Part shown: positions 1-64,000 of the stretch, in pieces | How the letters are laid out: the number at the start of each line of letters is the position of its first letter | How positions within the stretch are numbered: the first letter of the stretch is position 1 | Assembly (NCBI GenBank): GCA_017656385.1 | Contig: JACDNX010000003.1 | Span: 124,001 to 188,000, forward strand | Reading direction: 5' to 3' | From: Thermodesulfobacterium sp. | GTDB lineage: Bacteria; Desulfobacterota; Thermodesulfobacteria; Thermodesulfobacteriales; Thermodesulfobacteriaceae | Length of the DNA stretch: 64,000 nucleotides | Notes under the pieces: generated by a model | What the model was told of the DNA's origin: nothing | The model's database searches: none | Seen by the model: the letters and a program-made list of their open reading frames with translations, nothing else | Translations under genes and position numbers: made by a program

Positions 1-50
1 TAAACTTAAATAAGATAAATATTACAAAATATAACTAAAGGAGGTTAGCT

Positions 51-968
51 ATGCTTAATTTGAAAGAATTGAGTAGACGTGATTTTCTTAAGATATGCAC
101 CATTGTAACAGCTACAATGGGATTACCTCATACAATGGTAGAGAAAGTAGAAGCAGCAATGAAAAAAGGTCCTAAGCCTACAGTAATTTGGTTGCACTTT
201 ATGGAATGCACAGGTTGCACAGAAGCACTTTTAAGAGCCTCCCATCCCCCAATTGGTAGGCTTCTTCTTGATATTATAAATTTAGAATATCACGAAACCC
301 TTATGCCAGCTGCAGGAAAACAGGCAGAAGAAGTTCTTCATCAAACTAAGGAAAAGTATAAAGGAAAGTATATCTGTGTAGTAGAGGGAGCTGTTTCTAC
401 AAAGGATGGAGGTATTTATTGTAAAATAGCTGGAAAGCCTGCTATTGAAATTTTAAAAGAAGTTACTAAAGATGCTATGTTAGTTATTGCCTATGGAACT
501 TGTGCTGCATTTGGTGGACTTCAGGCAGCAAGGCCTAATCCAACAGGTGCAGTAGGAGTTAAAGATGTAATTGGAACAGATAAACTTGTAAATATATCTG
601 GATGTCCACCTAATCCTTATAATTTCCTTGCTACAGTGAGTTACATTTTAACTTTTGGTAAGCTTCCTGAACTTGATGAATTAAGAAGACCAAAATTTGC
701 ATACGGAACACTTATTCATGATCACTGTGAAAGAAGAGGTCATTTTGATGAAGGAAGATTTGCAGAAAGATTTGGAGATGAAGGACATAGAAAGGGATAT
801 TGCTTGTATAAACTTGGATGTAAGGGACCAGTTACTTACTCCAATTGTCCTGCTATAAGATTCTGTGATGTTGGAGTATGGCCTGTTTCTGCAGGTCATC
901 CATGTATTGGTTGTACAGAGCCTAATTTCTGGGATGATATGGCACCATTTTATGAATCCTTAGGATAA
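51..968 (+). CDS. hynB: [NiFe] hydrogenase small subunit (periplasmic)
   Basis: Electron-transfer subunit of a periplasmic uptake [NiFe] hydrogenase; it carries the Fe-S clusters that take electrons from the active site in the large subunit. The N-terminus has a twin-arginine signal (SRRDFLK, residues 8-14) followed by a hydrophobic stretch, so the folded dimer should be exported by Tat. The proximal-cluster motif CTGC is at residues 53-56, and more Cys/His ligands follow in the C-terminal third (GCPPNP, HDHCERR, GCTEPNFW). At 305 aa it lacks the C-terminal membrane helix of Hya/Hyd-type subunits, as in soluble periplasmic Hyn enzymes. The start follows an AAAGGAGG site. The large subunit starts 50 nt downstream in the same operon. 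Seen: motifs. Inferred: sulfate-reducer type. Confidence 0.95.
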   Translation: MLNLKELSRRDFLKICTIVTATMGLPHTMVEKVEAAMKKGPKPTVIWLHFMECTGCTEALLRASHPPIGRLLLDIINLEYHETLMPAAGKQAEEVLHQTKEKYKGKYICVVEGAVSTKDGGIYCKIAGKPAIEILKEVTKDAMLVIAYGTCAAFGGLQAARPNPTGAVGVKDVIGTDKLVNISGCPPNPYNFLATVSYILTFGKLPELDELRRPKFAYGTLIHDHCERRGHFDEGRFAERFGDEGHRKGYCLYKLGCKGPVTYSNCPAIRFCDVGVWPVSAGHPCIGCTEPNFWDDMAPFYESLG

Positions 969-1018
969 TTAGATAATAATAAATTTAAGAAAAATTTTAA
1001 AAATAAAGGAGGATAACT

Positions 1019-2731
1019 ATGGGTAGGAAGATTACAGTTGATCCTATAACAAGGATTGAGGGGCACCTTAGAATTGATGTAGAAGTTGATGGTGGAAGAA
1101 TAGTAAATGCTTGGGCTTCTGCTCAGATGTGGAGAGGAGTTGAAGTTATTTTAAGGGGAAGAGATCCAAGAGATGCTTGTCTTATTACTCAAAGAATTTG
1201 TGGAGTTTGTACTACAGTCCATAATATCGCATCTGTAAGGGCAGTAGAAAATGCCTTAGGAATGGAAATTCCTCTTAATGCTCAGTTAGTAAGAAATATT
1301 ATACTTGCAGCTCATGGTATGCATGACCATATAGTGCATTTCTATCATCTTTCTGCTCTTGACTGGGTTGATATTATTTCTGCTTTAAAAGCAGATCCTA
1401 AGAAAACTGCAGAACTTGCGCAAACCTTATCTGATTGGAAAGGGAATAGTGTAACTTATTTTAAAGCTGTGCAAGAGAAACTTAAAGCTTTGGTAGATAG
1501 TGGTCAAATTGGTCCTTTTACCAATGGTTACTGGGGACATCCTCAAATGAAACTTTCTCCAGAAGTTAATTTGCTTGCAGTAGGACACTACCTTGCTGCT
1601 CTTGAATATCAGTTTATACCTAATAAGGTAGTTGCTATATTGGGAGGAAAAAATCCTCATATTCAGACTGTTACAGTTGGAGGAGTTGGTTTAGCTATTG
1701 ATCCTGATAGTGATTCAGCACTTAATAGAGAGAGACTCGATTATATTCGTGAATTGTTGATGCAAGCAAAGGAATTTGTCCAGAAGGTTTATCTTAACGA
1801 TGTTATAGCTGTTGGTTGTCTCTATGCAGACTGGACAAAGATTGGAGGAGGTGTGCCCAATTACTTAGCTGTTCCAGATATGCCTCTTGATACAAAAGGA
1901 ACTAAGTTTGATCTACCTGGAGGAACGATATTCAATAGAGATCTTGGAACCTTTACACCGATTAAGAGCTTTAATGATCCATACTTCAGAGACAATGTTG
2001 CTGAAGATGTTGTTCACTCCTGGTATAAAGATACTGGACCGAGACATCCATGGCAGGGTGAAACTGTTCCTAATTATACTGATTTTAATGCTGATGGTAA
2101 GTATAGCTGGGCTAAGGCTCCAAGATTTAAAGGTGAACCTATGCAGGTTGGTCCTGTTTCCCAAGTATTAGCAGGTATAGCTTCTAAGCATGAACCTACA
2201 ATGAAATGGGTAAATTATGCAGTAGAGAAAGCAAAAGCCCTTGGTGTTAATATTGGTGTAGATGCATTTCACTCCACTATTGGAAGACACTTGGCAAGAG
2301 CAATTAGAGCAGCTGTTCTTGCAGACCTTGCTTTGAAACACCTTGACCTTCTTGAAAAGAACATTGCTAAAGGTGATCTTGAAGTGTGGAACGAAGTAAA
2401 ATTCCCAGCTGGAGAAATTAAGGGATTTGGATTCCATGAAGCACCAAGAGGAACACTTTCTCACTGGACAGTAATTGAAAATGGAAAGATCAAGAATTAT
2501 CAGTGTGTAGTTCCTTCTACTTGGAATGTAAGCCCAAGATGTAGTAAAGGTAAAATGGGACCTTATGAAGCAGCTTTAGTTGATAATCATCCTATTGTGG
2601 ATCCTGAGAAACCATTAGAAGTTTTGAGAACAATTCATTCCTTTGACCCATGTATTGCATGTGCAGTTCACATTATAGATGCTAAAGGAAGGCAGATTAA
2701 GAAAGTAAAAGTTTTGTCTTGTAGCAAATAG
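1019..2731 (+). CDS. hynA: [NiFe] hydrogenase large subunit
   Basis: Catalytic subunit that binds the Ni-Fe(CN)2CO centre and oxidises or produces H2. Both active-site motifs are intact: RICGVC with following H near residues 59-68 (C61, C64), and DPCIACAVH near the C-terminus (C545, C548). After His551 a 19-residue tail remains, which in this family is removed by a specific endopeptidase after nickel insertion. That protease gene is not in the window. The length (570 aa) is normal. A strong AAAGGAGG site precedes the ATG. It is carried across the membrane with the Tat-tagged small subunit. HypC and HypD, needed to build the Fe(CN)2CO moiety, are encoded convergently just downstream. Confidence 0.96.
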   Translation: MGRKITVDPITRIEGHLRIDVEVDGGRIVNAWASAQMWRGVEVILRGRDPRDACLITQRICGVCTTVHNIASVRAVENALGMEIPLNAQLVRNIILAAHGMHDHIVHFYHLSALDWVDIISALKADPKKTAELAQTLSDWKGNSVTYFKAVQEKLKALVDSGQIGPFTNGYWGHPQMKLSPEVNLLAVGHYLAALEYQFIPNKVVAILGGKNPHIQTVTVGGVGLAIDPDSDSALNRERLDYIRELLMQAKEFVQKVYLNDVIAVGCLYADWTKIGGGVPNYLAVPDMPLDTKGTKFDLPGGTIFNRDLGTFTPIKSFNDPYFRDNVAEDVVHSWYKDTGPRHPWQGETVPNYTDFNADGKYSWAKAPRFKGEPMQVGPVSQVLAGIASKHEPTMKWVNYAVEKAKALGVNIGVDAFHSTIGRHLARAIRAAVLADLALKHLDLLEKNIAKGDLEVWNEVKFPAGEIKGFGFHEAPRGTLSHWTVIENGKIKNYQCVVPSTWNVSPRCSKGKMGPYEAALVDNHPIVDPEKPLEVLRTIHSFDPCIACAVHIIDAKGRQIKKVKVLSCSK

Positions 2732-2761
2732 AATTTAATTTTAGAACTTAAATAAAAAGAG

Positions 2762-2787
2762 GGGGAGCCAAAAGGCTCCCCTTTTTT
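2762..2787 (+). terminator. Rho-independent terminator of the hydrogenase operon
   Basis: A perfect 8-bp GC-rich stem (GGGGAGCC / GGCTCCCC) with an AAAA loop is followed by six T. It starts 31 nt after the stop of the large-subunit gene, so it ends the hynBA transcript. It is preceded by A-rich sequence and may work weakly for the convergent hypD transcript too. Confidence 0.9.
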
Positions 2788-2836
2788 ATTTATTTATTAT
2801 TTTTCTTAAAGCAAATTAATTACTTTCTCTGTATCA

Positions 2837-3964
2837 TTAATTATTTTTTTTGTATTTAAAATAAGCCAGACAAGCGCCCTCAGAAGAGACCATACAGGGG
2901 CCTATTGGATTTTGAGGAGTACAGGCTTTTCCAAAAAGTTTACACTCGGGCGGTTTACTTAATCCTTTAATTATTCTTCCACAGAGACATTGTGGATTTT
3001 CCTTACCAGAATTAATGGAAACTTTAAAAACCTTTTCTCCATCAAAATTTTCATACTCTGGTTTAATTTCATAAGCACTATTGGGGATTTCTCCTAAACC
3101 TCTCCAAGGAAAGGTTTTTCTAATATTAAATACATCTTTTAAAAATTCTTTAGCCTTGATATTCCCTTGAGGTGTGACAGAGCGGGTATACTGAATTTCA
3201 ACTTCACATTTCCCTTCTCTCATCTGTTTAGCTATTAGATAAACAGCTTGAATGAGATCAAGCGGCTCAAATCCTGAGATTACTATAGGTGTTTGATATT
3301 TTTTTACTATGGGTTCATAGGCTTTGCTTCCGGTAATAGTGCTTACATGCCCAGGTCCTATAAAAGCATCAACAACAGGTTTTTCTTCACTCTGTAAAAG
3401 ATATTCCAGTACAACAAGAGCTAAAATATGATTGCAAACTACCCACAAATTTTTAATTTTTAATTCTTTAGCTTGTTTTATGAGGACTGCTGTATGAGGA
3501 GAAGTTGTCTCAAATCCTATGGCAAAAAATATTATTTTCTTTTTGGGATTTTCCATCGCAAGTTTAATGGCTTCCATAGCAGAAGAAACAGGTTTTACCT
3601 GATAACCTTCAGCCCTTAATTTTAAAAGGCTCATTCTATTTGATCCAGGAACTCTCATCAAATCTCCATAGGTGCACAAAATTGTGTCTGGCATTTTAGC
3701 AAGTTCTATAGCCAAGTCCAGTCTTTCTAAAGCAATTACACATACAGGGCACCCTGGGCCATGAACAAAATTTATATAACCTTTAAGTAGCTCATCAAGG
3801 CCATTTCTTAGGATAACATGAGTATGGCCTCCACAAAATTCCATTATATTTATAGGCTTACCATATTTTTCTACTTCTTTTTTGATGAGGTCGACTAAAT
3901 TTTTAACCCTTTCCGGGTCTTTAAATTTATTCCACAGGCTGTTGAGAGTGTTTGAGTAACTCAT
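2837..3964 (-). CDS. hypD: HypD, hydrogenase Fe(CN)2CO maturation scaffold
   Basis: HypD is a [4Fe-4S] protein that, with HypC, holds iron while cyanide and CO ligands are attached before delivery to the hydrogenase large subunit. The family signatures are visible: FCGGH (catalytic Cys region, about residue 43), GPGCPVCV (about residue 70), and a Cys-rich C-terminus (CLCGRI, FGKACTP, SSEGACLAY). Length 375 aa is typical. It overlaps the end of hypC by 38 nt, so the two are translationally linked. Gene order on the minus strand is comM fragment, phosphatidyltransferase, hypC, hypD. Confidence 0.95.
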   Translation of the reverse strand: MSYSNTLNSLWNKFKDPERVKNLVDLIKKEVEKYGKPINIMEFCGGHTHVILRNGLDELLKGYINFVHGPGCPVCVIALERLDLAIELAKMPDTILCTYGDLMRVPGSNRMSLLKLRAEGYQVKPVSSAMEAIKLAMENPKKKIIFFAIGFETTSPHTAVLIKQAKELKIKNLWVVCNHILALVVLEYLLQSEEKPVVDAFIGPGHVSTITGSKAYEPIVKKYQTPIVISGFEPLDLIQAVYLIAKQMREGKCEVEIQYTRSVTPQGNIKAKEFLKDVFNIRKTFPWRGLGEIPNSAYEIKPEYENFDGEKVFKVSINSGKENPQCLCGRIIKGLSKPPECKLFGKACTPQNPIGPCMVSSEGACLAYFKYKKNN

Positions 3965-4166
3965 CCCAGTACCTCAAGCTTTCTTGTGCTTCTTTTTCAC
4001 TTAATTTTTGTATAGCAAAGCCAACATGAACTAAAACCCAATCTCCTTCTTTAACAGGCTCAGGTAAAAGATGAAGAGATATTTCTGTTTTAACTCCTTG
4101 TGTTTCAGCTATTGCTGTCCATTCATTTTTTATTTCTATTATTTTATAAGGATAAGCCAAACACAT
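3927..4166 (-). CDS. hypC: HypC/HupF hydrogenase maturation chaperone
   Basis: Small chaperone that carries the Fe(CN)2CO unit with HypD and binds the hydrogenase large-subunit precursor. The protein starts MCLAYPYKI; Cys2, exposed after Met removal, is the iron-ligand cysteine of the family, which fixes the start at 4166 rather than at the upstream codon at 4202. A GGAGG site lies 8 nt before that ATG. The conserved region WVLVHVGFAIQKL is present. Length is 79 aa, normal for HypC. It overlaps hypD at its 3' end. Confidence 0.93.
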   Translation of the reverse strand: MCLAYPYKIIEIKNEWTAIAETQGVKTEISLHLLPEPVKEGDWVLVHVGFAIQKLSEKEAQESLRYWDELLKHSQQPVE

Positions 4167-4170
4167 CTTG

Positions 4171-4767
4171 TTAACCTCCAGCTTTGTATATTTTATAAAC
4201 ATGAATTATTCTTTGCAAAGCGGTAATGTGGGTAAAAATTGCAATGAATAGTAAAAGAGGTATACATAAATCAAAGATTAGAGCAATAATCAATAGAGTA
4301 ATTCTTTCAAAACGTGTTAGAAGTCCTATCTTACAATCAAAACCAACTCCTTCTGCTCTTGCTCTGGTATAACTAACCATGAGAGATCCAGTTATAGCTA
4401 AAAAACTCAATAAGACACCATAAATTGAATCTTGAGTCAAAAAATAGTAAGTGAAAGCTAAAAACAAGAAAATTTCTCCGTATCTATCAAGAACTGAGTC
4501 CAAAAAAGCACCAAAAGAGGTTACCTTTTTAGAATATCTTGCAAGCAAACCATCTATAGCATCAAAAGGAGCAAAAAGAAAGAGAAAAATTCCACCAAGT
4601 AAAAGCTTTCCATAAGCAATAAAAATAGAACTTATTATAAACCCTGTAAGACAGGTTATGGTAACAGTGTTGGGATGAATACCCCAAGAGTCTAAAATTT
4701 TAACTATAGGTAAGAGAAGAGGTTGAGAAATATTTCTTATGGTTTCATTAAAAGTTAATTTTGCCAT
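4171..4767 (-). CDS. CDP-alcohol phosphatidyltransferase family protein
   Basis: Integral membrane enzyme that transfers a phosphatidyl group from a CDP-activated lipid to an alcohol acceptor (for example glycerol phosphate or inositol phosphate). The full family signature D-x2-DG-x2-AR-x8-G-x3-D-x3-D is visible as DAIDGLLAR...G...D...D around residues 69-95. About six hydrophobic segments fill the remaining sequence. The acceptor cannot be told from sequence; PgsA-like or inositol-phosphate-synthase-like are both possible. Its 5' end overlaps the comM fragment by 13 nt and its 3' end abuts hypC, so it belongs to the host-side operon. Confidence 0.88.
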   Translation of the reverse strand: MAKLTFNETIRNISQPLLLPIVKILDSWGIHPNTVTITCLTGFIISSIFIAYGKLLLGGIFLFLFAPFDAIDGLLARYSKKVTSFGAFLDSVLDRYGEIFLFLAFTYYFLTQDSIYGVLLSFLAITGSLMVSYTRARAEGVGFDCKIGLLTRFERITLLIIALIFDLCIPLLLFIAIFTHITALQRIIHVYKIYKAGG

Positions 4768-5262
4768 AGAGGTTTTTCCAAAATTCTATATTGCACAGCT
4801 TCAGCTATGTGATGTTTTAATATTATCTCAGATTCTTCCAAATCTGCAATAGTTCTAGAAATTTTTAAAATTTTATGTAAAGACCGGGCTGAAAAATGGA
4901 ACTTATCAGCTACTCTTTCCAAGAATTCTTCAGCTCTCGGTTCTAAAATACAGTATTTTTTAATTTCTTTTGTTTTAAGCCTTGCATTTATTTTTAAAGG
5001 TGAGCCATATCTTTTTTCCTGAATTTTTCTTGCTTTTATTACCTTTTCCTGAATAGTTTTAGAATCTAAGGAATTTTTAACATTTTTTTTCATTAAATCT
5101 TTAAATTCTACAGGTGGAACTTCCAGATGAATATCAATTCTATCAATTATAGGACCTGAGAGTTTATTTCTATATTTTTTTATCTCCTGATATGAGCACT
5201 GACAGGGTTTAGTAGGATGTCCATAATAACCACATCTACAGGGATGTGAACATAATTTTAAA
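4755..5262 (-). pseudogene. comM: 3' fragment of comM/yifB Mg-chelatase-like ATPase
   Basis: C-terminal part of a ComM/YifB ATPase (DNA-processing AAA+ protein, normally about 500 aa). The retained 165 or so residues carry the family stretches CGYYGHP, CQCS, SGPIIDRIDIHLEVP and the C-terminal helical domain (FSARSLHKILKISRTIADL). Homology fades upstream of about 5262; the motif that should read NPCPCG is already altered (HPCRCG). The Walker A and B parts are missing. An open frame continues to 5318 but does not resemble ComM. I read this as a gene cut by insertion of the mobile region to its right. The missing 5' half is not in the window. Confidence 0.75.
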
Positions 5263-5719
5263 GGATTCTTTCTTAACAGTGACATCATTTTTAAAAGTAT
5301 CTCTTTCCATTTTACCACAGGAGCTTATAAAAGGCTACCCTGAAAAGTTAGATCACTTAGGTAAACACATAAGGAAAAGAAGGCTTGAGCTTGGACTTAC
5401 GCAGAAAGAAGTGGGGAAGTTTTTGGGAGTTTCGGAGGAGACAGTTTACAACTGGGAAAGCGGGAAAAAGCAGCCTGATGTAAAGCTGATACCGAAGATA
5501 ATAAAGTTTCTCGGGTACGTTCCTTTTGAGCCTGAGGGTGATGATTTGATAAGCAGGCTGAAGTTTTATAAGCTTATTAATGGATTGACAGTTGAAGGGC
5601 TTGCAGAGAGGCTTTCGAGGCATCCAGATCAAGTAAGGGCATGGCTAAGTGGGAGAAGGAAGCCATCAAGAAAGAATGAGAAGTGGATTGAAGAGATTTT
5701 AAAGGGATCTTTTTCATAA
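5246..5719 (+). CDS. Helix-turn-helix protein (XRE-like), start uncertain
   Basis: DNA-binding protein of a small family common in thermophiles and Bacteroidetes: 'KGYP..L..LGKHIRKRRLELGLTQKEVGKFLGVSEETV' style first HTH (about residues 30-85), then a second HTH-like part (LTVEGLAERLSRHPDQVRAWLSG). Recognisable homology starts at about residue 23. The stretch before it overlaps the comM fragment in antisense and has no convincing ribosome site; GTG at 5246 or 5279 are the only candidates. The gene may therefore be 5'-truncated at the same junction as comM. Regulatory target unknown. Confidence 0.6.
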   Translation: MNIILKDSFLTVTSFLKVSLSILPQELIKGYPEKLDHLGKHIRKRRLELGLTQKEVGKFLGVSEETVYNWESGKKQPDVKLIPKIIKFLGYVPFEPEGDDLISRLKFYKLINGLTVEGLAERLSRHPDQVRAWLSGRRKPSRKNEKWIEEILKGSFS

Positions 5720-5782
5720 TTTAGCATTGTAAAAGAGATTTAGTTGAAATTTATTTTCATTTAATTCATTTTTTGTTTTATT

Positions 5783-5910
5783 GGTAGTGTACGATATTTT
5801 ATGTAAACTGGAAGAATAAAGAAATGGGTTTTTAGAAATAAGGGAACACAATCAAGAGATAATTTTTAGTGGTTATTCATGAAAGTTTGTATAAAATTAT
5901 TGACGTAACC
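5783..5910. mobile_element. MITE-like remnant with IS256-type ends
   Basis: A 128-bp non-coding stretch bounded by imperfect 26-nt inverted ends (16 of 26 positions match by eye). The left end resembles the left end of the IS256-like remnant at 42060 (TAGTGTAC.ATAT.TT.TG). The right end resembles that element's right end at 42392-42422 (ACAAAATTATT...GATACAACC style). It holds no ORF. No clear target duplication was found. Confidence 0.45.
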
Positions 5911-5995
5911 ATAAAAAATTATTAATTGGTTGTATTATACAAGAGCTTAATTAAGATATTTCGCAATTTAGAATTTTTTGGCGAGGAGCAGAAAA

Positions 5996-7267
5996 ATGAG
6001 TAAGAAAACTAATAAGAAAAGAACGGTTATTATTTTAGGAGCAGGTGCTTCGGTGGAGTTTCTTTCTAAATATCAGAATAGTTATCTAAATACAGAAAGG
6101 TTAACTTATATCCTTTCTAAGGACTTAACTGAATTTTATAACTTTTTAAAAGAGTTTTATGACGAAAAAAATATTTTTTGGATAAAAGACTTTATACTTG
6201 AGATAGTTTATTCTTTAAGAAAATATTTCGGGGATAATTATAATTTTGAAGATATAGTTCATTTAGTTGATATTATAGTAGATATATATATTACCACACA
6301 TAGAACAGTTCGTAACTCGAAAAGTAGTTTTTTCACTATTTATTCCTCTCTGATAGATTTTTTTAGAGGTTCAGTAGATCCTTATTTAGGAGGAATTTTA
6401 TATAAGTTTCCAGAGGTTCTAAGATTTTTTATTTTAGATTACATTTGTGCTCATCATTATCCATGTTTTAAACATTATCCGAATAAGGCAGATTTGGAAA
6501 TGTGGAAAAATTTTATTTTAAAAATTTTAGAAAATTATAATTTAAGCATTTTTTCATTAAATTATGATTCTTTACTTTATGAAATAATAGCTGACATAAA
6601 TAATAATAAGGAATATTATATAGATACTGGTGTAGATATAGAAAAACTTGCTATACATAATGGATGTGAAAAATTGGATTTAGAGAGAATTAGGAATGCA
6701 CAAAATGTTTTTATTCCTTTACATGGTAGTGTCCACTTTGTTCCTGATTTAGATAGTGTAACGTTTTGCAGAGATTGTTCCTATGCAAGTAAAAAACGTA
6801 GAGGAATAGGAGCTTCTTTAAAAAGAAAACAAGATGGTACTTCTGATTATAATCAAATTATGATTACAGGTTTATCAAAGTTTGATGCAGTGGCTAAAGA
6901 GCCATTTTCAACTTTTTATATGAGACTTACAAAAGATATTATAGAAGCTGAAAGAATTATTATTATAGGATATGGAGGAGCCGATAAACATCTAAATATG
7001 CTGTTAAAAGCTTCTTATTGTACTATAAAAGAATTTCATTATGTAACCAAACTGGATGATGACATTTACTTAGATAATATTTCTTTGCTAGGGCATTTAG
7101 ATTGGGAAGAGTTTTGGTTTTGTAGAGAATTTTTACCTGAAAATTGTTTTCATGAAGAAAATTCTAACTTAAAGATTACCGATAAAATTTTCATGAAAGA
7201 AAAATGTTTTATTTATCCAAAAGGAACTAAATATTTTTTAAAGAATATTGATAGAATATTCAACTAA
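5996..7267 (+). CDS. SIR2-like domain protein (putative defence NADase)
   Basis: 423-aa protein with a SIR2-like nucleotide-binding layout: GAGAS at residues 15-19, an Asn motif FSLNYD in mid-protein, PLHGSVH, and a C-terminal IIIGYGGADKHLN. SIR2-like proteins of this kind in bacteria often act as NAD+-depleting effectors in antiphage systems (DSR, Thoeris ThsA, SIR2-HerA and others); that role is inferred here. It has no transmembrane segment and no recognised sensor domain. ATG 5996 is chosen over TTG 5978 because GAGGAG lies 7 nt upstream. It stands alone: the neighbours are a MITE-like repeat upstream and a decayed repeat downstream. Strongly AT-rich codon use sets it apart from topB. Confidence 0.78.
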   Translation: MSKKTNKKRTVIILGAGASVEFLSKYQNSYLNTERLTYILSKDLTEFYNFLKEFYDEKNIFWIKDFILEIVYSLRKYFGDNYNFEDIVHLVDIIVDIYITTHRTVRNSKSSFFTIYSSLIDFFRGSVDPYLGGILYKFPEVLRFFILDYICAHHYPCFKHYPNKADLEMWKNFILKILENYNLSIFSLNYDSLLYEIIADINNNKEYYIDTGVDIEKLAIHNGCEKLDLERIRNAQNVFIPLHGSVHFVPDLDSVTFCRDCSYASKKRRGIGASLKRKQDGTSDYNQIMITGLSKFDAVAKEPFSTFYMRLTKDIIEAERIIIIGYGGADKHLNMLLKASYCTIKEFHYVTKLDDDIYLDNISLLGHLDWEEFWFCREFLPENCFHEENSNLKITDKIFMKEKCFIYPKGTKYFLKNIDRIFN

Positions 7268-7667
7268 TTTTAAAAGGCTTTTATCTACTAAAAAGACTTT
7301 TTTGTCTAGGCTAATTTTTCAATATTTATCATTTCTTTTATTTTTTGATTTTTGTTCTTTTAGAAATATAAGACTTTATATTAATTACTGGCATAGTGTT
7401 TCACTAATTGTATTTTTAAAAAATTTAATCGTACTATATTCTTTTAGGCAAGGGTTTGAAAAAGCGAAGAATTTACATTACCTTAAGTCTGTATTTTATT
7501 TCCTCGAAAAGCTTTTCAAACTAATTTGTGATGCAAATAAATTTTTTTATCTCACAGGAGAATTTAAGATCACGATTTTACAACAGCAAACATTTTTTGA
7601 AAATAGTTACTTTTCTTTTATTTTTTAAAAAAACATAAAATACCGGTTTTTCTTAAAGGAGAATTTC
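7268..7667. repeat. Gap with dispersed decayed repeat, copy 1 of 3
   Basis: No convincing gene. Positions 7392-7575 contain a repeat that starts CATAGTGTTTCACTAATTGT and ends near TTATCTCACAGGAGAATTT. The first 75 nt match 43367-43440. The first 25 nt and the last 80 nt match 44929-45075, which lacks the middle part. An ORF at 7248-7628 runs through it but has no ribosome site or family resemblance. The sequence just before topB gives that gene its AAAGGAGAA site. Confidence 0.55.
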
Positions 7668-9473
7668 ATGAAAATACTGCTTCTCACCGAAAAGCCTTCT
7701 CAGGGAATGGACTTTGTCAGGGCTCTTCCTGACAGGTTTCAGAAGAAAGACGGTTACTGTGAAGGAAGTAAGTACATTGTCACTTGGGCTTACGGTCATC
7801 TTTTTGAGATAGACACTGAAGAAATAGCAGGCAAGAAGTGGAGGTTTGATGCACTTCCAGTTTTTCCGAAGGTTTTTAAATACAAGGTTATCAGGGGAGT
7901 GGGAAAGCAGTTCAAAGTTATAAAAAGTCTTCTCAGGAGAAAAGATGTAAGCAAAGTGTATATATGCGGGGACCCGGGTAGAGAGGGCGAATTGATCGCA
8001 AGGCTCATTCTTCAGCAGGCAGGCTGGAAGGACTGGAGCAGGGTTTACAGGTTTTGGACGAGTGAAGCTTTAACGAAAGATGTTATTTTGAGAGAGATAG
8101 AAAGAGTTAAGCCTGCATCTCAGTTTGACAGTCTTTACTACTCTGCTCTTGCAAGACAGCATGCGGATTGGCTTGTTGGTATAAACGGGACGAGGGCTTT
8201 AACGCTTAAGGTAAACGATAGAACTGTGTGGAGTCTGGGAAGAGTGCAAACTCCTTTGCTTTATCTCATAGTGCAGAGAGAGAAAGAGATAGAAAATTTT
8301 AAGCCCACTCCTTACGGCATAGTTTATGCGGTTTTTGAAAAAGACGGCAAGAAATTCAAAGCTTACTTACAGTTGAAAAAGGAAGAAATAAAAAGGCTTA
8401 AGAGTGAAAGCAGGGTAGATGATGAAGACGAAGAAGAAAACAAAAAAGATGAAGGAGCAAGGTTAAAGGTAGAGACTGCTTTTAAAATTGCTAAAGAGTT
8501 AAGCAGGGAAAAGTTTGGTTATGTGATAGACATTAAAAAAAGCAAAAAATCAGAAAAACCTCCTTTACTTCACTCTTTGACTTCTCTTCAGAGAGAGGCA
8601 AACAGGCTATATGGATATAGTGCAGAAAAGGTTTTACAGGTTGCTCAGGATTTATACGAAGCGAAGCTGATTTCTTATCCACGAACTGACGCTCGGCATC
8701 TTGCGGAATCTTCAAAGGAGCTTGTCAAGAAAGTTTTAAGGAAACTTGGTAGAGAAGATTTAATTCCTGCGGTAGATAAGGTTGGGAAGAGGGTTTTTGA
8801 CGACAGAAAGCTAACTGATCACTTTGCTTTGATTCCGATGGACAAGTTTGAGAAGAAGCCATCTTTTAAAGCGGAACACGAGAAAGTTTACGGGTTAATC
8901 TGGAGAAAGTTCGTAGGAGCATTCATGCCTGATTACGTGTATGAAGTGACGGAGGTAATTTTAAGGCTTGGCAATTACAGGTTTCTGGCAAGAGGGAAGA
9001 GAGAAATCCAGCCTGGCTGGATGGAGCTATACAGGGAACAACGCAGAAAAGAAAGTTTTCTCCCCAAGTTAGCAGAAAAAGAAAAGGTTAAAGTTAATGA
9101 AGTAAAAGCTGAAAAAAGAAAAACTTCTCCACCTTCAAGATACACGGAGGGCATGCTTTTAAAGAAGATGGAAAAGCTTGGACTGGGGACTCCTGCTACG
9201 AGGGCATCTATCATAGAAACGCTGAAAAAACGAAAGTACGTGATTAGCAGCAAGAAGAGCTTTAAGCCGACAGAGAAAGGCAGAAAGCTTGTAGAGAAGT
9301 GTAACGGACTTCCAATTCTCAACGTTGAAATGACTTCAGAGTGGGAGAAAGCACTCGAGAAAATTTACAGGGAAAACAGAGGGGCTGCGGGGTATGATGC
9401 TTTCATAGGAAGAATAAAAGCTTTTACAAAGGAGCTGGTGGAGGAAATAAAAATTGGATTTAATTTCCGATAA
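7668..9473 (+). CDS. topB: Type IA DNA topoisomerase (topoisomerase III)
   Basis: Single-strand passing topoisomerase that relaxes or decatenates DNA through a 5'-phosphotyrosine intermediate. The Toprim domain is at the N-terminus: catalytic Glu in LLTEKPSQ, and metal-binding GDPGREGELIAR near residues 103-114. The active tyrosine is in ISYPRTDARHL (about residue 338). At 601 aa it has no C-terminal zinc fingers, which fits TopB/TraE-type enzymes carried by conjugative elements. The region around residues 245-265 is a highly charged insert (DDEDEEENKKDE). The likely role is decatenation during element replication or transfer. The ribosome site is good. Confidence 0.93.
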   Translation: MKILLLTEKPSQGMDFVRALPDRFQKKDGYCEGSKYIVTWAYGHLFEIDTEEIAGKKWRFDALPVFPKVFKYKVIRGVGKQFKVIKSLLRRKDVSKVYICGDPGREGELIARLILQQAGWKDWSRVYRFWTSEALTKDVILREIERVKPASQFDSLYYSALARQHADWLVGINGTRALTLKVNDRTVWSLGRVQTPLLYLIVQREKEIENFKPTPYGIVYAVFEKDGKKFKAYLQLKKEEIKRLKSESRVDDEDEEENKKDEGARLKVETAFKIAKELSREKFGYVIDIKKSKKSEKPPLLHSLTSLQREANRLYGYSAEKVLQVAQDLYEAKLISYPRTDARHLAESSKELVKKVLRKLGREDLIPAVDKVGKRVFDDRKLTDHFALIPMDKFEKKPSFKAEHEKVYGLIWRKFVGAFMPDYVYEVTEVILRLGNYRFLARGKREIQPGWMELYREQRRKESFLPKLAEKEKVKVNEVKAEKRKTSPPSRYTEGMLLKKMEKLGLGTPATRASIIETLKKRKYVISSKKSFKPTEKGRKLVEKCNGLPILNVEMTSEWEKALEKIYRENRGAAGYDAFIGRIKAFTKELVEEIKIGFNFR

Positions 9474-9594
9474 AGTAGAGATTTTAATTCTTTTGTAATA
9501 GGTAAAAGAAATAATGTTCTATGAATAAGATAAATTGCTGAAGCCAATTTCATGAAATCTTTGATTTCATTTTTATCCGCTGTTAGGAAAAGTT

Positions 9595-9957
9595 CTAATC
9601 AATACTACCTTCTTCCAGAAGATCTTTTAAATCTATGTTAGAATATCCTATCCTAAACACTGGCTTAGCATAGGGTACATATCGTGTATATTTTACATAT
9701 TTAGCATATTTTGCATACTTAGCAGGTTCTGCATAGGTTGCAACAGGGCATTTACTTTGAATGAATCCAACTCTTAATCCATATAAATCATAGATGATCC
9801 CATCTACAAACCATCCAAGGTGTTTACCGTTCCATCCATAAACTTTATCTTCATATAAATAAGCAACTGCACGTCCATCCCAAAGATAGATAGTTTCTCC
9901 ATCATCTGCTATATAAGCCACAGGTTTTCCGTCTTTATTATAAAGAGTAATTTCCAT
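9595..9957 (-). CDS. 4-fold beta flower-like small protein with KYAKY repeats
   Basis: 120-aa protein of short repeated beta-hairpins: 'NKDGKPVAYI', 'WDGRAVAYLYED', 'WNGKHLGWFVDG', 'DLYGLRVGFIQ'. Each blade has an x-x-G-(K/R)-x-V/L-G/A-(Y/W/F) pattern, as in the 4-fold beta flower family. Residues about 77-100 form a Tyr/Lys-rich tail of near repeats (AKYAKYAKYVKYTRYVPYAK) that is unusual. The start at 9957 is preferred because AAGGAGG lies 7 nt upstream; the upstream ATG at 9963 is too close. Function unknown. Confidence 0.7.
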   Translation of the reverse strand: MEITLYNKDGKPVAYIADDGETIYLWDGRAVAYLYEDKVYGWNGKHLGWFVDGIIYDLYGLRVGFIQSKCPVATYAEPAKYAKYAKYVKYTRYVPYAKPVFRIGYSNIDLKDLLEEGSID

Positions 9958-9984
9958 CTTCATACCTCCTTTTTAGAATTTTAC

Positions 9985-10117
9985 CTAACATTCCGGGGAT
10001 ATGTGAAGTTTGCGGAGCGTGAGCGGAGCAAATTTGGGCGAGCGTTAGCGAGCCACATATCCTCCTGTTAAGTGACCCTGATAGGGGCAAGGTGCGAAGC
10101 ACCGCAGAGTTACCTGC
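9985..10117 (+). repeat. Multi-hairpin structured repeat, copy A
   Basis: GC-richer island between two AT-rich minus-strand genes. On the plus strand it can fold into a three-way junction: outer stem GATATGTG/CACATATC (9998-10005 / 10054-10061), arm TTTGC...GCAAA (10009-10032) and arm GGCGAGC...GCGAGCC (10037-10054). Three more hairpins follow: CCC-TGATA-GGG, GGTGC-GAA-GCACC and GCAG...CTGC around AGAGTT. The copy at 49991-50124 lies in the opposite orientation and keeps the same layout with different arm sequences. It could be a structured RNA or a palindromic mobile repeat. Confidence 0.6.
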
Positions 10118-10166
10118 ATTTTCTCCTAATTTTACGCAGTCTTTGGTCATATATACTTTCTGTTTT

Positions 10167-12770
10167 TTATAAATTATGATTTTCCATAATTCTTTTGGCA
10201 TCTTCTCTAATTTTCTTCCAAGCTGCAGAATCTATTCCTTCAGGTGTTTCAGTTAACTCTATAATTTGGTTAATTAAATATATGTTGTTTTTTAGAAGTA
10301 TGTTATATATATCTTGGTTGATTCCCTTGAGGAATTTTATTGAGTTTGTGGCAAGAGCGTTTATTACTCTTATGGCTTCTCGCTGAAATTCTTTCATTTT
10401 TTGAATATCAAAACTTTCCATCTTCAAATCTTCATCCGTTACCATAGCAAGCACTCTCAAGTCTTCTATTCCATTATCATACAGTTTTTTAGCCATATTT
10501 TCATCGATTCCCTCAATTTTTAATAAAGACCGCCAGTTACTACATTCACTTTCTCCGAACAACGCATTACGTAGCTTTACTCGGAAAATCCTACTTAGTG
10601 GATTTTTTGGAGCTACTGATAGTGGGGGTTGATACAATTTTCCCACCAATGGATCCTTTTTTGTGTAGTTTCTTTTGTAAGCGGCAATAGCCGTTACAAT
10701 ATTTGTACCTTCAATATCATAAAATGAATTCTCAGCCCTTGTTGTGCCTTCTTCAATAATTTGTCCAGTATCTGTTTGCATCTTAAATCGTAATTGAAGT
10801 TGGCCATAAATGGCGTTTTCTACTTCATAACTGTTTAAAACATTCTCTAAACAGAGAACAAGAACTACAGGCATTTTAGGATCTACTTTACCTTCTTTAA
10901 GTTGATTCCTAAATTTGCTAAGTAAAACATTTTTAACTTTGCCTCCAGGTATTGCAGTTGGTCCACAGGAAACCTCAACTTCAATTCTTTCTTTAACAAC
11001 AGCTATTTCAATTAAACATTCTTGCCCATTAAATTCAATTTTAGCATCAAGTCTTTTTGGTCTAAGTTCTGGAATATCTGGTTCAATTTTAACTTTAAAA
11101 TGAGGAGCTAATCTTGCTATAACTTCTGCTTCAGCGAGAACTGATTTTGCATTTTCTGGATTCTTGAGTTTTTGTTTTAATTTAGGAATTTTTAGACCAT
11201 ATTCATCCAATGTTTTAAATACTTGTTCCCAATATAGTTGTGCACTTAAGGTATGGACAAGCTGTTCATATTGCCAAGCTATTTGCAGTTTTTTATTTAC
11301 ATCTTTTTCTAACTCTATTTTTTTAGATAACTCGCTTATTTTTTCATAATCTACTTTTTCACTATAGATATAAGCCAATAAATGTGGGCGTCTGGAGTTC
11401 GCAATTTTAATCAACCAATCATCACCAATAGCTTTGCTTAAGTATGGATAATTTTTTAGATTTTCTCTTAAAATTTCAGTATTTATTCGAGCTGGTGGAT
11501 GTAAAAGATTTTTAACAACATATAAAGCCTTAACTGTCGATTCCTTATACTCTGCACCTTCGTGAGTATCCTTACCAAGATTTATTTTCTTAGTCTCTTT
11601 TTCATAGTCTATTCCTTCTTTACTTGCAAATTCCTTTACAAGAGTTATAGCTTCGTCTCGGATCGTAGAAGGTTTATAGTTCATTAAATCTGTTAAAATT
11701 TCTCCCAGAGAACGAAGTATAATTTTTCTCTTTCGTTCATCATCTTTCCATTTTTTACACCAGTCCAGCCACTCCTTTTTTGATGGAAAAAACTCCTTTA
11801 AAATATGCTCACCAAAATAAACCATCTTGTAGTTTCTATTATCGATTTCTTCCTCAAGCATTTGGATAACTGCGGAATAATCTTTTTGTATAGCATATAT
11901 CAACATATCTCCAGCAATCCTTACTTTATCACTTTCTCTAATTCTCTCACGTAGTTTATTAATTACATAATCTTTGTCTTCTTCGTAAATTCTGGCTAGC
12001 GCTATATCGATTATTTCGTTTTCAGAATTTTCGGATTCAATTATTTGAACAGCTTTTTTAAGCAAAGAAATTGGAAGTTCTCTCCGAAATAATACATTCT
12101 TGGCATATATAATAGCAGCAAGATAGCCTCGACGTTCAATTTCTCTTTCCAATACTGGTAAAATTGATTCTCTATCAATAAAAAAAGCATCTATGAGACA
12201 CTGAACAAGGATATCTGTATTTTCTTGATCAATATTTTCAACAACTCTTATAAGATTTTCAATAAGAAATTTAGTATGTTCCGTATCACTTTTCGTAGTC
12301 AGAAACTCATGAATTGCAACTAAAGAATGTTTTTGCAAAAATAAATCATTAGATTTTAGATGAGAAATAATTTCATCGTTAATAGCACTATCCTCTAATA
12401 ATTGAGAAATTATAATTCCAGAGCACAGACCATCCCCGATTTTAAGATCAATAATCTTTTTTACGATTTCAACAGTCTTTTTTGGATTATTAGATGCAAC
12501 CCTTTTGATAGGGCTGATGATCATTCCAAATGCAAGATCAAATGCTGTTTTCTCTATTAAACTACATAACAGTTTAACGAAAGTTTCATTACTACTGTAT
12601 AACTTATTAACAATAAACTCAATAGCAGATTCATAGGAAAATGGATTATTTTTAATTATATACTCAAATATTTCAAGTAATTCTTTATCCGACTTCTTTT
12701 CCAAATACTCATCAACTTCTTTCTTTGGTTTAAAACATAAATCTTTAAGTGTATCTATGTTAGTATTCAT
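10167..12770 (-). CDS. Large HEAT-like / PD-(D/E)XK-like / HhH protein
   Basis: 867-aa protein I do not recognise as a named family. Residues 1 to about 400 are alpha-helical repeats with HEAT-like spacing. A region near residues 540-680 looks like a restriction-endonuclease fold (AEAEVIARL, then RLDAKIEFNGQECLIEIAVVKE at about 571-590, with Asp, Glu and a shifted Lys). Residues about 743-780 (IEGIDENMAKKLYDNGIEDL) and the extreme C-terminus look like helix-hairpin-helix DNA-binding motifs. It is probably a DNA-targeting enzyme, possibly defensive. ATG 12770 is preferred (AGAGG upstream); GTG 12812 would add 14 residues. It is the only gene in its operon. Confidence 0.6.
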   Translation of the reverse strand: MNTNIDTLKDLCFKPKKEVDEYLEKKSDKELLEIFEYIIKNNPFSYESAIEFIVNKLYSSNETFVKLLCSLIEKTAFDLAFGMIISPIKRVASNNPKKTVEIVKKIIDLKIGDGLCSGIIISQLLEDSAINDEIISHLKSNDLFLQKHSLVAIHEFLTTKSDTEHTKFLIENLIRVVENIDQENTDILVQCLIDAFFIDRESILPVLEREIERRGYLAAIIYAKNVLFRRELPISLLKKAVQIIESENSENEIIDIALARIYEEDKDYVINKLRERIRESDKVRIAGDMLIYAIQKDYSAVIQMLEEEIDNRNYKMVYFGEHILKEFFPSKKEWLDWCKKWKDDERKRKIILRSLGEILTDLMNYKPSTIRDEAITLVKEFASKEGIDYEKETKKINLGKDTHEGAEYKESTVKALYVVKNLLHPPARINTEILRENLKNYPYLSKAIGDDWLIKIANSRRPHLLAYIYSEKVDYEKISELSKKIELEKDVNKKLQIAWQYEQLVHTLSAQLYWEQVFKTLDEYGLKIPKLKQKLKNPENAKSVLAEAEVIARLAPHFKVKIEPDIPELRPKRLDAKIEFNGQECLIEIAVVKERIEVEVSCGPTAIPGGKVKNVLLSKFRNQLKEGKVDPKMPVVLVLCLENVLNSYEVENAIYGQLQLRFKMQTDTGQIIEEGTTRAENSFYDIEGTNIVTAIAAYKRNYTKKDPLVGKLYQPPLSVAPKNPLSRIFRVKLRNALFGESECSNWRSLLKIEGIDENMAKKLYDNGIEDLRVLAMVTDEDLKMESFDIQKMKEFQREAIRVINALATNSIKFLKGINQDIYNILLKNNIYLINQIIELTETPEGIDSAAWKKIREDAKRIMENHNL

Positions 12771-13039
12771 TTTTATTGACGCCTCTAATATCGGAAACGC
12801 AGATAATTTCACTTAACTCGTTTATATCCGTAACGCGAATATATTTCCTATTTAAGGGTATATAAACAGTATTACGCATATACAAACCTTCGAGTGCAAT
12901 TTTTATATCATTTATTAACAATAACTTATTTTTAAATCACAAAAAGTCAATAGTTTACAATATTTTTTAAACTTATAAACTTTATAGTAACAACGTCAGT
13001 CTTTCACTTCCATTGTTACCCCTTCTCTATTTACTTAAC
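12771..13039. other. Divergent intergenic region
   Basis: 269 bases between a minus-strand and a plus-strand gene, so promoters for both should lie here. It is AT-rich with TATATAAAC-like and TATAGTAAC-like boxes (about 12858 and 12983), but I cannot assign paired -35 and -10 elements with confidence. No ORF or clear repeat. Confidence 0.4.
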
Positions 13040-13822
13040 ATGTTCCTTGATTACAAAATTCAGGAAGCAGTTCAGTTTTTGAAAGAGCATGAACCTCCAG
13101 AGGGCTATATCGTGAAGTTTTCAGGAGGCAAGGACAGTATTGTCGTGTACGACATAGTGAAGAAGGCAGGAGTTAAGCACGAAGTTTACTACAACTTCAC
13201 AACTCTTGATCCCCCAGAGGTTATAGGGTTCATGAAAAGGTATTATCCTGAAGTTAGGTGGATAAAACCGAAGAGGAGTTTCTGGCAGTGGCTTGTGCGG
13301 GCAGGGCTTCCGACGAAGGCAAAGAGGTGGTGCTGCACGAAGCTCAAGCATGCTGCTAATTCAAAAGAAGCGGGAAGAAAGATTGTTGTGGGAGTGAGGG
13401 CTGATGAGTCCTGGAAGAGGGCAAAGAGGGGGCGGATTTCTTACAATCCTGACGGAAGAAACTACGTATATGCTCCGATATTTCACTTCACTGAAGAGGA
13501 TGTATGGGAATACATAGAGAGGTGTAAGCTGCCTTATCCTTCTCTTTATGATGAGGGTTTTAACCGTGTAGCCTGTGTTGTGTGTCCTTTTATCTGCGGA
13601 AATAGGAAGCTTCTTGAGAGGCATAGAGAAAGGTGGGGAAAGTATTATAAAAAGCTTGAGCTCTGCGTTGCGGAATATTTTGAGAGAAAGAAGTCTTTTT
13701 ACGAAAGCATAGGAGTGAGGAGTGCGGAGGAGCTTCTTGAGAAGTGGTATGCAGGAGAAGCGGTTGCCAGACCTGAAGAAGAAAGAGAGGATAGAAATGG
13801 AAGCTTATGGGAAGATTTTTAA
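13040..13822 (+). CDS. Phosphoadenosine-phosphosulfate reductase-family protein
   Basis: Adenine-nucleotide alpha-hydrolase of the PAPS reductase/ATP-sulfurylase superfamily. The PP-loop SGGKDS sits at about residues 28-33, followed by KRWCCTKLKH (a Cys pair as in PAPS/APS reductases and DndC-like proteins), VGVRADES and a C-terminal CVVCPF zinc/Fe-S-like motif. Such genes are common on phages and conjugative elements, where the substrate is usually unknown; assimilatory sulfate reduction seems unlikely for this context. ATG 13040 matches the family start better than TTG 13013. It overlaps the next small gene and runs into rnhA, forming a four-gene operon. Confidence 0.8.
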   Translation: MFLDYKIQEAVQFLKEHEPPEGYIVKFSGGKDSIVVYDIVKKAGVKHEVYYNFTTLDPPEVIGFMKRYYPEVRWIKPKRSFWQWLVRAGLPTKAKRWCCTKLKHAANSKEAGRKIVVGVRADESWKRAKRGRISYNPDGRNYVYAPIFHFTEEDVWEYIERCKLPYPSLYDEGFNRVACVVCPFICGNRKLLERHRERWGKYYKKLELCVAEYFERKKSFYESIGVRSAEELLEKWYAGEAVARPEEEREDRNGSLWEDF

Positions 13823-14045
13823 GAAAGATGAGATTTTCCTTTTGAAAAAGCTTGCGGATAAGTATCACACACTTCCTTTAAGCAAGGAAGAGCTTGCGTG
13901 TGTTTTAAATGGTGCATTTAACAGCGAAAAGGTTTACACATTGCTTTCAAGGGCAGAGAAGATGAAATTGTTTCACAGCACGTTTTTTGCAGGAAGAAAG
14001 CTTGTTTATCTGGACAGCAGAAAGCTAAAGGTTAAACCTTCATAA
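13797..14045 (+). CDS. Small hypothetical protein
   Basis: 82 aa, basic and mostly helical; not recognised. The ATG at 13797 follows AGAGAGGA and overlaps the 3' end of the PAPS-reductase-like gene by 26 nt, so translation is probably coupled. The part 'KLADKYHTLPLSKEELACVLNGAFNSEKVYTLL' looks like a small helical, possibly winged-helix, segment, but this is weak. rnhA starts 16 nt downstream. Confidence 0.6.
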   Translation: MEAYGKIFKKDEIFLLKKLADKYHTLPLSKEELACVLNGAFNSEKVYTLLSRAEKMKLFHSTFFAGRKLVYLDSRKLKVKPS

Positions 14046-14060
14046 AAAAGGAGGTACTCC

Positions 14061-14504
14061 ATGTTAAGGGTTGTATTTTACACAGACGGTTCTTGTTTGG
14101 GCAATCCCGGGGTAATGGGAGCGGGTATAGTGGCATTTTATGGAAACGTAAAAAAGGAGTATTCCATTTCGCTTGGAGAAGGGAGCAACAATCGTGCTGA
14201 GCTTTTAGCGATTCTTTATGCTCTTAAAACATTAAAACATCCGGAGAAGTCGCACGTAACTGTTTATTCAGATTCTCAGTGGGCAGTTTCTGTTTTAAAT
14301 AGAAGGTTTAAGGCAAGGTTAAATCTTGACATTATTGAGGAGATAAGAAAGCACATGGCAAAAATCAGAAAGATAGAGTTTATCTGGATTAAGGGACACG
14401 CAGGCGACAGATGGAATGAGAGGGCAAACTTTCTGGCACGGAAAGCCGCAAGAAGTTCAAAAGCAGGGATAAAGGCAGAAGCAGGAACAGAGGGAGTGGT
14501 TTAA
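14061..14504 (+). CDS. rnhA: Ribonuclease HI
   Basis: Endonuclease that cuts the RNA strand of RNA-DNA hybrids. The catalytic acid set is visible: YTDGSCLGNPG (Asp8), NNRAELLAIL (Glu46), YSDSQWAV (Asp71) and a C-terminal His/Asp region (IKGHAGDRWNERAN). 147 aa is the normal size, with a short basic/acidic tail. A strong AAAGGAGG site precedes it. On a conjugative element it may remove primers or R-loops; the neighbours offer no specific partner. Confidence 0.93.
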   Translation: MLRVVFYTDGSCLGNPGVMGAGIVAFYGNVKKEYSISLGEGSNNRAELLAILYALKTLKHPEKSHVTVYSDSQWAVSVLNRRFKARLNLDIIEEIRKHMAKIRKIEFIWIKGHAGDRWNERANFLARKAARSSKAGIKAEAGTEGVV

Positions 14505-14936
14505 TTGAAAATTCCTCCAGAGGTTTTAAAAAGATTCAGGTGTTTCAAGCAGAAGGACATAAGGCTTTTCATTCAGAAGGGTCTTATCAGGGGCAGTTTT
14601 GACGAGGAGGACTTAAGAGTTCTCAGGATAATTTCTCAGATATGGAGAAAGCCTCTCTTTTTAAAGAGGCAGCTTTCCTTTTTTTCTTATAGAGACAGAG
14701 TAAAACTTATTGAGACATGTCATTTTAACAAACTTGATTCTTACATTTATTCAAGGATAAAGGAAACATGGGAAAAAGGAGAGAGGGTGAATGTGGATCT
14801 TCTCGTATACGAAGTGATGGCAAGGTTTGGGATAAAGCCCACAAAGAGTGCAGAGGAAATTTTGAAGAGGAAAATAAAGGTAATAAGGAAGCATGTGTGG
14901 GCAATGCTAAAGAAAACCAGATTTTTATATTTTTGA
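14505..14936 (+). CDS. Hypothetical basic protein
   Basis: 143 aa, strongly basic, predicted all-helical, starting with TTG immediately after the rnhA stop. GGGAGTGG lies upstream. No family was recognised. The style (KGLIRGSFDEEDLRVLRII, IKVIRKHVWAML) suggests a nucleic-acid-binding protein, but no motif supports a function. It is the last gene of the operon before a hairpin at 15012. Confidence 0.6.
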   Translation: MKIPPEVLKRFRCFKQKDIRLFIQKGLIRGSFDEEDLRVLRIISQIWRKPLFLKRQLSFFSYRDRVKLIETCHFNKLDSYIYSRIKETWEKGERVNVDLLVYEVMARFGIKPTKSAEEILKRKIKVIRKHVWAMLKKTRFLYF

Positions 14937-15208
14937 CCAAAAAATTTTTAAAGTTACTTTTGGCAACCTTGTTTATCAAATTTGATATATAAACTGTCCG
15001 GGTTTTTTGTGTCAGTGATAAGGACTCTATTACTGATTTTTTTGTCTGTAAAGCTTTAACTTCTGGAAATAAATTTTCAACAGGTGTCAGTAGTGTTTTC
15101 TTTTTTGGAAGTGAAAAAGCAATTTTTAGAAGTTTTTCTTTTATTTTTGTCTGTAATGTTACCAGCCTTGCATTTTTAGAAAGAAAAAATAAAAGCAGGA
15201 GGTGTGTG
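14937..15208. promoter_or_regulatory. Region upstream of parM-like gene with short repeats; candidate centromere
   Basis: 272 non-coding bases. Besides the terminator it contains short direct repeats: GTGTCAGT at about 15009 and 15083, and TTTTTGTCTGTAA at about 15039 and 15155. In ParM systems the centromere (parC) lies just upstream of parM and is built of short repeats, and the promoter sits inside it. The repeats here are few and short, so this is a suggestion only. Confidence 0.35.
15012..15043 (+). terminator. Likely Rho-independent terminator
   Basis: Stem TCAGTGAT / ATTACTGA (one G-U pair) with a 9-nt loop, followed directly by seven T. It ends the operon that contains rnhA. Confidence 0.65.
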
Positions 15209-16183
15209 ATGGAGAGAAATGTATTTGTGGTTGATGGTGGATTCGGTTTTGTTAAGTGGCTGTGGCAGGAAAAGAAAGGAAAGATAAGAAGCTGCTACAA
15301 GAGGCAGGGAGACGGATGGCTCGTGGGAGAGAAGGCACTTCTTGAAACGGGAAGCAGGTATTTGAGGACGGTGGAGGAGCTTGTTGAGATGTATCCCGTT
15401 TTTATCCGTGCCTGTGAGGAGAGAGCGGGAATAAAGGAAAGTGATAAAGACGTGATTGTGGCGGGACTTCCTTATTCTGTTTTTGAGGAAGGAGACGGAC
15501 TTATTGAAAAACTTGAAAATAGGTTGAAGGGTCTCGGGTATGAAGAAACCTTTGTGTTCCCGCAGGGACTTGGTGGGATTAAATGGTTTTTGAAGAATAA
15601 TCCCGGGGTAAGGGGAAACGTTCTCGGAATCGACATTGGGTTCAATACCGTGATAGTGGTTCTTTATTCCGTTGAGGAAAAAGAGATTCTTATAAGCAGG
15701 ACTTATTACAAGAAGGGTATATACGATCTTACCACGTCTCTTCTTCTTCCGAGGATAAAGAAATTTGTGGGGGACAGAACCCTTACGCCCATAGAGCTTA
15801 ATTATCTCATGGAGCACAAGCAGCTTCAGATTGGTTTTGATGCGGTTGATCTTGCTCCTGAGGTTGAAGAATCGGTTGAGGAATACGTGCAGGACTTAAT
15901 TTCGTTCATCATGAACGACATAAAGTCATCTTTCGGAGTTGTGCCTTTTTCCCATGCGGTTTTCATGGGAGGAGGTGCCAGCTGGCTCAGGGGCAAGGTT
16001 GAAGGGAAGAAGGTAAAAATTGTGATTCCTGATGAGCCTGAATTTGCAAACGTTTATGGTTTCAGAGAAAAGGCACTTGAAGCTGCAGGGAGTGAAACTG
16101 AGGAAGAGCTAACAGAGGAAGAAATGTTTGACAGAATGCTTAGTGGTGAGTATGCGAAAGAAATTTTGGGTAAAGAGGAATAA
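15209..16183 (+). CDS. ParM/StbA-like actin-family ATPase
   Basis: Plasmid-segregation type actin homologue, expected to polymerise and push element copies apart. Actin-fold nucleotide motifs are visible: VVDGGFGFVK at the N-terminus (phosphate 1), GIDIGFNTVIV near residue 145 (phosphate 2), and FMGGGASWL near residue 251 (adenosine motif), then EFANVYGF. Length 324 aa fits ParM/Alp proteins. ATG 15209 has AGGAGG 6 nt upstream. The downstream RHH-like gene is a plausible ParR adaptor. It opens the long plus-strand transfer operon. Confidence 0.85.
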   Translation: MERNVFVVDGGFGFVKWLWQEKKGKIRSCYKRQGDGWLVGEKALLETGSRYLRTVEELVEMYPVFIRACEERAGIKESDKDVIVAGLPYSVFEEGDGLIEKLENRLKGLGYEETFVFPQGLGGIKWFLKNNPGVRGNVLGIDIGFNTVIVVLYSVEEKEILISRTYYKKGIYDLTTSLLLPRIKKFVGDRTLTPIELNYLMEHKQLQIGFDAVDLAPEVEESVEEYVQDLISFIMNDIKSSFGVVPFSHAVFMGGGASWLRGKVEGKKVKIVIPDEPEFANVYGFREKALEAAGSETEEELTEEEMFDRMLSGEYAKEILGKEE

Positions 16184-16223
16184 AAAAGTAAGCATTAACA
16201 AAAAAGAAAACAAGGAGGAAAAA

Positions 16224-16442
16224 GTGCCGTCTTTCAGGTTTACGGTGTACGATCCTGACGTGTGTGAGCTTATGAAAAAGTTAAGACAGAAAAGAGGAGT
16301 TTTTGTGGAGGTTGCCGTGAGGGAGTTCTTAAAAACTGAAAAAGGGCAGGAATTTGTCAGACTGTTACTTAATGAAGATTTAGCAAAAAGAGATTTTAAA
16401 GAAAAGAAAAAAAGAAAGGTATCCATAGATGAATTTCTGTAA
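16224..16442 (+). CDS. Small ribbon-helix-helix-like protein (putative ParR)
   Basis: 72-aa protein starting at GTG 16224 with AAGGAGG 5 nt upstream; a longer frame from 16128 would overlap parM and start with low-complexity residues. The segment SFRFTVYDPDVCELMKKL followed by RGVFVEVAVREFL has the strand-helix-helix pattern of RHH DNA-binding proteins. Its position directly after a ParM-like ATPase suggests it is the centromere-binding adaptor. The C-terminus is Lys-rich. It overlaps the next gene by 14 nt. Confidence 0.6.
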   Translation: MPSFRFTVYDPDVCELMKKLRQKRGVFVEVAVREFLKTEKGQEFVRLLLNEDLAKRDFKEKKKRKVSIDEFL

Positions 16443-16947
16443 TTTTTGCAGAGTTACGGCAGTGATATTTTTTATAGCAGCGCTGCTTTTTTATGCCGGT
16501 GAAAGCATTTCGGAGGAAAGTGAGCTGCGGGAAAATTACAGGTCAGGAATAAGGAAGTGTTTTATTGAGGCTGCAAAAACTTACAGGGTAAGTGTCTGGT
16601 TACTCTGGGGCATAGCAAAGGTTGAGAGCAACTTCAATCCCCGTGCTGTTCGCAAAAATAGAAATGGGAGTTATGACGTTGGTCTCATGCAGATAAATAC
16701 AGTGTGGCTCCCGGTTTTAAGAAAATACGGAATAACCTTACAAGATCTATTTGATCCATGCGTGAACGTGAAGGTGGGAGCTTGGATACTGGCACAGTGC
16801 ATAAGGGATTATGGATACACCTGGAGGGCAGTGGGTTGTTATCATTCAAGGAACGTAAAGAGAGGAATGAGGTATGCAGGCAGAGTAAGAAAGGTGATAG
16901 CAATGGAAATGAAAAGAAAGGAGATGAAAGCAGGTGGAAAACTTTAG
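16429..16947 (+). CDS. Conjugation-associated lytic transglycosylase
   Basis: Periplasmic muramidase-like enzyme that opens peptidoglycan for assembly of the transfer apparatus (VirB1/IagB type). An N-terminal membrane/signal segment (VIFFIAALLFYAG) is followed by the SLT domain: catalytic Glu in KVESNFNP (about residue 67), GLMQIN (about 86) and VGAWILAQ. Length 172 aa is normal for this subfamily. It overlaps both neighbours slightly, inside the transfer operon. Confidence 0.9.
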   Translation: MNFCNFCRVTAVIFFIAALLFYAGESISEESELRENYRSGIRKCFIEAAKTYRVSVWLLWGIAKVESNFNPRAVRKNRNGSYDVGLMQINTVWLPVLRKYGITLQDLFDPCVNVKVGAWILAQCIRDYGYTWRAVGCYHSRNVKRGMRYAGRVRKVIAMEMKRKEMKAGGKL

Positions 16948-17716
16948 TTTTATTGAATACTTTCTGCAGAAGCACGGATGCCTTGTTTTTCAGCCTATTT
17001 ATTTTTCAAGCAGTGCTTCTCAAAATGGGCTTAGACTTTACGGGATGGAGGTTTTAACGAGATTTAGCACAAATGTTAATTTACCTGATTTTTTCAGTAT
17101 GTTACATGAAGAACCGTTAAAATTCTTTGGTTTTTACAGGTGGCAGTGTGAAAACCTGTTAAAAGTGAAGGAATATTTCTTATCAACAGGGATAAAGCTT
17201 TTCATCAATTTTTTTCCTCGTGCCTTGCTTTACGTTCCCGTTTACAGGTTTTTAGAAAGGCTTGAAAAGGAGTTTAACGAAAAAATTGTAATTGAAATCA
17301 CGGAAGCAGGGTTTTCGGCAGGCAGTGATTTTTTGGTGCAATTTCTCAAGGATTTAAAAAGGGAATTCAAAAACACAAAAATTTTCATAGACGATTTCGG
17401 TTCAGGGGAAACGGGAGCTTTCTATCAATTCATTTGTGAGGATGTAGTTGATGGAATTAAGCTTGATAAGAGGTATCTTGATTTGATGCTGAAGGGTAAT
17501 AAAAAAGCCCGGGTGATAGTGGAGCATACGGTTAGCATGGCAAGAAGAATTGGTCTGGAGGTTTGCATGGAAGGAATTGAGAACAGGGAGGGTTATGAGA
17601 TAACCAGAATGCTTGGAATTTCTTTACTGCAGGGTTTTTATCTGGGAAAACCTGAAAGGTTTCAAAGGGAGAAGTTTTTAAAAGCTCTTAGAGTTTCGGA
17701 GGTTGAGGAGGCATGA
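16934..17716 (+). CDS. EAL-domain c-di-GMP phosphodiesterase
   Basis: Stand-alone EAL domain (260 aa) that should linearise cyclic di-GMP. The conserved residues are visible: Glu39 in YGMEVLTRF, Asn in FINFFP, Glu in IVIEITE, the Asp pair in FIDDFGSG, Lys in GIKLDKRYL, Glu in CMEGIE and Gln in LLQGFYLGKP. It is therefore likely active rather than degenerate. GTG start overlapping the transglycosylase by 14 nt; the OmpA gene overlaps its end by 4 nt. Being embedded in the transfer operon suggests it alters host c-di-GMP (motility or biofilm) when transfer is on; this is inference. Confidence 0.88.
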   Translation: MENFSFIEYFLQKHGCLVFQPIYFSSSASQNGLRLYGMEVLTRFSTNVNLPDFFSMLHEEPLKFFGFYRWQCENLLKVKEYFLSTGIKLFINFFPRALLYVPVYRFLERLEKEFNEKIVIEITEAGFSAGSDFLVQFLKDLKREFKNTKIFIDDFGSGETGAFYQFICEDVVDGIKLDKRYLDLMLKGNKKARVIVEHTVSMARRIGLEVCMEGIENREGYEITRMLGISLLQGFYLGKPERFQREKFLKALRVSEVEEA

Positions 17717-18345
17717 GGAAGAAGGCATTTTTTTCTCTTGCACTTTTGTTGGGTTTTTCCACTGCCCACTCTGACGTTATTTATCAGGATCATTACAATT
17801 TTGGGAAGTTTAACAGCTTTTCAACTGTCAGGTATCCTGTTTCTTTGAGCTTTGTAGCAGGAGAAAAGAGCTTGAATGAAGTGAGCAGGATTGAGATTGA
17901 TAAAAAGGCGGTTCAGAAAAGAATGCTTAAGCAGATAAACAGCAATCTTCAAACAGTTCTTTTTCAGGCTTTAAGCAGGGCTAAAAGTAAAAGCGATGTA
18001 AAAGTAAGTAGGGGCAAGGAAAAAGGCAGGAAAGCAGAGAAAAAGGTAGAGGTTTACTTCAATTTTAATTCTCATGAGCTTGAGGAAAGTGAAAAGAGAA
18101 AGCTTGAGGAAGTGATAAGAGAACTAAAAGGAAGAGACTATCAGGCGGTTGTTTACGGGTATGCTGATTGTGTGGGTAGTGAGAAGTATAATTTAGAGCT
18201 TTCTCAAAAGAGAGCGGAAGTGGTAGCAGAGTTTCTTAAAAGCAGGGGAATTAAAGTGAAAGAGGTAAAAGGGAAGGGAGAGTTAAATGAGAGCGGTGTG
18301 AATTGTTTGAATAGAAAGGTTGAAGTGATTTTCAGAGAGAGGTAA
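17713..18345 (+). CDS. OmpA-like peptidoglycan-binding protein
   Basis: Exported protein with a signal peptide (residues 1-20) and a C-terminal OmpA domain (about 115-208). The peptidoglycan-contact pattern GYADCVGSEKYNLELSQKRAEVV is present. The middle is a Lys-rich linker. No N-terminal beta-barrel is apparent at 210 aa, so it is periplasmic or tethered to the wall rather than a porin. It could anchor the mating apparatus to peptidoglycan. ATG overlaps the EAL stop; AGGAGG lies directly upstream. Confidence 0.85.
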   Translation: MRKKAFFSLALLLGFSTAHSDVIYQDHYNFGKFNSFSTVRYPVSLSFVAGEKSLNEVSRIEIDKKAVQKRMLKQINSNLQTVLFQALSRAKSKSDVKVSRGKEKGRKAEKKVEVYFNFNSHELEESEKRKLEEVIRELKGRDYQAVVYGYADCVGSEKYNLELSQKRAEVVAEFLKSRGIKVKEVKGKGELNESGVNCLNRKVEVIFRER

Positions 18346-18348
18346 AAA

Positions 18349-18645
18349 GTGACGTGGCTTGCTTTTCTTCTGTTTTTTATTGCGGCTTGTGCTGTTGAGT
18401 TTTTTATTATCAGAGAAAAAATCAGTACTTCTGGTATTTTCTGGGAAAAGTATTTTGAAGAAGCGGTTGTGCTTTACGTTGGTATACTTGTCACGTTTTT
18501 TGCGTTTATAATGTCATTTTTGAAAAATAACGTGATTGTTTTTTATGTTCTTTTGTTTGGAACTCTTTTCTGTTTTTATTATTTCTGCTTCAGCGGGATG
18601 CCTTTTCTGGTAAGGCGTTTTAAAAAACAGGAGGCAGGGAAATAG
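18349..18645 (+). CDS. Small integral membrane protein
   Basis: 98 aa with three hydrophobic segments (about residues 2-20, 40-60 and 63-85) and a basic C-terminus. GTG start with GAGAGG upstream, 3 nt after the OmpA stop. No family recognised; its place just before trbC suggests a minor transfer component. Confidence 0.65.
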   Translation: MTWLAFLLFFIAACAVEFFIIREKISTSGIFWEKYFEEAVVLYVGILVTFFAFIMSFLKNNVIVFYVLLFGTLFCFYYFCFSGMPFLVRRFKKQEAGK

Positions 18646-18649
18646 AGGA

Positions 18650-19435
18650 ATGTTTTTGTTTTATCGTTTGCGTTTCAGAATTTTTTTATTAATGGTGCTT
18701 TTTCTTTCGGGAGCATCAGTTTCTTTATCTTCCACTTATGAGGACATTCAGAGTTTAGAAAACAGAGCTAAAGAAGTGGCAGAGCAGTATAAAGACGTGA
18801 TTTCTCCTGAGCTGAAAGAAAAAAAGAAAGAGGAATACAAAGATAAAGCTAAAAAACTGTATGATTTTTACAAAAGTTCTGAATTTCAAGCAAGAGTTGA
18901 GAGATACAAAAAGGAACTTGAGAAACTTTTCTTTGGTAAACCTTTAAAAGCAGAAAAAGGAGAAAAAGAGAAGTTTTACAGGTATTACAGTGATTTTTAT
19001 AAGTATTCTCAGAATTTTCTTGTTCTCAATGACGATGAGGCGATTTACGTCTTCGTTTCTTCTTCAATGTCTGATGAAGTGATAAAGGCTTATCTTTCCT
19101 CTTCGGAAAAAATAATTGGAAACATTTCGTTTGTTTTAAGAGGTGGAGTGGGAGGTTTAACTTACCTCAGACCTACTGTTGAATGGGTCGTTAATCTTTT
19201 GAAAAAGGACAGTTCCTGCAATTTTTTGCAGGAAGAGTGTGAGATGTATGAAAGGGAGTTTTTGATAGATCCTTTTCTTTTCAGGAAGTATGAAGTGAAA
19301 GCAGTTCCGTGCATTGTTTATGAAAAGAAAAACGACGTAAGTGTGATTTCTTGTGGAGCTGTATCCCTGGGCAGGCATCTTCAAAGAATAGGCAAAGCAA
19401 TCAAAGACGATCGTTTTACGGAAAACGATCTTTAG
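18650..19435 (+). CDS. trbC: TrbC-type F pilus assembly protein
   Basis: Periplasmic protein of F-type conjugation systems needed for pilus assembly. It has a signal peptide (about residues 1-25), a charged coiled region, and the TrbC_Ftype core: IYVFVSSSMSDEVIKAYL, FVLRGGVGGLTYLRP and a C-terminal VKAVPCIVYE with thioredoxin-like character. Cys residues in CNFLQEEC are present. In F-type clusters TrbC pairs with TraW; here traW is a separate gene at 29977. AGAGG precedes the ATG. Confidence 0.85.
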   Translation: MFLFYRLRFRIFLLMVLFLSGASVSLSSTYEDIQSLENRAKEVAEQYKDVISPELKEKKKEEYKDKAKKLYDFYKSSEFQARVERYKKELEKLFFGKPLKAEKGEKEKFYRYYSDFYKYSQNFLVLNDDEAIYVFVSSSMSDEVIKAYLSSSEKIIGNISFVLRGGVGGLTYLRPTVEWVVNLLKKDSSCNFLQEECEMYEREFLIDPFLFRKYEVKAVPCIVYEKKNDVSVISCGAVSLGRHLQRIGKAIKDDRFTENDL

Positions 19436-19458
19436 CGTTACTTCAAACTCATTTTTAT
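19409..19458 (+). repeat. Hairpin plus 28-nt repeat (copy 1) at the trbC/dsbC junction
   Basis: A 9-bp perfect stem GATCGTTTT/AAAACGATC with loop ACGG (19409-19430) is followed at 19431-19458 by a 28-nt sequence (TTTAGCGTTACTTCAA... start) that recurs at 29943-29970 with 26 of 28 identical positions. The trbC stop codon lies inside it. It may be a promoter, processing or attenuation site within the operon. Confidence 0.5.
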
Positions 19459-19496
19459 AAAAAATCCAGAAAAGCAAAAAGGAGGGGAAAGGGACT

Positions 19497-20288
19497 ATGA
19501 AAAAATTCTTTGTCATTGCTGGTGCTGTCGGCTTTTTGCTGAATAGTGTCAATTTAGCCCATTCTTTAAACTGGAATGAGCATTTCTCTAAAGACTTTCA
19601 GGAAGACAAAATCAAGCAGGAGTTTTATCAGACTTTTCCGAACATGAAAGGCAAAATTGATGACGTTGAAAGGTTGAAAACTGACGAAATTTATCAGATT
19701 GCCCTGGATAATGGTTTCGTTCTTTACTACTTGAAAAGCAAGGATGGGAGAAAGTATGTTCTTCTTGGAGGGCTTTTCACTGCAAAAGGAGAAAATCTCA
19801 CGGATTTGAAAAAGCAAGAGATTTTAAGCAAGGTTGCAGATGATTACATTAACCTTGTTAAGCAGGAAAAAGACAGGGCAGGAGTGATAAAAGTAGGAAG
19901 TGGAAAAAAGGCTAATATCTATGCTTTCATTTCTTCAGGCTGTCCTCACTGCAGGAAATTTTACAATTATTTGCTTTCAAAACAGAATGACGTGAGTGCA
20001 TATCTTTTTTTCGTTGACAATTCAAAAAGAACAAAAGCAATGCTTTGTGGAAAGGTAAGTTCTTCTGACGTGATGGCTGGGAAGTATGATGATGAAAGCA
20101 AAATTAACTTACAGGGATGTGACTTAAACAAAATTGAGCCTTTAATAGACAAAAACTATGAGCTTGCAAAAAAGCTGGACGTAAGGGGAGTTCCTTTCAT
20201 TCTCATTGAAAACAACGTAACTGGGAAAAAGGGCATGGTTAAGGGAGCAGATGTTCTGCTCATTGAGAAATTAATCAGTGCCAAATAA
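19497..20288 (+). CDS. DsbC-like thioredoxin-fold protein
   Basis: Periplasmic disulfide isomerase-like protein: signal peptide (residues 1-23), an N-terminal dimerisation-like region, then a thioredoxin fold with active site SGCPHCRKF (CPHC, about residues 143-146) and the cis-Pro segment RGVPFIL. 263 aa is normal for DsbC-family transfer proteins. Its likely substrates are the very Cys-rich TraN and the 26450 protein encoded downstream. Good AGGAGGGG site. Confidence 0.87.
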   Translation: MKKFFVIAGAVGFLLNSVNLAHSLNWNEHFSKDFQEDKIKQEFYQTFPNMKGKIDDVERLKTDEIYQIALDNGFVLYYLKSKDGRKYVLLGGLFTAKGENLTDLKKQEILSKVADDYINLVKQEKDRAGVIKVGSGKKANIYAFISSGCPHCRKFYNYLLSKQNDVSAYLFFVDNSKRTKAMLCGKVSSSDVMAGKYDDESKINLQGCDLNKIEPLIDKNYELAKKLDVRGVPFILIENNVTGKKGMVKGADVLLIEKLISAK

Positions 20289-20299
20289 GGGAGGGAGTG

Positions 20300-20683
20300 A
20301 TGAATAAGAAGGCAGTTATTTTATCAGTGTTTTTGTCGGTTGTTTTATCCGCATTGATGCTTACTGGTTATCACTTTTTTGTTTTTGAAAGAGAGCGTGA
20401 AAGGATTAAGACTTTTGACCTGACAGGACATTTATCCCTCTTACAGAAAGCGTATCTGAGCGGCAAGTTGAATAAATCAGAGCTTGAAACCATTTTAGAT
20501 GACATAAAGAAAAAGCTTGATAAAGAAATTGAAAAGAACAAAGGAAAAGTGATTATTCTGCCAAAAGAGATCGTAATCAATTCAGATAAAAGAAAAGACA
20601 TAGAAATCAAGTATGAGAATGAAAAGTTCAGAAAAGCGGTTAATGCTTACATTGAGGAACTGAAAAAGCAGACGGAAAAATAA
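20300..20683 (+). CDS. trbI: TrbI-type F conjugation protein
   Basis: Inner-membrane protein of F-type systems that influences pilus outgrowth and retraction. One N-terminal membrane segment (about residues 6-24) precedes the family core: KTFDLTGHLSLL, then KLNKSELETILDDI and KVIILPKEIVI...DIEI, matching the TrbI_Ftype pattern in order and length (127 aa). ATG 20300 is used rather than GTG 20297; GGGAGG is upstream. Confidence 0.75.
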   Translation: MNKKAVILSVFLSVVLSALMLTGYHFFVFERERERIKTFDLTGHLSLLQKAYLSGKLNKSELETILDDIKKKLDKEIEKNKGKVIILPKEIVINSDKRKDIEIKYENEKFRKAVNAYIEELKKQTEK

Positions 20684-20699
20684 AAAGGGAGGGAGGAGT

Positions 20700-20834
20700 A
20701 TGGGTTTTCTTGATGAAGTCAAGAATTTAAGAGAGCTTGATGAAGAAACAAAGAAAGAAAAAACAAAAAAGGCTTTGAAAGTGGCGGGTGCAGTTGCATT
20801 TGTAATTTTAATTCTTGCACTTCTCTTGAAGTAG
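20700..20834 (+). CDS. Very small single-pass membrane protein
   Basis: 44-aa ORF with an excellent GGGAGGGAGGAG ribosome site. A charged N-terminus (MGFLDEVKNLRELDEETKKE) is followed by one membrane helix (VAGAVAFVILILALLLK) ending at the stop. It lies between trbI and the signal-peptidase-like gene without gaps, so it is very probably translated. Function unknown. Confidence 0.7.
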   Translation: MGFLDEVKNLRELDEETKKEKTKKALKVAGAVAFVILILALLLK

Positions 20835-20836
20835 CA

Positions 20837-21349
20837 ATGGAAAGAAAAAAGGTTTACGTAAGGTTAATAGCAGGGCTTGTTTTTGTTTTCTTTTTGCTTA
20901 CAGGGGTGCAGTCTCTTTTCTCAAGACTGGTTATAACTCTTGATAAAAGCACTCCTTTTACTTTTTACCTGAAAAACAAAGAAAGAAAACTTGAGGAACG
21001 TTCTTTTGTTCTTGTCAGAGGAAAAAAAGGCACTTTTGCAGAAGGCAAGCTTTTAACAAAGCAGGTTTTATGTGCTTATCCAAAAACTCTAAAGAAAGAG
21101 GGAATGAGCTTTTACTGTTGTGATGGTGTTTGCAGGTATTTACACACTGCAATGAAAAAAACTCCAAAAGGGACAAAACTTATTCCTTTCAATCCCTGCG
21201 GGGGAGATGCTTATTCTTCAAGCTGTGAAGTGAAAATACCAGAGGGCAAGTATTACCTGGGAACAGACGTTCCGAACGGATATGACTCAAGATACATGGG
21301 CTTTTTTGATAAAAAAGACGTTTTGACAGTTTTAACTCCACTTTTTTAA
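20837..21349 (+). CDS. TraF/TrhF-type S26 conjugative signal peptidase
   Basis: Serine peptidase of family S26C, expected to process or cyclise the conjugative pilin. One N-terminal membrane helix is followed by the Ser box (LDKSTPFTFYL), the Lys box (LLTKQVLCAYP) and the C-terminal box IPEGKYYLGTDVPNGYDSRYMGF typical of the family. 170 aa is normal. Two Cys pairs (YCCDGVC) lie between the boxes. In pED208/R27-type F systems this peptidase is encoded just before the VirB4-type ATPase, as here. Confidence 0.85.
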   Translation: MERKKVYVRLIAGLVFVFFLLTGVQSLFSRLVITLDKSTPFTFYLKNKERKLEERSFVLVRGKKGTFAEGKLLTKQVLCAYPKTLKKEGMSFYCCDGVCRYLHTAMKKTPKGTKLIPFNPCGGDAYSSSCEVKIPEGKYYLGTDVPNGYDSRYMGFFDKKDVLTVLTPLF

Positions 21350-21364
21350 AAGGAGGCAGGAGAA

Positions 21365-24073
21365 ATGTTTTTCAATTTTATAGGAGCGAAGAAAAGCGAA
21401 ATTAAAAGAGCAAGAGAAAGGTTTAAAGAAGCAGATTTAAAAAAGGAGCTTAAAAAAGCTTATGAGTTTTTTCTTGAAACAATTGGATTAAGAGGAACAG
21501 AAGTTGAAGACACTTCAATTACTGAAGATGAGATAAAAGAGCTTTTATCATCAAGGAGAGCTTTTTCAAAATACGTAATGCCTATTGCTTACGATGAAGA
21601 AAGAGGAGTATACGTCAATCAAGACGGCACGATTGGGATAATGTATGAATGCGTTCCCGTGCTTTTTTCATCTCCTCAGGCTGTTAAGACTCTTTCTTCA
21701 ATATTTACTTTGAACTTTCCGAAAAACTCAATCATTCAGTTTATCATGTATGCTGATCCTTACGTTGAACACTTTTTAGTCAGGTATGTCGTATCAAAAA
21801 AGAGAGCGAATGAGTTTCCTTATCTGAAAAAAGCGTGTCAAAACATGACTGATTTTTACAGAAACGTGAAGAATCATCTTGGTTTCCCTGCAAGACACTT
21901 CAGAGTGTTTTTCACTTTGAAGTTTCCTCCTCCTAAAGAGTTTACCGATAATGATTTGAAAGAGTTAAAAACCGCAATTCGTGAAATATTACAGGCATCT
22001 TATCTTCACGCTTACGACGTTAAACCTCAAGACTTTCTCTTTTTCATGCGTTTTCTTTTGAATGACGTGAAGTTTGAAGTTGACGAAGAAACTGACAATT
22101 TGGGGATAGATGAGATAGTGAAAAAAACGAAGCTTTTATGTCAATGGATGCCTAACGTAAGGTTAAACAGGCAAATAATAAAGGCAGATACGGAGATTGA
22201 GGCAGAGAAGTCGTATATAAGATTTGGAAGCAAGAAATTCAGGTGTCTTACCTGGAAGACGATGCCTGAAAGCATTGATTTCGTTTTTGGCAACATGATA
22301 ACTGGAATTTATGAGTTATCGGATGGAGTGGCGGGAGACATAAAGCAGGTTTCAACTCCTTTTCTTGCGGTTCTCAACGTGTTTTGCGATAGCATTAACG
22401 CTGAACTTCAAACAAAAGCAAATCTCATGTTGCAACAACAACCTCTTGGAACTTACATAATTGCGTTAAAGGAGAAAATAGACGAATATCTCTGGGCTGT
22501 TAAGCAAATGAACGATGGTGAAAAGTTTATGCGTGGTTTTCTTACTTTCTGGGTTTTTTCTGAAGATGATGATGAGTTAAGAAAATCTATTCACAAGTAT
22601 ATAAGAATTCTTGAAAGTCTTGGTGGAAACGTTCAGGAAGAAACGGTGATAACTTTGCCTCTTTTCGTTTACAGTCTGCCTTTCGGTGGTATTTGTGATA
22701 AGACGAACTTTCTTCTTCTTGACAGGGACTTTGTATTCACTGCTGAAACTGCCTCTGCATCTGCTCCAGTGCAGGCTGATTTTATGGGAACAGGGGAACC
22801 AGTTCTTTTGTTTCTTGGCAGGAAAGGACAGGTTGTAGGGATAGACCTTTTTTCTAAAAAGTCATCTTCTTACAATTTCCTTATTACTGCTCCTGCTGGA
22901 AGTGGAAAATCGTTTTTGGTTAACTACATAGTCACGAACTACTATGGAATTGGAGCAAAGATAAGAATAATAGACCTGGGAGGTTCTTATAAAAAGCTCG
23001 TTAACATGTTTAAAGGTAAGTATCTTGAATTTTCTCCAGAGAACAAAGTTTGCATAAATCCCTTTTCTACCATTCATGATCCTGAATATGACGTTCCTGT
23101 CATCGTTCAGATGTTAACCGCTATGGCAACTGCCGTGACGGAAAAATTACCAGAGCAGGTTTCATCTGAAACTGCATACAATATGATTCAGTTAGCCGTA
23201 AGAGAAGTTTTAAGACAGGCTGAAGAAAGGGGACTTCCTTATTCTGCTTTAAGCATAGATGACGTTTACGACGTTCTTGTAAACTTCATGGATTATTTTC
23301 CTGATGCTGAAAGGCTTTGTGGTAAAGACCACTGTGTTGATAGTTTTGAGAAGATAGCAAGCCATCTTGCATTCAATCTTCATAAGTTTACAAGCAGGGG
23401 TGCATACGGAAAATGGTTCGTAGGTGAAAACACTTTTGACATAAGCAAAGATGACTTCGTTGTGCTTGAACTTGAGCATTTGAAAAACTTTCCCGATCTT
23501 TTCAAGGTTATCACTCTTTCTGTTTTAAACGCTGTCACGGCTGATTTGTATCTTTCTGATAGAGCAAGACCAACCTTAATTGTTTTTGATGAAGCTTGGC
23601 AGTTTTTACAGGACAGTCCTGCTTTTGAGAAAGTGATTGAAGAAGGATACAGAAGGGCAAGAAAATACAGAGGTTCTTTTGGAATTGTTACTCAGGATTT
23701 GCTTGACCTTGAAGCTTTTGGCAAGGTAGGGAGAGTTATTTACACTAACTCTGCTTTTAAGTTTTATTTATCAGGAGTTAAGGCAGATCTTGCTAAAGAG
23801 AGAAAGATAGTTGATTTAAATGACTTTGTAATTAGTGTTGTGAAGTCTTTGAGATACAATGCTCCGAAGTATTCAGAGATTTTTGTGGATACCAAAGAGT
23901 TCGGTTCAGGAGTCGTAAGACTTATAGTGGATCATTATTCTTACTACGTTTACACTTCTCATCCTGCTGAGATTTCTGAGATTGAGAAAATGGTAAAAGA
24001 GGGAATGAGTTACGATGAAGCGATAAGAGAGATGATTAAGAAATACAGAGAAAAAGAAGGTACTGAAAAATGA
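21365..24073 (+). CDS. traC: TraC, VirB4-family conjugation ATPase
   Basis: The main assembly ATPase of the F-type channel, acting on the cytoplasmic face of the inner membrane. 902 aa: an N-terminal TraC domain (about 1-450), then Walker A APAGSGKS at about residues 507-514 and Walker B LIVFDEAWQF at about 737-746, followed by GIVTQDLLDL. No membrane segments. Strong AAAAGGAGG site. Its stop overlaps the traN ATG by 4 nt. Confidence 0.96.
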   Translation: MFFNFIGAKKSEIKRARERFKEADLKKELKKAYEFFLETIGLRGTEVEDTSITEDEIKELLSSRRAFSKYVMPIAYDEERGVYVNQDGTIGIMYECVPVLFSSPQAVKTLSSIFTLNFPKNSIIQFIMYADPYVEHFLVRYVVSKKRANEFPYLKKACQNMTDFYRNVKNHLGFPARHFRVFFTLKFPPPKEFTDNDLKELKTAIREILQASYLHAYDVKPQDFLFFMRFLLNDVKFEVDEETDNLGIDEIVKKTKLLCQWMPNVRLNRQIIKADTEIEAEKSYIRFGSKKFRCLTWKTMPESIDFVFGNMITGIYELSDGVAGDIKQVSTPFLAVLNVFCDSINAELQTKANLMLQQQPLGTYIIALKEKIDEYLWAVKQMNDGEKFMRGFLTFWVFSEDDDELRKSIHKYIRILESLGGNVQEETVITLPLFVYSLPFGGICDKTNFLLLDRDFVFTAETASASAPVQADFMGTGEPVLLFLGRKGQVVGIDLFSKKSSSYNFLITAPAGSGKSFLVNYIVTNYYGIGAKIRIIDLGGSYKKLVNMFKGKYLEFSPENKVCINPFSTIHDPEYDVPVIVQMLTAMATAVTEKLPEQVSSETAYNMIQLAVREVLRQAEERGLPYSALSIDDVYDVLVNFMDYFPDAERLCGKDHCVDSFEKIASHLAFNLHKFTSRGAYGKWFVGENTFDISKDDFVVLELEHLKNFPDLFKVITLSVLNAVTADLYLSDRARPTLIVFDEAWQFLQDSPAFEKVIEEGYRRARKYRGSFGIVTQDLLDLEAFGKVGRVIYTNSAFKFYLSGVKADLAKERKIVDLNDFVISVVKSLRYNAPKYSEIFVDTKEFGSGVVRLIVDHYSYYVYTSHPAEISEIEKMVKEGMSYDEAIREMIKKYREKEGTEK

Positions 24074-26436
24074 TAAAGAAAGCCAGATTAAAGATTTTTA
24101 TTTTCTTTCTGGTTTTTCTCCTGATTTACGTTCCCTGTGTTCAGGCGGTTACTCCTCAATGCATTCAGCCTCCTGATGCGATAGCTCCTGCTGAGTTTAA
24201 TCCTGACACGGGTTACTGTGAAACTTATCCGATTTCTTCAAACGGAACCTGTCCTGAAAATTACGTTTTTTCTGATACGGCAGGAGAATGTGTTTCAATG
24301 CCTTATTGTGAGGGAGATTATTCTTACAACTTTTCAACAAGACAATGTGAAAAAATAAGTTATACAAGTTTTTCTTCCGAAGAAGGTTTTTATCTTCAGG
24401 AAGGAGTTTATTATTGTGCCTTTGATAGCAATGGTAATGGAGACGTAGAACAGAATGAGATTGATGAGTGCATTCAGACAGAACAGGGCTATATCTGTCC
24501 ATACAGCATGACTGAATGCAATAAAAAGTATCAAACTCCTTCCTGTCCTGCTGGATACACATATAATCCATCAACGCAGAAATGTGAGGCAGAAGTAGTA
24601 ATAGGTGTTTGTTCTTCTAAAACTGTGCAAGTTTCAGACTATCTTTGCCCTGAAAATAATCAGGTGTATTCTGATTTAAATCAATGTAACAGCAATTGTG
24701 TACAGACTGCTTATTGTAGTTCAACTGTTGTTTGTAAATGTTCTGCGAATGTTTCCTATGATAAAAAGCATGTTGAAGCAAGTCCAAATTCTTGGACAAA
24801 TTTTGTTTATATTTATTGGGATGGAGATTGTCATGTTTTAATGTCTTTATATTTTGATTCTCAGTGTAATATTACACGATGGCGAAAACGTTATTGTGCC
24901 TATTATGGTTGGCCTTGTCGTACTACTCCTGGGGCTTATATATATGTACCTCCAGGACAATTTTGGTCGTATGAAAAAAACGGGCGTTGTGGGAGCCAGT
25001 ATTGTATAGAAAATACTTCTGTGTGTACTCAGATTTATAACTGTCCTCTTGGAGATTATCCCTGTACAGGTGATCCCCCTGTTTGTAAAAAAGGAAGTAC
25101 CTGTGTAACTCATACTTCAACGGTTACAAAGTGGCAGTGTTCTTTAAATGGAGTTCAGTATGATACGCAGGATCAATGCACAACAAATTGTCATAGTGCC
25201 TGTCCTCCTGGAGGGATTTACAATTCTTCAACAGGCAAATGTGAAATTGATCCTGCCTGTCCTGAAAATAGCACTTTAGATTCTAACGGATGTTTTATGG
25301 GATATTCCTGTCCTCTTGGGAATTATCAATGTCAATATGTTTCTTCTCAGGGTAAGTGGATGTGTTCCCCTAACAAGTGTTTTACCACTACTGATATTCA
25401 GGACGACGAACCAGATGTAATTCCAAGTGGTTATCAAGACGATGGAGAAATAACTGAAGATGGAGTTTGTCTTGGCAGTATTTTTATTTTTAATGGTTAT
25501 GAGATGAGATGCCGTCCTGCTGGATTGCAAACAGGTTTTCAAAATTGCTGTGATGAAGCTCAGGGCAAGATTTACGATAGCACGGGAAGTCTTTCAGGAA
25601 CTTTTACTACTGTCAAAAACGTAATAGCCGCAATTTCTGCGTCAAAGCAAGTAGCTCAAATTGGTTATTATGCGACAAAGATAGCAAGTGGAGAGTATGC
25701 TTTGCAGGCAACAGGAACAGGAGTGGCAGAATTAGTCAACACTGCAACTGGAGAGGTTGTAACGACTTATGCAACTGATTCTGCTGAAGCAATAGCTTTG
25801 GCACAAGTTGATACAGGAATGTCTGCTGATGTGGCGGTTCAGACTGCTGGAACGACGTACATTTCTCAATTAAAAGCAGATATAGCTCTTGCAATAGTTA
25901 ACCTTGCAGTTTCACAAGTCATAGATGATCCTCTTGTTGCCGCAACGGTTAACTTTGCGGCAACTCTTGCCGTGCCTTATTTGTTTCCAGGAGCTACCAT
26001 CAGTCCTGTTGGGCTTGCTTTTGCGGCAATTAATATTGCTTTAGCTTTCTTTGGTGGTGGTTGTGACAAACAGGATATTTTGACTTCAACTTACAAGGAA
26101 AGTGGATACTGTCATTACGTTGGTTCTAAATGCATAAAGAAACTGCCACTTGTTGGATGTGTCCAGAAAGCAAAGGTTTACTGCTGTTTTAACAGCAAGC
26201 TTGCAAGGATAATTCACGAACAGGGAAGACCACAGCTTGCAAACTTTCAGGGCAATCTCTGGGGTTCTGCCAAGCATCCAATCTGCAGGGGGTTTACTCC
26301 TGAAGAATTTCAGGCACTTGATTTTTCAAAGATGGACTTAAGTGAGTATTATGCAGACATTGAAAGAAACATGACTGAAAACTTACAGCAAAAAATTACC
26401 ACTCAAATAAATGAAACTTACGAAGGTTTACGGTAA
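24070..26436 (+). CDS. traN: TraN, mating-pair stabilisation protein
   Basis: Large secreted Cys-rich outer-membrane protein that contacts the recipient. Signal peptide (about residues 1-27); an N-terminal half with repeated 'CP.GY.YN..T..CE' modules; a Cys-poor hydrophobic central stretch (about 515-670); and the C-terminal TraN core with CDKQDI, CHYVGSKCIKK, CVQKAKVYCCFNSKLARIIHEQGR and CRGFTPEEF. Residues about 185-350 use more T-ending codons than the flanks and interrupt the module pattern, which suggests an inserted variable adhesin segment. 788 aa is within the family range. Confidence 0.88.
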   Translation: MIKKARLKIFIFFLVFLLIYVPCVQAVTPQCIQPPDAIAPAEFNPDTGYCETYPISSNGTCPENYVFSDTAGECVSMPYCEGDYSYNFSTRQCEKISYTSFSSEEGFYLQEGVYYCAFDSNGNGDVEQNEIDECIQTEQGYICPYSMTECNKKYQTPSCPAGYTYNPSTQKCEAEVVIGVCSSKTVQVSDYLCPENNQVYSDLNQCNSNCVQTAYCSSTVVCKCSANVSYDKKHVEASPNSWTNFVYIYWDGDCHVLMSLYFDSQCNITRWRKRYCAYYGWPCRTTPGAYIYVPPGQFWSYEKNGRCGSQYCIENTSVCTQIYNCPLGDYPCTGDPPVCKKGSTCVTHTSTVTKWQCSLNGVQYDTQDQCTTNCHSACPPGGIYNSSTGKCEIDPACPENSTLDSNGCFMGYSCPLGNYQCQYVSSQGKWMCSPNKCFTTTDIQDDEPDVIPSGYQDDGEITEDGVCLGSIFIFNGYEMRCRPAGLQTGFQNCCDEAQGKIYDSTGSLSGTFTTVKNVIAAISASKQVAQIGYYATKIASGEYALQATGTGVAELVNTATGEVVTTYATDSAEAIALAQVDTGMSADVAVQTAGTTYISQLKADIALAIVNLAVSQVIDDPLVAATVNFAATLAVPYLFPGATISPVGLAFAAINIALAFFGGGCDKQDILTSTYKESGYCHYVGSKCIKKLPLVGCVQKAKVYCCFNSKLARIIHEQGRPQLANFQGNLWGSAKHPICRGFTPEEFQALDFSKMDLSEYYADIERNMTENLQQKITTQINETYEGLR

Positions 26437-26449
26437 GGGTGAGAAAAAA

Positions 26450-28927
26450 ATGAAAAAGGGAATAATTTTGCTGATTATTAGCCTGATTTTCTTTTCTCTT
26501 GCCTGTGCAGAGGAAGAATTTGACGCAAAAAGCAGTGCAGAAAGTCTTTATTCTACTGCAAAGCAGAAAACGGGTTCTCCTGAAAGCTTGATGAAAAACT
26601 TCGTAAATCCCTTGTTGGGAAATGGAACTTTTTATAACATAGAGGGCAGTCAATCCTTTCAGGCAACGCTTGTATGTCCGTCAAGTCAGAGATTTCTTGA
26701 AATATTAATGCAACCGCAAGAAACGGGAGATACCAACTTTTTTGTTTACTACGATACTAACTTTGACGGTAATTTTGATGGGAGCTATGCTTTCATGGGA
26801 GTGTCTGGAATATGCAGTAATGGTTTTATAAAGTGCGATGCAGGAACGTGGCAAAACTGCAAGTATTACAAAGTAATTTTTAACGGAAATTCTTTTTCAG
26901 AAGAAGAAATTTCTTTTAATGACCTTACCTCCTGTTTTTGTATAAACAATGCTTGCGGAAACAATCTTGTATGGAAAAACAGGGATTACGTTCTTTCAAC
27001 TTTTGGAGGTGTAATAGTTTCTGCTTTACAGTCTTTTAATTCTCACTATGCAGTGACAAAAACAGAGGTTCAGGATGTAGTTATCAGATACTACGGACAG
27101 GATACGACGAGGTGCAGTTATTCTTCGTCAACCGTTGTAGGAACGACAAATCCAGAAATCTATTTTGGCAATCCATACCAGATGGTTTCAGAGGCACAAA
27201 GCCAAATGGAAACAAGTGAATTCACTCAACTTTTTACAAACTTGCAGGAAAATCTTTCTGAAAAAGTTTGCACTATAAGAAGAATGATTATACCTAACAG
27301 GTGTGGAAAAGAAACATACCAGATTTACTTGTCTGGAGGTGGAAGAAGTTACAGATTACCTGCCTGCACGACTTCTCACTTTCAAACAAGCTTTTACATA
27401 AAAGACCTGTCAAAAATAACAAGGGCAGTTTTATCAGAAGTGAGATTTGATGACTGGCTTGCAATAAGAGTCAATGGACACTTCGTATATGTAGGACCTA
27501 AGTCAGGTAATACTTTCAGAATTGAAGGTGGAAGGGTTTGTTATAGAGAAGATGAGTCAGGAACATGCACGGCTTATGGTGCTTGTGAGTTAAGCACTTA
27601 TTGGGTAAGAAGACCTAACATAGACCTCAGACCTTATCTTGTTGAAGGAACAAATACGATAGAGTCTTTTGTTGAAGTTACTGGTTATGGTGGTTCTCAA
27701 GTTTACATATATATAGACACAATTCAAGGAAATCTTGAGTGTTATGATTCTCACTGCAAATTAATTGATTTTAATCCAGTTGAAGGTTGTGATATATGGG
27801 AACAAATTTCTTATTCTTCTGCCGCACAAAATTGTCCGTCAGTTTCTGTTTCTCCGCAACTTTGTGGAGAAAATTGTGTTCAACTACAAATGCCTGTTTA
27901 CAGTGCTAAAGGAGGAGCATATTCTACTTCTATAAATCTGAATATACCTGAGTATCTCTGGATGGATTTAAGTCAAATAATGGTAAAGTGGTGCACTCAA
28001 ACAACGGGACCTTATCCCTGTATGGATGATGACGGATGGTATAGGATTTACGTGAATGGAAATCAGGTAGCAAGCGGTTCTTATGGAGATAGAGAAGATT
28101 GTGGAGTTGCTCCGAATGGAGGTTGCTGGAATACCGTTAACGTTCCACTTACTAATTTTACACGGGCAAATGATACCATTACAGTTCAAATAGGTGGTGC
28201 GGCTCATGATGTAAATGCTGGTTGCAGAGTGGTTTATCTTTACTTGCTTTTCAATAATCCTTTATCAGGTTGCTATATAGAAGACAATTACATTGAGGAT
28301 AATTGTGTTAGCTTGAGAAACGATGAAAACTGCTACCTGAAAGATAGGATAATAAACGGAGTTTATGTCGTGCAAAATGGAGAGAATACGGGACTTGTTC
28401 CTTTGACTGAATGCAGGGAGATATGCGGTTATGACTTTTGCTATGCTGACTGGACTATTGAGGAACATTATCTTTGTAAAAACACTTTACCAAGTTTTGA
28501 CTTTACAAGACCTCAAGAAGTTTTAAGCACTGTTAGGTATGACTCAAATCTTTTAACTTTTAGCGATGTAAGACAGGAAAATGGAACCTGGGTGAGTTAT
28601 CCAAATCAACAGTTAAATATTACTCTTGAAAAAGGAGAGAGCTGTCCAAAGGTTTGTAAAGTAAAAGTTTCAGAAAATCTTCCAGAAGTAGGTAGTGGGG
28701 GACCTATTTCTTATACAAACGTCTCTCCTGTAAAAGTAACTTATGACATTAGAGAATGTGTAAATGATACCTGTCCTTATGATCCTGCTAAAGGAGAAGA
28801 ACTTGTTAAAGATTGTGCCTGTTTAAGTGAATTTAACGATGCAATGGTTTCTTTGCAGGCAGTAAGACTTGCAGGACAGGATATAACTTGCAGTTCAGGA
28901 GTGAAAAAAACCTTGCCAGGGTGGTAA
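26450..28927 (+). CDS. Large Cys-rich secreted surface protein with two beta-sandwich modules
   Basis: 825-aa exported protein (signal peptide to about residue 23) that I do not recognise by name. Two similar lectin-like modules are visible: one with DWLAIRVNGHFVYVG ... IDLRPYLVEGTNTI ... YIYID (about 340-440), another with DGWYRIYVNGNQVASG ... PLTNFTRANDTITVQIGG ... VVYLYL (about 525-605). The rest is Cys-rich, with many spaced Cys pairs. Placed between traN and traU, it is likely a second adhesin or part of the outer-membrane complex. ATG 26450 is chosen because it starts the signal peptide. Confidence 0.7.
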   Translation: MKKGIILLIISLIFFSLACAEEEFDAKSSAESLYSTAKQKTGSPESLMKNFVNPLLGNGTFYNIEGSQSFQATLVCPSSQRFLEILMQPQETGDTNFFVYYDTNFDGNFDGSYAFMGVSGICSNGFIKCDAGTWQNCKYYKVIFNGNSFSEEEISFNDLTSCFCINNACGNNLVWKNRDYVLSTFGGVIVSALQSFNSHYAVTKTEVQDVVIRYYGQDTTRCSYSSSTVVGTTNPEIYFGNPYQMVSEAQSQMETSEFTQLFTNLQENLSEKVCTIRRMIIPNRCGKETYQIYLSGGGRSYRLPACTTSHFQTSFYIKDLSKITRAVLSEVRFDDWLAIRVNGHFVYVGPKSGNTFRIEGGRVCYREDESGTCTAYGACELSTYWVRRPNIDLRPYLVEGTNTIESFVEVTGYGGSQVYIYIDTIQGNLECYDSHCKLIDFNPVEGCDIWEQISYSSAAQNCPSVSVSPQLCGENCVQLQMPVYSAKGGAYSTSINLNIPEYLWMDLSQIMVKWCTQTTGPYPCMDDDGWYRIYVNGNQVASGSYGDREDCGVAPNGGCWNTVNVPLTNFTRANDTITVQIGGAAHDVNAGCRVVYLYLLFNNPLSGCYIEDNYIEDNCVSLRNDENCYLKDRIINGVYVVQNGENTGLVPLTECREICGYDFCYADWTIEEHYLCKNTLPSFDFTRPQEVLSTVRYDSNLLTFSDVRQENGTWVSYPNQQLNITLEKGESCPKVCKVKVSENLPEVGSGGPISYTNVSPVKVTYDIRECVNDTCPYDPAKGEELVKDCACLSEFNDAMVSLQAVRLAGQDITCSSGVKKTLPGW

Positions 28928-28929
28928 GT

Positions 28930-29937
28930 ATGAAGAAGGTTGTGGTTTTTGCTTTGAGCTTGCTGTTTATTTTAAATTCACTTGCCTTTTCAGGAACTAA
29001 AGAGCTTTGTGAAGGTGGTTCTTTTATTGATTTTTTCCTTGATGTCCGCTGGGAAGGTATCTTTCCTATCAAAATTGCGGGAGTGAAGATAAGAGGTTCA
29101 AAAAACAATCCTGATAATCCTCCTGACGAAAGAAGGGGTTCTGTGATTTGCTTTTGCAAGAAAAACGGTATTCCCAAAATAGGAGTGATGGTTTCCTACT
29201 GGAATCCTGTGAGGGCAATAGAAACGACAAAAATTCCCTGGTGTTTGCCAACTTTTGGTATGTATCTTGACTTTGGAGATTACTGGAAAAACGTGGGAAC
29301 TGTGAGCAGTCAATCTGATGCGGGATACACTTTCACGAATGCACACATGCTGAAGTTCAACGTGCTTGACATACTCAATCTTTTTCTTGACGTTCCCTGC
29401 GTTCCTCACGAAGGACTTGACATAGCATACTTCAGTGAGCTCGATCCGAGCTGGAATAATTCTCTTGTGGCTTACTTTTTAAATCCTGAGGCTTTGCTGT
29501 TTGCAAATCCCATTGCAAGGCTTGCCTGCGTTGCCGATAGTGCAAGTGTAACCGCTACAGATTGGGGGATAGATCAGCTTTTCTGGTGTGCTGGAGCATG
29601 GGGGAACGTTTATCCTTTTACGGGACACAGTGAGAATTCGGTTTACGTAAGAGGGAACGTGCTTAACATGGCAAGACTTCTTTACAGAGAGGCAAGGCTT
29701 GCGGTTTCCTGGGATACTGCTCTTGATGAGTGTGGAGCTGTAATAACTCCCATCTGGATAAAATCTCATCACAAGTTTCATCAGCTTAAACCTGTGAGAG
29801 GTCCTATACTGACGATAGGTAAACCTACAATTCTCTGGAGCAGTGCTAAAAATCCTCCTGGTGGAACTGATAAAGGGTCTTCTGATAACTTCAGCTGGCT
29901 GATTTTCAAGCTCGTTAACTGCTGTTTCACTTTGTAA
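28930..29937 (+). CDS. traU: TraU conjugation protein
   Basis: Periplasmic protein needed for DNA transfer rather than pilus formation in F-type systems. Signal peptide (about residues 1-22), then the TraU core: FIDFFLDVRWEGIFPIKIAGVKI, CFCKKNGIPKIGVMVSYWNPVR, WCLPTFG, and the Cys-containing later blocks (LACVADSA, LFWCAGAWGNVYPFTG). 335 aa is typical. ATG 28930 lies 2 nt after the previous stop. Confidence 0.93.
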   Translation: MKKVVVFALSLLFILNSLAFSGTKELCEGGSFIDFFLDVRWEGIFPIKIAGVKIRGSKNNPDNPPDERRGSVICFCKKNGIPKIGVMVSYWNPVRAIETTKIPWCLPTFGMYLDFGDYWKNVGTVSSQSDAGYTFTNAHMLKFNVLDILNLFLDVPCVPHEGLDIAYFSELDPSWNNSLVAYFLNPEALLFANPIARLACVADSASVTATDWGIDQLFWCAGAWGNVYPFTGHSENSVYVRGNVLNMARLLYREARLAVSWDTALDECGAVITPIWIKSHHKFHQLKPVRGPILTIGKPTILWSSAKNPPGGTDKGSSDNFSWLIFKLVNCCFTL

Positions 29938-29942
29938 ATCAA

Positions 29943-29970
29943 TTTAGCGTTACTTCAATCACATTTTTAT
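29943..29970 (+). repeat. 28-nt operon-internal repeat, copy 2
   Basis: Near-identical (26 of 28) to 19431-19458. It starts 6 nt after the traU stop and ends 6 nt before the traW start, where no Shine-Dalgarno sequence is present. Confidence 0.6.
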
Positions 29971-29976
29971 TTCAAA

Positions 29977-30615
29977 ATGAAAAAAAGCGTTTTGACTTTG
30001 ATTTTACTGGTAGCTACGTGTATGAGTGCCTTTGCAGAAAAGAGAATAACTTTAAAGCCTGAGGGAGAACTGTATCCGATTGCAGAAAAAGACGCTCTGG
30101 AAGAAATAAAAGAAAAAGTGGCAGGTCTTGATCTGGAAAAGCTAAAAATGAAAGCAAGAGAAAGTGCAGAAAGACAATTGATTTTACGTAGTGAATATCA
30201 ACGTGCCTGCGAAAACTCAACTTTTAGCTTTTATCCTGTCTATACGCTTGAGGTTGATATAAAAGATGAAAAAGGAAACGTGATTTATCCGAAGGGATAC
30301 ACTTTTAATCCTCTTGATTACATGCCCTTTCCCTTCACTTTCGTGTTCTTTGACGGTTCTTCTGAGAAAGAAGTGGAGTGGGTTAAGAAGAATTTCAAGG
30401 ATACCGACGGAGTTTTTCTTGTTACTACGGGAGGAAACGTGTTTGAAGTGGCAAAAAAGCTTGAAAGACCTGTTTATGCGATGAATGAGTTAATGAAAAA
30501 AAGGTTTTTGATCAAAAGAACTCCATCAATCGTAAGGGCTGTGAAAAACTACCTGGTGGTGCAGGAAGTGGGGATATATGACTGCGGCAATAAAAAACAG
30601 AAAAATAAAAACTAA
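29977..30615 (+). CDS. traW: TraW conjugation protein
   Basis: Periplasmic pilus-assembly protein of F-type systems. Signal peptide (about residues 1-20), then the TraW core: GELYPIAEKDALEEIKEKV, YPKGYTFNPLDYMPFPF, FFDGSSEKEVEWVK, and C-terminal KKRFLIKRTPSIVRAVKNYLVVQEV. 212 aa is normal. No clear ribosome site precedes the ATG; the 28-nt repeat does. Confidence 0.9.
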   Translation: MKKSVLTLILLVATCMSAFAEKRITLKPEGELYPIAEKDALEEIKEKVAGLDLEKLKMKARESAERQLILRSEYQRACENSTFSFYPVYTLEVDIKDEKGNVIYPKGYTFNPLDYMPFPFTFVFFDGSSEKEVEWVKKNFKDTDGVFLVTTGGNVFEVAKKLERPVYAMNELMKKRFLIKRTPSIVRAVKNYLVVQEVGIYDCGNKKQKNKN

Positions 30616-30632
30616 AAAGGAGGTGTGTTGCC

Positions 30633-30962
30633 ATGAAAAAAGGAGTGGCAAAAGCTTTTGCTAAGGGTTTGGTTCAAACTGCCGTAGCTTTTGCTGGTTG
30701 TCTTGCTTTAACTGGTTCTGGATTTGCCTTTACTGCTCCTGCAAGTGGAGACTTCTTTTACGACGTTTACGACATTTTAGTAAACAAGATGATTAAAGGA
30801 CCTGTAGGGACTGCGGCAGGAGTAGGACTTTTGATTTACGGAGGAGTTAATCTTGCACTTGGAAGATGGGCTGGAGCGTTGTTTCCTATTCTCGGTGGAG
30901 CAACACTCGTAAAGGCTGACACACTCTCTCAAAGCATTGGAATGACAATCAATCACTTTTAA
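30633..30962 (+). CDS. traA: Conjugative pilin precursor (TraA/VirB2-like)
   Basis: Pilus subunit. Long leader with a hydrophobic segment ending in AFA (about residues 15-34), then a mature part of about 75 residues with two hydrophobic helices (GTAAGVGLLIYGGVNLAL and AGALFPILGGATLV) separated by a short basic turn, the usual pilin hairpin. 109 aa. Strong AAAAGGAGG site suggests high translation. It is immediately followed by traL, as in F-type clusters. Confidence 0.8.
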   Translation: MKKGVAKAFAKGLVQTAVAFAGCLALTGSGFAFTAPASGDFFYDVYDILVNKMIKGPVGTAAGVGLLIYGGVNLALGRWAGALFPILGGATLVKADTLSQSIGMTINHF

Positions 30963-30971
30963 GAGGGGATC

Positions 30972-31247
30972 ATGCAGGGAGGAAGATACAGGATACCGAA
31001 GTATCTTCATCGTCCCTATCAGGTGCTTTTTCTTGACAGTGAAGACCTGGGGATAATTTTTTTCTTTTTTCTCTTTGCTTTTTTATTCGGTGGAATTTTC
31101 TGGATACTTTTTCTCGTAGTGCCTTTTATGGTTTTAAAAAAGAAAAGGAAAAGTCCCAGAGGATACGTAAAGCACCTGCTGTATCTTCTGGGACTTTACG
31201 ATTTTAAAAACTGTCCGTCGGTTTTTGAGAAAAAATTTAATGAATAG
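30972..31247 (+). CDS. traL: TraL conjugation protein
   Basis: Small inner-membrane protein needed for pilus assembly. It opens with the family signature YRIPKYLHRPYQVLFLDSEDLG, then has two membrane segments (about residues 27-57) and a basic tail. 91 aa is typical. Order pilin, TraL, TraE, TraK, TraB is the canonical F-type order. Confidence 0.92.
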   Translation: MQGGRYRIPKYLHRPYQVLFLDSEDLGIIFFFFLFAFLFGGIFWILFLVVPFMVLKKKRKSPRGYVKHLLYLLGLYDFKNCPSVFEKKFNE

Positions 31248-31259
31248 ACGGGGGAGAAG

Positions 31260-31871
31260 ATGAAGTTCAAAAACTATCTTGATGAAAATACAAATCTTGC
31301 AAAGCAGACAAGGTTCTTACGCTTTGTGGTTTTTCTTTTTGCCGTTGCGGTGATTATAAACGGCTACTTTGTGTATTCTTCAAGAATAAAAAGCAGGACA
31401 ATTCTTATCCCTCCTTATCTTTCTGAAGGAGAGGCATACGTAAGCGGAAAAGATGCAAGTGATAACTATCTTGAGGCAATGGCCAAGTATGCGTGCTTTT
31501 TGAGATTGAACTACACTCCTGCAAATGTCAGCAATCAGTTCAATGCCTTTTTAAAACTTCTCACTCCTCCTGCTTATAAAGAGCAAAGCGGTGTTCTTTA
31601 TAAGCAGAAGGAGGACGTAATTCAAATGAACGTGTCCTCTTCTTTTTTTCCTGTTGAGATTGAAATAGACAGAGCTAATAAAAGAATTTTCGTGACGGGA
31701 ATGCTGAATCAGTGGACTTACGATAAGCACTTTGTAACTGATGAGAGAAGAACTTACGTGATTGAATACAGGATACACTTTGGCAGGTTTTTCATTGAAA
31801 ACTTCATTGGTTGTGGAAAGAGCAAGCAGGGATGCTTTGAAAAAATTAAAACAGAGAAAAAGGAGGCTTAA
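31260..31871 (+). CDS. traE: TraE conjugation protein
   Basis: Bitopic inner-membrane core protein (VirB8-like in fold and role). One N-terminal helix (about residues 20-41) and a periplasmic domain with ILIPPYLSEGEAYVSGKDASDNYLEAMAKY and a C-terminal ERRTYVIEYRIHFGRFFI. 203 aa is normal. GGGGGAG precedes the ATG. Confidence 0.93.
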   Translation: MKFKNYLDENTNLAKQTRFLRFVVFLFAVAVIINGYFVYSSRIKSRTILIPPYLSEGEAYVSGKDASDNYLEAMAKYACFLRLNYTPANVSNQFNAFLKLLTPPAYKEQSGVLYKQKEDVIQMNVSSSFFPVEIEIDRANKRIFVTGMLNQWTYDKHFVTDERRTYVIEYRIHFGRFFIENFIGCGKSKQGCFEKIKTEKKEA

Positions 31872-31875
31872 GAAG

Positions 31876-32949
31876 ATGAAGAACTTCATTAGCAGGGCAT
31901 TGCTAACCACTTTTTGTTGTTTTTCTCTCATTTCAATGGCTTACGGGCAGGAATGTAAGTATGGCAACAGTAATATATGTGAAGTGCTTAAACAGAGCCA
32001 GATGAAGTTAAAGCAGGCAAACCTTGAAAAGATAAAGAAACTGCCAGAGCAAAATCAGAAAGTTATCCAGAATTTACGTTACTCTCCAAAAGTCAATCAG
32101 GTAAAACAGGAAGAACAGAAAGTTAAGCAGGAGACTGAAAGCACTTTTCAGGCAAATCAGGATAAAGAAAAAGAAATATCAAGAAAGCTTTTCAAGATGA
32201 TACCTGATGATGCAGTGGAGCCTGAACCTATTTCTGGAAGTGCTTTTATCGTGAGACCTGAAAGGACAACTATTGTAAGGCTTTCCGCAACTGACATAAA
32301 CAGATTTGTATGTACTGAAGATTTAGACAGGGAAATAAGGGTCGTTTATCCGCAGAGAAAGGGAGTAAAGGTGAAAACCGCTGGAAACAATATTTTCGTT
32401 GAGTTTGAAATAATCAAGAGAGGAGAAGAATACGTTTACCAGGAAACTCCCGTTGAACTTTATATCATGTGTGATGATACTGTTTATGCAGTTATTGGAA
32501 TACCTCAGAGAATACCTGCCGTGACTGTTTATCTTGAGAACAAAGCCAGAGACATTCAGGAAAGGCTTGAAGCAGTTAAGGAAATTCCTTTTGAAGAAAG
32601 GATTGTAAAAATAGTCAAGGCTTTGTATTCAGGTAAACCTCCTGTTGAAGCTGAATACGTGAAGGTTTCTAAGAAATATGATATTTATCCTGCACTCAGG
32701 ATAAAAGAGACTGCAAATTACGTCTTTTCTGCTGAAGGGCTTGTAGCAAGAGTGTTTGTGGTTTCTCTGAAAGAAGAAGCTAAAGCAGAGCAGGTTGATT
32801 TGAAAGAAAAGGACTTCTTGAAAAAGGAGATAACCGTTTCTCCTGTAAGTGTTGCGATAGACAGATTGAGACTACGCAAAGGAGAAAAAGCCATTGTTTT
32901 AATCATTGAAAAGAAAAACGTCATGACAGACAGGCTTTTTTCCTTTTAA
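31876..32949 (+). CDS. traK: TraK, type-F secretin-like protein
   Basis: Periplasmic/outer-membrane ring component (VirB9/secretin-like) that connects TraB with lipoprotein TraV. Signal peptide (about residues 1-22 from ATG 31876), a Gln/Lys-rich coil, then the TraK core VRLSATDINRFVC, VEFEIIKRGEEYVYQETPVELYIMC. 357 aa is on the long side because of the N-terminal coil. AGGAGG lies 9 nt before the ATG. Confidence 0.9.
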   Translation: MKNFISRALLTTFCCFSLISMAYGQECKYGNSNICEVLKQSQMKLKQANLEKIKKLPEQNQKVIQNLRYSPKVNQVKQEEQKVKQETESTFQANQDKEKEISRKLFKMIPDDAVEPEPISGSAFIVRPERTTIVRLSATDINRFVCTEDLDREIRVVYPQRKGVKVKTAGNNIFVEFEIIKRGEEYVYQETPVELYIMCDDTVYAVIGIPQRIPAVTVYLENKARDIQERLEAVKEIPFEERIVKIVKALYSGKPPVEAEYVKVSKKYDIYPALRIKETANYVFSAEGLVARVFVVSLKEEAKAEQVDLKEKDFLKKEITVSPVSVAIDRLRLRKGEKAIVLIIEKKNVMTDRLFSF

Positions 32950-32961
32950 GGAGGGAATGGA

Positions 32962-34179
32962 ATGGTTAAAGATGTAAAAGAAACGCTAAAGAAAAAGTGG
33001 GATAGCCTTTCTCCAGAGGCAAAAAAGAAGATAGTGGTGTTCATTGCATTGGGAGTTTTGATTTTCAGTATAACTGGATTGATTTTAAGCAAAAAAGAAA
33101 ACAATCAAAGCAATCAGGTTGAAACTGTTCGTAAAACTGAGCAAACAGAAAGCGTTGACGTGGATTTGCTTAGAAAAGCACAATACTACGAAACTAAAAA
33201 GATGATAGAAGAATTAAGAAAGAGCAATGAAGAACTGCAAAAGGAGATAAAAAACCTGAAAAAGCAAAAAGAAGAACTTGAAAAAAAGATGGTAGAAATA
33301 AGGGAAAGCGAAAAAACTTCTTCTTCAATACCTTTGCCTCCTCCTAGAGAAGGAGGCACTCCAGAGGAAGCTATTCTTCCTCCTCCTGTTCCATCTTCTT
33401 CTACCTGTTCTATTGAAAGTGAAGTTGGGAAAAAGAACGTGGAACCAGTCAAAGAAGAAGTTTTATCTGGAATTGGGATTGTTTCAGAAAAGGTGGAAGT
33501 AAAAAAGAAAGGAGGAAAGCAGGAGGATAAAAGCAAAAAAGGTAAAAAGATGAGTTATTATCTCCCTCCTTCATTCATGCAGGCAACACTGCTTTCTGGA
33601 CTTGACGCTCCTGCTGTTGGAAAAGGGCAGGGAAATCCCGTTCCCGTTCTTTTGAGAATTAAAGCTCCTGCCGTTTTACCAAATGAAGTCAAAGCTAACT
33701 TAAAAGGTTGTTTCATCATAGCAGAGGGACTTGGTAACCTTGCAACGGAAAGGGCAGACTTAAGGCTTGTTTCTCTTTCCTGCATTGATAAGAGGGGAAG
33801 GGCAGTGATAGATCAGAAGGTTAAGGGATTTATAGTTGATACAGATGGAAAGATAGGTTTAAGAGGAAGGGTTGTAAGCAAGATGGGAAGTGTTCTTGCA
33901 AGAGCCTTGCTTGCAGGATTTGTTTCAGGAGTAGGGCAGGCATTTGGTTATTCTACTTTCACTTACACTTACTCTCCAGAAGGAACTCTTGCTTTGCCTA
34001 AAACAAACGAAGTTTTATCGGCAGGAATTGCAGGTGGAGTGCAACAAGCCGCAAGTGAGTTAATGAGATTTTACATGGAACTTGCAAAGCAAACCATACC
34101 TGTCGTTGAAGTTTTACCTACGAGAACTGTTACTGTCGTCATAAGTGAAGGAGTAGAACTCAAATTAAAAAACATATAG
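32962..34179 (+). CDS. traB: TraB conjugation core protein
   Basis: VirB10-like protein spanning the envelope. One membrane helix (about residues 24-43), a coiled coil (about 60-118), a proline-rich stretch, and the TraB/TrbI domain: AVGKGQGNPVPVLLRI, KGCFIIAEGLGNLATERADLRLVSLSC, GRVVSKMGSVLARALLAGFVSG, ending VTVVISEGVELKL. 405 aa. Confidence 0.95.
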   Translation: MVKDVKETLKKKWDSLSPEAKKKIVVFIALGVLIFSITGLILSKKENNQSNQVETVRKTEQTESVDVDLLRKAQYYETKKMIEELRKSNEELQKEIKNLKKQKEELEKKMVEIRESEKTSSSIPLPPPREGGTPEEAILPPPVPSSSTCSIESEVGKKNVEPVKEEVLSGIGIVSEKVEVKKKGGKQEDKSKKGKKMSYYLPPSFMQATLLSGLDAPAVGKGQGNPVPVLLRIKAPAVLPNEVKANLKGCFIIAEGLGNLATERADLRLVSLSCIDKRGRAVIDQKVKGFIVDTDGKIGLRGRVVSKMGSVLARALLAGFVSGVGQAFGYSTFTYTYSPEGTLALPKTNEVLSAGIAGGVQQAASELMRFYMELAKQTIPVVEVLPTRTVTVVISEGVELKLKNI

Positions 34180-34192
34180 AGAGGTGAGAAAA

Positions 34193-34669
34193 ATGAAAAA
34201 GGAGAAAGGAATTATGGTTGCATTGATGTTTGCATTTCTGTTTCTTCTTGGAGGTTGCGCCTCTATAACAAATCCCTATAACAGTGAGTTTACCTGTCCG
34301 CAGGCAGAAAAAGGGAAGTGTATCGGAATACCTCAGGCTTACCTGGAGAGCTTAAAGCAGAGTGAAAACTCAACGGAGCTTAAAGACTACTATCCAACTC
34401 TTGAAGAAAAGAAAGAAGTGTTAAATCAGGAAATATCAGAGGAACAGGAAGTATATGCAGATGCACTCTTTAACAAGTTGAGTAAAATTTTAAAAGAACC
34501 AGAAACTCCCGTGTTAACTGTTCCTAAAGTCGTAAGGGTTTTAATTCTTCCTTACAGAGGAGATAAAGGAAAAACACTTTACTTTTCAAGGTATGTCTAT
34601 GTGATAACTGACGAACCAAAATGGGTATTTGATAACCTTTTAATCCAGGAAAGCGAAAATGAAATGTAA
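34193..34669 (+). CDS. traV: TraV outer-membrane lipoprotein
   Basis: VirB7-like lipoprotein of the core complex. Lipobox LLGGC at about residues 20-24 of the protein started at ATG 34193, followed by YNSEFTCPQAEKGKC, the TraV signature spacing of Cys. 158 aa. GTG 34184 is the alternative start. Overlaps the next gene by 11 nt. Confidence 0.88.
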   Translation: MKKEKGIMVALMFAFLFLLGGCASITNPYNSEFTCPQAEKGKCIGIPQAYLESLKQSENSTELKDYYPTLEEKKEVLNQEISEEQEVYADALFNKLSKILKEPETPVLTVPKVVRVLILPYRGDKGKTLYFSRYVYVITDEPKWVFDNLLIQESENEM

Positions 34670-35570
34670 GACAATTTTATTGTTACTTCCCTTGCTATTT
34701 TTATTTTTAGCAGGTGAAAATCTTTTTGCTTTTTACAACACGGCAGAAAAGAAAGGATGGTGGTGGTATAAAGAGGAAAAGGAAAAGAAAGAAAAAGAAA
34801 AGAAACCTGCCAAAAAAGAAATAAAAAAGGAGGAAAAGAAGCAGGAGGAAGCATGGAAACCTCCAAAACCTCTTGAAGAATACACTTATGATGAGCTTTT
34901 AAAAATGCCCGTTTCTGAATTCAAGAAACTTTTCAATTACTACAAAGAACTTGCAGTTTCAGATCCAACAAACGAAAAGTACGTTTACTACTACTACAAC
35001 CTTCTTGACGTGGCAAGAAAGAAAGCTCTCATCTTCATGGCTCAATCAATGAACGTGCTAAGCAAGTATCCTGAACTGAACGTTAGAAAAGACGTGCCTA
35101 CCATTAATCCTGCTATCAAGAAAACCTTTGAACTGCAAAGAGAGGAAGAAAAGAAAGCTTTAAGAGAAATAGGAGAAAACTTTGGACTGATAGTTTTTGT
35201 CAAAGAAGGATGTCCTTATTGTGAAATACAGTTGAGCATTATGAAGTACTTCACTTCTCAAGGAATACCTGTTAAAGTGGTTGACGTTTCAAAGGATGAC
35301 AGGGCAGTTTCCAGATTTGGAATAGAAGTTGTTCCTACCATCATTCTCGTTCACAGGGAAAGCGGCAATTACTTCCCTGTTGCGGTTGGAGCAACGAGTG
35401 CATCAGAGCTTTACCAGAGAATAGCAACCATTTCAGGCTATCTTGAGGGAAGGAAAAAAATAGGACAGACGTATCTTTACGAGTTTCAGAAGGGAACTTC
35501 ACTTGATCCATACACTCCTCCTCCACTTTTTAAAAACAGATTGAAAGAGGATAAAAATGAAGAGCAATAA
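34659..35570 (+). CDS. traF: TraF-like thioredoxin-fold pilus assembly protein
   Basis: Periplasmic protein with a signal peptide, a Lys/Glu-rich linker (about 36-66) and a C-terminal thioredoxin fold (about 165-270). It keeps a CPYC redox pair (VKEGCPYCEIQ), which the F-plasmid TraF has lost, and a cis-Pro segment (VVPTIILV). It probably works with the DsbC-like protein on disulfides of TraN, TraU and TraH. 303 aa. Overlaps traH by 14 nt. Confidence 0.85.
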   Translation: MKCKTILLLLPLLFLFLAGENLFAFYNTAEKKGWWWYKEEKEKKEKEKKPAKKEIKKEEKKQEEAWKPPKPLEEYTYDELLKMPVSEFKKLFNYYKELAVSDPTNEKYVYYYYNLLDVARKKALIFMAQSMNVLSKYPELNVRKDVPTINPAIKKTFELQREEEKKALREIGENFGLIVFVKEGCPYCEIQLSIMKYFTSQGIPVKVVDVSKDDRAVSRFGIEVVPTIILVHRESGNYFPVAVGATSASELYQRIATISGYLEGRKKIGQTYLYEFQKGTSLDPYTPPPLFKNRLKEDKNEEQ

Positions 35571-36969
35571 AACACTTGCTTTAATTTTTGCTTTCATTTT
35601 TCTTTTAACTGGCATGTCTTACGCAAACTGGCTTGATGAGTGGTATCAGAATGTAATGACTTCTTCAAGCGGAGTTGACTACTTCAAAGGACAGAAAAGA
35701 GGATATGCAACATTTGGAAGCTTTTCAATGAGACTGCCCTTAAGGACAGACTACCTTTTCTCAATAGAAAAGCCTCACCTGAAAGTGGGCTGTGGAGGAA
35801 TAGATTTGTTCATGGGAGGATTTAGCTTTCTCAATGCTGACTATCTGGTTCAGAAAGTGCAGGCAATGCTGCAGGCAGCACCTTTCATAGCGTTTGACAT
35901 AGCACTTCAGACTCTTTTTCCTGAGGGTTCGGAAATTCTGAAAAAAGCAGAGTCAATTGTTGATGTGTTGAACCAGATACAGTTGTCTGAATGTGGAATA
36001 TACATGCCTAAAGCAGTCGTTGACCTTGCTAAAAGTCCAGGTGCATTTTTTAAGTCTCAGGGAGAAGAAAACGCAAAGGTTGCTCAGGAAAAAGGTTATT
36101 CAGATATATGGCATAAATTCTGGAACAAGTACGTTCACGTAACTGACAGTGACGTTTCAATAGAAGGAACTACAACAGAAGACGTTTTAAAAGGATTACC
36201 TCAACTGTTGAAGGACTGGTTTACCAACGGAGCTGGGCGTGGATTTGTGGAATACCTTGCTTTGAACGGCAACGTTGATTCTCAGGTAGCAGAAATTTTC
36301 AGAGCTTACATAGGAGACATTTATTACAGTTCAAACAATGATAAGACACTTTTCAACGTTGTTTACAAGGAAGGTTGCAAAGAGGCTCACGTAAAAGACA
36401 TATTCCAGAAGGGAACAATTTACAGAATACCTTTAGGGCAGAATACTTGCGTCTATGAAAACTCTCAGGAAATAACTCAAAAAGTGGAACAGGCACTTAT
36501 ACAGAGCTATGACACGATAATGAATAAAGGACAACTACCTCAGGAATGCGTGAACCTTATTAAAGTATCTCCTGAACCGCTTTATCTCTTTATCAAAGAT
36601 GCCGTTCTCATTCAGGATAAAAGTTTTCTGTATGCAATTGTTCCAAGCGTATCCAAAGGCTTGATTTATGCGGGACTTCTTGACTTAACAAAGAAGATGA
36701 GAAGCATCGTCAGAGAAATAGACGGCAGAATAAAACAGAAAACGGTTGCAGTTGCAGAGGGAGAAACAATCAGACAATACACTTTTGATAAAAAGGAAAA
36801 GCTTGCAAAAGCTTTAGATGAGTTTGAAAACCAGGTAAGAGGATATTACAGGAATGCCCTGGGAGAATTACAAAAGAGTGTTGAGCAAAGCATGGCAGTC
36901 ATGGAATTTAACAGCATCGTAAAAAAGAAGTTCAGGTATTACAGAACCTCTTCAATAAACATAAAATAA
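35557..36969 (+). CDS. traH: TraH conjugation protein
   Basis: Outer-membrane-associated pilus assembly protein. Signal peptide (about residues 1-23), then the TraH core FGSFSMRLPLRTDYLFSIEKPHLKVGCGGIDLFMGGFSFLNADYLVQKVQAM split across residues 52-115, and LSECGIYMPKAVVDLAKS. C-terminal coiled-coil stretches. 470 aa is normal. Confidence 0.95.
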   Translation: MKSNKTLALIFAFIFLLTGMSYANWLDEWYQNVMTSSSGVDYFKGQKRGYATFGSFSMRLPLRTDYLFSIEKPHLKVGCGGIDLFMGGFSFLNADYLVQKVQAMLQAAPFIAFDIALQTLFPEGSEILKKAESIVDVLNQIQLSECGIYMPKAVVDLAKSPGAFFKSQGEENAKVAQEKGYSDIWHKFWNKYVHVTDSDVSIEGTTTEDVLKGLPQLLKDWFTNGAGRGFVEYLALNGNVDSQVAEIFRAYIGDIYYSSNNDKTLFNVVYKEGCKEAHVKDIFQKGTIYRIPLGQNTCVYENSQEITQKVEQALIQSYDTIMNKGQLPQECVNLIKVSPEPLYLFIKDAVLIQDKSFLYAIVPSVSKGLIYAGLLDLTKKMRSIVREIDGRIKQKTVAVAEGETIRQYTFDKKEKLAKALDEFENQVRGYYRNALGELQKSVEQSMAVMEFNSIVKKKFRYYRTSSINIK

Positions 36970-36981
36970 GGGGGAGGGAAT

Positions 36982-39900
36982 ATGCTTAAAAAGGCAAGCC
37001 TGAGCTTGCTTTTAATAGGCTCATTCATCTTATTAAGCACTTCTCCTGTTTTTGCAAATACCTGGGAGTATGTCACTCACGGAGGCTACGATGCAGCAGT
37101 GGAAGCGTGGAAAAGAGTTGCTTTGATATTCAGTCATTCCGGATATGCGGGACTATTTACGGTGGGAGTGGTTGTAGGTTTGTTTGCCATTCTGGCAGGA
37201 ACAGTCATGAAAGCTGCTTTTGGTTTGAGAATAAACGTTTATTCTTTTTTGCCTTATTACTTAACTGCAGCAGTTGTTTTTCTTGCTTTCATTTTACCTA
37301 AGGACAAGCTCGTAATCTACGATGAAACTCTCAACAGGGGACCTTACGAAGTGGATGGAGTTCCAAGACTTGTGGCAACAATGGCAGGTGTCATTAACAA
37401 AGCAGAAAACGCAATGATAGAGGTTCTTGCCACTTCAGGAGATCCGGTTCAGGACTACAGATACAATCCTGCCGGGATATCCTTTCACGCTTTGGGTTCT
37501 GTAAATCCGGGGCAAATTCCCGGATACGTTTACAGTTCTCTTTACAACTACTATGAAGACTGCATAGTCACTTCTGCTGAGATGGGGACTTACCTGACCT
37601 GGGAAGACATAATTTCAGGGAAGTATTCTTTTGTTGAAACAATAAACGTTGCCAACAATCCTTCACTTTTCACGACCATTTATGACGCAAACGGACAGGC
37701 AACGACGCTTTCATGCCAGGAAGCCGCTCCGATAGTTGCTGGATACGTCAATTCAGAGGCAAACTTTGACAGTGCATTCAGAAGTGGATGTGCAAGGGTT
37801 GGATACGATCCGGACAGCACCGCATCTTTTCAGCAGTGCAAAAGCATGCTTGCAAACAGCTTTGCTTTTCTGGCTCAAAGTGCAGGATTGTCCATTTCTG
37901 CAAATTACCTCTTTCCCCTACAGCAGATGCTTTTTGCTGAAATAGCAAATCACTACGCTCTTATGAACGGACCTGAGGCACTTGGTTCCTTTCTTGCAAC
38001 ACAGAGAACTTCAAGCACTTACTTGGGAATGGGAATACATGCAAACTCGTGGATACCTGAATTGAAAGAGACTTTAACTGCAATTACGATAAGTCTCACT
38101 CCCGTTCTTCTCATCTTCCTCGTAACTCCTCTTGCCTTAAAAGCTTTTTCTCTTACGGCGGGAATGTTTTTGTGGCTGGCAATCTGGGGGGTTATTGACG
38201 CACTCGTTTTTAGCTTTGGACTGTCAATGGCAAGCAGTTCTGCAAAGTATCTTGCCAATGCATCAGTAACCAATGGCTTTGGAATATTTGCGGCAACCAT
38301 TTTACCAAACGTGACTGCAAAGATTTATGCCATCTTTGGTGCTTTGAGGTGGGCTGGATTGATGCTGGCATCTGTAATAAGCATGATGCTCGTTCGTTTT
38401 GGAGGATATGCCCTTGCCATGCTTGCAGGACAGTTAACTTCCATTCCTGCAGGTGCCGGTGCTGAAATGGGAAGAAACCTTTTATACAATCCGTCTGAAA
38501 GTGTAATGAAGTCTCTTGCTGAAGCCGGAGCATGGGGAAATGCAGCGGCAGCTGAGGGAATAGTCAATCTCACAAGAGGACTTGCAAACATGCAGTATGC
38601 AAGCTTAGCGGCAAGAGGAACAACCGGAAATGCTTACTCCCCGGGACAACTTTTGCAGTCTGAAATGAGTAAATTAAACAAAGAGATAGGTATGTACAGC
38701 AGTATGACAGCAAATGAGGCAAGAGAAACAGGAGAAATGCAGGCACATAAAGAAGTTGGAAGAACACAAGCCTATCAAGACCTTATCAACACAATAAGAG
38801 GGAGTGGAACACTTCAAAGCATGTTAGGAGTTTCTGGAAGTGCCTCTGATAGGGAAATCATGACTGCACTTCAGAAAGCTGGTATTTATTCTGGAGCTGT
38901 TGGTAGCATAGGAAAGTATGGAACTGCTAAGGGTGACGTGGAAGGTTCTGTAATGACTTCCTTTGTTGACTTTGCAAAGCAGGTTAAAGGTTTGGAAAGT
39001 TACTTAAACAAAGAATTTGCAAAAGACATGCAAAAAGATCCACTTGGAGCAGTGAATACTCTCGTAAACAAGTTAGCAAACGTTAGACATGCACAAGTAG
39101 AGTTTGAGTCAATAAAAGGTAAAATGAATCCTGATGATCTTACCAGAATTGAAGGGTTTAACTGGGCAAATCCTGCCGCAAAGGCAATGGCTAAGATGAT
39201 ACTCATGGATAAGCTTGACGATGGAAAGATTTCAGAAGAAACCATGCAAGCATGGCAAAGATTTACGCAAGTTGCAAAAGACTTAAACCTTGATGCAGAA
39301 TTATTGAGAGGACACTTTTCTAACATTGACCTTACGGTGCAGAGTGAAGAAATGGCAAGAAGCCTGCAGGAACATCTTGGAATTAATGCAAATGTTGGTG
39401 ATACTGTAAGAATGAGCTTTGCTCTTACAAATCAAAACGGAGAATACGACCTCGTCGTGCCAACACATGAAGTAATAGCAACCAAACCACAGGAAGTTGA
39501 CATTTTAGGAAATAAGTTCACTCTTATTGGAGGTGAACTCACTACAAGAGGAACTGAAGGAAATGCCGTTATGATGATAAAAGGTGGAACACTTGGTTTT
39601 GGTGGTGGAAGGGTATCTCTTGAAAAAGCCAGAGTAGATACAATACAGGGACAGGAAGTATTAAAAGAGTTTGAAGGTGGTTATGCAGGAAATGCGGCAG
39701 GATTAAAAATGCTACTTCACGATTTGGGTTTATTTGGTATGGTGAGAAGCAATACAGATGCCTGGAAAAGAATTAGCAGTCTTGCAGATGAAGGCAGAAT
39801 GATAAAAATTGACTATGAAGATGGTGCTTTAAAGATTTCAAGTGAAGGTAAAGTGCTTTATGAAAGAACTGGTGCAACTGTCAGTAAAGAAAGCGTGGAT

Positions 39901-40632
39901 GAACTTAGTCAGTATAAATTCGGAAGAGAAGTGCAACATGTAGATAAAGAAACCTTTGATTATGGAAGTGGACTCGTTAATGAAAAATCCGCACTTTATC
40001 TTGTTACTAAAGGAGAAGCAAGCGATTACATTCCAGTCGTTCGTCAAATGCTTGCTGATGAAGGAGCTAAGAATACAAACTTGGTAGAGCTTTCTAAAGG
40101 TTTAAACGAACTTTTTAAAAGAGTAGGAACAGATGTTGGTTATAGTAATATAGAAGGAAAGGCAGAAGGTGGATTAAAAATAAACTTAGGTTTCATTAAA
40201 GCAGGTGTAGGTGGTAGTTTAGCAGAAGGATATAAAAGTTTAGACCAAAGAACAGTTGACTTAAACCAGGTTTTCACTCGTGCCGCTTACCGTCAGGCGT
40301 ATGAAGAAACAGTCAAAGAATTTGGAGGAAAGGAATACACTCAGTTAACTGGAGAAGAAAGGGCAAGGTTTGAACAGGAATTTGCAGAACACTTTTCTCA
40401 CAGAATGAAAGAAATAGGAGACTTCTATACTGATTTTCTTAATAACACAAACAAACATCATTTTGGGGCTACTGCTCCTGGAGAAAGAATATATAGTGCG
40501 GCGACTAAAAGCATTTCCTGGCTTAAAGATAAAGCAGAAGAAGTAGCAGAAAGCGAAATAACCGAAAAAGATAGAATTGAAATGGCTGAAAATATAGTTA
40601 AAGGAGGAGGAATTAAGGAACCAAAATCTTAA
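36982..40632 (+). CDS. traG: TraG, mating-pair stabilisation / pilus assembly protein
   Basis: Large inner-membrane protein. The N-terminal part (about 1-510) has a signal-like segment and five or more membrane helices, including YSFLPYYLTAAVVFLAFI and the cluster around residues 360-500; this half is the TraG_N domain needed for pilus assembly. The C-terminal half (about 510-1216) is periplasmic, helix-rich and polar, corresponding to the part implicated in mating stabilisation and entry exclusion. 1216 aa is slightly longer than F TraG. It ends the plus-strand transfer operon. Confidence 0.92.
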   Translation: MLKKASLSLLLIGSFILLSTSPVFANTWEYVTHGGYDAAVEAWKRVALIFSHSGYAGLFTVGVVVGLFAILAGTVMKAAFGLRINVYSFLPYYLTAAVVFLAFILPKDKLVIYDETLNRGPYEVDGVPRLVATMAGVINKAENAMIEVLATSGDPVQDYRYNPAGISFHALGSVNPGQIPGYVYSSLYNYYEDCIVTSAEMGTYLTWEDIISGKYSFVETINVANNPSLFTTIYDANGQATTLSCQEAAPIVAGYVNSEANFDSAFRSGCARVGYDPDSTASFQQCKSMLANSFAFLAQSAGLSISANYLFPLQQMLFAEIANHYALMNGPEALGSFLATQRTSSTYLGMGIHANSWIPELKETLTAITISLTPVLLIFLVTPLALKAFSLTAGMFLWLAIWGVIDALVFSFGLSMASSSAKYLANASVTNGFGIFAATILPNVTAKIYAIFGALRWAGLMLASVISMMLVRFGGYALAMLAGQLTSIPAGAGAEMGRNLLYNPSESVMKSLAEAGAWGNAAAAEGIVNLTRGLANMQYASLAARGTTGNAYSPGQLLQSEMSKLNKEIGMYSSMTANEARETGEMQAHKEVGRTQAYQDLINTIRGSGTLQSMLGVSGSASDREIMTALQKAGIYSGAVGSIGKYGTAKGDVEGSVMTSFVDFAKQVKGLESYLNKEFAKDMQKDPLGAVNTLVNKLANVRHAQVEFESIKGKMNPDDLTRIEGFNWANPAAKAMAKMILMDKLDDGKISEETMQAWQRFTQVAKDLNLDAELLRGHFSNIDLTVQSEEMARSLQEHLGINANVGDTVRMSFALTNQNGEYDLVVPTHEVIATKPQEVDILGNKFTLIGGELTTRGTEGNAVMMIKGGTLGFGGGRVSLEKARVDTIQGQEVLKEFEGGYAGNAAGLKMLLHDLGLFGMVRSNTDAWKRISSLADEGRMIKIDYEDGALKISSEGKVLYERTGATVSKESVDELSQYKFGREVQHVDKETFDYGSGLVNEKSALYLVTKGEASDYIPVVRQMLADEGAKNTNLVELSKGLNELFKRVGTDVGYSNIEGKAEGGLKINLGFIKAGVGGSLAEGYKSLDQRTVDLNQVFTRAAYRQAYEETVKEFGGKEYTQLTGEERARFEQEFAEHFSHRMKEIGDFYTDFLNNTNKHHFGATAPGERIYSAATKSISWLKDKAEEVAESEITEKDRIEMAENIVKGGGIKEPKS

Positions 40633-40738
40633 AAAATTACCGAAACAAATGGCTACCTTGATTGAAATTTGCCTTTTGTTACTCCGTGTTTTATTATAAA
40701 AATAGGAGGTTTTTTAAAAAAGAAAAGAGGAGGTAAGA

Positions 40739-40945
40739 ATGTTCAGGCTCTTACGCAAAATTTTAGGAATTGAAGAAAATAAATATAAACCACATATTGC
40801 TGGAAAATATAAGCCACGCATTTATAATCCTGATATATACAAAGTAGATGAGAATGATTTTAATTTTTGTGATGACCATGATTTTGCATTAGATCCAGAA
40901 TATAGCAGTTTATCTTGCAATGTCTGTCACAATGACGATGACTAA
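40739..40945 (+). CDS. Small acidic hypothetical protein
   Basis: 68 aa after a strong AAGAGGAGG site. Asp-rich C-terminus with a Cys pair (CNVCHNDDD) and an earlier FCDDHDF. Not recognised. It may be the last gene of the transfer operon, 106 nt after traG, or an independent cargo gene. Confidence 0.5.
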   Translation: MFRLLRKILGIEENKYKPHIAGKYKPRIYNPDIYKVDENDFNFCDDHDFALDPEYSSLSCNVCHNDDD

Positions 40946-41102
40946 TCTTTTCTTTTTCCTGTTTTTGCTCTAAGTTGTAATCAACCTTTATAATTTTTGT
41001 ATTTTCTACACAATGGTTGGATACCTAGCTGCGGTGAGAATGGAAAAGAACCAGAAAGTTGATTTCGAAAGAGAAGAGCATTGGAAATAGTAATACCTGA
41101 GT

Positions 41103-41573
41103 TTATTCCGGTATAGTAATTTGTGAGGGATCTCTTACTACAATTTGTGGAATACCTCTATAAGAGCTTATTAAACCGTGAACGCATATAAATTTCCCGC
41201 TGTAATAAGATTCTGGAGGGCTGTTGAATTTAGATCTATCTTTACCCCAAATAACAGCAGTAAAGGTATGGTTTGGATATGGCCTATCAAAGTTTAAAAA
41301 CGTTGGTTCTCCATTTGCAAAGTAAGCATATTTTGTGCTTGCAATTCTGCCACATACAGTCTTTTCCTGTCCAATATAATTTGCTGCATCGGTCGTCGTA
41401 ATGTAATCTTCCGGGTAATTTGGTGATAAATTGTCAGACTTCTCTGAATAAAAAGAAGATGAAGGAGTCTGCTTTTCTTGAAGAAATTTTCTTTGAAAAG
41501 AAGGATAAAAAATATAAGCAATCAGTAAGAAAGCAATTAAAAAATAAAAAAGCTTTTTTGTCGACATTTTCAA
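41103..41573 (-). CDS. Exported/anchored OB-fold-like protein
   Basis: 156 aa with an N-terminal membrane anchor or signal (about residues 8-24) and a C-terminal domain reading DAANYIGQEKTVCGRI, FLNFDRPYPNHTFTAVIW, GKFICVHGLISSYRGIPQIVVRDPSQI. This matches the OB-fold domain found next to or within secreted nucleases ('nucleic acid binding OB-fold, tRNA_anti type'). No nuclease motif is present. Isolated gene in the second cargo zone. Confidence 0.7.
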   Translation of the reverse strand: MKMSTKKLFYFLIAFLLIAYIFYPSFQRKFLQEKQTPSSSFYSEKSDNLSPNYPEDYITTTDAANYIGQEKTVCGRIASTKYAYFANGEPTFLNFDRPYPNHTFTAVIWGKDRSKFNSPPESYYSGKFICVHGLISSYRGIPQIVVRDPSQITIPE

Positions 41574-42059
41574 TGCTTACGTGGTCTTTTAAAAAAAATT
41601 ATATTTAAAGCGAATATTTGGTCAAGATTTTAAAAATGATTAAAAATCTAATGTTAATTTTATCTATCATCTTGATATAAAGGGAGGCTATCAGTATAAT
41701 AATTTAAATTAAACTATTTAACACAATGCTTTTCAGTTACCTAAATACAAGTCAACATAAAAATTCTCACAAGCATTATAAGCTTTTTAATTTTACTTAT
41801 ATAATAACACTTTTTAATCCTCCATATTAACTTTCAAAACAGTTAACACCTCCATACTCTTTTTCAAAACATTAAAATGTTAATGTGTTTTGGGAATTTT
41901 TTAGATTTATTACATCCAACTGCTTATCTTTAATAAACTACAGTATGATCTTGCTATCTTCAACATCATTTTAGTTTTTTGTAGGTTCTTTCCTGCAGTT
42001 CTTTCGTTTTGTAAGTTTTATTAAAAATTGCAACATTAAGCATACTACTTTCTTGTTTT
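41574..42059. other. AT-rich gap, no gene
   Basis: Very AT-rich sequence between the OB-fold gene and the IS remnant. I see no ORF with a ribosome site. Near 41863-41885 the string AACACCTCCATACTCTTTTTC resembles the preceding AATCCTCCATATTAACTTTC (two similar lines spaced about 45 nt). The minus-strand promoter for the OB-fold gene should lie at its left end. Confidence 0.4.
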
Positions 42060-42422
42060 GATAGTGTACAATATCTTGTGCAAGATAAAAATTAGGGTAA
42101 CCTCTTGGGTAACAAGCCTGCTTTGTAAAACTTTATAAAATTTCAATCCCCTGAGAGGTGAAAAAATGGAGCTAACAAAGGTTAAATTTATACGACTCAA
42201 TTAAAGGGCGATAAAAGAAATCAGGAAGAGGATAGAGGTAATAAGAGCCTTGCCTTCTATTGAATCTGTGGAGAAGTTTGTTTGTTTACGGATAGGGGTA
42301 TTAAGTAAGAAATGGAATATAAGGTATTGAACGGGTTTCTTAAAGCTAGAGAAGAAATTCAGGAGATATTCCTCAGGAGGCACTCCTAATGACTTACACA
42401 AAATTATTATTGATACAACCGG
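42060..42422 (+). mobile_element. Internally deleted, frameshifted IS256-like (Mutator) element
   Basis: Left end TAGTGTACAATATCTTGTGCAAG (read in two parts) at 42060-42085 and a diverged inverted copy at 42392-42422 bound a remnant of about 360 bp. Between them a plus-strand frame from about 42206 reads IKEIRKRIEVIRALPSIESV / EKFVCLRIGVLSKKW, the C-terminal end of an IS256-family transposase. It hits a stop at about 42327 and resumes one frame over as GFLKAREEIQEIFLRRHS to a stop at 42390. The rest of the transposase is gone. Confidence 0.65.
42206..42390 (+). pseudogene. Transposase C-terminal fragment (IS256 family)
   Basis: See the enclosing element: only about 60 residues of the C-terminus survive, with one in-frame stop and one frameshift. 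The pattern 'RALPS.ES..K...L....L..KW..R...GF.KAREEIQ.IF' is characteristic of the end of Mutator-type transposases. Confidence 0.6.
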
Positions 42423-42577
42423 TATGCTTATGGTAAAAAGAGCTTTAGGCTTGACCAATTTTCTTTTTTAATAGAATTTATTTACAGGTAAAGATAAAAT
42501 TGGCAAATTGATTGAAAAAACCCCATAATTATGATTTACACTATCAAGTTAATATAAATTATCGAGAGGAAAAGGTT

Positions 42578-42748
42578 ATGAGAAAAATTGTTAGTGGTAT
42601 TTTTATAGTTTTAGGTGAAGTTTTTATAGTCTTTTCTGCTCTACTGGATTCTAACGGAGAAACAATTCGTTACAAATTGATGGATTATGGTGCAGGATTA
42701 TTAGGAATATTATTATGTGGGATAGGACTAAAAATAATAGGCGATTAG
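42578..42748 (+). CDS. Small two-helix membrane protein
   Basis: 56 aa starting at ATG 42578 with GAGAGG upstream. Two hydrophobic helices (residues 4-22 and 37-54) joined by a polar loop. Unknown function. The next gene is convergent, 13 nt away. Confidence 0.5.
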   Translation: MRKIVSGIFIVLGEVFIVFSALLDSNGETIRYKLMDYGAGLLGILLCGIGLKIIGD

Positions 42749-42761
42749 ACTTGTTAGATAA

Positions 42762-43175
42762 TTAGGTCATAATAGCCACTATACCGGCTATCAAAACAAT
42801 TATTACACCTAAAATCAGCAACTGAATTGTGGATATCAATAATCCCTTTCTAAATCCAACCGCTCCTTTCTCTGGATGTTTTATTAGTATTCCATATAAA
42901 TACGCAGGAAAAAATAAAAAAACGCTGATAACCGTTGTTAATAGTAATACAACACCAAACATTTGATTTGCTAATGTACCGACAATAGATTTAATACCCA
43001 AAATAATAATACCTGAAGGAGCATACCAGAGAAACGCTACCTTGTATGCCATTCTATAGGTAAGTTTGAACTTCATAGTGATATAAGTAGCAAGTTGAAC
43101 AACAAATGCTATAATTAACGCACCTATTGCTGCTCCAATTATTCCTCCTATCAGATGGCTTATTACTTGAACCAT
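42762..43175 (-). CDS. Four-helix membrane protein
   Basis: 137 aa with four hydrophobic segments (about residues 8-33, 46-62, 70-97 and 112-136) and Gly-rich first helix (GGIIGAAIGALIIAF). Good AGGAGG site. No family recognised; it has the look of a small cargo membrane protein such as an immunity or stress protein, but nothing proves this. Confidence 0.6.
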   Translation of the reverse strand: MVQVISHLIGGIIGAAIGALIIAFVVQLATYITMKFKLTYRMAYKVAFLWYAPSGIIILGIKSIVGTLANQMFGVVLLLTTVISVFLFFPAYLYGILIKHPEKGAVGFRKGLLISTIQLLILGVIIVLIAGIVAIMT

Positions 43176-43643
43176 GTCTTTCTCCTCCTGTAATTTTTTA
43201 TGTTATAGTATTTTTGGCTATGATAGTAAACTATATAAGCCACAAAAAAATATCAAATACCTCTCTTCAGGATAGATACTTTCAGGATGTATCCTATTAT
43301 AATTTTCAATTTAAAAAATCCACCTTTTTCATTTTATTATTCTGCATTATAGAATTTTTTAAAAATCATAGTGTTTCACTAATTGTGTCTTTAAATATTT
43401 AATCAAACTATACCCTCTTGGGCAAGAGATTGAAAAGTATTGAAAACATATTTTTAATACTCTTTACTCTCACTCTATATTCCCAAACACAATTGTTGAA
43501 ATACAACCTATACCAAAGAACTTAAGTTTTTATTTAATTATATTAACAATCAACCCCATTATTAAACATATTACTTCTTTAAAATTAGGAGTTATACTTC
43601 CTAATAATAAATAGAAAATAGAATAAGAAGAGGAGGTTAAGGT
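43176..43643. repeat. Gap with dispersed decayed repeat, copy 2 of 3
   Basis: Positions 43367-43440 match the first 75 nt of the repeat at 7392 (CATAGTGTTTCACTAATTGT, then ...GGGCAAGAGATTGAAAA). The weakly similar T-rich stretch before it (43300-43366) also resembles 7315-7391. Nothing else recognisable; the right end holds the AGAGGAGG site of the next gene. Confidence 0.55.
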
Positions 43644-44933
43644 ATGAAATACAAAATAATAGAAAGAGAAGATGGAAAAGTAGCTATTTTTAACTCCTCA
43701 GACAAACAAATATCTGATTGGTGGGATGGTATAATAGCTGACAATTTGCTTTCTGGAAAATCGAAGTATTACATAGTTATAAGTAAAAATCTTTTAGATG
43801 AATTGTTTGAAAAGTTTTTCAATAAAAGCTTAATGAATGTAAGAAAAGCCATTTTTCATATCTCTGGCAAGCAAATTTCTAAATGGTGGGCAGATGTTTC
43901 CACCGAAGGATTAGTTTCTGGACAATCAGAGTACTATATAGCTGAAAGAAGAGATAAAAAACAAGCCATTTTTCATGTTTCAGGTAAACAAATTTCTGAA
44001 TGGTGGAATAGAGTGGGACCGGTAGGATTGGTAGATGGACAATCAGAATATTATATAGTCATTAGAGATGATAACAAATTTGCTATTTTTCATGTCTCTG
44101 GCAAACAAATTTCTGAATGGTGGAGATGGAGAAAATGGGCGTATTTAAATATAGAAGGTATCGATAAAGGACAAGGATATAGGATTTATTTTGAAGGATT
44201 ACTTAAAGGACAGTCGAAATATTACATCGCTGAAAGAGAAGATGAAAAAATGGCAATCTTTGATGTTTCAGGAAATCAAATATCAAAGTGGTGGAATTTA
44301 ATTTATCCTAATGGACTGGTTTGTGGCCGATCAAATTATTATGTCGTCAAAAATGAAAACGGAAAAAAGGCTATTTTTCATATTTCTGGTAAACAGGTAT
44401 CTGATTGGTGGGAGGATATTAAATTTCCAGGATTAATTGAAGGGGAGTCGGATTATTACTGTGTAGAAAATGAAGAAGGGAAACTTGCAATTTTTTATGT
44501 ATTAGGCAAACAAATTTCTGAATGGTGGGACGGTATTTCTTCCTTAGGACTATTTCAAGGAAAATCTGATTATTATCTTGCTATAAGATATGAACTAACT
44601 GAAATTCTTTTTGATATTTTTGAACCTGAGAATATTGAATATGCTATTTTTCATGTATCAGGTAAGAGAATTTCTAATTGGTGGAAAGAAATTTTTCCCC
44701 ATGGTTTAATTTCTGGAGAATCAGATTATTACGTTGCTAAAAACAAAAATGAAAAAGTAGCTATTTTTCATGTATCAGGTAAGAGAATTTCTGATTGGTG
44801 GGATGAAATTTTCCCCTATGGTTTAATTAAAAGAGAATCAGATTTCTATTTAGTGCGACAAAATGAAAAATTAATTGCTTTCTCTATATTTGGTGAAAAA
44901 ATTTATGAAAAGGAGTTATATAAAAAGACATAG
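43644..44933 (+). CDS. Tandem-repeat protein (WG-like repeats, about ten units)
   Basis: 429 aa made almost wholly of tandem units of about 40 residues: 'AIFHVSGKQISEWWD.I.P.GLI.GQSDYYIA.RED.K'. I count nine to ten units, two with short insertions (at about residues 50-70 and 320-338). The unit resembles WG/beta-propeller-type repeats and predicts a propeller or solenoid. No signal peptide. The stop codon TAG is the one inside the CATAGTG start of repeat copy 3, so the original C-terminus may have been lost. Repeats are well conserved at the DNA level (TCTGGCAAACAAATTTCTGA style), implying recent expansion. Confidence 0.75.
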   Translation: MKYKIIEREDGKVAIFNSSDKQISDWWDGIIADNLLSGKSKYYIVISKNLLDELFEKFFNKSLMNVRKAIFHISGKQISKWWADVSTEGLVSGQSEYYIAERRDKKQAIFHVSGKQISEWWNRVGPVGLVDGQSEYYIVIRDDNKFAIFHVSGKQISEWWRWRKWAYLNIEGIDKGQGYRIYFEGLLKGQSKYYIAEREDEKMAIFDVSGNQISKWWNLIYPNGLVCGRSNYYVVKNENGKKAIFHISGKQVSDWWEDIKFPGLIEGESDYYCVENEEGKLAIFYVLGKQISEWWDGISSLGLFQGKSDYYLAIRYELTEILFDIFEPENIEYAIFHVSGKRISNWWKEIFPHGLISGESDYYVAKNKNEKVAIFHVSGKRISDWWDEIFPYGLIKRESDFYLVRQNEKLIAFSIFGEKIYEKELYKKT

Positions 44934-45075
44934 TGTTCCACTAATTGTGTCTTTAAGTGTTTAAAAAACAAAAAAATTTCCATCACCTTAAGTCTACGTT
45001 TTACTTCTTTCGAAGAGCTTCTTAATCTAATTTGTAATATAAAAATTCTCTTATCTCAAAGGAAATTCGATGTTA
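44929..45075 (+). repeat. Dispersed decayed repeat, copy 3 of 3
   Basis: Starts CATAGTGTTCCACTAATTGT inside the last codons of the tandem-repeat gene. It lacks the middle of copy 1 but shares CACCTTAAGTCTA, the CTTCTTAATCTAATTTGT part and the TTATCTCAAAGGAAATT end with 7392-7575. Confidence 0.55.
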
Positions 45076-45855
45076 TTTTGATTTACTATAAAGGAGCTTT
45101 CCGTCTATGTATTTATGACATTCGTTAGTTTTTACTATATTTCTAGATGTTATAATGATTATAATGTAAAATGATTTATTTGACAGATTTTTTAGAAACA
45201 GGTAAATATAAAAATAAGAGTAAGGAAGATATGGTTGTTGTATAGAAGAATATTTTATAAATCCAAATGTATATTCGAACATTTCGGATATAAAGGTTGT
45301 TTGAAGAATTAAAAGGAAGGAGTGCCAAAAGTGTCAAAGAAGAACTTATCGCAACAAATTACGAGGAAAGAAGCGGAAAGGTTTTTACCCGGCAGTTGTC
45401 AAGAGAATTGTGTCTCGAATTTTAAATAGAACATTTGTTTCAATTCATAAGAACAATGTCTTACCCCTGGTAAAGGCTTTCTCCAATTTCTATCCCTCAT
45501 ATTTTCATATACCACATAAATACTCACCTCTGCTGTCTTCACACTCTGAAAATATCCACCACTCCTCATTTTTTCTTTTGCTTTTTTCGTTACCTTCTTT
45601 TTATTTAAAAAACGTAAATAAAAAATATCTACTGTGAATAGTTTTAATTGAAGGACACCCTTTTGCTTTTTGTCCCTATTTTTTTAATTTCAGGCTTGAA
45701 AACATTGCAGAAATTTTTGAAAATGAGGAAGATAAAACGGTATATCCTGCTATGAGAAATAAAGAATTTTTCTGTAAAGTTTTTGCAAAAGGTATTTAAA
45801 AAGGAAAGATTTTACGATAAAAAACTGATAGAATATACAGAGGCAGTAGCGGTAA
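45076..45855. other. 780-base gap with gene debris
   Basis: No intact gene. At 45331 a GTG with AAGGAAGGAG upstream opens a 32-codon frame (MSKKNLSQQITRKEAERFLP...) that is interrupted; one frame over it would continue AVVKRIVSRILNRTFVSIHK to about 45480, so a frameshifted gene start is likely. At about 45690-45786 another open stretch (ENIAEIFENEEDKTVYPAM) ends just before the recombinase. A motif TTCGGATAT at 45283 recurs near 47800 and 48000. Confidence 0.45.
45331..45480 (+). pseudogene. Frameshifted 5' gene fragment
   Basis: Reads MSKKNLSQQITRKEAERFLP then shifts frame to AVVKRIVSRILNRTF. A good ribosome site and the basic, helical N-terminus suggest a former DNA-binding protein or transposase. 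Identity not determined. Confidence 0.35.
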
Positions 45856-46488
45856 ATGGCTGATTTAACCGTTTACAAAGCAGGCTTTCTAACCTCCTTT
45901 TCTTCAGGAACGGGCATTCAGTATTTAAGTGAAGAAGAACTGAATAACCTTACAGCGGTCTGGCAGTCTTATTACTATGAAGCCGGAAAGAAAGCTAAAA
46001 AGCCAAATCGGGGAAGATACTTTTTGACTTATCTTTTCCTGCGCTTTTCAGGAGCGAGGCTTTCTGAGGTTCTCTCCATTGATGATGAGAAAGATATTGA
46101 CTGGAGAAACAATGAGGTTAAGATCAGGACTTACAAGACGAGGAGAAAAAATGCGGGAAGGATAGTGCCTCTCCCTCCCGCAGTTTTACAGGAACTGGCA
46201 AGGTTTCTAATGGAACATCCAGGGATGAAAGGCAAGGTTTTCAAAGTAGATCCGAGAAACTTCAGAAGAACTTTCCACGAACTTGCGGTGAAAGCAGGTA
46301 TACCCAGAGAAAAGGCACATCCCCACATACTCAGGCATTCCCGTGCAATGGAAATGATAAAAGCGGGAATACCTCTAACCATTATCCAGAACATACTGGG
46401 TCACGCAAGCCTCAACTCAACGGCAGTTTATCTCAGGTTCTCAAACGTGGAAGCTAAAATGTTAATGAGAGAGAAGGGATTGATCTAA
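45856..46488 (+). CDS. Short tyrosine recombinase (XerC/D-like catalytic domain)
   Basis: Site-specific recombinase, 210 aa. All catalytic residues are visible: Arg68 (SGARLSEV), Lys94 (YKTRR), His157 and Arg160 (HILRHS), His183 (LGHAS) and Tyr192 (TAVYLRF). The usual N-terminal SAM-like core-binding domain of about 100 residues is reduced to about 50 residues. It may be the element's integrase, a resolvase for dimers, or a remnant of a longer gene: the debris directly upstream leaves the last open. No clear ribosome site before the ATG. Confidence 0.82.
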   Translation: MADLTVYKAGFLTSFSSGTGIQYLSEEELNNLTAVWQSYYYEAGKKAKKPNRGRYFLTYLFLRFSGARLSEVLSIDDEKDIDWRNNEVKIRTYKTRRKNAGRIVPLPPAVLQELARFLMEHPGMKGKVFKVDPRNFRRTFHELAVKAGIPREKAHPHILRHSRAMEMIKAGIPLTIIQNILGHASLNSTAVYLRFSNVEAKMLMREKGLI

Positions 46489-46697
46489 ACCAGCTCGAAA
46501 AGACACCAGATCGTCTTCATGTTTCGTTTAAAATAAAAAGAACATGGACAAGGACAATCAGTAACCGCATGTGCTTTCTTTCCTTTCATTAAAAACAGAA
46601 ATTTTTTGAAACTTATAGAGTGTATGTCCTAATTGCTGGAAAATTATTTAAAAACCTTTAAAAATTTAATTATGTTTTTCAACTAAAAAGTATCTAA

Positions 46698-47198
46698 TTA
46701 GATTTTTTCTTTTTCGAGAAAGAGCGCTTTGTCAATATGAAAGAATAGTTTTTGATAACTTTCAGCATCTTGAATAGGACGTGACCATAAAACTCCACCG
46801 GTATTTGATATACCTTTAGCAACCAGACTTATTCTTACTTTTATTTTTTTCCCTAATTCTTTTACCGTAACATTAGCTTCCAATCTTCTGATAGTCTGAT
46901 AAGAGCCCTGAGCTCCTACCCAAAATTGGGTCCATTTATCAACTTCTTCTATGTCTTTTATGGCAGTAACCAATCCCAGTTCACTACTTGCTTGAGTTAT
47001 GGTAAATCCTTCATCCTGTAAAGAAAAAATCACTGCTTTTATAACTTCATTATATTTTACATTTTCATATTCTCTAGTTTGAATTTCTCTGATCTGCAAC
47101 ATACTCATTTCTCTAACTGGTGGAGGCTCAGGAACACAACTTGAAAGAAAACTCAAAATGCAGAAAAATAATAAAAATTTTTTAAAATTTGGTAGCAT
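46698..47198 (-). CDS. Lipoprotein of unknown function
   Basis: 166 aa with a lipobox (FLSSC, Cys about residue 21), so membrane-anchored. The body (VIKAVIFSLQDEGFTITQASSELGLVTAIKDIE ... VNVTVKELGKKIKVRISLV, paraphrased in part) resembles small outer-membrane lipoproteins that carry a 'two-strand, helix' repeat. It overlaps the next upstream lipoprotein gene by 17 nt, so the two form an operon. Confidence 0.7.
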   Translation of the reverse strand: MLPNFKKFLLFFCILSFLSSCVPEPPPVREMSMLQIREIQTREYENVKYNEVIKAVIFSLQDEGFTITQASSELGLVTAIKDIEEVDKWTQFWVGAQGSYQTIRRLEANVTVKELGKKIKVRISLVAKGISNTGGVLWSRPIQDAESYQKLFFHIDKALFLEKEKI

Positions 47199-47667
47199 GA
47201 TATGAAAAAGACTCTACTTTAGAATTTTTGTCAAATTTTATAATTATAGTGAGAGTTTTTTGGGTTACGATTTTTTTACCTTTTTCTTTTTCGTAGCCAC
47301 CACCTATTAAACCTAAAACGAGTGTTGTACCAGGAATACCCCCAGCTCCAACACCTGTCCCAATACCTTCGCTTTCTTTTGTATAAAAATATTCTGTTGC
47401 AATTTTGTCATAAACCCATGTTTCTCTTCCTTCACTATCTCTTGTTACGATATTAGGTGAACCGAGAACTGATATGACATCAGCCTGAGACATACCTACT
47501 TTGATTTCTTTTTGAACTATTCCAAGAGTAAGTTCTTTTTCAGGTATGTTAGACGAATTTAAAGAGGACTGGTTGGTATTTACACAACACGTAAGTACTG
47601 ATAAAATGAGAAAAACCAAAAAGAAATGAACGTAAAGTTTTTTACATTTCAATAGATCCCGAAACAA
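47182..47667 (-). CDS. BamE/SmpA-like lipoprotein
   Basis: 161 aa with lipobox VLTCC (Cys about 28) and a BamE-like domain: VGMSQADVISVLGSPNIVTRDSEG then ETWVYDK. A Gly-rich segment (GIGTGVGAGGIPGTTLVLG) follows, which could cross or sit in a membrane. TTG 47667 with AAAGGTG upstream is the likely start; TTG 47652 is an alternative. First gene of a two-gene lipoprotein operon. Confidence 0.7.
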   Translation of the reverse strand: MFRDLLKCKKLYVHFFLVFLILSVLTCCVNTNQSSLNSSNIPEKELTLGIVQKEIKVGMSQADVISVLGSPNIVTRDSEGRETWVYDKIATEYFYTKESEGIGTGVGAGGIPGTTLVLGLIGGGYEKEKGKKIVTQKTLTIIIKFDKNSKVESFSYHATKF

Positions 47668-47764
47668 CTTTGCACCTTTTGAACTTTTTGGATATGAATA
47701 AAATTTTAAATAAAAAAAATTAAAAAGTCAAGAATCATAAAAATCATGAAAATACCTCATTTAC

Positions 47765-47791
47765 CTACCCGAAAACAACATTTTCGGGTAG
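47765..47791. promoter_or_regulatory. Perfect 11-bp inverted repeat
   Basis: CTACCCGAAAA / TTTTCGGGTAG with a 5-nt spacer (CAACA), 98 nt upstream of the BamE-like lipoprotein start and in the divergent gap to the DUF262 gene. No T-run follows on either strand, so it looks more like an operator than a terminator. Confidence 0.5.
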
Positions 47792-47993
47792 TTGTCCTGC
47801 ATATCCGAATGAATTTACTGAGTTTGAAGACCATTTTTTGTAAAAGCAAAAGTTGACTTTTACCCGTTTTTGATATAAAAAATAGGGTAGATAAGAGAAT
47901 AAATCCACTCTTTTTTATAAAATGACAAGGAAAGGCAAAATTTTTGCTGTGAGAGAACAAAAAATAATGGTTGTCCAGAGGGATGTATATGCA

Positions 47994-48045
47994 AACAGTT
48001 CGGATATCTCTACAAATGGGTAATATATCCGAACAGTTCGGGTAT
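47994..48045. promoter_or_regulatory. Operator-like repeats upstream of DUF262 gene
   Basis: Two direct copies of AACAGTTCGG(A/G)TAT at 47994-48007 and 48032-48045. The first forms an inverted pair TTCGGATAT / ATATCCGAA (47999-48007 and 48025-48033). They end 53 nt before the DUF262 start, a good place for a repressor site. The half-site also appears at 45283 and near 47803. Confidence 0.5.
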
Positions 48046-48098
48046 GAACGAGTTAGCAGAAATTCCACAGGCCGCCTTAACCTTAGAAGGTGAAGAAA

Positions 48099-49967
48099 AT
48101 GCCTAGTTTGATAAATTCAGCGAATGCATACACAATATCTGAAATATTTAATCCAGATAGCAAGATAAGATATGTTATTCCAAAATATCAGCGAGAATAT
48201 GCTTGGAGAAGAGAACAAGTTGAAGAACTTTTAAATGATTTATGGGAGAATCAGGAAGGTTATTTTTTAGGAACTATACTCTGTATAAATAAAACTACAG
48301 ATGCGTTGAAAGGAAATATTCTTGAGATAATTGATGGACAGCAACGATTAACCACAATATCTCTTCTTTATGCAGCAATATATAAGAGATATTCAAAAAT
48401 GAGAAACGATGATGAAGACTTCAATGCAGAAAAAGTAAATTTAAAAAATAGACTAAGGGTTAAATCTGAAAAAAATAAAATAAAACTTATCTTATCCACT
48501 CAAAACAATAATTTTGAGGACTATAAAGCAATACTAAATGAGGTCAGTATCTACAAAGATCCTTCATTTAAAAAACCAGCAAATTTAGGTAATAGGCGTC
48601 TTTACAAGATATATAACTACATCTTAAAGAAAATATCAGAAATGTCCGATGATGAAGTAAGAAACTTATTGGATAAAATAAACTCAGCTGTCATTGTAAA
48701 AATAGAAGTTAGTAATTATTCCGATGCATATACTCTGTTTGAAAGTCTAAACAATAGAGGTTTACCACTTTCTGCAATGGATCTCATAAAAAACAAACTA
48801 CTCTCCGAAATAGATAGACAGTATAAAATGGGCAGATCAAGTATTGATATGGATGATGCGTTTGAACTATGGAAGAAGATTACTGAAAACATAGAGGATT
48901 ACAATCTTCAGGAGAGATTTCTAAGGCAATATTACAATGCTTTTAGATACGATGATAAAATAAAGGTAAAAAATTTCCCAAGAGCAACGAAATCCACTTT
49001 AATAAAGATATATGAGCAACTTATTGAGAAAGATCCTGAATTCATACTTACTGAACTTGTAAACAAATCCAAAATATATAATAGATTTGTTTTGCCTAAC
49101 CCAGAAGATAATTTTTATCACGAGCTATTGGATCTTCTTCATGTTGGAGCCGCTCCTTCCTACACATTATTGCTTTATCTGTTTTCCAAGTATGAGGATA
49201 CAAGCTTTTTGAAGGAAGTTATCAGATTCTTAGTAAAGTACTTTGTAAGGAGAAATATAACAGATTTTCCTGCGACCAGAGATTTGGACAGAATATTTAT
49301 GAACTTAGTAGATGCCTGTGAAAATAACGGAAATATAAATATAAACTTCATAGTCTCATATCTTACCAAGCCAGAAAGGTTTGCAAATATTGAAACATTT
49401 AAGAATAAACTTCTGGGTGATATTTATACAGATAATACAACCATGGCACGTTTTATTTTATGTAAAATAGAGGAAACTCATATGACTAAAGAAACTTGGA
49501 AAGATTTGTGGATTAAGGATAAGAGCAATAAATATGTATGGACAATTGAGCATATATTCCCTGAAGGTTCTAACATTCCTCAGGATTGGGTTATGATGAT
49601 CGCCAATGGAAATGAGAAAAAAGCCAAGGAAATACAAGAAAAATGCGCTCATAAACTTGGGAACTTAACCCTTACTGCATATAATCCAAACCTATCCAAT
49701 TTCTCATTTGTTAAGAAAAGAGACAGAAAAGATGATAGAGGTAATTATATTGGGTATAAAAATGGACTTTATTTAAACAAAAAGCTTGCAGAAAAAGATA
49801 ATTGGACTATATCTGATATAGAAGAACGCACAAAGGAACTGGTAAAAGAAGCTCTCAAGCTTTTTGCAATTGAAGGGGAAAACGTAAGTGATATCAATTT
49901 TAAATGCTCGAATGGAAATGAGTATAAGGATGGAGAGATATACTATGGCTATAATGTTTCAAGATAG
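48099..49967 (+). CDS. DUF262-DUF1524 (GmrSD-type) restriction endonuclease
   Basis: 622-aa fused GmrS/GmrD-like type IV restriction enzyme, expected to cut modified (for example glucosylated hydroxymethylcytosine) DNA using NTP hydrolysis. The N-terminal DUF262 ParB-like part has IPKYQREYAW (about residues 26-35) and IIDGQQRLTTI (about 77-87). The C-terminal DUF1524 His-Me nuclease has TIEHIFPEG (about 484) and HKLGNLTLTAYNPNLSN. ATG 48099 follows GAAGG. It stands alone with operator-like repeats upstream. Confidence 0.88.
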   Translation: MPSLINSANAYTISEIFNPDSKIRYVIPKYQREYAWRREQVEELLNDLWENQEGYFLGTILCINKTTDALKGNILEIIDGQQRLTTISLLYAAIYKRYSKMRNDDEDFNAEKVNLKNRLRVKSEKNKIKLILSTQNNNFEDYKAILNEVSIYKDPSFKKPANLGNRRLYKIYNYILKKISEMSDDEVRNLLDKINSAVIVKIEVSNYSDAYTLFESLNNRGLPLSAMDLIKNKLLSEIDRQYKMGRSSIDMDDAFELWKKITENIEDYNLQERFLRQYYNAFRYDDKIKVKNFPRATKSTLIKIYEQLIEKDPEFILTELVNKSKIYNRFVLPNPEDNFYHELLDLLHVGAAPSYTLLLYLFSKYEDTSFLKEVIRFLVKYFVRRNITDFPATRDLDRIFMNLVDACENNGNININFIVSYLTKPERFANIETFKNKLLGDIYTDNTTMARFILCKIEETHMTKETWKDLWIKDKSNKYVWTIEHIFPEGSNIPQDWVMMIANGNEKKAKEIQEKCAHKLGNLTLTAYNPNLSNFSFVKKRDRKDDRGNYIGYKNGLYLNKKLAEKDNWTISDIEERTKELVKEALKLFAIEGENVSDINFKCSNGNEYKDGEIYYGYNVSR

Positions 49968-49990
49968 AATGGTGGTAATAAAAATGATCG

Positions 49991-50124
49991 GCAGCGTGCG
50001 GAACTCTTCGCCTGCTATCGCAAACTTGACCTTCTGGTCTGCTAATAGGTAGATATGTGGGCTCGCCTTCGGCTACGTCCAAATTTGCCTTGCGGGCAAA
50101 CTTCACATATCTTCAGAATGTTAG
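49991..50124 (-). repeat. Multi-hairpin structured repeat, copy B
   Basis: Inverted relative of 9985-10117. On the minus strand: outer stem AGATATGTG/CACATATCT (50104-50112 / 50051-50059), arm TTTGCC...GGCAAA, arm ending GCC-GAA-GGC, then GACC-AGAA-GGTC, TGC-GATA-GCA and GCG...CGC around AGAGTT. Outer stems and joining segments (AATTTGG, AAGTTTGC, CATTCTGAAGA vs CATTCCGG) are conserved; arms differ but still pair. It lies between the DUF262 gene and the restriction enzyme. Confidence 0.6.
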
Positions 50125-50172
50125 TTACAATTAGCGGGTCCGCACTCAAGAATAATAAAAAGAGGTGGAATT

Positions 50173-51228
50173 ATGAAAAATTGGATAATAAATCAGCTTG
50201 AAAGAATATGGTCAGAAAACAAGGCAAAGGGGATACTATCGCAAGTTAAATTTGTAGAAGATTTAAAAAAAGAAACCCTTGGGAAAAATATTAAAAAATA
50301 TTATAATGGTTGTTGGATTTTTGCTCCAAAAACTCCCGATTATTTTAAACATAGATTTTTATTTTTTATACACCCGAAAATTAAAGCACAACCATTCGAT
50401 AAAAATGAGATTGAACCTGCTGAAATAATGAAAGAAGCTGATGCAATTAAATTCAAACGAATTGCAGGATTTTTGAATAACGCCGGCATGGGAGTAGTTT
50501 ATAGCATACCTCTAGGTGAGAATATCAAAAACATCTCATGGCAGTTATTTCGATTTGATTTTAATAGAGAATCATTAATATCTTTGGATGCTGATGATTT
50601 TTTCAGAAACTGGGGGAACAGAGGAAGACCTTCGCATTCAAGAGGATGGACCGAAGATACAAAAAAACAATACCAGATGCTTGAAGATGATGTTTTAATT
50701 TCACTATTTCTAAATGAACATTTTTATACAGAATACCTCAAAAGAGAAAAACATATACCGGTCTCGGATCCTTATGATGTCGATGGTTTTTTTATAATAT
50801 ATTCATCTGGCAGAGTCATCCCTATTGAGATAAAAGAAAAATTTCCTGCCGGTGTAAACGATGATCGCTTTTTCGGTATAGATGCAGGGAGAGTACTGAT
50901 GCTTTTGCGAATTTGTTTACCAAACGATGCAAATGCTTTGTATATAATACGGGAAGTGGACGATTCATCCGAAAGAAATTTCTTAGGATGGAAATATATT
51001 ACTCTTTCAGATATCATTATGTCCTCTGGATGGAACTTGCAGAGAGGAGGCAGAGGTATGGGCGGGCAAGAAACACAAACGATAAGGCTTCCGTATTATC
51101 AGTTCAAAAATTTAGATGGAAGTGTTTTAAGAGATATCTCGCTCGATAAAATTGGAAAATTACCGGATGAAATTAAAAAAGCGGTAAAAGATTTCATTTC
51201 TGAAAGAAAAAATTTTTTCGGGTGGTAA
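50173..51228 (+). CDS. Putative type II restriction endonuclease (PD-(D/E)XK)
   Basis: 351 aa, no overall family recognised, but residues about 199-221 read DPYDVDGFF ... VIPIEIKEK, a PD-(D/E)XK active site with Asp204, Glu219 and Lys221. It lies 2 nt before a C5 cytosine methyltransferase and is followed by a mismatch glycosylase, so it is most likely the nuclease of this R-M system. GAGGTGG site upstream. The recognition sequence cannot be read from sequence. Confidence 0.75.
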   Translation: MKNWIINQLERIWSENKAKGILSQVKFVEDLKKETLGKNIKKYYNGCWIFAPKTPDYFKHRFLFFIHPKIKAQPFDKNEIEPAEIMKEADAIKFKRIAGFLNNAGMGVVYSIPLGENIKNISWQLFRFDFNRESLISLDADDFFRNWGNRGRPSHSRGWTEDTKKQYQMLEDDVLISLFLNEHFYTEYLKREKHIPVSDPYDVDGFFIIYSSGRVIPIEIKEKFPAGVNDDRFFGIDAGRVLMLLRICLPNDANALYIIREVDDSSERNFLGWKYITLSDIIMSSGWNLQRGGRGMGGQETQTIRLPYYQFKNLDGSVLRDISLDKIGKLPDEIKKAVKDFISERKNFFGW

Positions 51229-51230
51229 TT

Positions 51231-52454
51231 ATGACAGAAAAATATACTGTTATTGATTTTTTTGGCGCACCCGGTGGACTTTCTTTTGGCTTTGAAATGG
51301 CAGGATTCAAAAGTATTGGCGCACTTGATATTTTTAAAGCAGGTATGGAAACATATCAATTTAACTTTCCTGATTCTAAAATTCTGATTGAAGATATTAA
51401 AAAAGTTTCTGTTCAAGATTTAAAAAAAGAATTTGGAATCAGTAAAGAAAATATAGACATTGTGATTGGAGGTCCTCCCTGTCAGGGATTTTCCACAATA
51501 GGCCGGGTAAAAATAGCTTCTCTTGCAAGAAATGGCACCTGGAAATTAAACAACCATCATCCACGCTTTATCGATGATCCCCGAAATGAACTTTATAAAG
51601 AATTTATCAGAATGGTTAAGGGCCTTAAGCCCAAAATTGTAGTGATGGAAAATGTTCCCGGAATGATGAGTTATAGAAACGGAGAAATTGTACGTGAAAT
51701 TATAGAAGATTTTAATAGTATTGGATATACAGCTCAAGCCAGAATACTCAATGCGGTGGAATATGGCGTTCCTCAATTACGTAAAAGGATATTCTTTATT
51801 GCTGTAAGAAAAGACCTCAAAATTAAAATACTGTGGCCTGAACCGACTCATACTTATTCTAATTCTAATAGCATGTCTTCTATAGGACCTCTTTTTAAAA
51901 AAAAGAAATTAAAACCCGCCGTTACAGTATGGGAAGCTATCGGAGATCTACCTTCTCCAGTCCCCGGGAAACCTAAACTTGCAGATGTAGCTTTAAATTA
52001 TGATAAAGAACCCTTCAGTGAATATCAAAAATGGGCCAGACAGGGTTCTAAAGAAGTACATAACCATATAACCAGACAGCATAATGAACGCGATATAAAG
52101 GTTTTCTCACTCATGAAGGAAGGGGAAAAATGGAAAGATTTACCTGAGGAAATAAGAAAAAGTTACGGTTACAGAGATGATATTTTCAACGACAAGTTTA
52201 AGAAACTAAAACGGGATGAACCATCTTGGACGGTTGTTGCCCATCTTTACAAGGATGGATATATGTATATTCATCCTGTGGAGGCAAGGACTATAACTGT
52301 TAGAGAAGCTGCAAGATTACAGAGTTTCCCGGATACTTTCATTTTCAAAGGTTCAAGAACTGATCAGTTTAAACAGGTTGGAAATGCAGTTCCGCCTTTG
52401 CTTGCAAAGGCGGTGGCTCTGTGTGTGAAGAAAATGCTTGAAAACATAAAATGA
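51231..52454 (+). CDS. DNA (cytosine-5-)-methyltransferase
   Basis: C5 cytosine methyltransferase that protects host sites from the adjacent nuclease. Motif I FGAPGG (residues 11-16), motif IV GGPPCQGFS with catalytic Cys84, motif VI MENVPG, motif VIII QLRKRIFFI, motif IX REAARLQSFPD and motif X QVGNAVPP are all present and in order. 407 aa. Its stop overlaps the glycosylase ATG by 4 nt (ATGA). Confidence 0.95.
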   Translation: MTEKYTVIDFFGAPGGLSFGFEMAGFKSIGALDIFKAGMETYQFNFPDSKILIEDIKKVSVQDLKKEFGISKENIDIVIGGPPCQGFSTIGRVKIASLARNGTWKLNNHHPRFIDDPRNELYKEFIRMVKGLKPKIVVMENVPGMMSYRNGEIVREIIEDFNSIGYTAQARILNAVEYGVPQLRKRIFFIAVRKDLKIKILWPEPTHTYSNSNSMSSIGPLFKKKKLKPAVTVWEAIGDLPSPVPGKPKLADVALNYDKEPFSEYQKWARQGSKEVHNHITRQHNERDIKVFSLMKEGEKWKDLPEEIRKSYGYRDDIFNDKFKKLKRDEPSWTVVAHLYKDGYMYIHPVEARTITVREAARLQSFPDTFIFKGSRTDQFKQVGNAVPPLLAKAVALCVKKMLENIK

Positions 52455-53098
52455 ACACAGATATTTTCCTTTATATTCAGAACAACCTATGCAGATTTTA
52501 CGAAAAAGAAGGCAGAGATTTTCCATGGAGACATACTTCCGATCCTTATGCAGTGATGATAGCAGAGTTTATGTTACAGCGAACCAGAGCAGAACAGGTT
52601 GTCCCGGTATATAAAAAATTTATGAAAAAATACCCTGATATAAACTCCCTTTCACGAGCTTCTCTGTCCGAAATAAGAGAAATTCTTTATTCACTGGGAC
52701 TACACTGGCGAGCCCATCATTTTTTGGAATCTGCCAGATATATTATTAATCATTTCAAAGGAAAATTCCCTGCAGAAAGAGAAGAACTTTTAAAAATCCC
52801 CGGAGTGGGGGACTATGTTGCCGGAGCAATATTAGTGGTCGCGTATAAAAAAAGAGAATATGTTGTTGATAGCAATATAGCAAGATTCTTGAATAGATTT
52901 TTTGATTTGCGGTTGTCGGGAGAAATAAGGAGGAATTCTGTTATCAAAAAGCTGGCTAAAAATCTTTTTCGTCATCAAGATCCAGAAAAGATACTATTTT
53001 CGGTATTAGATTTTACAGCGGCTATATGTATTCCTCAAAAACCGCAATGTAAATCTTGTTTTTTAAAAAACAAGTGCGAATATTTCAAATTAAATTAG
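52451..53098 (+). CDS. HhH-GPD T/G mismatch DNA glycosylase (Mig.Mth-like)
   Basis: 215-aa endonuclease III/MutY superfamily glycosylase. N-terminal RDFPWRHTSDPYAVMIAEFML is close to the pattern of Mig.Mth, the thymine-DNA glycosylase encoded beside the MthTI R-M system of Methanothermobacter. HhH IPGVGDYVAGAI (116-127) with Tyr122 at the position of the EndoIII catalytic Lys, Asp140 (YVVDSN), and a C-terminal [4Fe-4S] set C193, C200, C203, C209. It would repair T/G mismatches made by deamination of 5-methylcytosine, a heavy burden at high temperature. Translationally coupled to the methyltransferase. Confidence 0.85.
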   Translation: MNTDIFLYIQNNLCRFYEKEGRDFPWRHTSDPYAVMIAEFMLQRTRAEQVVPVYKKFMKKYPDINSLSRASLSEIREILYSLGLHWRAHHFLESARYIINHFKGKFPAEREELLKIPGVGDYVAGAILVVAYKKREYVVDSNIARFLNRFFDLRLSGEIRRNSVIKKLAKNLFRHQDPEKILFSVLDFTAAICIPQKPQCKSCFLKNKCEYFKLN

Positions 53099-53292
53099 AG
53101 TAAATCTTTTATAAATGTATAAATACCAAAAAGCTCCCAACTTTCAAATTTTCGGCTTTAAAAAAGTTCAAAATGTGTTTTTTTCTAAGATTTAGTGGAA
53201 TATAATCTTTTTCTGCCTGATTTTCCGTTGATACCTCCTGTATAAAATGTACACCTGACAACTTTTTTATCCTTTTTCATCTTCATAAATTT

Positions 53293-53388
53293 TTACACCT
53301 CTTCAGCAAGGTTTATCTTGTCTTTTTCAAAATAGTCTAACCATATGGAACTATCTGTTATTACCATATATGCTCTTATTTTTTCCAT
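53293..53388 (-). pseudogene. VapC-like PIN toxin N-terminal fragment
   Basis: A minus-strand frame reads MEKIRAYMVITDSSIWLDYF then EKDKINLAEEV and stops. MVITDSSIWLDYFEKDK is the first strand, metal-binding Asp and first helix of a PIN-domain ribonuclease. Only 31 codons remain; about 100 residues are missing. No antitoxin gene is seen. It overlaps the end of the membrane-protein gene at 53376 by 13 nt. Confidence 0.45.
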
Positions 53389-53870
53389 ATGAGCGGTATT
53401 AAAAGAGAAACTAAAGCATAAAAAAAAAGAAAAATATATGGAATTGCGAGAATGAAAGGAATATATTTCTCAACCCTTGTAAGTTGCAAATACTTACTTT
53501 TTTCTTTTCCCTCTCCTAATAATTCCCATTCTTTATCATAGCAAGGGAACGGTAAATATTGCTCCATTTCATGTATAACTTTAAATTTTCCTGAATTAAG
53601 CTGTTTATAAGATCGTATGTTTATGTGCCATAAAATACATAGAGCTATGCCTAATAAGGATACAATGATAAATATTACAGTTTGATTGAATTTACCCACA
53701 CTTACTAATATTGAGAGTAAAGCAAGTAAGCCTGATAACAAAGAAATGTAAAATTTATTTGTCTGCATTCTCCTTTCGCTTATCCTATCAGCCATTTCTA
53801 CATATAACTTGTATTGTTCTAACAAGTGTTCGTTAAATTTTTCTCCATATTTGTTTTTATCCACACTCAT
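53376..53870 (-). CDS. RipA-like membrane protein (partner of TIR gene)
   Basis: 164 aa with a polar N-terminus (about 1-40), two helices (about 42-84), a soluble loop with FKVIHEMEQYLPFPCYDKEWELLG, and a C-terminal hydrophobic hairpin (about 128-160). The layout resembles the RipA family of octameric membrane proteins that are often paired with MTH538-type TIR proteins. ATG 53870 overlaps the TIR stop (ATGA), so the two are translated together. It could be a membrane-permeabilising effector; this is inference. Confidence 0.65.
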   Translation of the reverse strand: MSVDKNKYGEKFNEHLLEQYKLYVEMADRISERRMQTNKFYISLLSGLLALLSILVSVGKFNQTVIFIIVSLLGIALCILWHINIRSYKQLNSGKFKVIHEMEQYLPFPCYDKEWELLGEGKEKSKYLQLTRVEKYIPFILAIPYIFLFFYALVSLLIPLIWKK

Positions 53871-54286
53871 ATAGCCAGTCTCCTTATAGCTGACACAATT
53901 GAATTTGTATTCCATCCCACTATTTCGTCTGCATTTTCAGCAACAAATTGAGAAATTCTTGTTTGGGCCCAAGGTTTTATTGCTATTACAGGTTTTGGTG
54001 TTTTAAATTCTGTCTTTGCTATTTTAATCTCTTTTTTAATCCATGCGCTATATGTTGCGTATACACCGGCCATTACCAAAATTACATGGCAGGGAGCCAT
54101 TTGTTTTTTTATAGCTTCATAAAGAGCTTGAGAATTTGGAGCATTATGAATTGGGTCATCTTTGGGAACTGAGTAATCCTTGAAATAAAAATAAGGAGCT
54201 TTTTCCAGAAGGTCCATTAATCTCTCATATGCATAACTATAACTCCAAGAATGACTTAAGAAAATGTTATAAATTTTTATTGGCAT
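53867..54286 (-). CDS. MTH538/ThsB-like TIR-domain protein
   Basis: 139 aa covering just one TIR-like domain: IYNIFLSHSWSYS (strand A and loop), YFYFKDYSVPKDDP, CHVILVMAGVYATYSAWIKKEI (strand D and helix), KPVIAIKPWA and ADEIVGWNTNSIVSAIRR. This is the TIR_like (MTH538) family that includes Thoeris ThsB, which makes a cyclic ADP-ribose signal from NAD+. AAGGAGG site. Followed without gap by a membrane protein, giving a sensor/effector-like pair. Confidence 0.8.
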   Translation of the reverse strand: MPIKIYNIFLSHSWSYSYAYERLMDLLEKAPYFYFKDYSVPKDDPIHNAPNSQALYEAIKKQMAPCHVILVMAGVYATYSAWIKKEIKIAKTEFKTPKPVIAIKPWAQTRISQFVAENADEIVGWNTNSIVSAIRRLAI

Positions 54287-54569
54287 TTTAAACCTCCTTT
54301 TTAAAAATAATAGTTCACTTTTTCTGTTTTTCTTTTTACATGCTTTTTCAAGTAATATTGATGTTCTATTTTTACGGTCTACAATTTTAAATAATTTTTA
54401 TTCTACAGTAAAATTAATTTCTTTTCAAAAATATACTAAAAAATAAATAAAAATTAAAAATGATAGGTGTTATTATTAAGTTATTAAAAAATTTGTTTAA
54501 ACTAAAAGTTTTTAATTGAAATAAAAGTTGAAATAAAAAAAAATTAATTAAAAAGGAGAAAACTAAAAT
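54287..54569. other. AT-rich gap, no gene
   Basis: About 280 bases of A/T-rich sequence upstream of the TIR gene. No ORF, repeat or hairpin stands out. The promoter of the TIR operon must be here. Confidence 0.4.
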
Positions 54570-54600
54570 AAAAAAACCGGACGGGAAGCTCCCATCCGGT
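54570..54600 (-). terminator. Rho-independent terminator (minus strand)
   Basis: On the minus strand a 10-bp stem ACCGGATGGG / CCCGTCCGGT (one G-U) with a short loop is followed by seven T. It ends the transcript of the small gene at 54634 and the amidoligase module. Confidence 0.85.
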
Positions 54601-54633
54601 ACAAAAGTTTCTTAAAACCTTTTTGTTTTTATT

Positions 54634-54987
54634 CTAACCACTTACCTTTAAAAGAAATTTTTGTTCAAAGTTTATTATTTTTGCTTTAAGTATTTGTAAA
54701 GCTGTTTCATAATCATTAAAAAGCTCACAATATCTAAACTGCTCCCTTTTTTCATCTGGTAAAGTCAGGGTAATATCTACTAAATATTTTTTACCCTGAT
54801 AGGAAACTATTTCCGCATAAAGTCCATCTGTAAGATGCGGATATGTTTTATTTTTAACTGGATAATAATAAATTGCATACTCAAAACCTCCAAAATACTG
54901 AATGTTTTTCTGTAAAATCAAAGTTTTTGGATATTTAAAAGCTATATATCTTGTTGGATATTCTGTTGTTAACATAGTTTTAATCAT
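54634..54987 (-). CDS. Small hypothetical protein of the amidoligase module
   Basis: 117 aa, Tyr-rich (about 13 Tyr), predicted mixed beta/alpha, no motif recognised. GAGGAGG site. It lies 92 nt after the glutamine amidotransferase stop and just before a strong terminator, so it probably belongs to the same transcript. It could be a substrate or accessory protein of the amidoligase; no evidence beyond position. Confidence 0.55.
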   Translation of the reverse strand: MIKTMLTTEYPTRYIAFKYPKTLILQKNIQYFGGFEYAIYYYPVKNKTYPHLTDGLYAEIVSYQGKKYLVDITLTLPDEKREQFRYCELFNDYETALQILKAKIINFEQKFLLKVSG

Positions 54988-55079
54988 TTTTTACCTCCTC
55001 TTTCAAGATTTTATAGTCTTGGGTTTTTCATTTGAAGTATGCCCATAAATTTTAAATCTGTATTTATCGACAATTTTTC

Positions 55080-56198
55080 CTACATCTGAACACTCTGCAT
55101 GTAAGAATATGCTCCAGCTTTCATATCTCCCGCAGGTATAAATTTATTTTTAAAATCCTTTAATGCCTGCTTGAGCTTCCTTCTTTTCCTGTAAAGCTCT
55201 TTTAACCTTTCCTTTGCCTCCTCAACCGCATAAACATGTTCAGGATCATCAGAAAATTCACTCTCCATTATGTTCAGGTATTCCTTAATATCTCTAATCT
55301 CCTCTTCCACGTACTCCAGTTCTTCTTTCAATCCATAATATTCATCTTCGTACCCGTCCCACTCGCAATACCCATTCCAGATGTATGGCATGTAGTAATC
55401 GCTGTAAACCGGCTCCCTGAGCTTTAAATCTTTAACTTTCTTTACCTCTCCATCACCATCAATCACGTAAAGCCTGTAAGGCAGTGGCTCAAAATGAGAA
55501 ACCTCTTTCAAGTCCTCTCCTGCAATTTCACATGCTTTCTTGAACATCTCCTCCGTAGAAACGATAAACCTTCCCAAACCTTTACCCCTTAAGTCACAAA
55601 CCCATAGAGGTCTGTCCGCACTTCTCACAAAGTAAATTTTTTCGTCCCAATACATTATCAAAGCCCAGCTTCCACTCACGTCTTTCAAAACCTCTTCAAC
55701 AACTTCCTCTACCGCTTTGTCCTGTCTTAAAAGCTTGGCTATGCAGGCAAAAAGCAAGAAACTGTCAACTTCATACCACTTTGGATTTTTGATATTAAGA
55801 CTTAACGCTTTCTTTACCAGGTCTTCGTAGTTAATCACTCCATTGTGAACCCCGGCAAATATCTTTCCTTTTACCCGAAACATGAACGGATGAGAATTGC
55901 CATCACTTATCTCTCCCTTCGTTGCATATCTCACATGTCCTATCACTATCTTCGCATCATCAAGCATCCAGTTTATCCTTTCTTCCTCTTGAACCAGAAA
56001 CTTCAAGGCATTAATCCCTCTTTTCAGAAGATATACTTTTTCCCCTTCTTTTCTTGCTTTGACAGTTAACAACCCGGTTCCATCAGGATTGCTGCCAGCT
56101 TCCGCTAACAGCAGTCCCTTAATTAACTTATTAACTTTTTTTGCTTCAGCTACTTTTAATTTTCTTCCTCCTCCATGCCACGCTAAAACTCTACACAT
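55080..56198 (-). CDS. Class II glutamine amidotransferase (Ntn) protein
   Basis: 372 aa. The protein begins MCRVLAWHGG, so Cys2 becomes the N-terminal nucleophile after Met removal; this fixes the start at 56198 (AAAGGAGG upstream), not 56240. Other GATase II marks: GHVRYATKGE (87-96), NSHPF (101-105), HNGVINYEDL (118-127). The C-terminal third is a charged helical stretch (about 280-355), probably coiled coil. It should release ammonia from glutamine for a partner. The amidoligase gene 95 nt upstream is the obvious partner. Confidence 0.85.
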   Translation of the reverse strand: MCRVLAWHGGGRKLKVAEAKKVNKLIKGLLLAEAGSNPDGTGLLTVKARKEGEKVYLLKRGINALKFLVQEEERINWMLDDAKIVIGHVRYATKGEISDGNSHPFMFRVKGKIFAGVHNGVINYEDLVKKALSLNIKNPKWYEVDSFLLFACIAKLLRQDKAVEEVVEEVLKDVSGSWALIMYWDEKIYFVRSADRPLWVCDLRGKGLGRFIVSTEEMFKKACEIAGEDLKEVSHFEPLPYRLYVIDGDGEVKKVKDLKLREPVYSDYYMPYIWNGYCEWDGYEDEYYGLKEELEYVEEEIRDIKEYLNIMESEFSDDPEHVYAVEEAKERLKELYRKRRKLKQALKDFKNKFIPAGDMKAGAYSYMQSVQM

Positions 56199-56246
56199 AT
56201 TTACACCTCCTTTTAAATTTTTTTCTTTTTTGACTTTCAAAATTTG

Positions 56247-56281
56247 AAAACGGCAGAGAGAAAAGCTCTCCCTGCCGTTTT
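56247..56281. terminator. Hairpin between amidoligase and amidotransferase genes
   Basis: A 10-bp stem AAAACGGCAG / CTGCCGTTTT with an inner AGAG/CTCT pairing. It can act on either strand but the T-runs are short (TTTT), so read-through from the amidoligase gene into the amidotransferase gene is plausible. Confidence 0.6.
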
Positions 56282-56292
56282 ACTTTGGAAAA

Positions 56293-57720
56293 TTAAGCTC
56301 CTACTGCCATTTCAGATTCAACTTCACTGAATTCGCTTTCTTCAAAGAACCTTTCAATTTTTGACCATCTGCTGCTGCCTTCTATTCCAAAAAGACCGAG
56401 AACTATCAAAACATTGTGCAAACCTTCAGAATGTATGCACTTCCTTTCCTGTCTAAATTTTCTGCAACTGCAAATGATTTCTCCGTCTTTGACTTCCATC
56501 CTGACGAAGTTAGAAGAACTTTTCAAAGGAAATTCTACTTTCAGACTTTCTTCATCAAATCTGAACTTTATCTTTTCTGAAATTCTGAGAGCATATCCGA
56601 AAGAAAGTCTTTCTTTTTCTGACAGGTCCGCATTTCCAAGATAATCTTTAATAAGACATGAATAACTGTTAGAAGTAAGAATTCCAGCAACTGCCTCTTG
56701 AAGAGCTTCCTTGATTTTTTTATAAATCTTTTCTTTCTTCAATAAACCATCTGAATCTGCTAATTCAACGAAGTTATTGAACCTCTGAACGGCAAATTCT
56801 CTTACTTCTTTCAGAACAGGATGAGAACCTCTAACTCCGATAAAGTCAAGAAAATCCTCTATGGTTAAATAATCTCTGTCAACACTTTCAAGCAGGTTCC
56901 AGATGGTTCTGTGCTTTGCAGTTTCAGTTAAGCACAAAGAAATAATCACGTGCATCTTTGCCTTCTTAACATTCGTAGTTCCTGGCCAGAACCTGAATTC
57001 CACGTGCTTATTTCTAAATCCACTGAGATTTAAGCAAAGATACCTGTCAAGAACATAACCTTCAAAATTAGAAAAGTTCTGTTTAAAATGATAAGGTTCA
57101 AGAACTCTGCAGTAATGGTTTCCACGCCTGCTTGGAGGAACCAGAAACTTTATCAAGTCCCAGAGACAATACATAAGCATCTGCAGGTTAAAAGCATTCA
57201 CAAGATTGTAGTCATAAATATCCACATGAACGTGTCCTCCGCAGGTTCTGTTTACCCCCGATTCAAATCCGTGTTCATTAAGCTCTTCGTTCCAGATTCT
57301 CAAAACTCTTTCAACTTCCGCAAATCCAAACTTCTCCCCCATTCCAATTAACTGAGGAGAAGTTATTTCAACAGAATTCAAACCACTTACATTAACACTG
57401 CTATCCGTTCCAACTTTCCATCTTGGAGTAATCGTGTGATCGTATCCAGTCCTGTAAGCAGGAGCTCCATTTTCATTAAGCTTTGCAGCAAATTCATCTC
57501 TTGAAGAATAAATTCCACCTTCAAATTCAATTCCATACTTCCTTAGAGGAATCCAGCAAGGACTTTTCTCTTTTGTTAAAATCCTGAAAAGCTCTTTAAC
57601 TGAAATTCCCTGATAATAACAAAATTGATTAATTCTGAATCTTTTTTCTTCGTAACTCCCTCTTACTTCAAGTCCAATTTTCTTTAAAATTGCATCCTGC
57701 ATGTTTATTGTTCTTCTCAT
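56293..57720 (-). CDS. Amidoligase (GS/ATP-grasp-like COOH-NH2 ligase) with C-terminal SWIM finger
   Basis: 475 aa. The amidoligase_2 pattern is visible: YGIEFEG (62-68), WKVGTDSSV (101-109), EITSP (118-122), CGGHVHVDI (160-168), HVEFRFWPGT (239-248). These proteins join an amine to a carboxylate with ATP, with peptides or proteins as supposed substrates. The C-terminus carries a SWIM zinc finger (C417, C419, C428, H430), normally DNA- or protein-binding, an uncommon fusion. ATG 57720 has AAGGAGG 7 nt upstream. Next to a glutamine amidotransferase and another SWIM protein. Confidence 0.82.
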   Translation of the reverse strand: MRRTINMQDAILKKIGLEVRGSYEEKRFRINQFCYYQGISVKELFRILTKEKSPCWIPLRKYGIEFEGGIYSSRDEFAAKLNENGAPAYRTGYDHTITPRWKVGTDSSVNVSGLNSVEITSPQLIGMGEKFGFAEVERVLRIWNEELNEHGFESGVNRTCGGHVHVDIYDYNLVNAFNLQMLMYCLWDLIKFLVPPSRRGNHYCRVLEPYHFKQNFSNFEGYVLDRYLCLNLSGFRNKHVEFRFWPGTTNVKKAKMHVIISLCLTETAKHRTIWNLLESVDRDYLTIEDFLDFIGVRGSHPVLKEVREFAVQRFNNFVELADSDGLLKKEKIYKKIKEALQEAVAGILTSNSYSCLIKDYLGNADLSEKERLSFGYALRISEKIKFRFDEESLKVEFPLKSSSNFVRMEVKDGEIICSCRKFRQERKCIHSEGLHNVLIVLGLFGIEGSSRWSKIERFFEESEFSEVESEMAVGA

Positions 57721-57761
57721 CCTCACACCTCCTTTTCAATTTTTTGATTTTTTTCAAAATG

Positions 57762-57800
57762 AAAAAAGCCCTGAAAAGAGGAATACCCCCTTTTCAGGGC
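57762..57800 (-). terminator. Rho-independent terminator (minus strand)
   Basis: Perfect 11-bp stem GCCCTGAAAAG / CTTTTCAGGGC with an 11-nt loop, followed on the minus strand by six T. It separates the small SWIM gene from the amidoligase gene. Confidence 0.85.
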
Positions 57801-57901
57801 CTGTTTTCAAAAATTTTAAAATTCAGAAGCTTTTAGATTTTTTCGGGTTCTTTGATTTTTTTGATTTTTTAAGTTTTGAGATTTTTGGAATTTTCACTGA
57901 C

Positions 57902-58183
57902 TTACATTAATGCTCTTACGTGCTTGCAAAATCCACGCTTTAAAAAGCCGGGACAATTGCATACGAGATACCCTGACTGCGTTCTGTAAACCGTCCACAC
58001 TCCATAACCGATTTGGCTGTCTGACTGCATATCAAGAAAGTTGTCAAGTTCTACTTCAGGAGCTTTCCCTCCTCTAATTTTGGTTAAAAGAGTTCCGCAG
58101 TCAGGACAGCAATATTCAACCTCCCGTGCTTCTTCTTCACGATAAATTCGTGAACAACTCTCACACTTGTAAAGTCTTCTCAT
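57902..58183 (-). CDS. Small zinc-ribbon plus SWIM-domain protein
   Basis: 93 aa with two metal sites: a zinc-ribbon-like set at the N-terminus (C7, C10, then C26 and C29 in YCCPDCG) and a C-terminal SWIM finger CNCPGFLKRGFCKH (C75, C77, C86, H88). AAGGAGG site. The SWIM finger matches in type the one fused to the amidoligase downstream, which suggests both are guided to the same partner or nucleic acid. Confidence 0.75.
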   Translation of the reverse strand: MRRLYKCESCSRIYREEEAREVEYCCPDCGTLLTKIRGGKAPEVELDNFLDMQSDSQIGYGVWTVYRTQSGYLVCNCPGFLKRGFCKHVRALM

Positions 58184-58601
58184 GCTGCACCTCCTTTCTA
58201 ATTTTTTCTGCTTTTTGGTTTTTGGCTTTTAAAACACTGCAGGGATTTTTAAAATTTTGAGAATTTTGAAGAACTTTTGGGAACTTTTGAAAATTTTTTG
58301 AGATTTTTTTGAAACTTTTAGAACTTCGGAACTTTTTGATTTTTGTTTGATTTGTTTAATTTCTGTTTTGACTTGCCTGTTTGATGAGGTTTGTTTGATT
58401 TTTTGGTTTGGTTTTTAATTTGCGACTTTTTATTGATTTATTTCATCAGGGCTTCAATTAGCCCTGCTAACCCCTAAAAAGGATCTCCCGCAGGAAGCGG
58501 GAGCGAAAAAATAATATCTTAAAAAGTTTGATTTCCTTTTTGCACTTTTTTAAGTTTATAATAACACATCTTGCTTTTTAAGTCAAGAAAAGTAACATTT
58601 T
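58184..58601. promoter_or_regulatory. 418-base low-complexity intergenic region
   Basis: Between two minus-strand genes. From 58250 to 58440 it is a run of near-repeats of TTTTGA / GAACTTTTGG / TTTGATTT on the plus strand (A-rich on minus). Then two hairpins: AGGGCT...AGCCCT (58448-58465) and CTCCCGC-AGGAA-GCGGGAG (58485-58503), the latter followed on the minus strand by GATCC and five T, so a likely terminator of the upstream operon. The rest may hold the SWIM gene promoter. Confidence 0.5.
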
Positions 58602-59024
58602 TTAAGCTTCATTTTCCTTTTTCTCATTTTCAAGCTCTGATAAGGCCATTTCCTCTATAAGATCCGCCTTTCTCTCGTTCTTGAATTCCTCAATTCCCTG
58701 CTTTGTTTCCTCATCAAGAGGCTCTTCAAGTCCTCTCGGAACTCTGTAAGGAATTCCCGTGAACCTGCAAAGCTCACCGGCTGCCTCGTTCAGCTTCTGA
58801 ACAGCTTCATTATACTTCTTCAAAAGCGGTAAAACCTTTTCCGGATCAAACCTGATAAGAAGATTTCTTCTGAGATAGTTAATCGCTCTGTCTGCCTGCC
58901 TTGCAATGTCAAGAACTATGTGAGTATCATTGGTTCTTACAAGCATCACCCTCGTATTTCTTTCCTTTGCAAGATTAATCTTTCTCTGAACCCTTGGATC
59001 TTCAACCTGCACCTGATCTGCCAT
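58602..59024 (-). CDS. Hypothetical helical protein
   Basis: 140 aa from ATG 59024 (AAAGGAGG upstream). Predicted all-helical and charged: AKERNTRVMLVRTNDTHIVLDIARQADRAINYL, a middle with KKYNEAVQKLNEAAGELC, and a Glu/Lys-rich tail. No family recognised. Last gene of the minus-strand transfer operon that starts beyond the right edge. Confidence 0.6.
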   Translation of the reverse strand: MADQVQVEDPRVQRKINLAKERNTRVMLVRTNDTHIVLDIARQADRAINYLRRNLLIRFDPEKVLPLLKKYNEAVQKLNEAAGELCRFTGIPYRVPRGLEEPLDEETKQGIEEFKNERKADLIEEMALSELENEKKENEA

Positions 59025-59076
59025 CTTCAACACCTCCTTTCTCCTGTTTTTTTAATTTAAAATACAGGCGAAGTAA

Positions 59077-59781
59077 CTACAGCTCCTGCTCAACGTCTTT
59101 CTCGACACTTTGCTTCCTCTTATGGTAAAGAATGGAAGCCACAGGAATGGCTATAAAAAGGACAGAAGTAAAGAGAATGAAATAAGCAGAAGGTATAAAA
59201 ACCTCCCTGAACTCTATCAACCATGCATAAACTCTATAATAAAGCTCTCCTGAAATTTTTAACTTATGAAGTGCCCTGCCTGTGTTTTCAGGAGTGAAAA
59301 TGAAAAAATAAATGAAATGAAAACCCAGGAAAACTATCACTGTCTTAAATATCGTGCCCGAAAATAACCCTGTAAGAAAGTTTTTCATGGCTATTCTCGT
59401 AATCCTGTTGCTGTAATAATGCTTTCCTAGGCTTGCTATCAAAAGGGCATATCCTATTGAAAAACCAAGTGCAAGCATGAACGCAAAAACCCTGTCAAAT
59501 AGAGTGGGAGGATAATCTCCAAACACGGGTATGAGCTTTTGTATCACTCCCATTGCAATGGGAGTAAATAATGCAGTGACAAGCCCTGATATAAAAGCGT
59601 CCCTGAAACCTACCTCAAAAAACTCCCACTTCTGCTTAAAGGTGAAAAAGCTCTCAGGAACCTCTTTATCTCCCAGAACAGCACTATACTGTTCCAGCTC
59701 CGATATAGCATCAATTATGCTCTTCGGCTTTTCATACTGGCTTCCAAATACAACCACGTTACCGCCTCTATCCTCTGCCAT
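59077..59781 (-). CDS. Polytopic membrane protein of the transfer operon
   Basis: 234 aa. A soluble N-terminus of about 55 residues is followed by five hydrophobic segments (about 60-85, 95-115, 130-150, 155-170 and 195-220). No family recognised. It is 13 nt from the small membrane-protein gene upstream and may act with it. Confidence 0.65.
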   Translation of the reverse strand: MAEDRGGNVVVFGSQYEKPKSIIDAISELEQYSAVLGDKEVPESFFTFKQKWEFFEVGFRDAFISGLVTALFTPIAMGVIQKLIPVFGDYPPTLFDRVFAFMLALGFSIGYALLIASLGKHYYSNRITRIAMKNFLTGLFSGTIFKTVIVFLGFHFIYFFIFTPENTGRALHKLKISGELYYRVYAWLIEFREVFIPSAYFILFTSVLFIAIPVASILYHKRKQSVEKDVEQEL

Positions 59782-59794
59782 AAACAGCCCCTCC

Positions 59795-60055
59795 TTACAG
59801 AGAACTGAAAAGTTTCAGGAGAAATTTATACACTCCTCCTCCATAAGCAAGCACAAAAGAAAGAAGATAAAAAATAACCGCAGTTCTCAATCTCTGCCTT
59901 CTTATCGCAAACCACAAACCTATGATAAAAAGAGACAGGGCAAGCAGTTTACCCCAGAAACCACAAAACACCGTTTGAAAAAGCCTTAACCAGAAATCCG
60001 CATACTCTTCACGGGACATGTAGCGTAAAGGGTTGAAAAAGTTAATCAGGTCCAT
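59795..60055 (-). CDS. Small membrane protein
   Basis: 86 aa with two hydrophobic stretches (about 27-48 and 55-78) and a basic turn. It starts 3 nt after the nuclease gene stop. Unknown function. Confidence 0.6.
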   Translation of the reverse strand: MDLINFFNPLRYMSREEYADFWLRLFQTVFCGFWGKLLALSLFIIGLWFAIRRQRLRTAVIFYLLSFVLAYGGGVYKFLLKLFSSL

Positions 60056-60058
60056 CTC

Positions 60059-60847
60059 TTAACTCTCCTCATACCTTCCATAATATTTATCATCTTTCCG
60101 CACGTAATCACTTACGTCTGCCTCCCCCAAGCAAAGAGGAAGAAAATCGCACCAGTTGCAGTGCAGTCCTGGATTTTTGTAAAACTCTCCTCTCTCTATG
60201 TCCCTCCAGACCTTCCTGACTATCCTCTCAAAATTCTCAAAATCCTCTTTTGTTCTCTGCCTTCCCCATACGTATTCAATTTCGGGTTCTTTTTTCTTTA
60301 TGAAAACTCCAAATCCTACCTTTTGAGGAGTTTTTTCAAGCACGTTCGCAAGGATGTAACTGTAGGCAGTGAGCTGAAGATCATAATGGGCTTTGGCAGG
60401 ATTGTATCTGCAGGATGAGGTTTTCCAGTCAATTAAAAGGTTTCCGTTTTCTCCTACGAAGTCAATTGTGGCATAGAAAGGAATACCACATATTTCTATC
60501 TTTTCGTTTCTCTCCACCGAAAAATATTCTTTCGGTGTCTCTTCATGACTAACCCATTTAGCCAGTGTTGCCTTGCCTGCTTTGAGAAGTTCCTCTCCTG
60601 TTTCTCCTTCTCTGTATTCAATCTCCTCTTTACTGTTTAAACAGGCATCTATCCAGAAAACCTCAAAAGTATCAGACGGATTCACTCCTGATTTATAAAA
60701 ACCTTCAATTCCAAAGTGAATTCCCGTTCCCCAGAGAAGAACGGCTTTCAGTCCCGGCTTTTTAAGTTTTTCTATGTGAGAAAGCCTGCCCTTCTCAGGG
60801 CAGGTGAGAAAGTCTTTTATGATTGAATACGTAAGATACCTCAACAT
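60059..60847 (-). CDS. RecB/Cas4-like PD-(D/E)XK nuclease
   Basis: 262 aa. Opening LTYSIIKDFLTCPEKGRLSHI with a first Cys, GIHFGIEGFY (His of motif I), ATIDFVGENGNLLIDWKTS (Asp, then Asp-x-Lys), QLTAYSYILA, and a C-terminal cluster CNWCDFLPLC. This is the Cas4/AddB-type layout with one N-terminal and three C-terminal Cys for a [4Fe-4S] cluster. Likely processes DNA ends for the element. Inside the minus-strand transfer operon, so not a CRISPR Cas4. Confidence 0.85.
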   Translation of the reverse strand: MLRYLTYSIIKDFLTCPEKGRLSHIEKLKKPGLKAVLLWGTGIHFGIEGFYKSGVNPSDTFEVFWIDACLNSKEEIEYREGETGEELLKAGKATLAKWVSHEETPKEYFSVERNEKIEICGIPFYATIDFVGENGNLLIDWKTSSCRYNPAKAHYDLQLTAYSYILANVLEKTPQKVGFGVFIKKKEPEIEYVWGRQRTKEDFENFERIVRKVWRDIERGEFYKNPGLHCNWCDFLPLCLGEADVSDYVRKDDKYYGRYEES

Positions 60848-60859
60848 TTTTCCACTCCT

Positions 60860-61561
60860 TTACTTTACTTTTACTTCTTCTGCATAAATTCTGCCTTCAC
60901 TCTTTGAAACAAGAGCTTTAACCTGCTTTCCTTTTTCAATCTTTCCCTGAATTTTCGTGGTTTCTTTGAGATTCACCCAGGAGTTATTTACCTTAAATGC
61001 CTGTCCACTTCTTGCAACTGCCTGAATTTCTCCCTTTATTTCCTCCGTCTCAAAAGGATCTTCCTTACTTTCCTGTGTTTCTTCTGTTTCCTGTGCTTCC
61101 TGTGTTTCTTCTGCTTCCTCTCTTTCTTCTCCGATAAATTCCCACCAGGAAGCGGTTCTGCTTAAAAACTTCAGTAAGTCTGCGGCATACAGAAACCTTC
61201 CCTCATCAAAGGATACGTTAATTCTTTCCTGTCCTCTTACAATTATGAGAGAAAAGCCCGATTTTCCTTTTCTCTCCCATTTCTCACAGATAAGCCTTGA
61301 AGAAACTTCCTCTCCGCCGGGAGCAGTAAAACTGTGATAAAGAGAAAAACTCTCATCTCCGTTTTTCACCACTTTTTCCATATTGCAGCCGAGAACAAAT
61401 GCCTCATCAGGATCAAGCATGAAAATGAGATTTTTCTTACTTCCATCGGTTGTAAAAAACCTCAGCCTCACCTTTCCCTCTTTTGTATCCTTGATAGTCT
61501 TTTCATACTCTCTAATTTCTACTCCTGTGCTTCTGTTGAAAAACGTGTATCCCCTTATCAT
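60860..61561 (-). CDS. Hypothetical protein with acidic linker (possible DNA-binding)
   Basis: 233 aa in three parts: a beta-rich N-terminal domain (about 1-140; VRLRFFTTDG, LIFMLDPDEAFVLG, FSLYHSFTAPGG), an acidic linker of EETQEAQ-type repeats (about 148-172), and a C-terminal beta domain (GEIQAVARSGQAFKVNNSWVNL ... KALVSKSEGRIYAEEV) with OB-fold character. The N-terminal style resembles whirly/PC4-like ssDNA-binding proteins found beside transfer genes, but this is a guess. Adjacent to a Cas4-like nuclease. Confidence 0.55.
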   Translation of the reverse strand: MIRGYTFFNRSTGVEIREYEKTIKDTKEGKVRLRFFTTDGSKKNLIFMLDPDEAFVLGCNMEKVVKNGDESFSLYHSFTAPGGEEVSSRLICEKWERKGKSGFSLIIVRGQERINVSFDEGRFLYAADLLKFLSRTASWWEFIGEEREEAEETQEAQETEETQESKEDPFETEEIKGEIQAVARSGQAFKVNNSWVNLKETTKIQGKIEKGKQVKALVSKSEGRIYAEEVKVK

Positions 61562-61590
61562 TGCCCCCTCCTTTTACTGCTTTTAACTTT

Positions 61591-61740
61591 TTAAAACTCT
61601 CCTTTTTCTTTTGCTCTGTATCTCTTTTTGCTGCCATATCTTTTTCTTCTTCTCTCCTTTTCCTGATGATACCTGATGTATTCCTCCCATTGTCTGATTG
61701 CTTCCCAATCAATCACGGTTGCGATTTTCTTTAATTTCAT
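61591..61740 (-). CDS. Very small basic protein
   Basis: 49 aa with an excellent AAAGGAGGAGG site. Sequence begins MKLKKIATVIDWEAIRQWEEY and continues into a strongly basic tail (KERRRKRYGSKKRYRAKEKG). Probably nucleic-acid-binding. Sits between the HD-domain gene and the acidic-linker gene. Confidence 0.65.
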   Translation of the reverse strand: MKLKKIATVIDWEAIRQWEEYIRYHQEKERRRKRYGSKKRYRAKEKGEF

Positions 61741-61809
61741 TCTCTACCTCCTCCTTTGCTTTAATTTTTTACCTCTTTTTAAAGAAAAATAGGGAAAAGG
61801 TAACGGTAG

Positions 61810-63297
61810 TTAAGAGTAGGCAGGTTCAACCTTCGTGATTTTTTTGAGAATTTCTCCCTTCTGATTTTCAAGCTCAGAAGGTAAAACTCCGAATGCCTCA
61901 GCCTTAAAAGGAGTGTAAAGCACTCTTGTGGGGCTTTCTTCATCTTCTCTGTAAACAAGAAATGGAGCGGCAAAGTATCCTTCCTGAATAAGTCCATCTG
62001 CTATGCAGCCTTCCTTTCGCAGGGCATTGATTAAGCTCACGAGAATGCTTCTTTTCAGGGTCCTGTCCCCCTCACAGGTAACAACCTCAGGGACTTTTTC
62101 CTTCAGGGCAAGCCTTTTCAGGACAGCCCACAGCCCCGCAGGATGAACGTACACAACTCCGTCAGGCATGGAAAAGGCAATCCACTTACCTCCAGTAACC
62201 TGATTTATTTCCTTCTTCAATTCCTGCAAAAACTCGTCAACCTTTAACCAGCTCAGGTCATAATCGTAGACCACTTTTTCTTCTGTGCTTTCCTCTGAAG
62301 TGTCCTGATAGAAGGTGGATACAGAAACCCTCTTTTCTTCCTCTCTCCTGACAGGTTCTTTTTCTTTTTTCAGGTTTTTTTCTCTTATTTTTTCTTTCAC
62401 TTCTTCCTTTGTTTCTATCTCTTCACTTTTGTTTTCTGTTTCCTTGAGTTTTATCTTTTCAAACACTGCCTGTTCTTTTTTCTGCAGCATTTCTGTGATC
62501 TCTTTTCTTCTTGCCTTTCTATCTGCCTGCTTGAGAAGTTCCAGAAGCTTTCCCCTGCCTGCTCTGTGATGGTTTGCAACAGCCTGCCTTACTTCCTCTG
62601 CAAAGGGGAGCTCCCTGAAACCATGAATATTTTCTAAAATCATTACACTGATTAAAGGGTGATCCCCGAGAGTGTAAAACTCCGAAAAGTATTTAGGAAT
62701 TTTCCCCAGGTCGTGAGAAAGACATGCAAGGACAAGCTGAGGCTCTAATATTCCTGAAACTCCTGAATTCATTCCTTCTTCTGCCACGTTAATGGAATGT
62801 TTAAGCAGTGAAACACGGGACAGCAGAGTATAAGTATTTTCATCAAGGTCATAGGTCTCACGTTTAGCTCTAACAACAGAGGGGACATCTCCCTCCTCAT
62901 CAAGTATTTTCAGGACCTCAAGAATGACACTTTTAATCCTTCCTTTAAACCAGGTCCTGCCTCTCAGGTAGCGTACGTAAAACTCAAGAAGTAAGTCGTG
63001 CCTGAAGTTAATTCCCTCTTCAGGTTTACCGCTGTCAGTCTCCTCATAAGTTCTCCAGAGCTTTGCAAGCTGATCTATGTAAACCTCAATCTTTGCTCTC
63101 TCCTGCCACAGAGCATTGAGTTTTTCAAGCTCAATCACCAAAACGTCTTTACTTCCTTCAGTGTTCCCCAAAGAACTCAGAGGATTTTTCTTCTTTTTCA
63201 CACGGTCCCTGAAAAATAGGTAAATGAGAATAGAACCGGAAACAAAAGCAGAAATTCCAAAAAGCAGATCCGGACTTAATTGGTTCAAATTAATCAT
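61810..63297 (-). CDS. Membrane-anchored HD-domain protein, possible MobH-like relaxase
   Basis: 495 aa: one N-terminal membrane helix (about 11-29), an HD metal-binding domain (His167 in LLKHSIN, H195-D196 in LSHDLGKI, His213 in GDHP, H243-H244 in ANHH, Asp in QADR), a charged middle (about 265-335), and a C-terminal domain (WIAFSMPDGVVYVHPAGLWAVL) resembling the TraI_2 C-terminal winged part. MobH relaxases (TraI of SXT/R391) combine an HD-type relaxase domain with such a C-terminus and lie beside traD. Here it overlaps traD by 8 nt. A simple HD phosphohydrolase is the alternative. Confidence 0.6.
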   Translation of the reverse strand: MINLNQLSPDLLFGISAFVSGSILIYLFFRDRVKKKKNPLSSLGNTEGSKDVLVIELEKLNALWQERAKIEVYIDQLAKLWRTYEETDSGKPEEGINFRHDLLLEFYVRYLRGRTWFKGRIKSVILEVLKILDEEGDVPSVVRAKRETYDLDENTYTLLSRVSLLKHSINVAEEGMNSGVSGILEPQLVLACLSHDLGKIPKYFSEFYTLGDHPLISVMILENIHGFRELPFAEEVRQAVANHHRAGRGKLLELLKQADRKARRKEITEMLQKKEQAVFEKIKLKETENKSEEIETKEEVKEKIREKNLKKEKEPVRREEEKRVSVSTFYQDTSEESTEEKVVYDYDLSWLKVDEFLQELKKEINQVTGGKWIAFSMPDGVVYVHPAGLWAVLKRLALKEKVPEVVTCEGDRTLKRSILVSLINALRKEGCIADGLIQEGYFAAPFLVYREDEESPTRVLYTPFKAEAFGVLPSELENQKGEILKKITKVEPAYS

Positions 63298-64000
63298 TTT
63301 CCTTTTTTGCCTCCGGAAATTTTATTACCACACGGGCAGGATTAACGTCTATCGTTTTTCCGTAAAACCTTCCGTGATAGCTCATCATGTAAAACTTTCG
63401 CGGCTGCAGGTTTAACATGTCCTCAACACGCACTATGTCCTCCTCAACTTCCCTTGAAGTAATCCCTCCTCCGAAGGAAAGCATCGGAGAAACTTTTTTC
63501 ACTCTGCCGAAATGCTTGCTTACGTACCTTGCAGTCTCCGCATCTGGCACTCTCATGAAAAGCTTCGTGTTAGTGTTGTCAAGAATTGAGTTTCCAAAGT
63601 CCTTACCAATTGCCGCATATATCTGATTAACCGATTGACTGAAACCGTGAACCCACACTCCTGCTCCTCCTGCCTTGGCAAAGAGATCCTCAATTCCCAG
63701 GTAGAGGAGGTTTTGTGCCTCATCTATGTAAACACACAGCGGAGGATTGACTTTCTTTCCTGAACTGAAAACCCTCCCCACGAATGTCTGTATCATTGAA
63801 ATGATCACCTTTCCAAGAGTATATGCCGCTTGTTGTGTGAGAAGGCTACCAAGCTGGGCTACAAGAATCACTCTTTCTCCATTCTCAAGCCTTTTGATAA
63901 ACCTGTTTTCGTCTGCCTTCCCAATGATTTTTCCTATATGTCCACTTGTAAGCTCCATCAATGCTACTCTTAAGCTTGAAGAAACTTTTGAATAATAGTC
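63290..64000 (-). CDS. traD: TraD/TraG-type coupling protein, C-terminal part (runs off the right edge)
   Basis: VirD4-family ATPase that brings the relaxosome to the channel. The frame stays open to base 64000, so the 5' part, including Walker A, lies outside. Visible: LILVAQLGSLL-type strand, Walker B PPLCVYIDEAQNLLY, the sensor region GVWVHGFSQSVNQI, and NTKLFMRVPDAETARYVSKHFG. The downstream HD-domain gene overlaps its stop. Confidence 0.88.
   Translation of the reverse strand, partial: DYYSKVSSSLRVALMELTSGHIGKIIGKADENRFIKRLENGERVILVAQLGSLLTQQAAYTLGKVIISMIQTFVGRVFSSGKKVNPPLCVYIDEAQNLLYLGIEDLFAKAGGAGVWVHGFSQSVNQIYAAIGKDFGNSILDNTNTKLFMRVPDAETARYVSKHFGRVKKVSPMLSFGGGITSREVEEDIVRVEDMLNLQPRKFYMMSYHGRFYGKTIDVNPARVVIKFPEAKKEND

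Follow-up and report, generated by a model that had tools for sequence, protein, structure and literature searches.

In the 64-kb stretch of DNA that was analyzed (the window), three neighboring ORFs on the minus strand encode a 93-residue protein with a zinc ribbon and a SWIM finger, a predicted COOH-NH2 ligase that ends in a second SWIM finger, and a predicted class II glutamine amidotransferase (GATase) (Table 1). The ORF coordinates were confirmed, and the ORFs, Pfam matches and motif residues all agree with the preliminary description of an intact amidoligase-SWIM gene, a class II GATase gene and a small SWIM gene lying side by side. The three genes adjoin the TraD/HD-protein end of an element that is, as was also proposed, conjugative; it is F-type, based on its Tra/Trb genes (TraC, TraN, TraU, TrbC, TraK, TrbI/TraB, TraF, TraH and TraG) together with TraD. 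An Rfam search of positions 53000-62000 identified no RNA family.

Table 1. Features of the cassette region and of the adjoining element genes, with positions in the window
Feature	Position	Strand	Comment
117-aa Tyr-rich orphan	54634..54987	-	At the position of the GNAT gene of relatives
Class II (Ntn) glutamine amidotransferase	55080..56198	-	Predicted Cys2 nucleophile; C-terminal coiled coil; no synthase domain
Terminator-like hairpin	56247..56281	-	Between amidoligase and GATase genes
Amidoligase_2 (GS-fold COOH-NH2 ligase) with C-terminal SWIM finger	56293..57720	-	Predicted; probable start ATG 57720
SWIM finger 2, CSCRKFRQERKCIH	56431..56472	-	Residues 419-432 of the 477-codon amidoligase ORF
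Terminator-like hairpin	57762..57806	-	Between small SWIM and amidoligase genes; coding is continuous here in relatives
93-aa zinc ribbon and SWIM protein	57902..58183	-	Counterpart of the N-terminal region of the fused ligase in relatives
SWIM finger 1, CNCPGFLKRGFCKH	57920..57961	-	Residues 75-88 of the 93-aa protein
p58602	58602..59033	-	Element gene; conserved next to the cassette in relatives
p59077	59077..59781	-	Predicted membrane protein; marker for the element family
p59795	59795..60055	-	Small element protein, conserved
PD-(D/E)XK nuclease (RecB/Cas4-like)	60059..60847	-	Several relatives have it immediately upstream of the fused ligase
p60860	60860..61561	-	Element protein, conserved
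HD-domain protein	61810..63297	-	Possibly a MobH-like relaxase (candidate; function inferred)
TraD coupling protein (part)	63290..63961	-	

Translation of the amidoligase most likely begins at the ATG at 57720, just past AAAGGAGG, rather than at the GTG at 57726. The product matches the Pfam family Amidoligase_2 (PF12224) with an E-value of 5.5e-14 (53.1 bits versus a curated cut-off of 22), and the motif residues E67, E69, D108, E120, H165, H167, R200, E243 and R245 are all retained and invariant. The ATP-site residues, whose loss would have counted against the preliminary interpretation, are in place. The structure model, generated as all models here for a single chain, has no matches at E <= 0.001 other than GS-fold ligases; the top five PDB matches fall on PafA, 1tt4, YbdK and GS III, with PafA the best, the confidence of the model being moderate and the whole-chain TM-scores low (0.2-0.4). 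Together, the motifs and the model predict an ATP-dependent, GS-fold COOH-NH2 ligase of the Amidoligase_2 family. The Pup ligase PafA and YbdK share the GS-like fold with this model but they have neither SWIM fingers nor an adjacent GATase, and the similarity in fold is only distant.

The GATase gene starts at the ATG at 56198, giving an N-terminus (MCRVLAW) with Cys2 as the nucleophile, and not at the TTG at 56240. The match to Pfam GATase_6 (E-value 4.3e-11) exceeds the curated cut-off, residues C2, R90, T93, H103, N119, G120 and D145 are retained and invariant, and the fold matches include 1jxa (4.9e-13) and 1gph (4.1e-12). The product is therefore predicted to be a class II glutamine amidotransferase with an Ntn fold of the GlmS/PurF type. 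By both profile and fold it is nearest to the ammonia-producing domains of GlmS and PurF, and the role of ammonia donor, one of two proposed earlier, is the most natural reading of these matches. EgtC, a gamma-glutamyl hydrolase, is also among the fold matches but is not listed in the PDB profile search; hydrolysis of gamma-glutamyl amides, as catalyzed by EgtC, would be an alternative role.

The 93-residue protein has zinc ribbon ligands at C7, C10, C26 and C29 and SWIM ligands at C75, C77, C86 and H88. Pfam places its SWIM finger slightly below the cut-off (8.2e-4) and reports no SWIM match in the 477-codon amidoligase ORF. Both motifs fit the CxCx(n)CxH pattern, and in composition-preserving shuffles a SWIM motif arises by chance in 0.23% of cases for CSCRKFRQERKCIH and 0.76% for CNCPGFLKRGFCKH. 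The Cys and His ligands of the zinc ribbon and of both SWIM motifs are invariant among fully fused homologues, and both motifs are predicted to be zinc-binding SWIM fingers. Such fingers may be merely structural.

Related loci are present, next to the same conjugation genes, in MAGs of Nitrospirae, Syntrophaceae and Nitrospinota. Their detection required an alignment that included phage and plasmid homologues; scanning viral and genome contigs with single sequences gave no match. In these relatives, a single protein of ~600 residues has the order zinc ribbon, SWIM, amidoligase, SWIM, and is followed by the GATase and then, in SWIM-type loci with sufficient contig, by a GNAT acetyltransferase. 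The preliminary description had recognized neither this regular third member nor that the small SWIM gene corresponds to the N-terminal part of a fused protein. Its proposal of one module with a conserved order near F-type transfer genes holds across the loci of the relatives, and the small SWIM protein belongs to this module, as it had supposed and as the fusion with the amidoligase in relatives indicates. Among the well-covered SWIM-type members, only L189 and L154 depart from the fixed ligase-GATase order; both have a ligase with no GATase detected next to it. The window has all modules of the fused ligase, divided over two ORFs, and lacks the third gene, GNAT, for which the rest of the genome offers no more than a weak match; its copy is a split, GNAT-less variant of a conserved cassette. 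The ligase of the window groups with the SWIM clade, whose SH-aLRT support is 94, but it lies on a long branch and its position inside the clade is therefore unsure. Genomes of the same genus have no amidoligase or small SWIM match, only a broken GATase fragment in one (G012). The chromosomal amidoligases typical of Desulfobacterota, the phylum of the window, are distant and without SWIM fingers, and were rejected as the same system.

Given the hairpins between the window genes, co-expression is not assured. The ORF at 54634 is real, but the searches gave no homologue, and at 26.8% its G+C content differs from the 37-43% of the three cassette genes; it was rejected as a cassette member and is probably not part of the cassette, and its earlier designation as a member or target is not supported. 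The cassette itself is accessory to the element, as it is present in just 5 of the 17 genomes with the marker gene p59077. Related elements persist without it, as exemplified by G400, in which ligase and GATase are absent and only a 91-aa GNAT-like ORF remains at the cassette position. PADLOC returned no match for the amidoligase, the SWIM protein or the GNAT, and one marginal match (0.0084) to the coiled coil of the GATase. A defence-system label was rejected on the lack of PADLOC matches for the ligase and SWIM protein and, given also the persistence of related elements without the cassette, the suggested roles in defence, surface exclusion and transfer control are not borne out.

Pairing of an amidoligase with a GATase is not new, as several phage groups already have it in their annotation, a point that the preliminary description had also missed. 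In the LUZ24-like phages UFV-P2, tf and SCYZ1, the phiEco32-like phage SU7, the Arthrobacter Laroyevirus and the podovirus ctOsX528, as in the window, an Amidoligase_2 gene is followed directly by a class II GATase gene on the same strand. The LUZ24- and phiEco32-like phages additionally carry an ATP-grasp, a GGCT and a second COOH-NH2 ligase, none of which is found among the Pfam-scanned genes of 53376-63961. Unlike the SWIM-type cassette, the phage cassettes have no SWIM fingers and no third GNAT gene, and the amidoligases share just ~15-30% identity overall. The fused proteins had no relative in a viral scan, the SWIM type not being seen in IMG/VR, and the literature yielded only three chance co-mentions of amidoligases and SWIM fingers. 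The double-SWIM architecture with a GNAT partner appears to be a new variant, a zinc-finger-armed version with a third, acetyltransferase gene that has not been described.

The best explanation, which we hold tentatively and at somewhat less than even confidence, is a system that draws on glutamine and ATP to convert a carboxylate into an amide, the carboxylate belonging to a macromolecule that the zinc modules hold in place. The GATase would free ammonia from glutamine and pass it to the ligase, which would activate the carboxylate with ATP and then amidate it; the zinc modules would hold the protein or protein-DNA complex that bears this carboxylate. In most relatives, the GNAT would acylate an amine, probably of the same product, a step absent from the window copy. 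This explanation is favored because the GATase site is intact and closest to ammonia-producing GlmS/PurF with invariant glutamine-binding residues, the ligase motifs are kept and all matches of its model at E <= 0.001 are to GS-fold ligases, the genes are adjacent in a fixed order, also fixed in unrelated phages, and the zinc ribbon and both SWIM ligand sets are invariant in fully fused members. Against it stand L189 and L154, the low TM-scores, the intergenic hairpins, a possibly structural role of the SWIM fingers and the alternative, EgtC-like role of the GATase. Glutamine synthetase itself uses ammonia. A precedent is provided by MurT-GatD, in which a separate ligase and glutamine amidotransferase amidate a carboxylate on a larger substrate (PMC3267633); MurT-GatD has, however, a Mur-ligase fold, a CobB/CobQ-like GATase and no zinc fingers, and is therefore an analogy and not a homologue.

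Alternatively, the GNAT, ligase and GATase might make an N-acetylated, amidated peptide-like compound, a stress solute or signal, with the SWIM fingers structural or regulatory. The regular GNAT gene fits this, as does the synthesis of N-acetylglutaminylglutamine amide (NAGGN; AsnO/Ngg; PA3459-PA3461), in which one operon provides acetyltransferase, ligase and class II GATase activities (PMC8070244), although with an asparagine-synthetase-like GATase, another type of ligase, a soluble dipeptide product and no SWIM fingers. One would not expect a metabolite enzyme to have a conserved zinc ribbon and two SWIM fingers, a GNAT is missing from the window copy, and no transporter or peptidase is a regular companion of the cassette, so this reading seems rather unlikely. 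Protein tagging is also unlikely; a Pup-ligase-like enzyme would attach an isopeptide or amino-acid conjugate to a protein, and the GATase-fold enzyme would hydrolyze gamma-glutamyl amides as an eraser or in deprotection. PafA as the best fold match, the EgtC fold match and the gamma-glutamyl cyclotransferase genes that often adjoin phage and transposon amidoligases are consistent with tagging, but the PDB profile search of the GATase gives GlmS/PurF and does not list EgtC, Pfam recognized no Pup-like tag gene in the window region and the 54634 ORF is not conserved.

It seems improbable that the zinc modules guide the ligase to a modified base in the element DNA, where it would form amides and so let the element evade restriction. 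In favor of such a role, the ATP-dependent amide ligase CmoY of phage S-B43 couples glycine to carboxymethylcytosine in DNA (PMC12783734), replication genes adjoin the phage amidoligase-GATase genes, and in Tn6164 genes for SAM synthetase and DNA methylase are close to an amidoligase gene (PMC3485107). CmoY is, however, an unrelated asparagine-synthetase homologue without an amidoligase fold, its partners CmoA and CmoX are not seen here, the neighborhood of the cassette, in the window or relatives, yielded no enzyme that would carboxylate or carboxymethylate a base, and related elements do without the cassette. Equally doubtful is a conjugative version, in which the zinc-ribbon/SWIM modules would attach to the DNA under transfer or to its protein complex. 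The ligase and GATase, with the GNAT in relatives, would then put amide and acyl groups on bases or on the proteins bound there, so that conjugative DNA would be hypermodified in analogy to phage bases. That the window copy is a decaying, functionless remnant of a real family, as the split gene, missing GNAT, hairpins, long branch and the relics in G012 and G400 might suggest, is very improbable, as all three ORFs are open, with ribosome-binding sites present, and no catalytic or zinc residue has been lost.

Amidoligase-GATase pairs are scattered over phages and mobile elements. Relative to the phage versions examined, the SWIM family adds two clues. One is the GNAT partner; the other is the constant presence of zinc-ribbon and SWIM modules on the ligase, which suggests that the target is a macromolecule. 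The family also links the pair to a defined family of conjugative elements across several phyla. The enzyme pair thereby becomes testable, with just three genes in a compact set and, for comparison, a natural element in G400 that lacks both ligase and GATase.

The three adjacent minus-strand genes of the cassette reported in the preliminary description are real ORFs, and the products proposed for them stand: the 477-codon ORF encodes an Amidoligase_2 protein with a C-terminal SWIM motif (CSCRKFRQERKCIH), the gene after it encodes an Ntn-type class II glutamine amidotransferase (GATase) and a gene upstream of the amidoligase encodes a second, small SWIM protein. The ATG at 57720 is the better choice for the amidoligase start. 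The SWIM pattern occurred by chance in 0.23% and 0.76% of shuffles of the two SWIM-bearing proteins, and the motif positions are kept across homologues. The gaps between the cassette genes are AT-rich and hold terminator-like hairpins upstream of ribosome-binding sites, with a strong hairpin inside the 175-bp gap preceding the amidoligase, whereas the genes of relatives are tightly spaced; attenuation at these gaps is possible.

Cassette genes and other features of the window
Feature	Position	Strand	Observation
Small zinc-ribbon/SWIM gene	57902-58183	-	93-aa product
Amidoligase gene	56293-57720	-	C-terminal SWIM motif
GATase gene	55080-56198	-	start ATG 56198; class II, Cys2 nucleophile
Orphan gene	54634-54987	-	Tyr-rich 117-aa product
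Cassette gaps	56199-56292, 57727-57901, 58190-58600		AT-rich
TIR/8xMP gene pair	53376-54286	-	overlapping genes, one ThsB-like, the other for an 8xMP membrane protein; adjoin cassette
GmrSD region	48090-53098	+	GmrSD-type protein, then 351-aa protein without assignment; by eye, cytosine-C5 methyltransferase-like and MutY/TDG-like glycosylase genes
SIR2_2-domain protein	5978-7267	+	far side of element
HD-domain protein	61810-63297	-	adjoins TraD; Cas3''-HD model match below cut-off
PAPS-reductase-domain protein	13013-13822	+	55% conserved in related G330 element
EAL-domain protein	16934-17716	+	cyclic-di-GMP phosphodiesterase type; within transfer gene cluster

A profile search over 84,980 species genomes found relatives that align over nearly the whole ligase length, beyond the catalytic domain, at loci in MAGs of Nitrospirae (L144, L146, L147, L148), Syntrophaceae (L142, L143), Nitrospinota (L145), Syntrophales (L189) and Alphaproteobacteria (L154), and on a contig binned, possibly wrongly, as Nitrososphaeria (L141). 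Whole-genome searches added two cassette genomes, G420 and G651. In the relatives, a single chain has a zinc ribbon and first SWIM finger before the ligase and a second finger at the C-terminal end, except that L189 has no zinc ribbon and the shorter ORFs of L146 and L154 lack the second finger. The window 93-aa protein aligns with the N-terminal part of this chain and ends directly after the first finger, so the two window genes together correspond to one protein of the relatives; all other full-length members observed are fused.

The window ligase retains all residues invariant in an alignment of twelve relatives. Every PDB match of its AlphaFold model (pLDDT 72; core good, tails poor) at E ≤ 0.001 is a ligase of the glutamine synthetase (GS) fold (PafA, YbdK, the YbdK homologue 1tt4 and glutamine synthetase III), which supports a predicted GS-like fold; as whole-chain TM-scores are low (0.2-0.4), these matches bear on fold, not substrate. 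The GATase has intact glutamine-binding residues, no synthase domain and a helical coiled coil beyond ~residue 280. Its top matches, by structure model and profile searches, are the GlmS and PurF glutaminase domains, with EgtC a lower-ranked fold match absent from the profile-search list.

The gene order in relatives is ligase, GATase and GNAT acetyltransferase (132-152 aa, acetyl-CoA motif intact), the first two often separated by a few bases or overlapping. GNAT is present in seven of the eight SWIM-type loci with a strong GATase; at the eighth, L148, the contig stops within the GATase. The 117-aa orphan occupies this position in the window, and a search of the window genome for GNAT returned only a weak match, on another contig. 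A genome of the same genus carries fragments of a broken GATase (G012:C60:1120-1811, L016) that share 51-71% identity with the window protein, with no amidoligase trace on that contig.

Among 160 amidoligase loci drawn from collections of viruses and genomes, 24 have a class II GATase immediately downstream on the same strand (a count that includes shared ancestry). Several chromosomal loci of the window's phylum also show this arrangement. The amidoligase-GATase order of the window recurs in a spring podovirus and in LUZ24-like, phiEco32-like and Arthrobacter phages, and is already present in published annotation (PMC3890496; PMC3517423). Among the amidoligases compared, an adjoining GNAT is confined to the SWIM type, which one branch sets off in a tree of 41 catalytic domains (SH-aLRT 94). 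The window ligase falls on the SWIM-type side, its exact place unsure because its branch is long.

Sequence and models show intact sites, a fixed ligase-GATase pairing and fixed zinc modules. We propose that the GATase would pass ammonia to the ligase, which would activate a carboxylate with ATP, the substrate presumably being a macromolecule. We prefer the ammonia route for three reasons: the GATase carries no synthase domain, the relatives of known structure closest to it are glutaminases that produce ammonia, and ammonia is itself a substrate of GS. MurT-GatD is a precedent for ligase and GATase as separate proteins (PMC3267633). The chief alternative is a small product, since GNAT, GATase and ligase together are reminiscent of NAGGN synthesis (PMC8070244), but the zinc modules argue against it and lead us to favour a macromolecular target. 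DNA as that target would have a chemical precedent in CmoY (PMC12783734) and has no direct support here.

The genes around the cassette specify an F-type transfer system, in agreement with the conjugative setting first described. Conservation of gene order near such transfer genes is also borne out: the ligase-GATase pairing is fixed, flanking genes are shared and F-type genes are on the cassette contig in four genomes (TraG about 13 kb away in G651, TraC about 20 kb in G330 and 60 kb in G327, TraB about 7 kb in G420). The window and its relatives have, in varying subsets, p59795, p59077, p58602 and p60860 (element genes named by window coordinate), a PD-(D/E)XK nuclease, TraD and the HD protein, which may be a MobH-type relaxase that has diverged. 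The Nitrososphaeria-binned genome (L141 and G326:C85, L227) has a cassette contig and a separate F-type contig, with a TraC 51% identical to that of the window, and reflects either mis-binning or cross-domain spread. Beside the cassette, the TIR and 8xMP genes are probably a defence pair, and the GmrSD region looks like restriction-modification cargo.

With p59077, a predicted membrane protein, as marker, the element type was surveyed in two sampled groups of 155 and 246 genomes and found in 17 (a raw count, shared ancestry included). A SWIM-type amidoligase is present in five of these 17, in G331 on a different contig from the marker. The G400 element has unchanged gene order without ligase or GATase, and a 91-aa GNAT-like ORF there instead. 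The cassette is therefore accessory cargo at a fixed site, outside the transfer machine.
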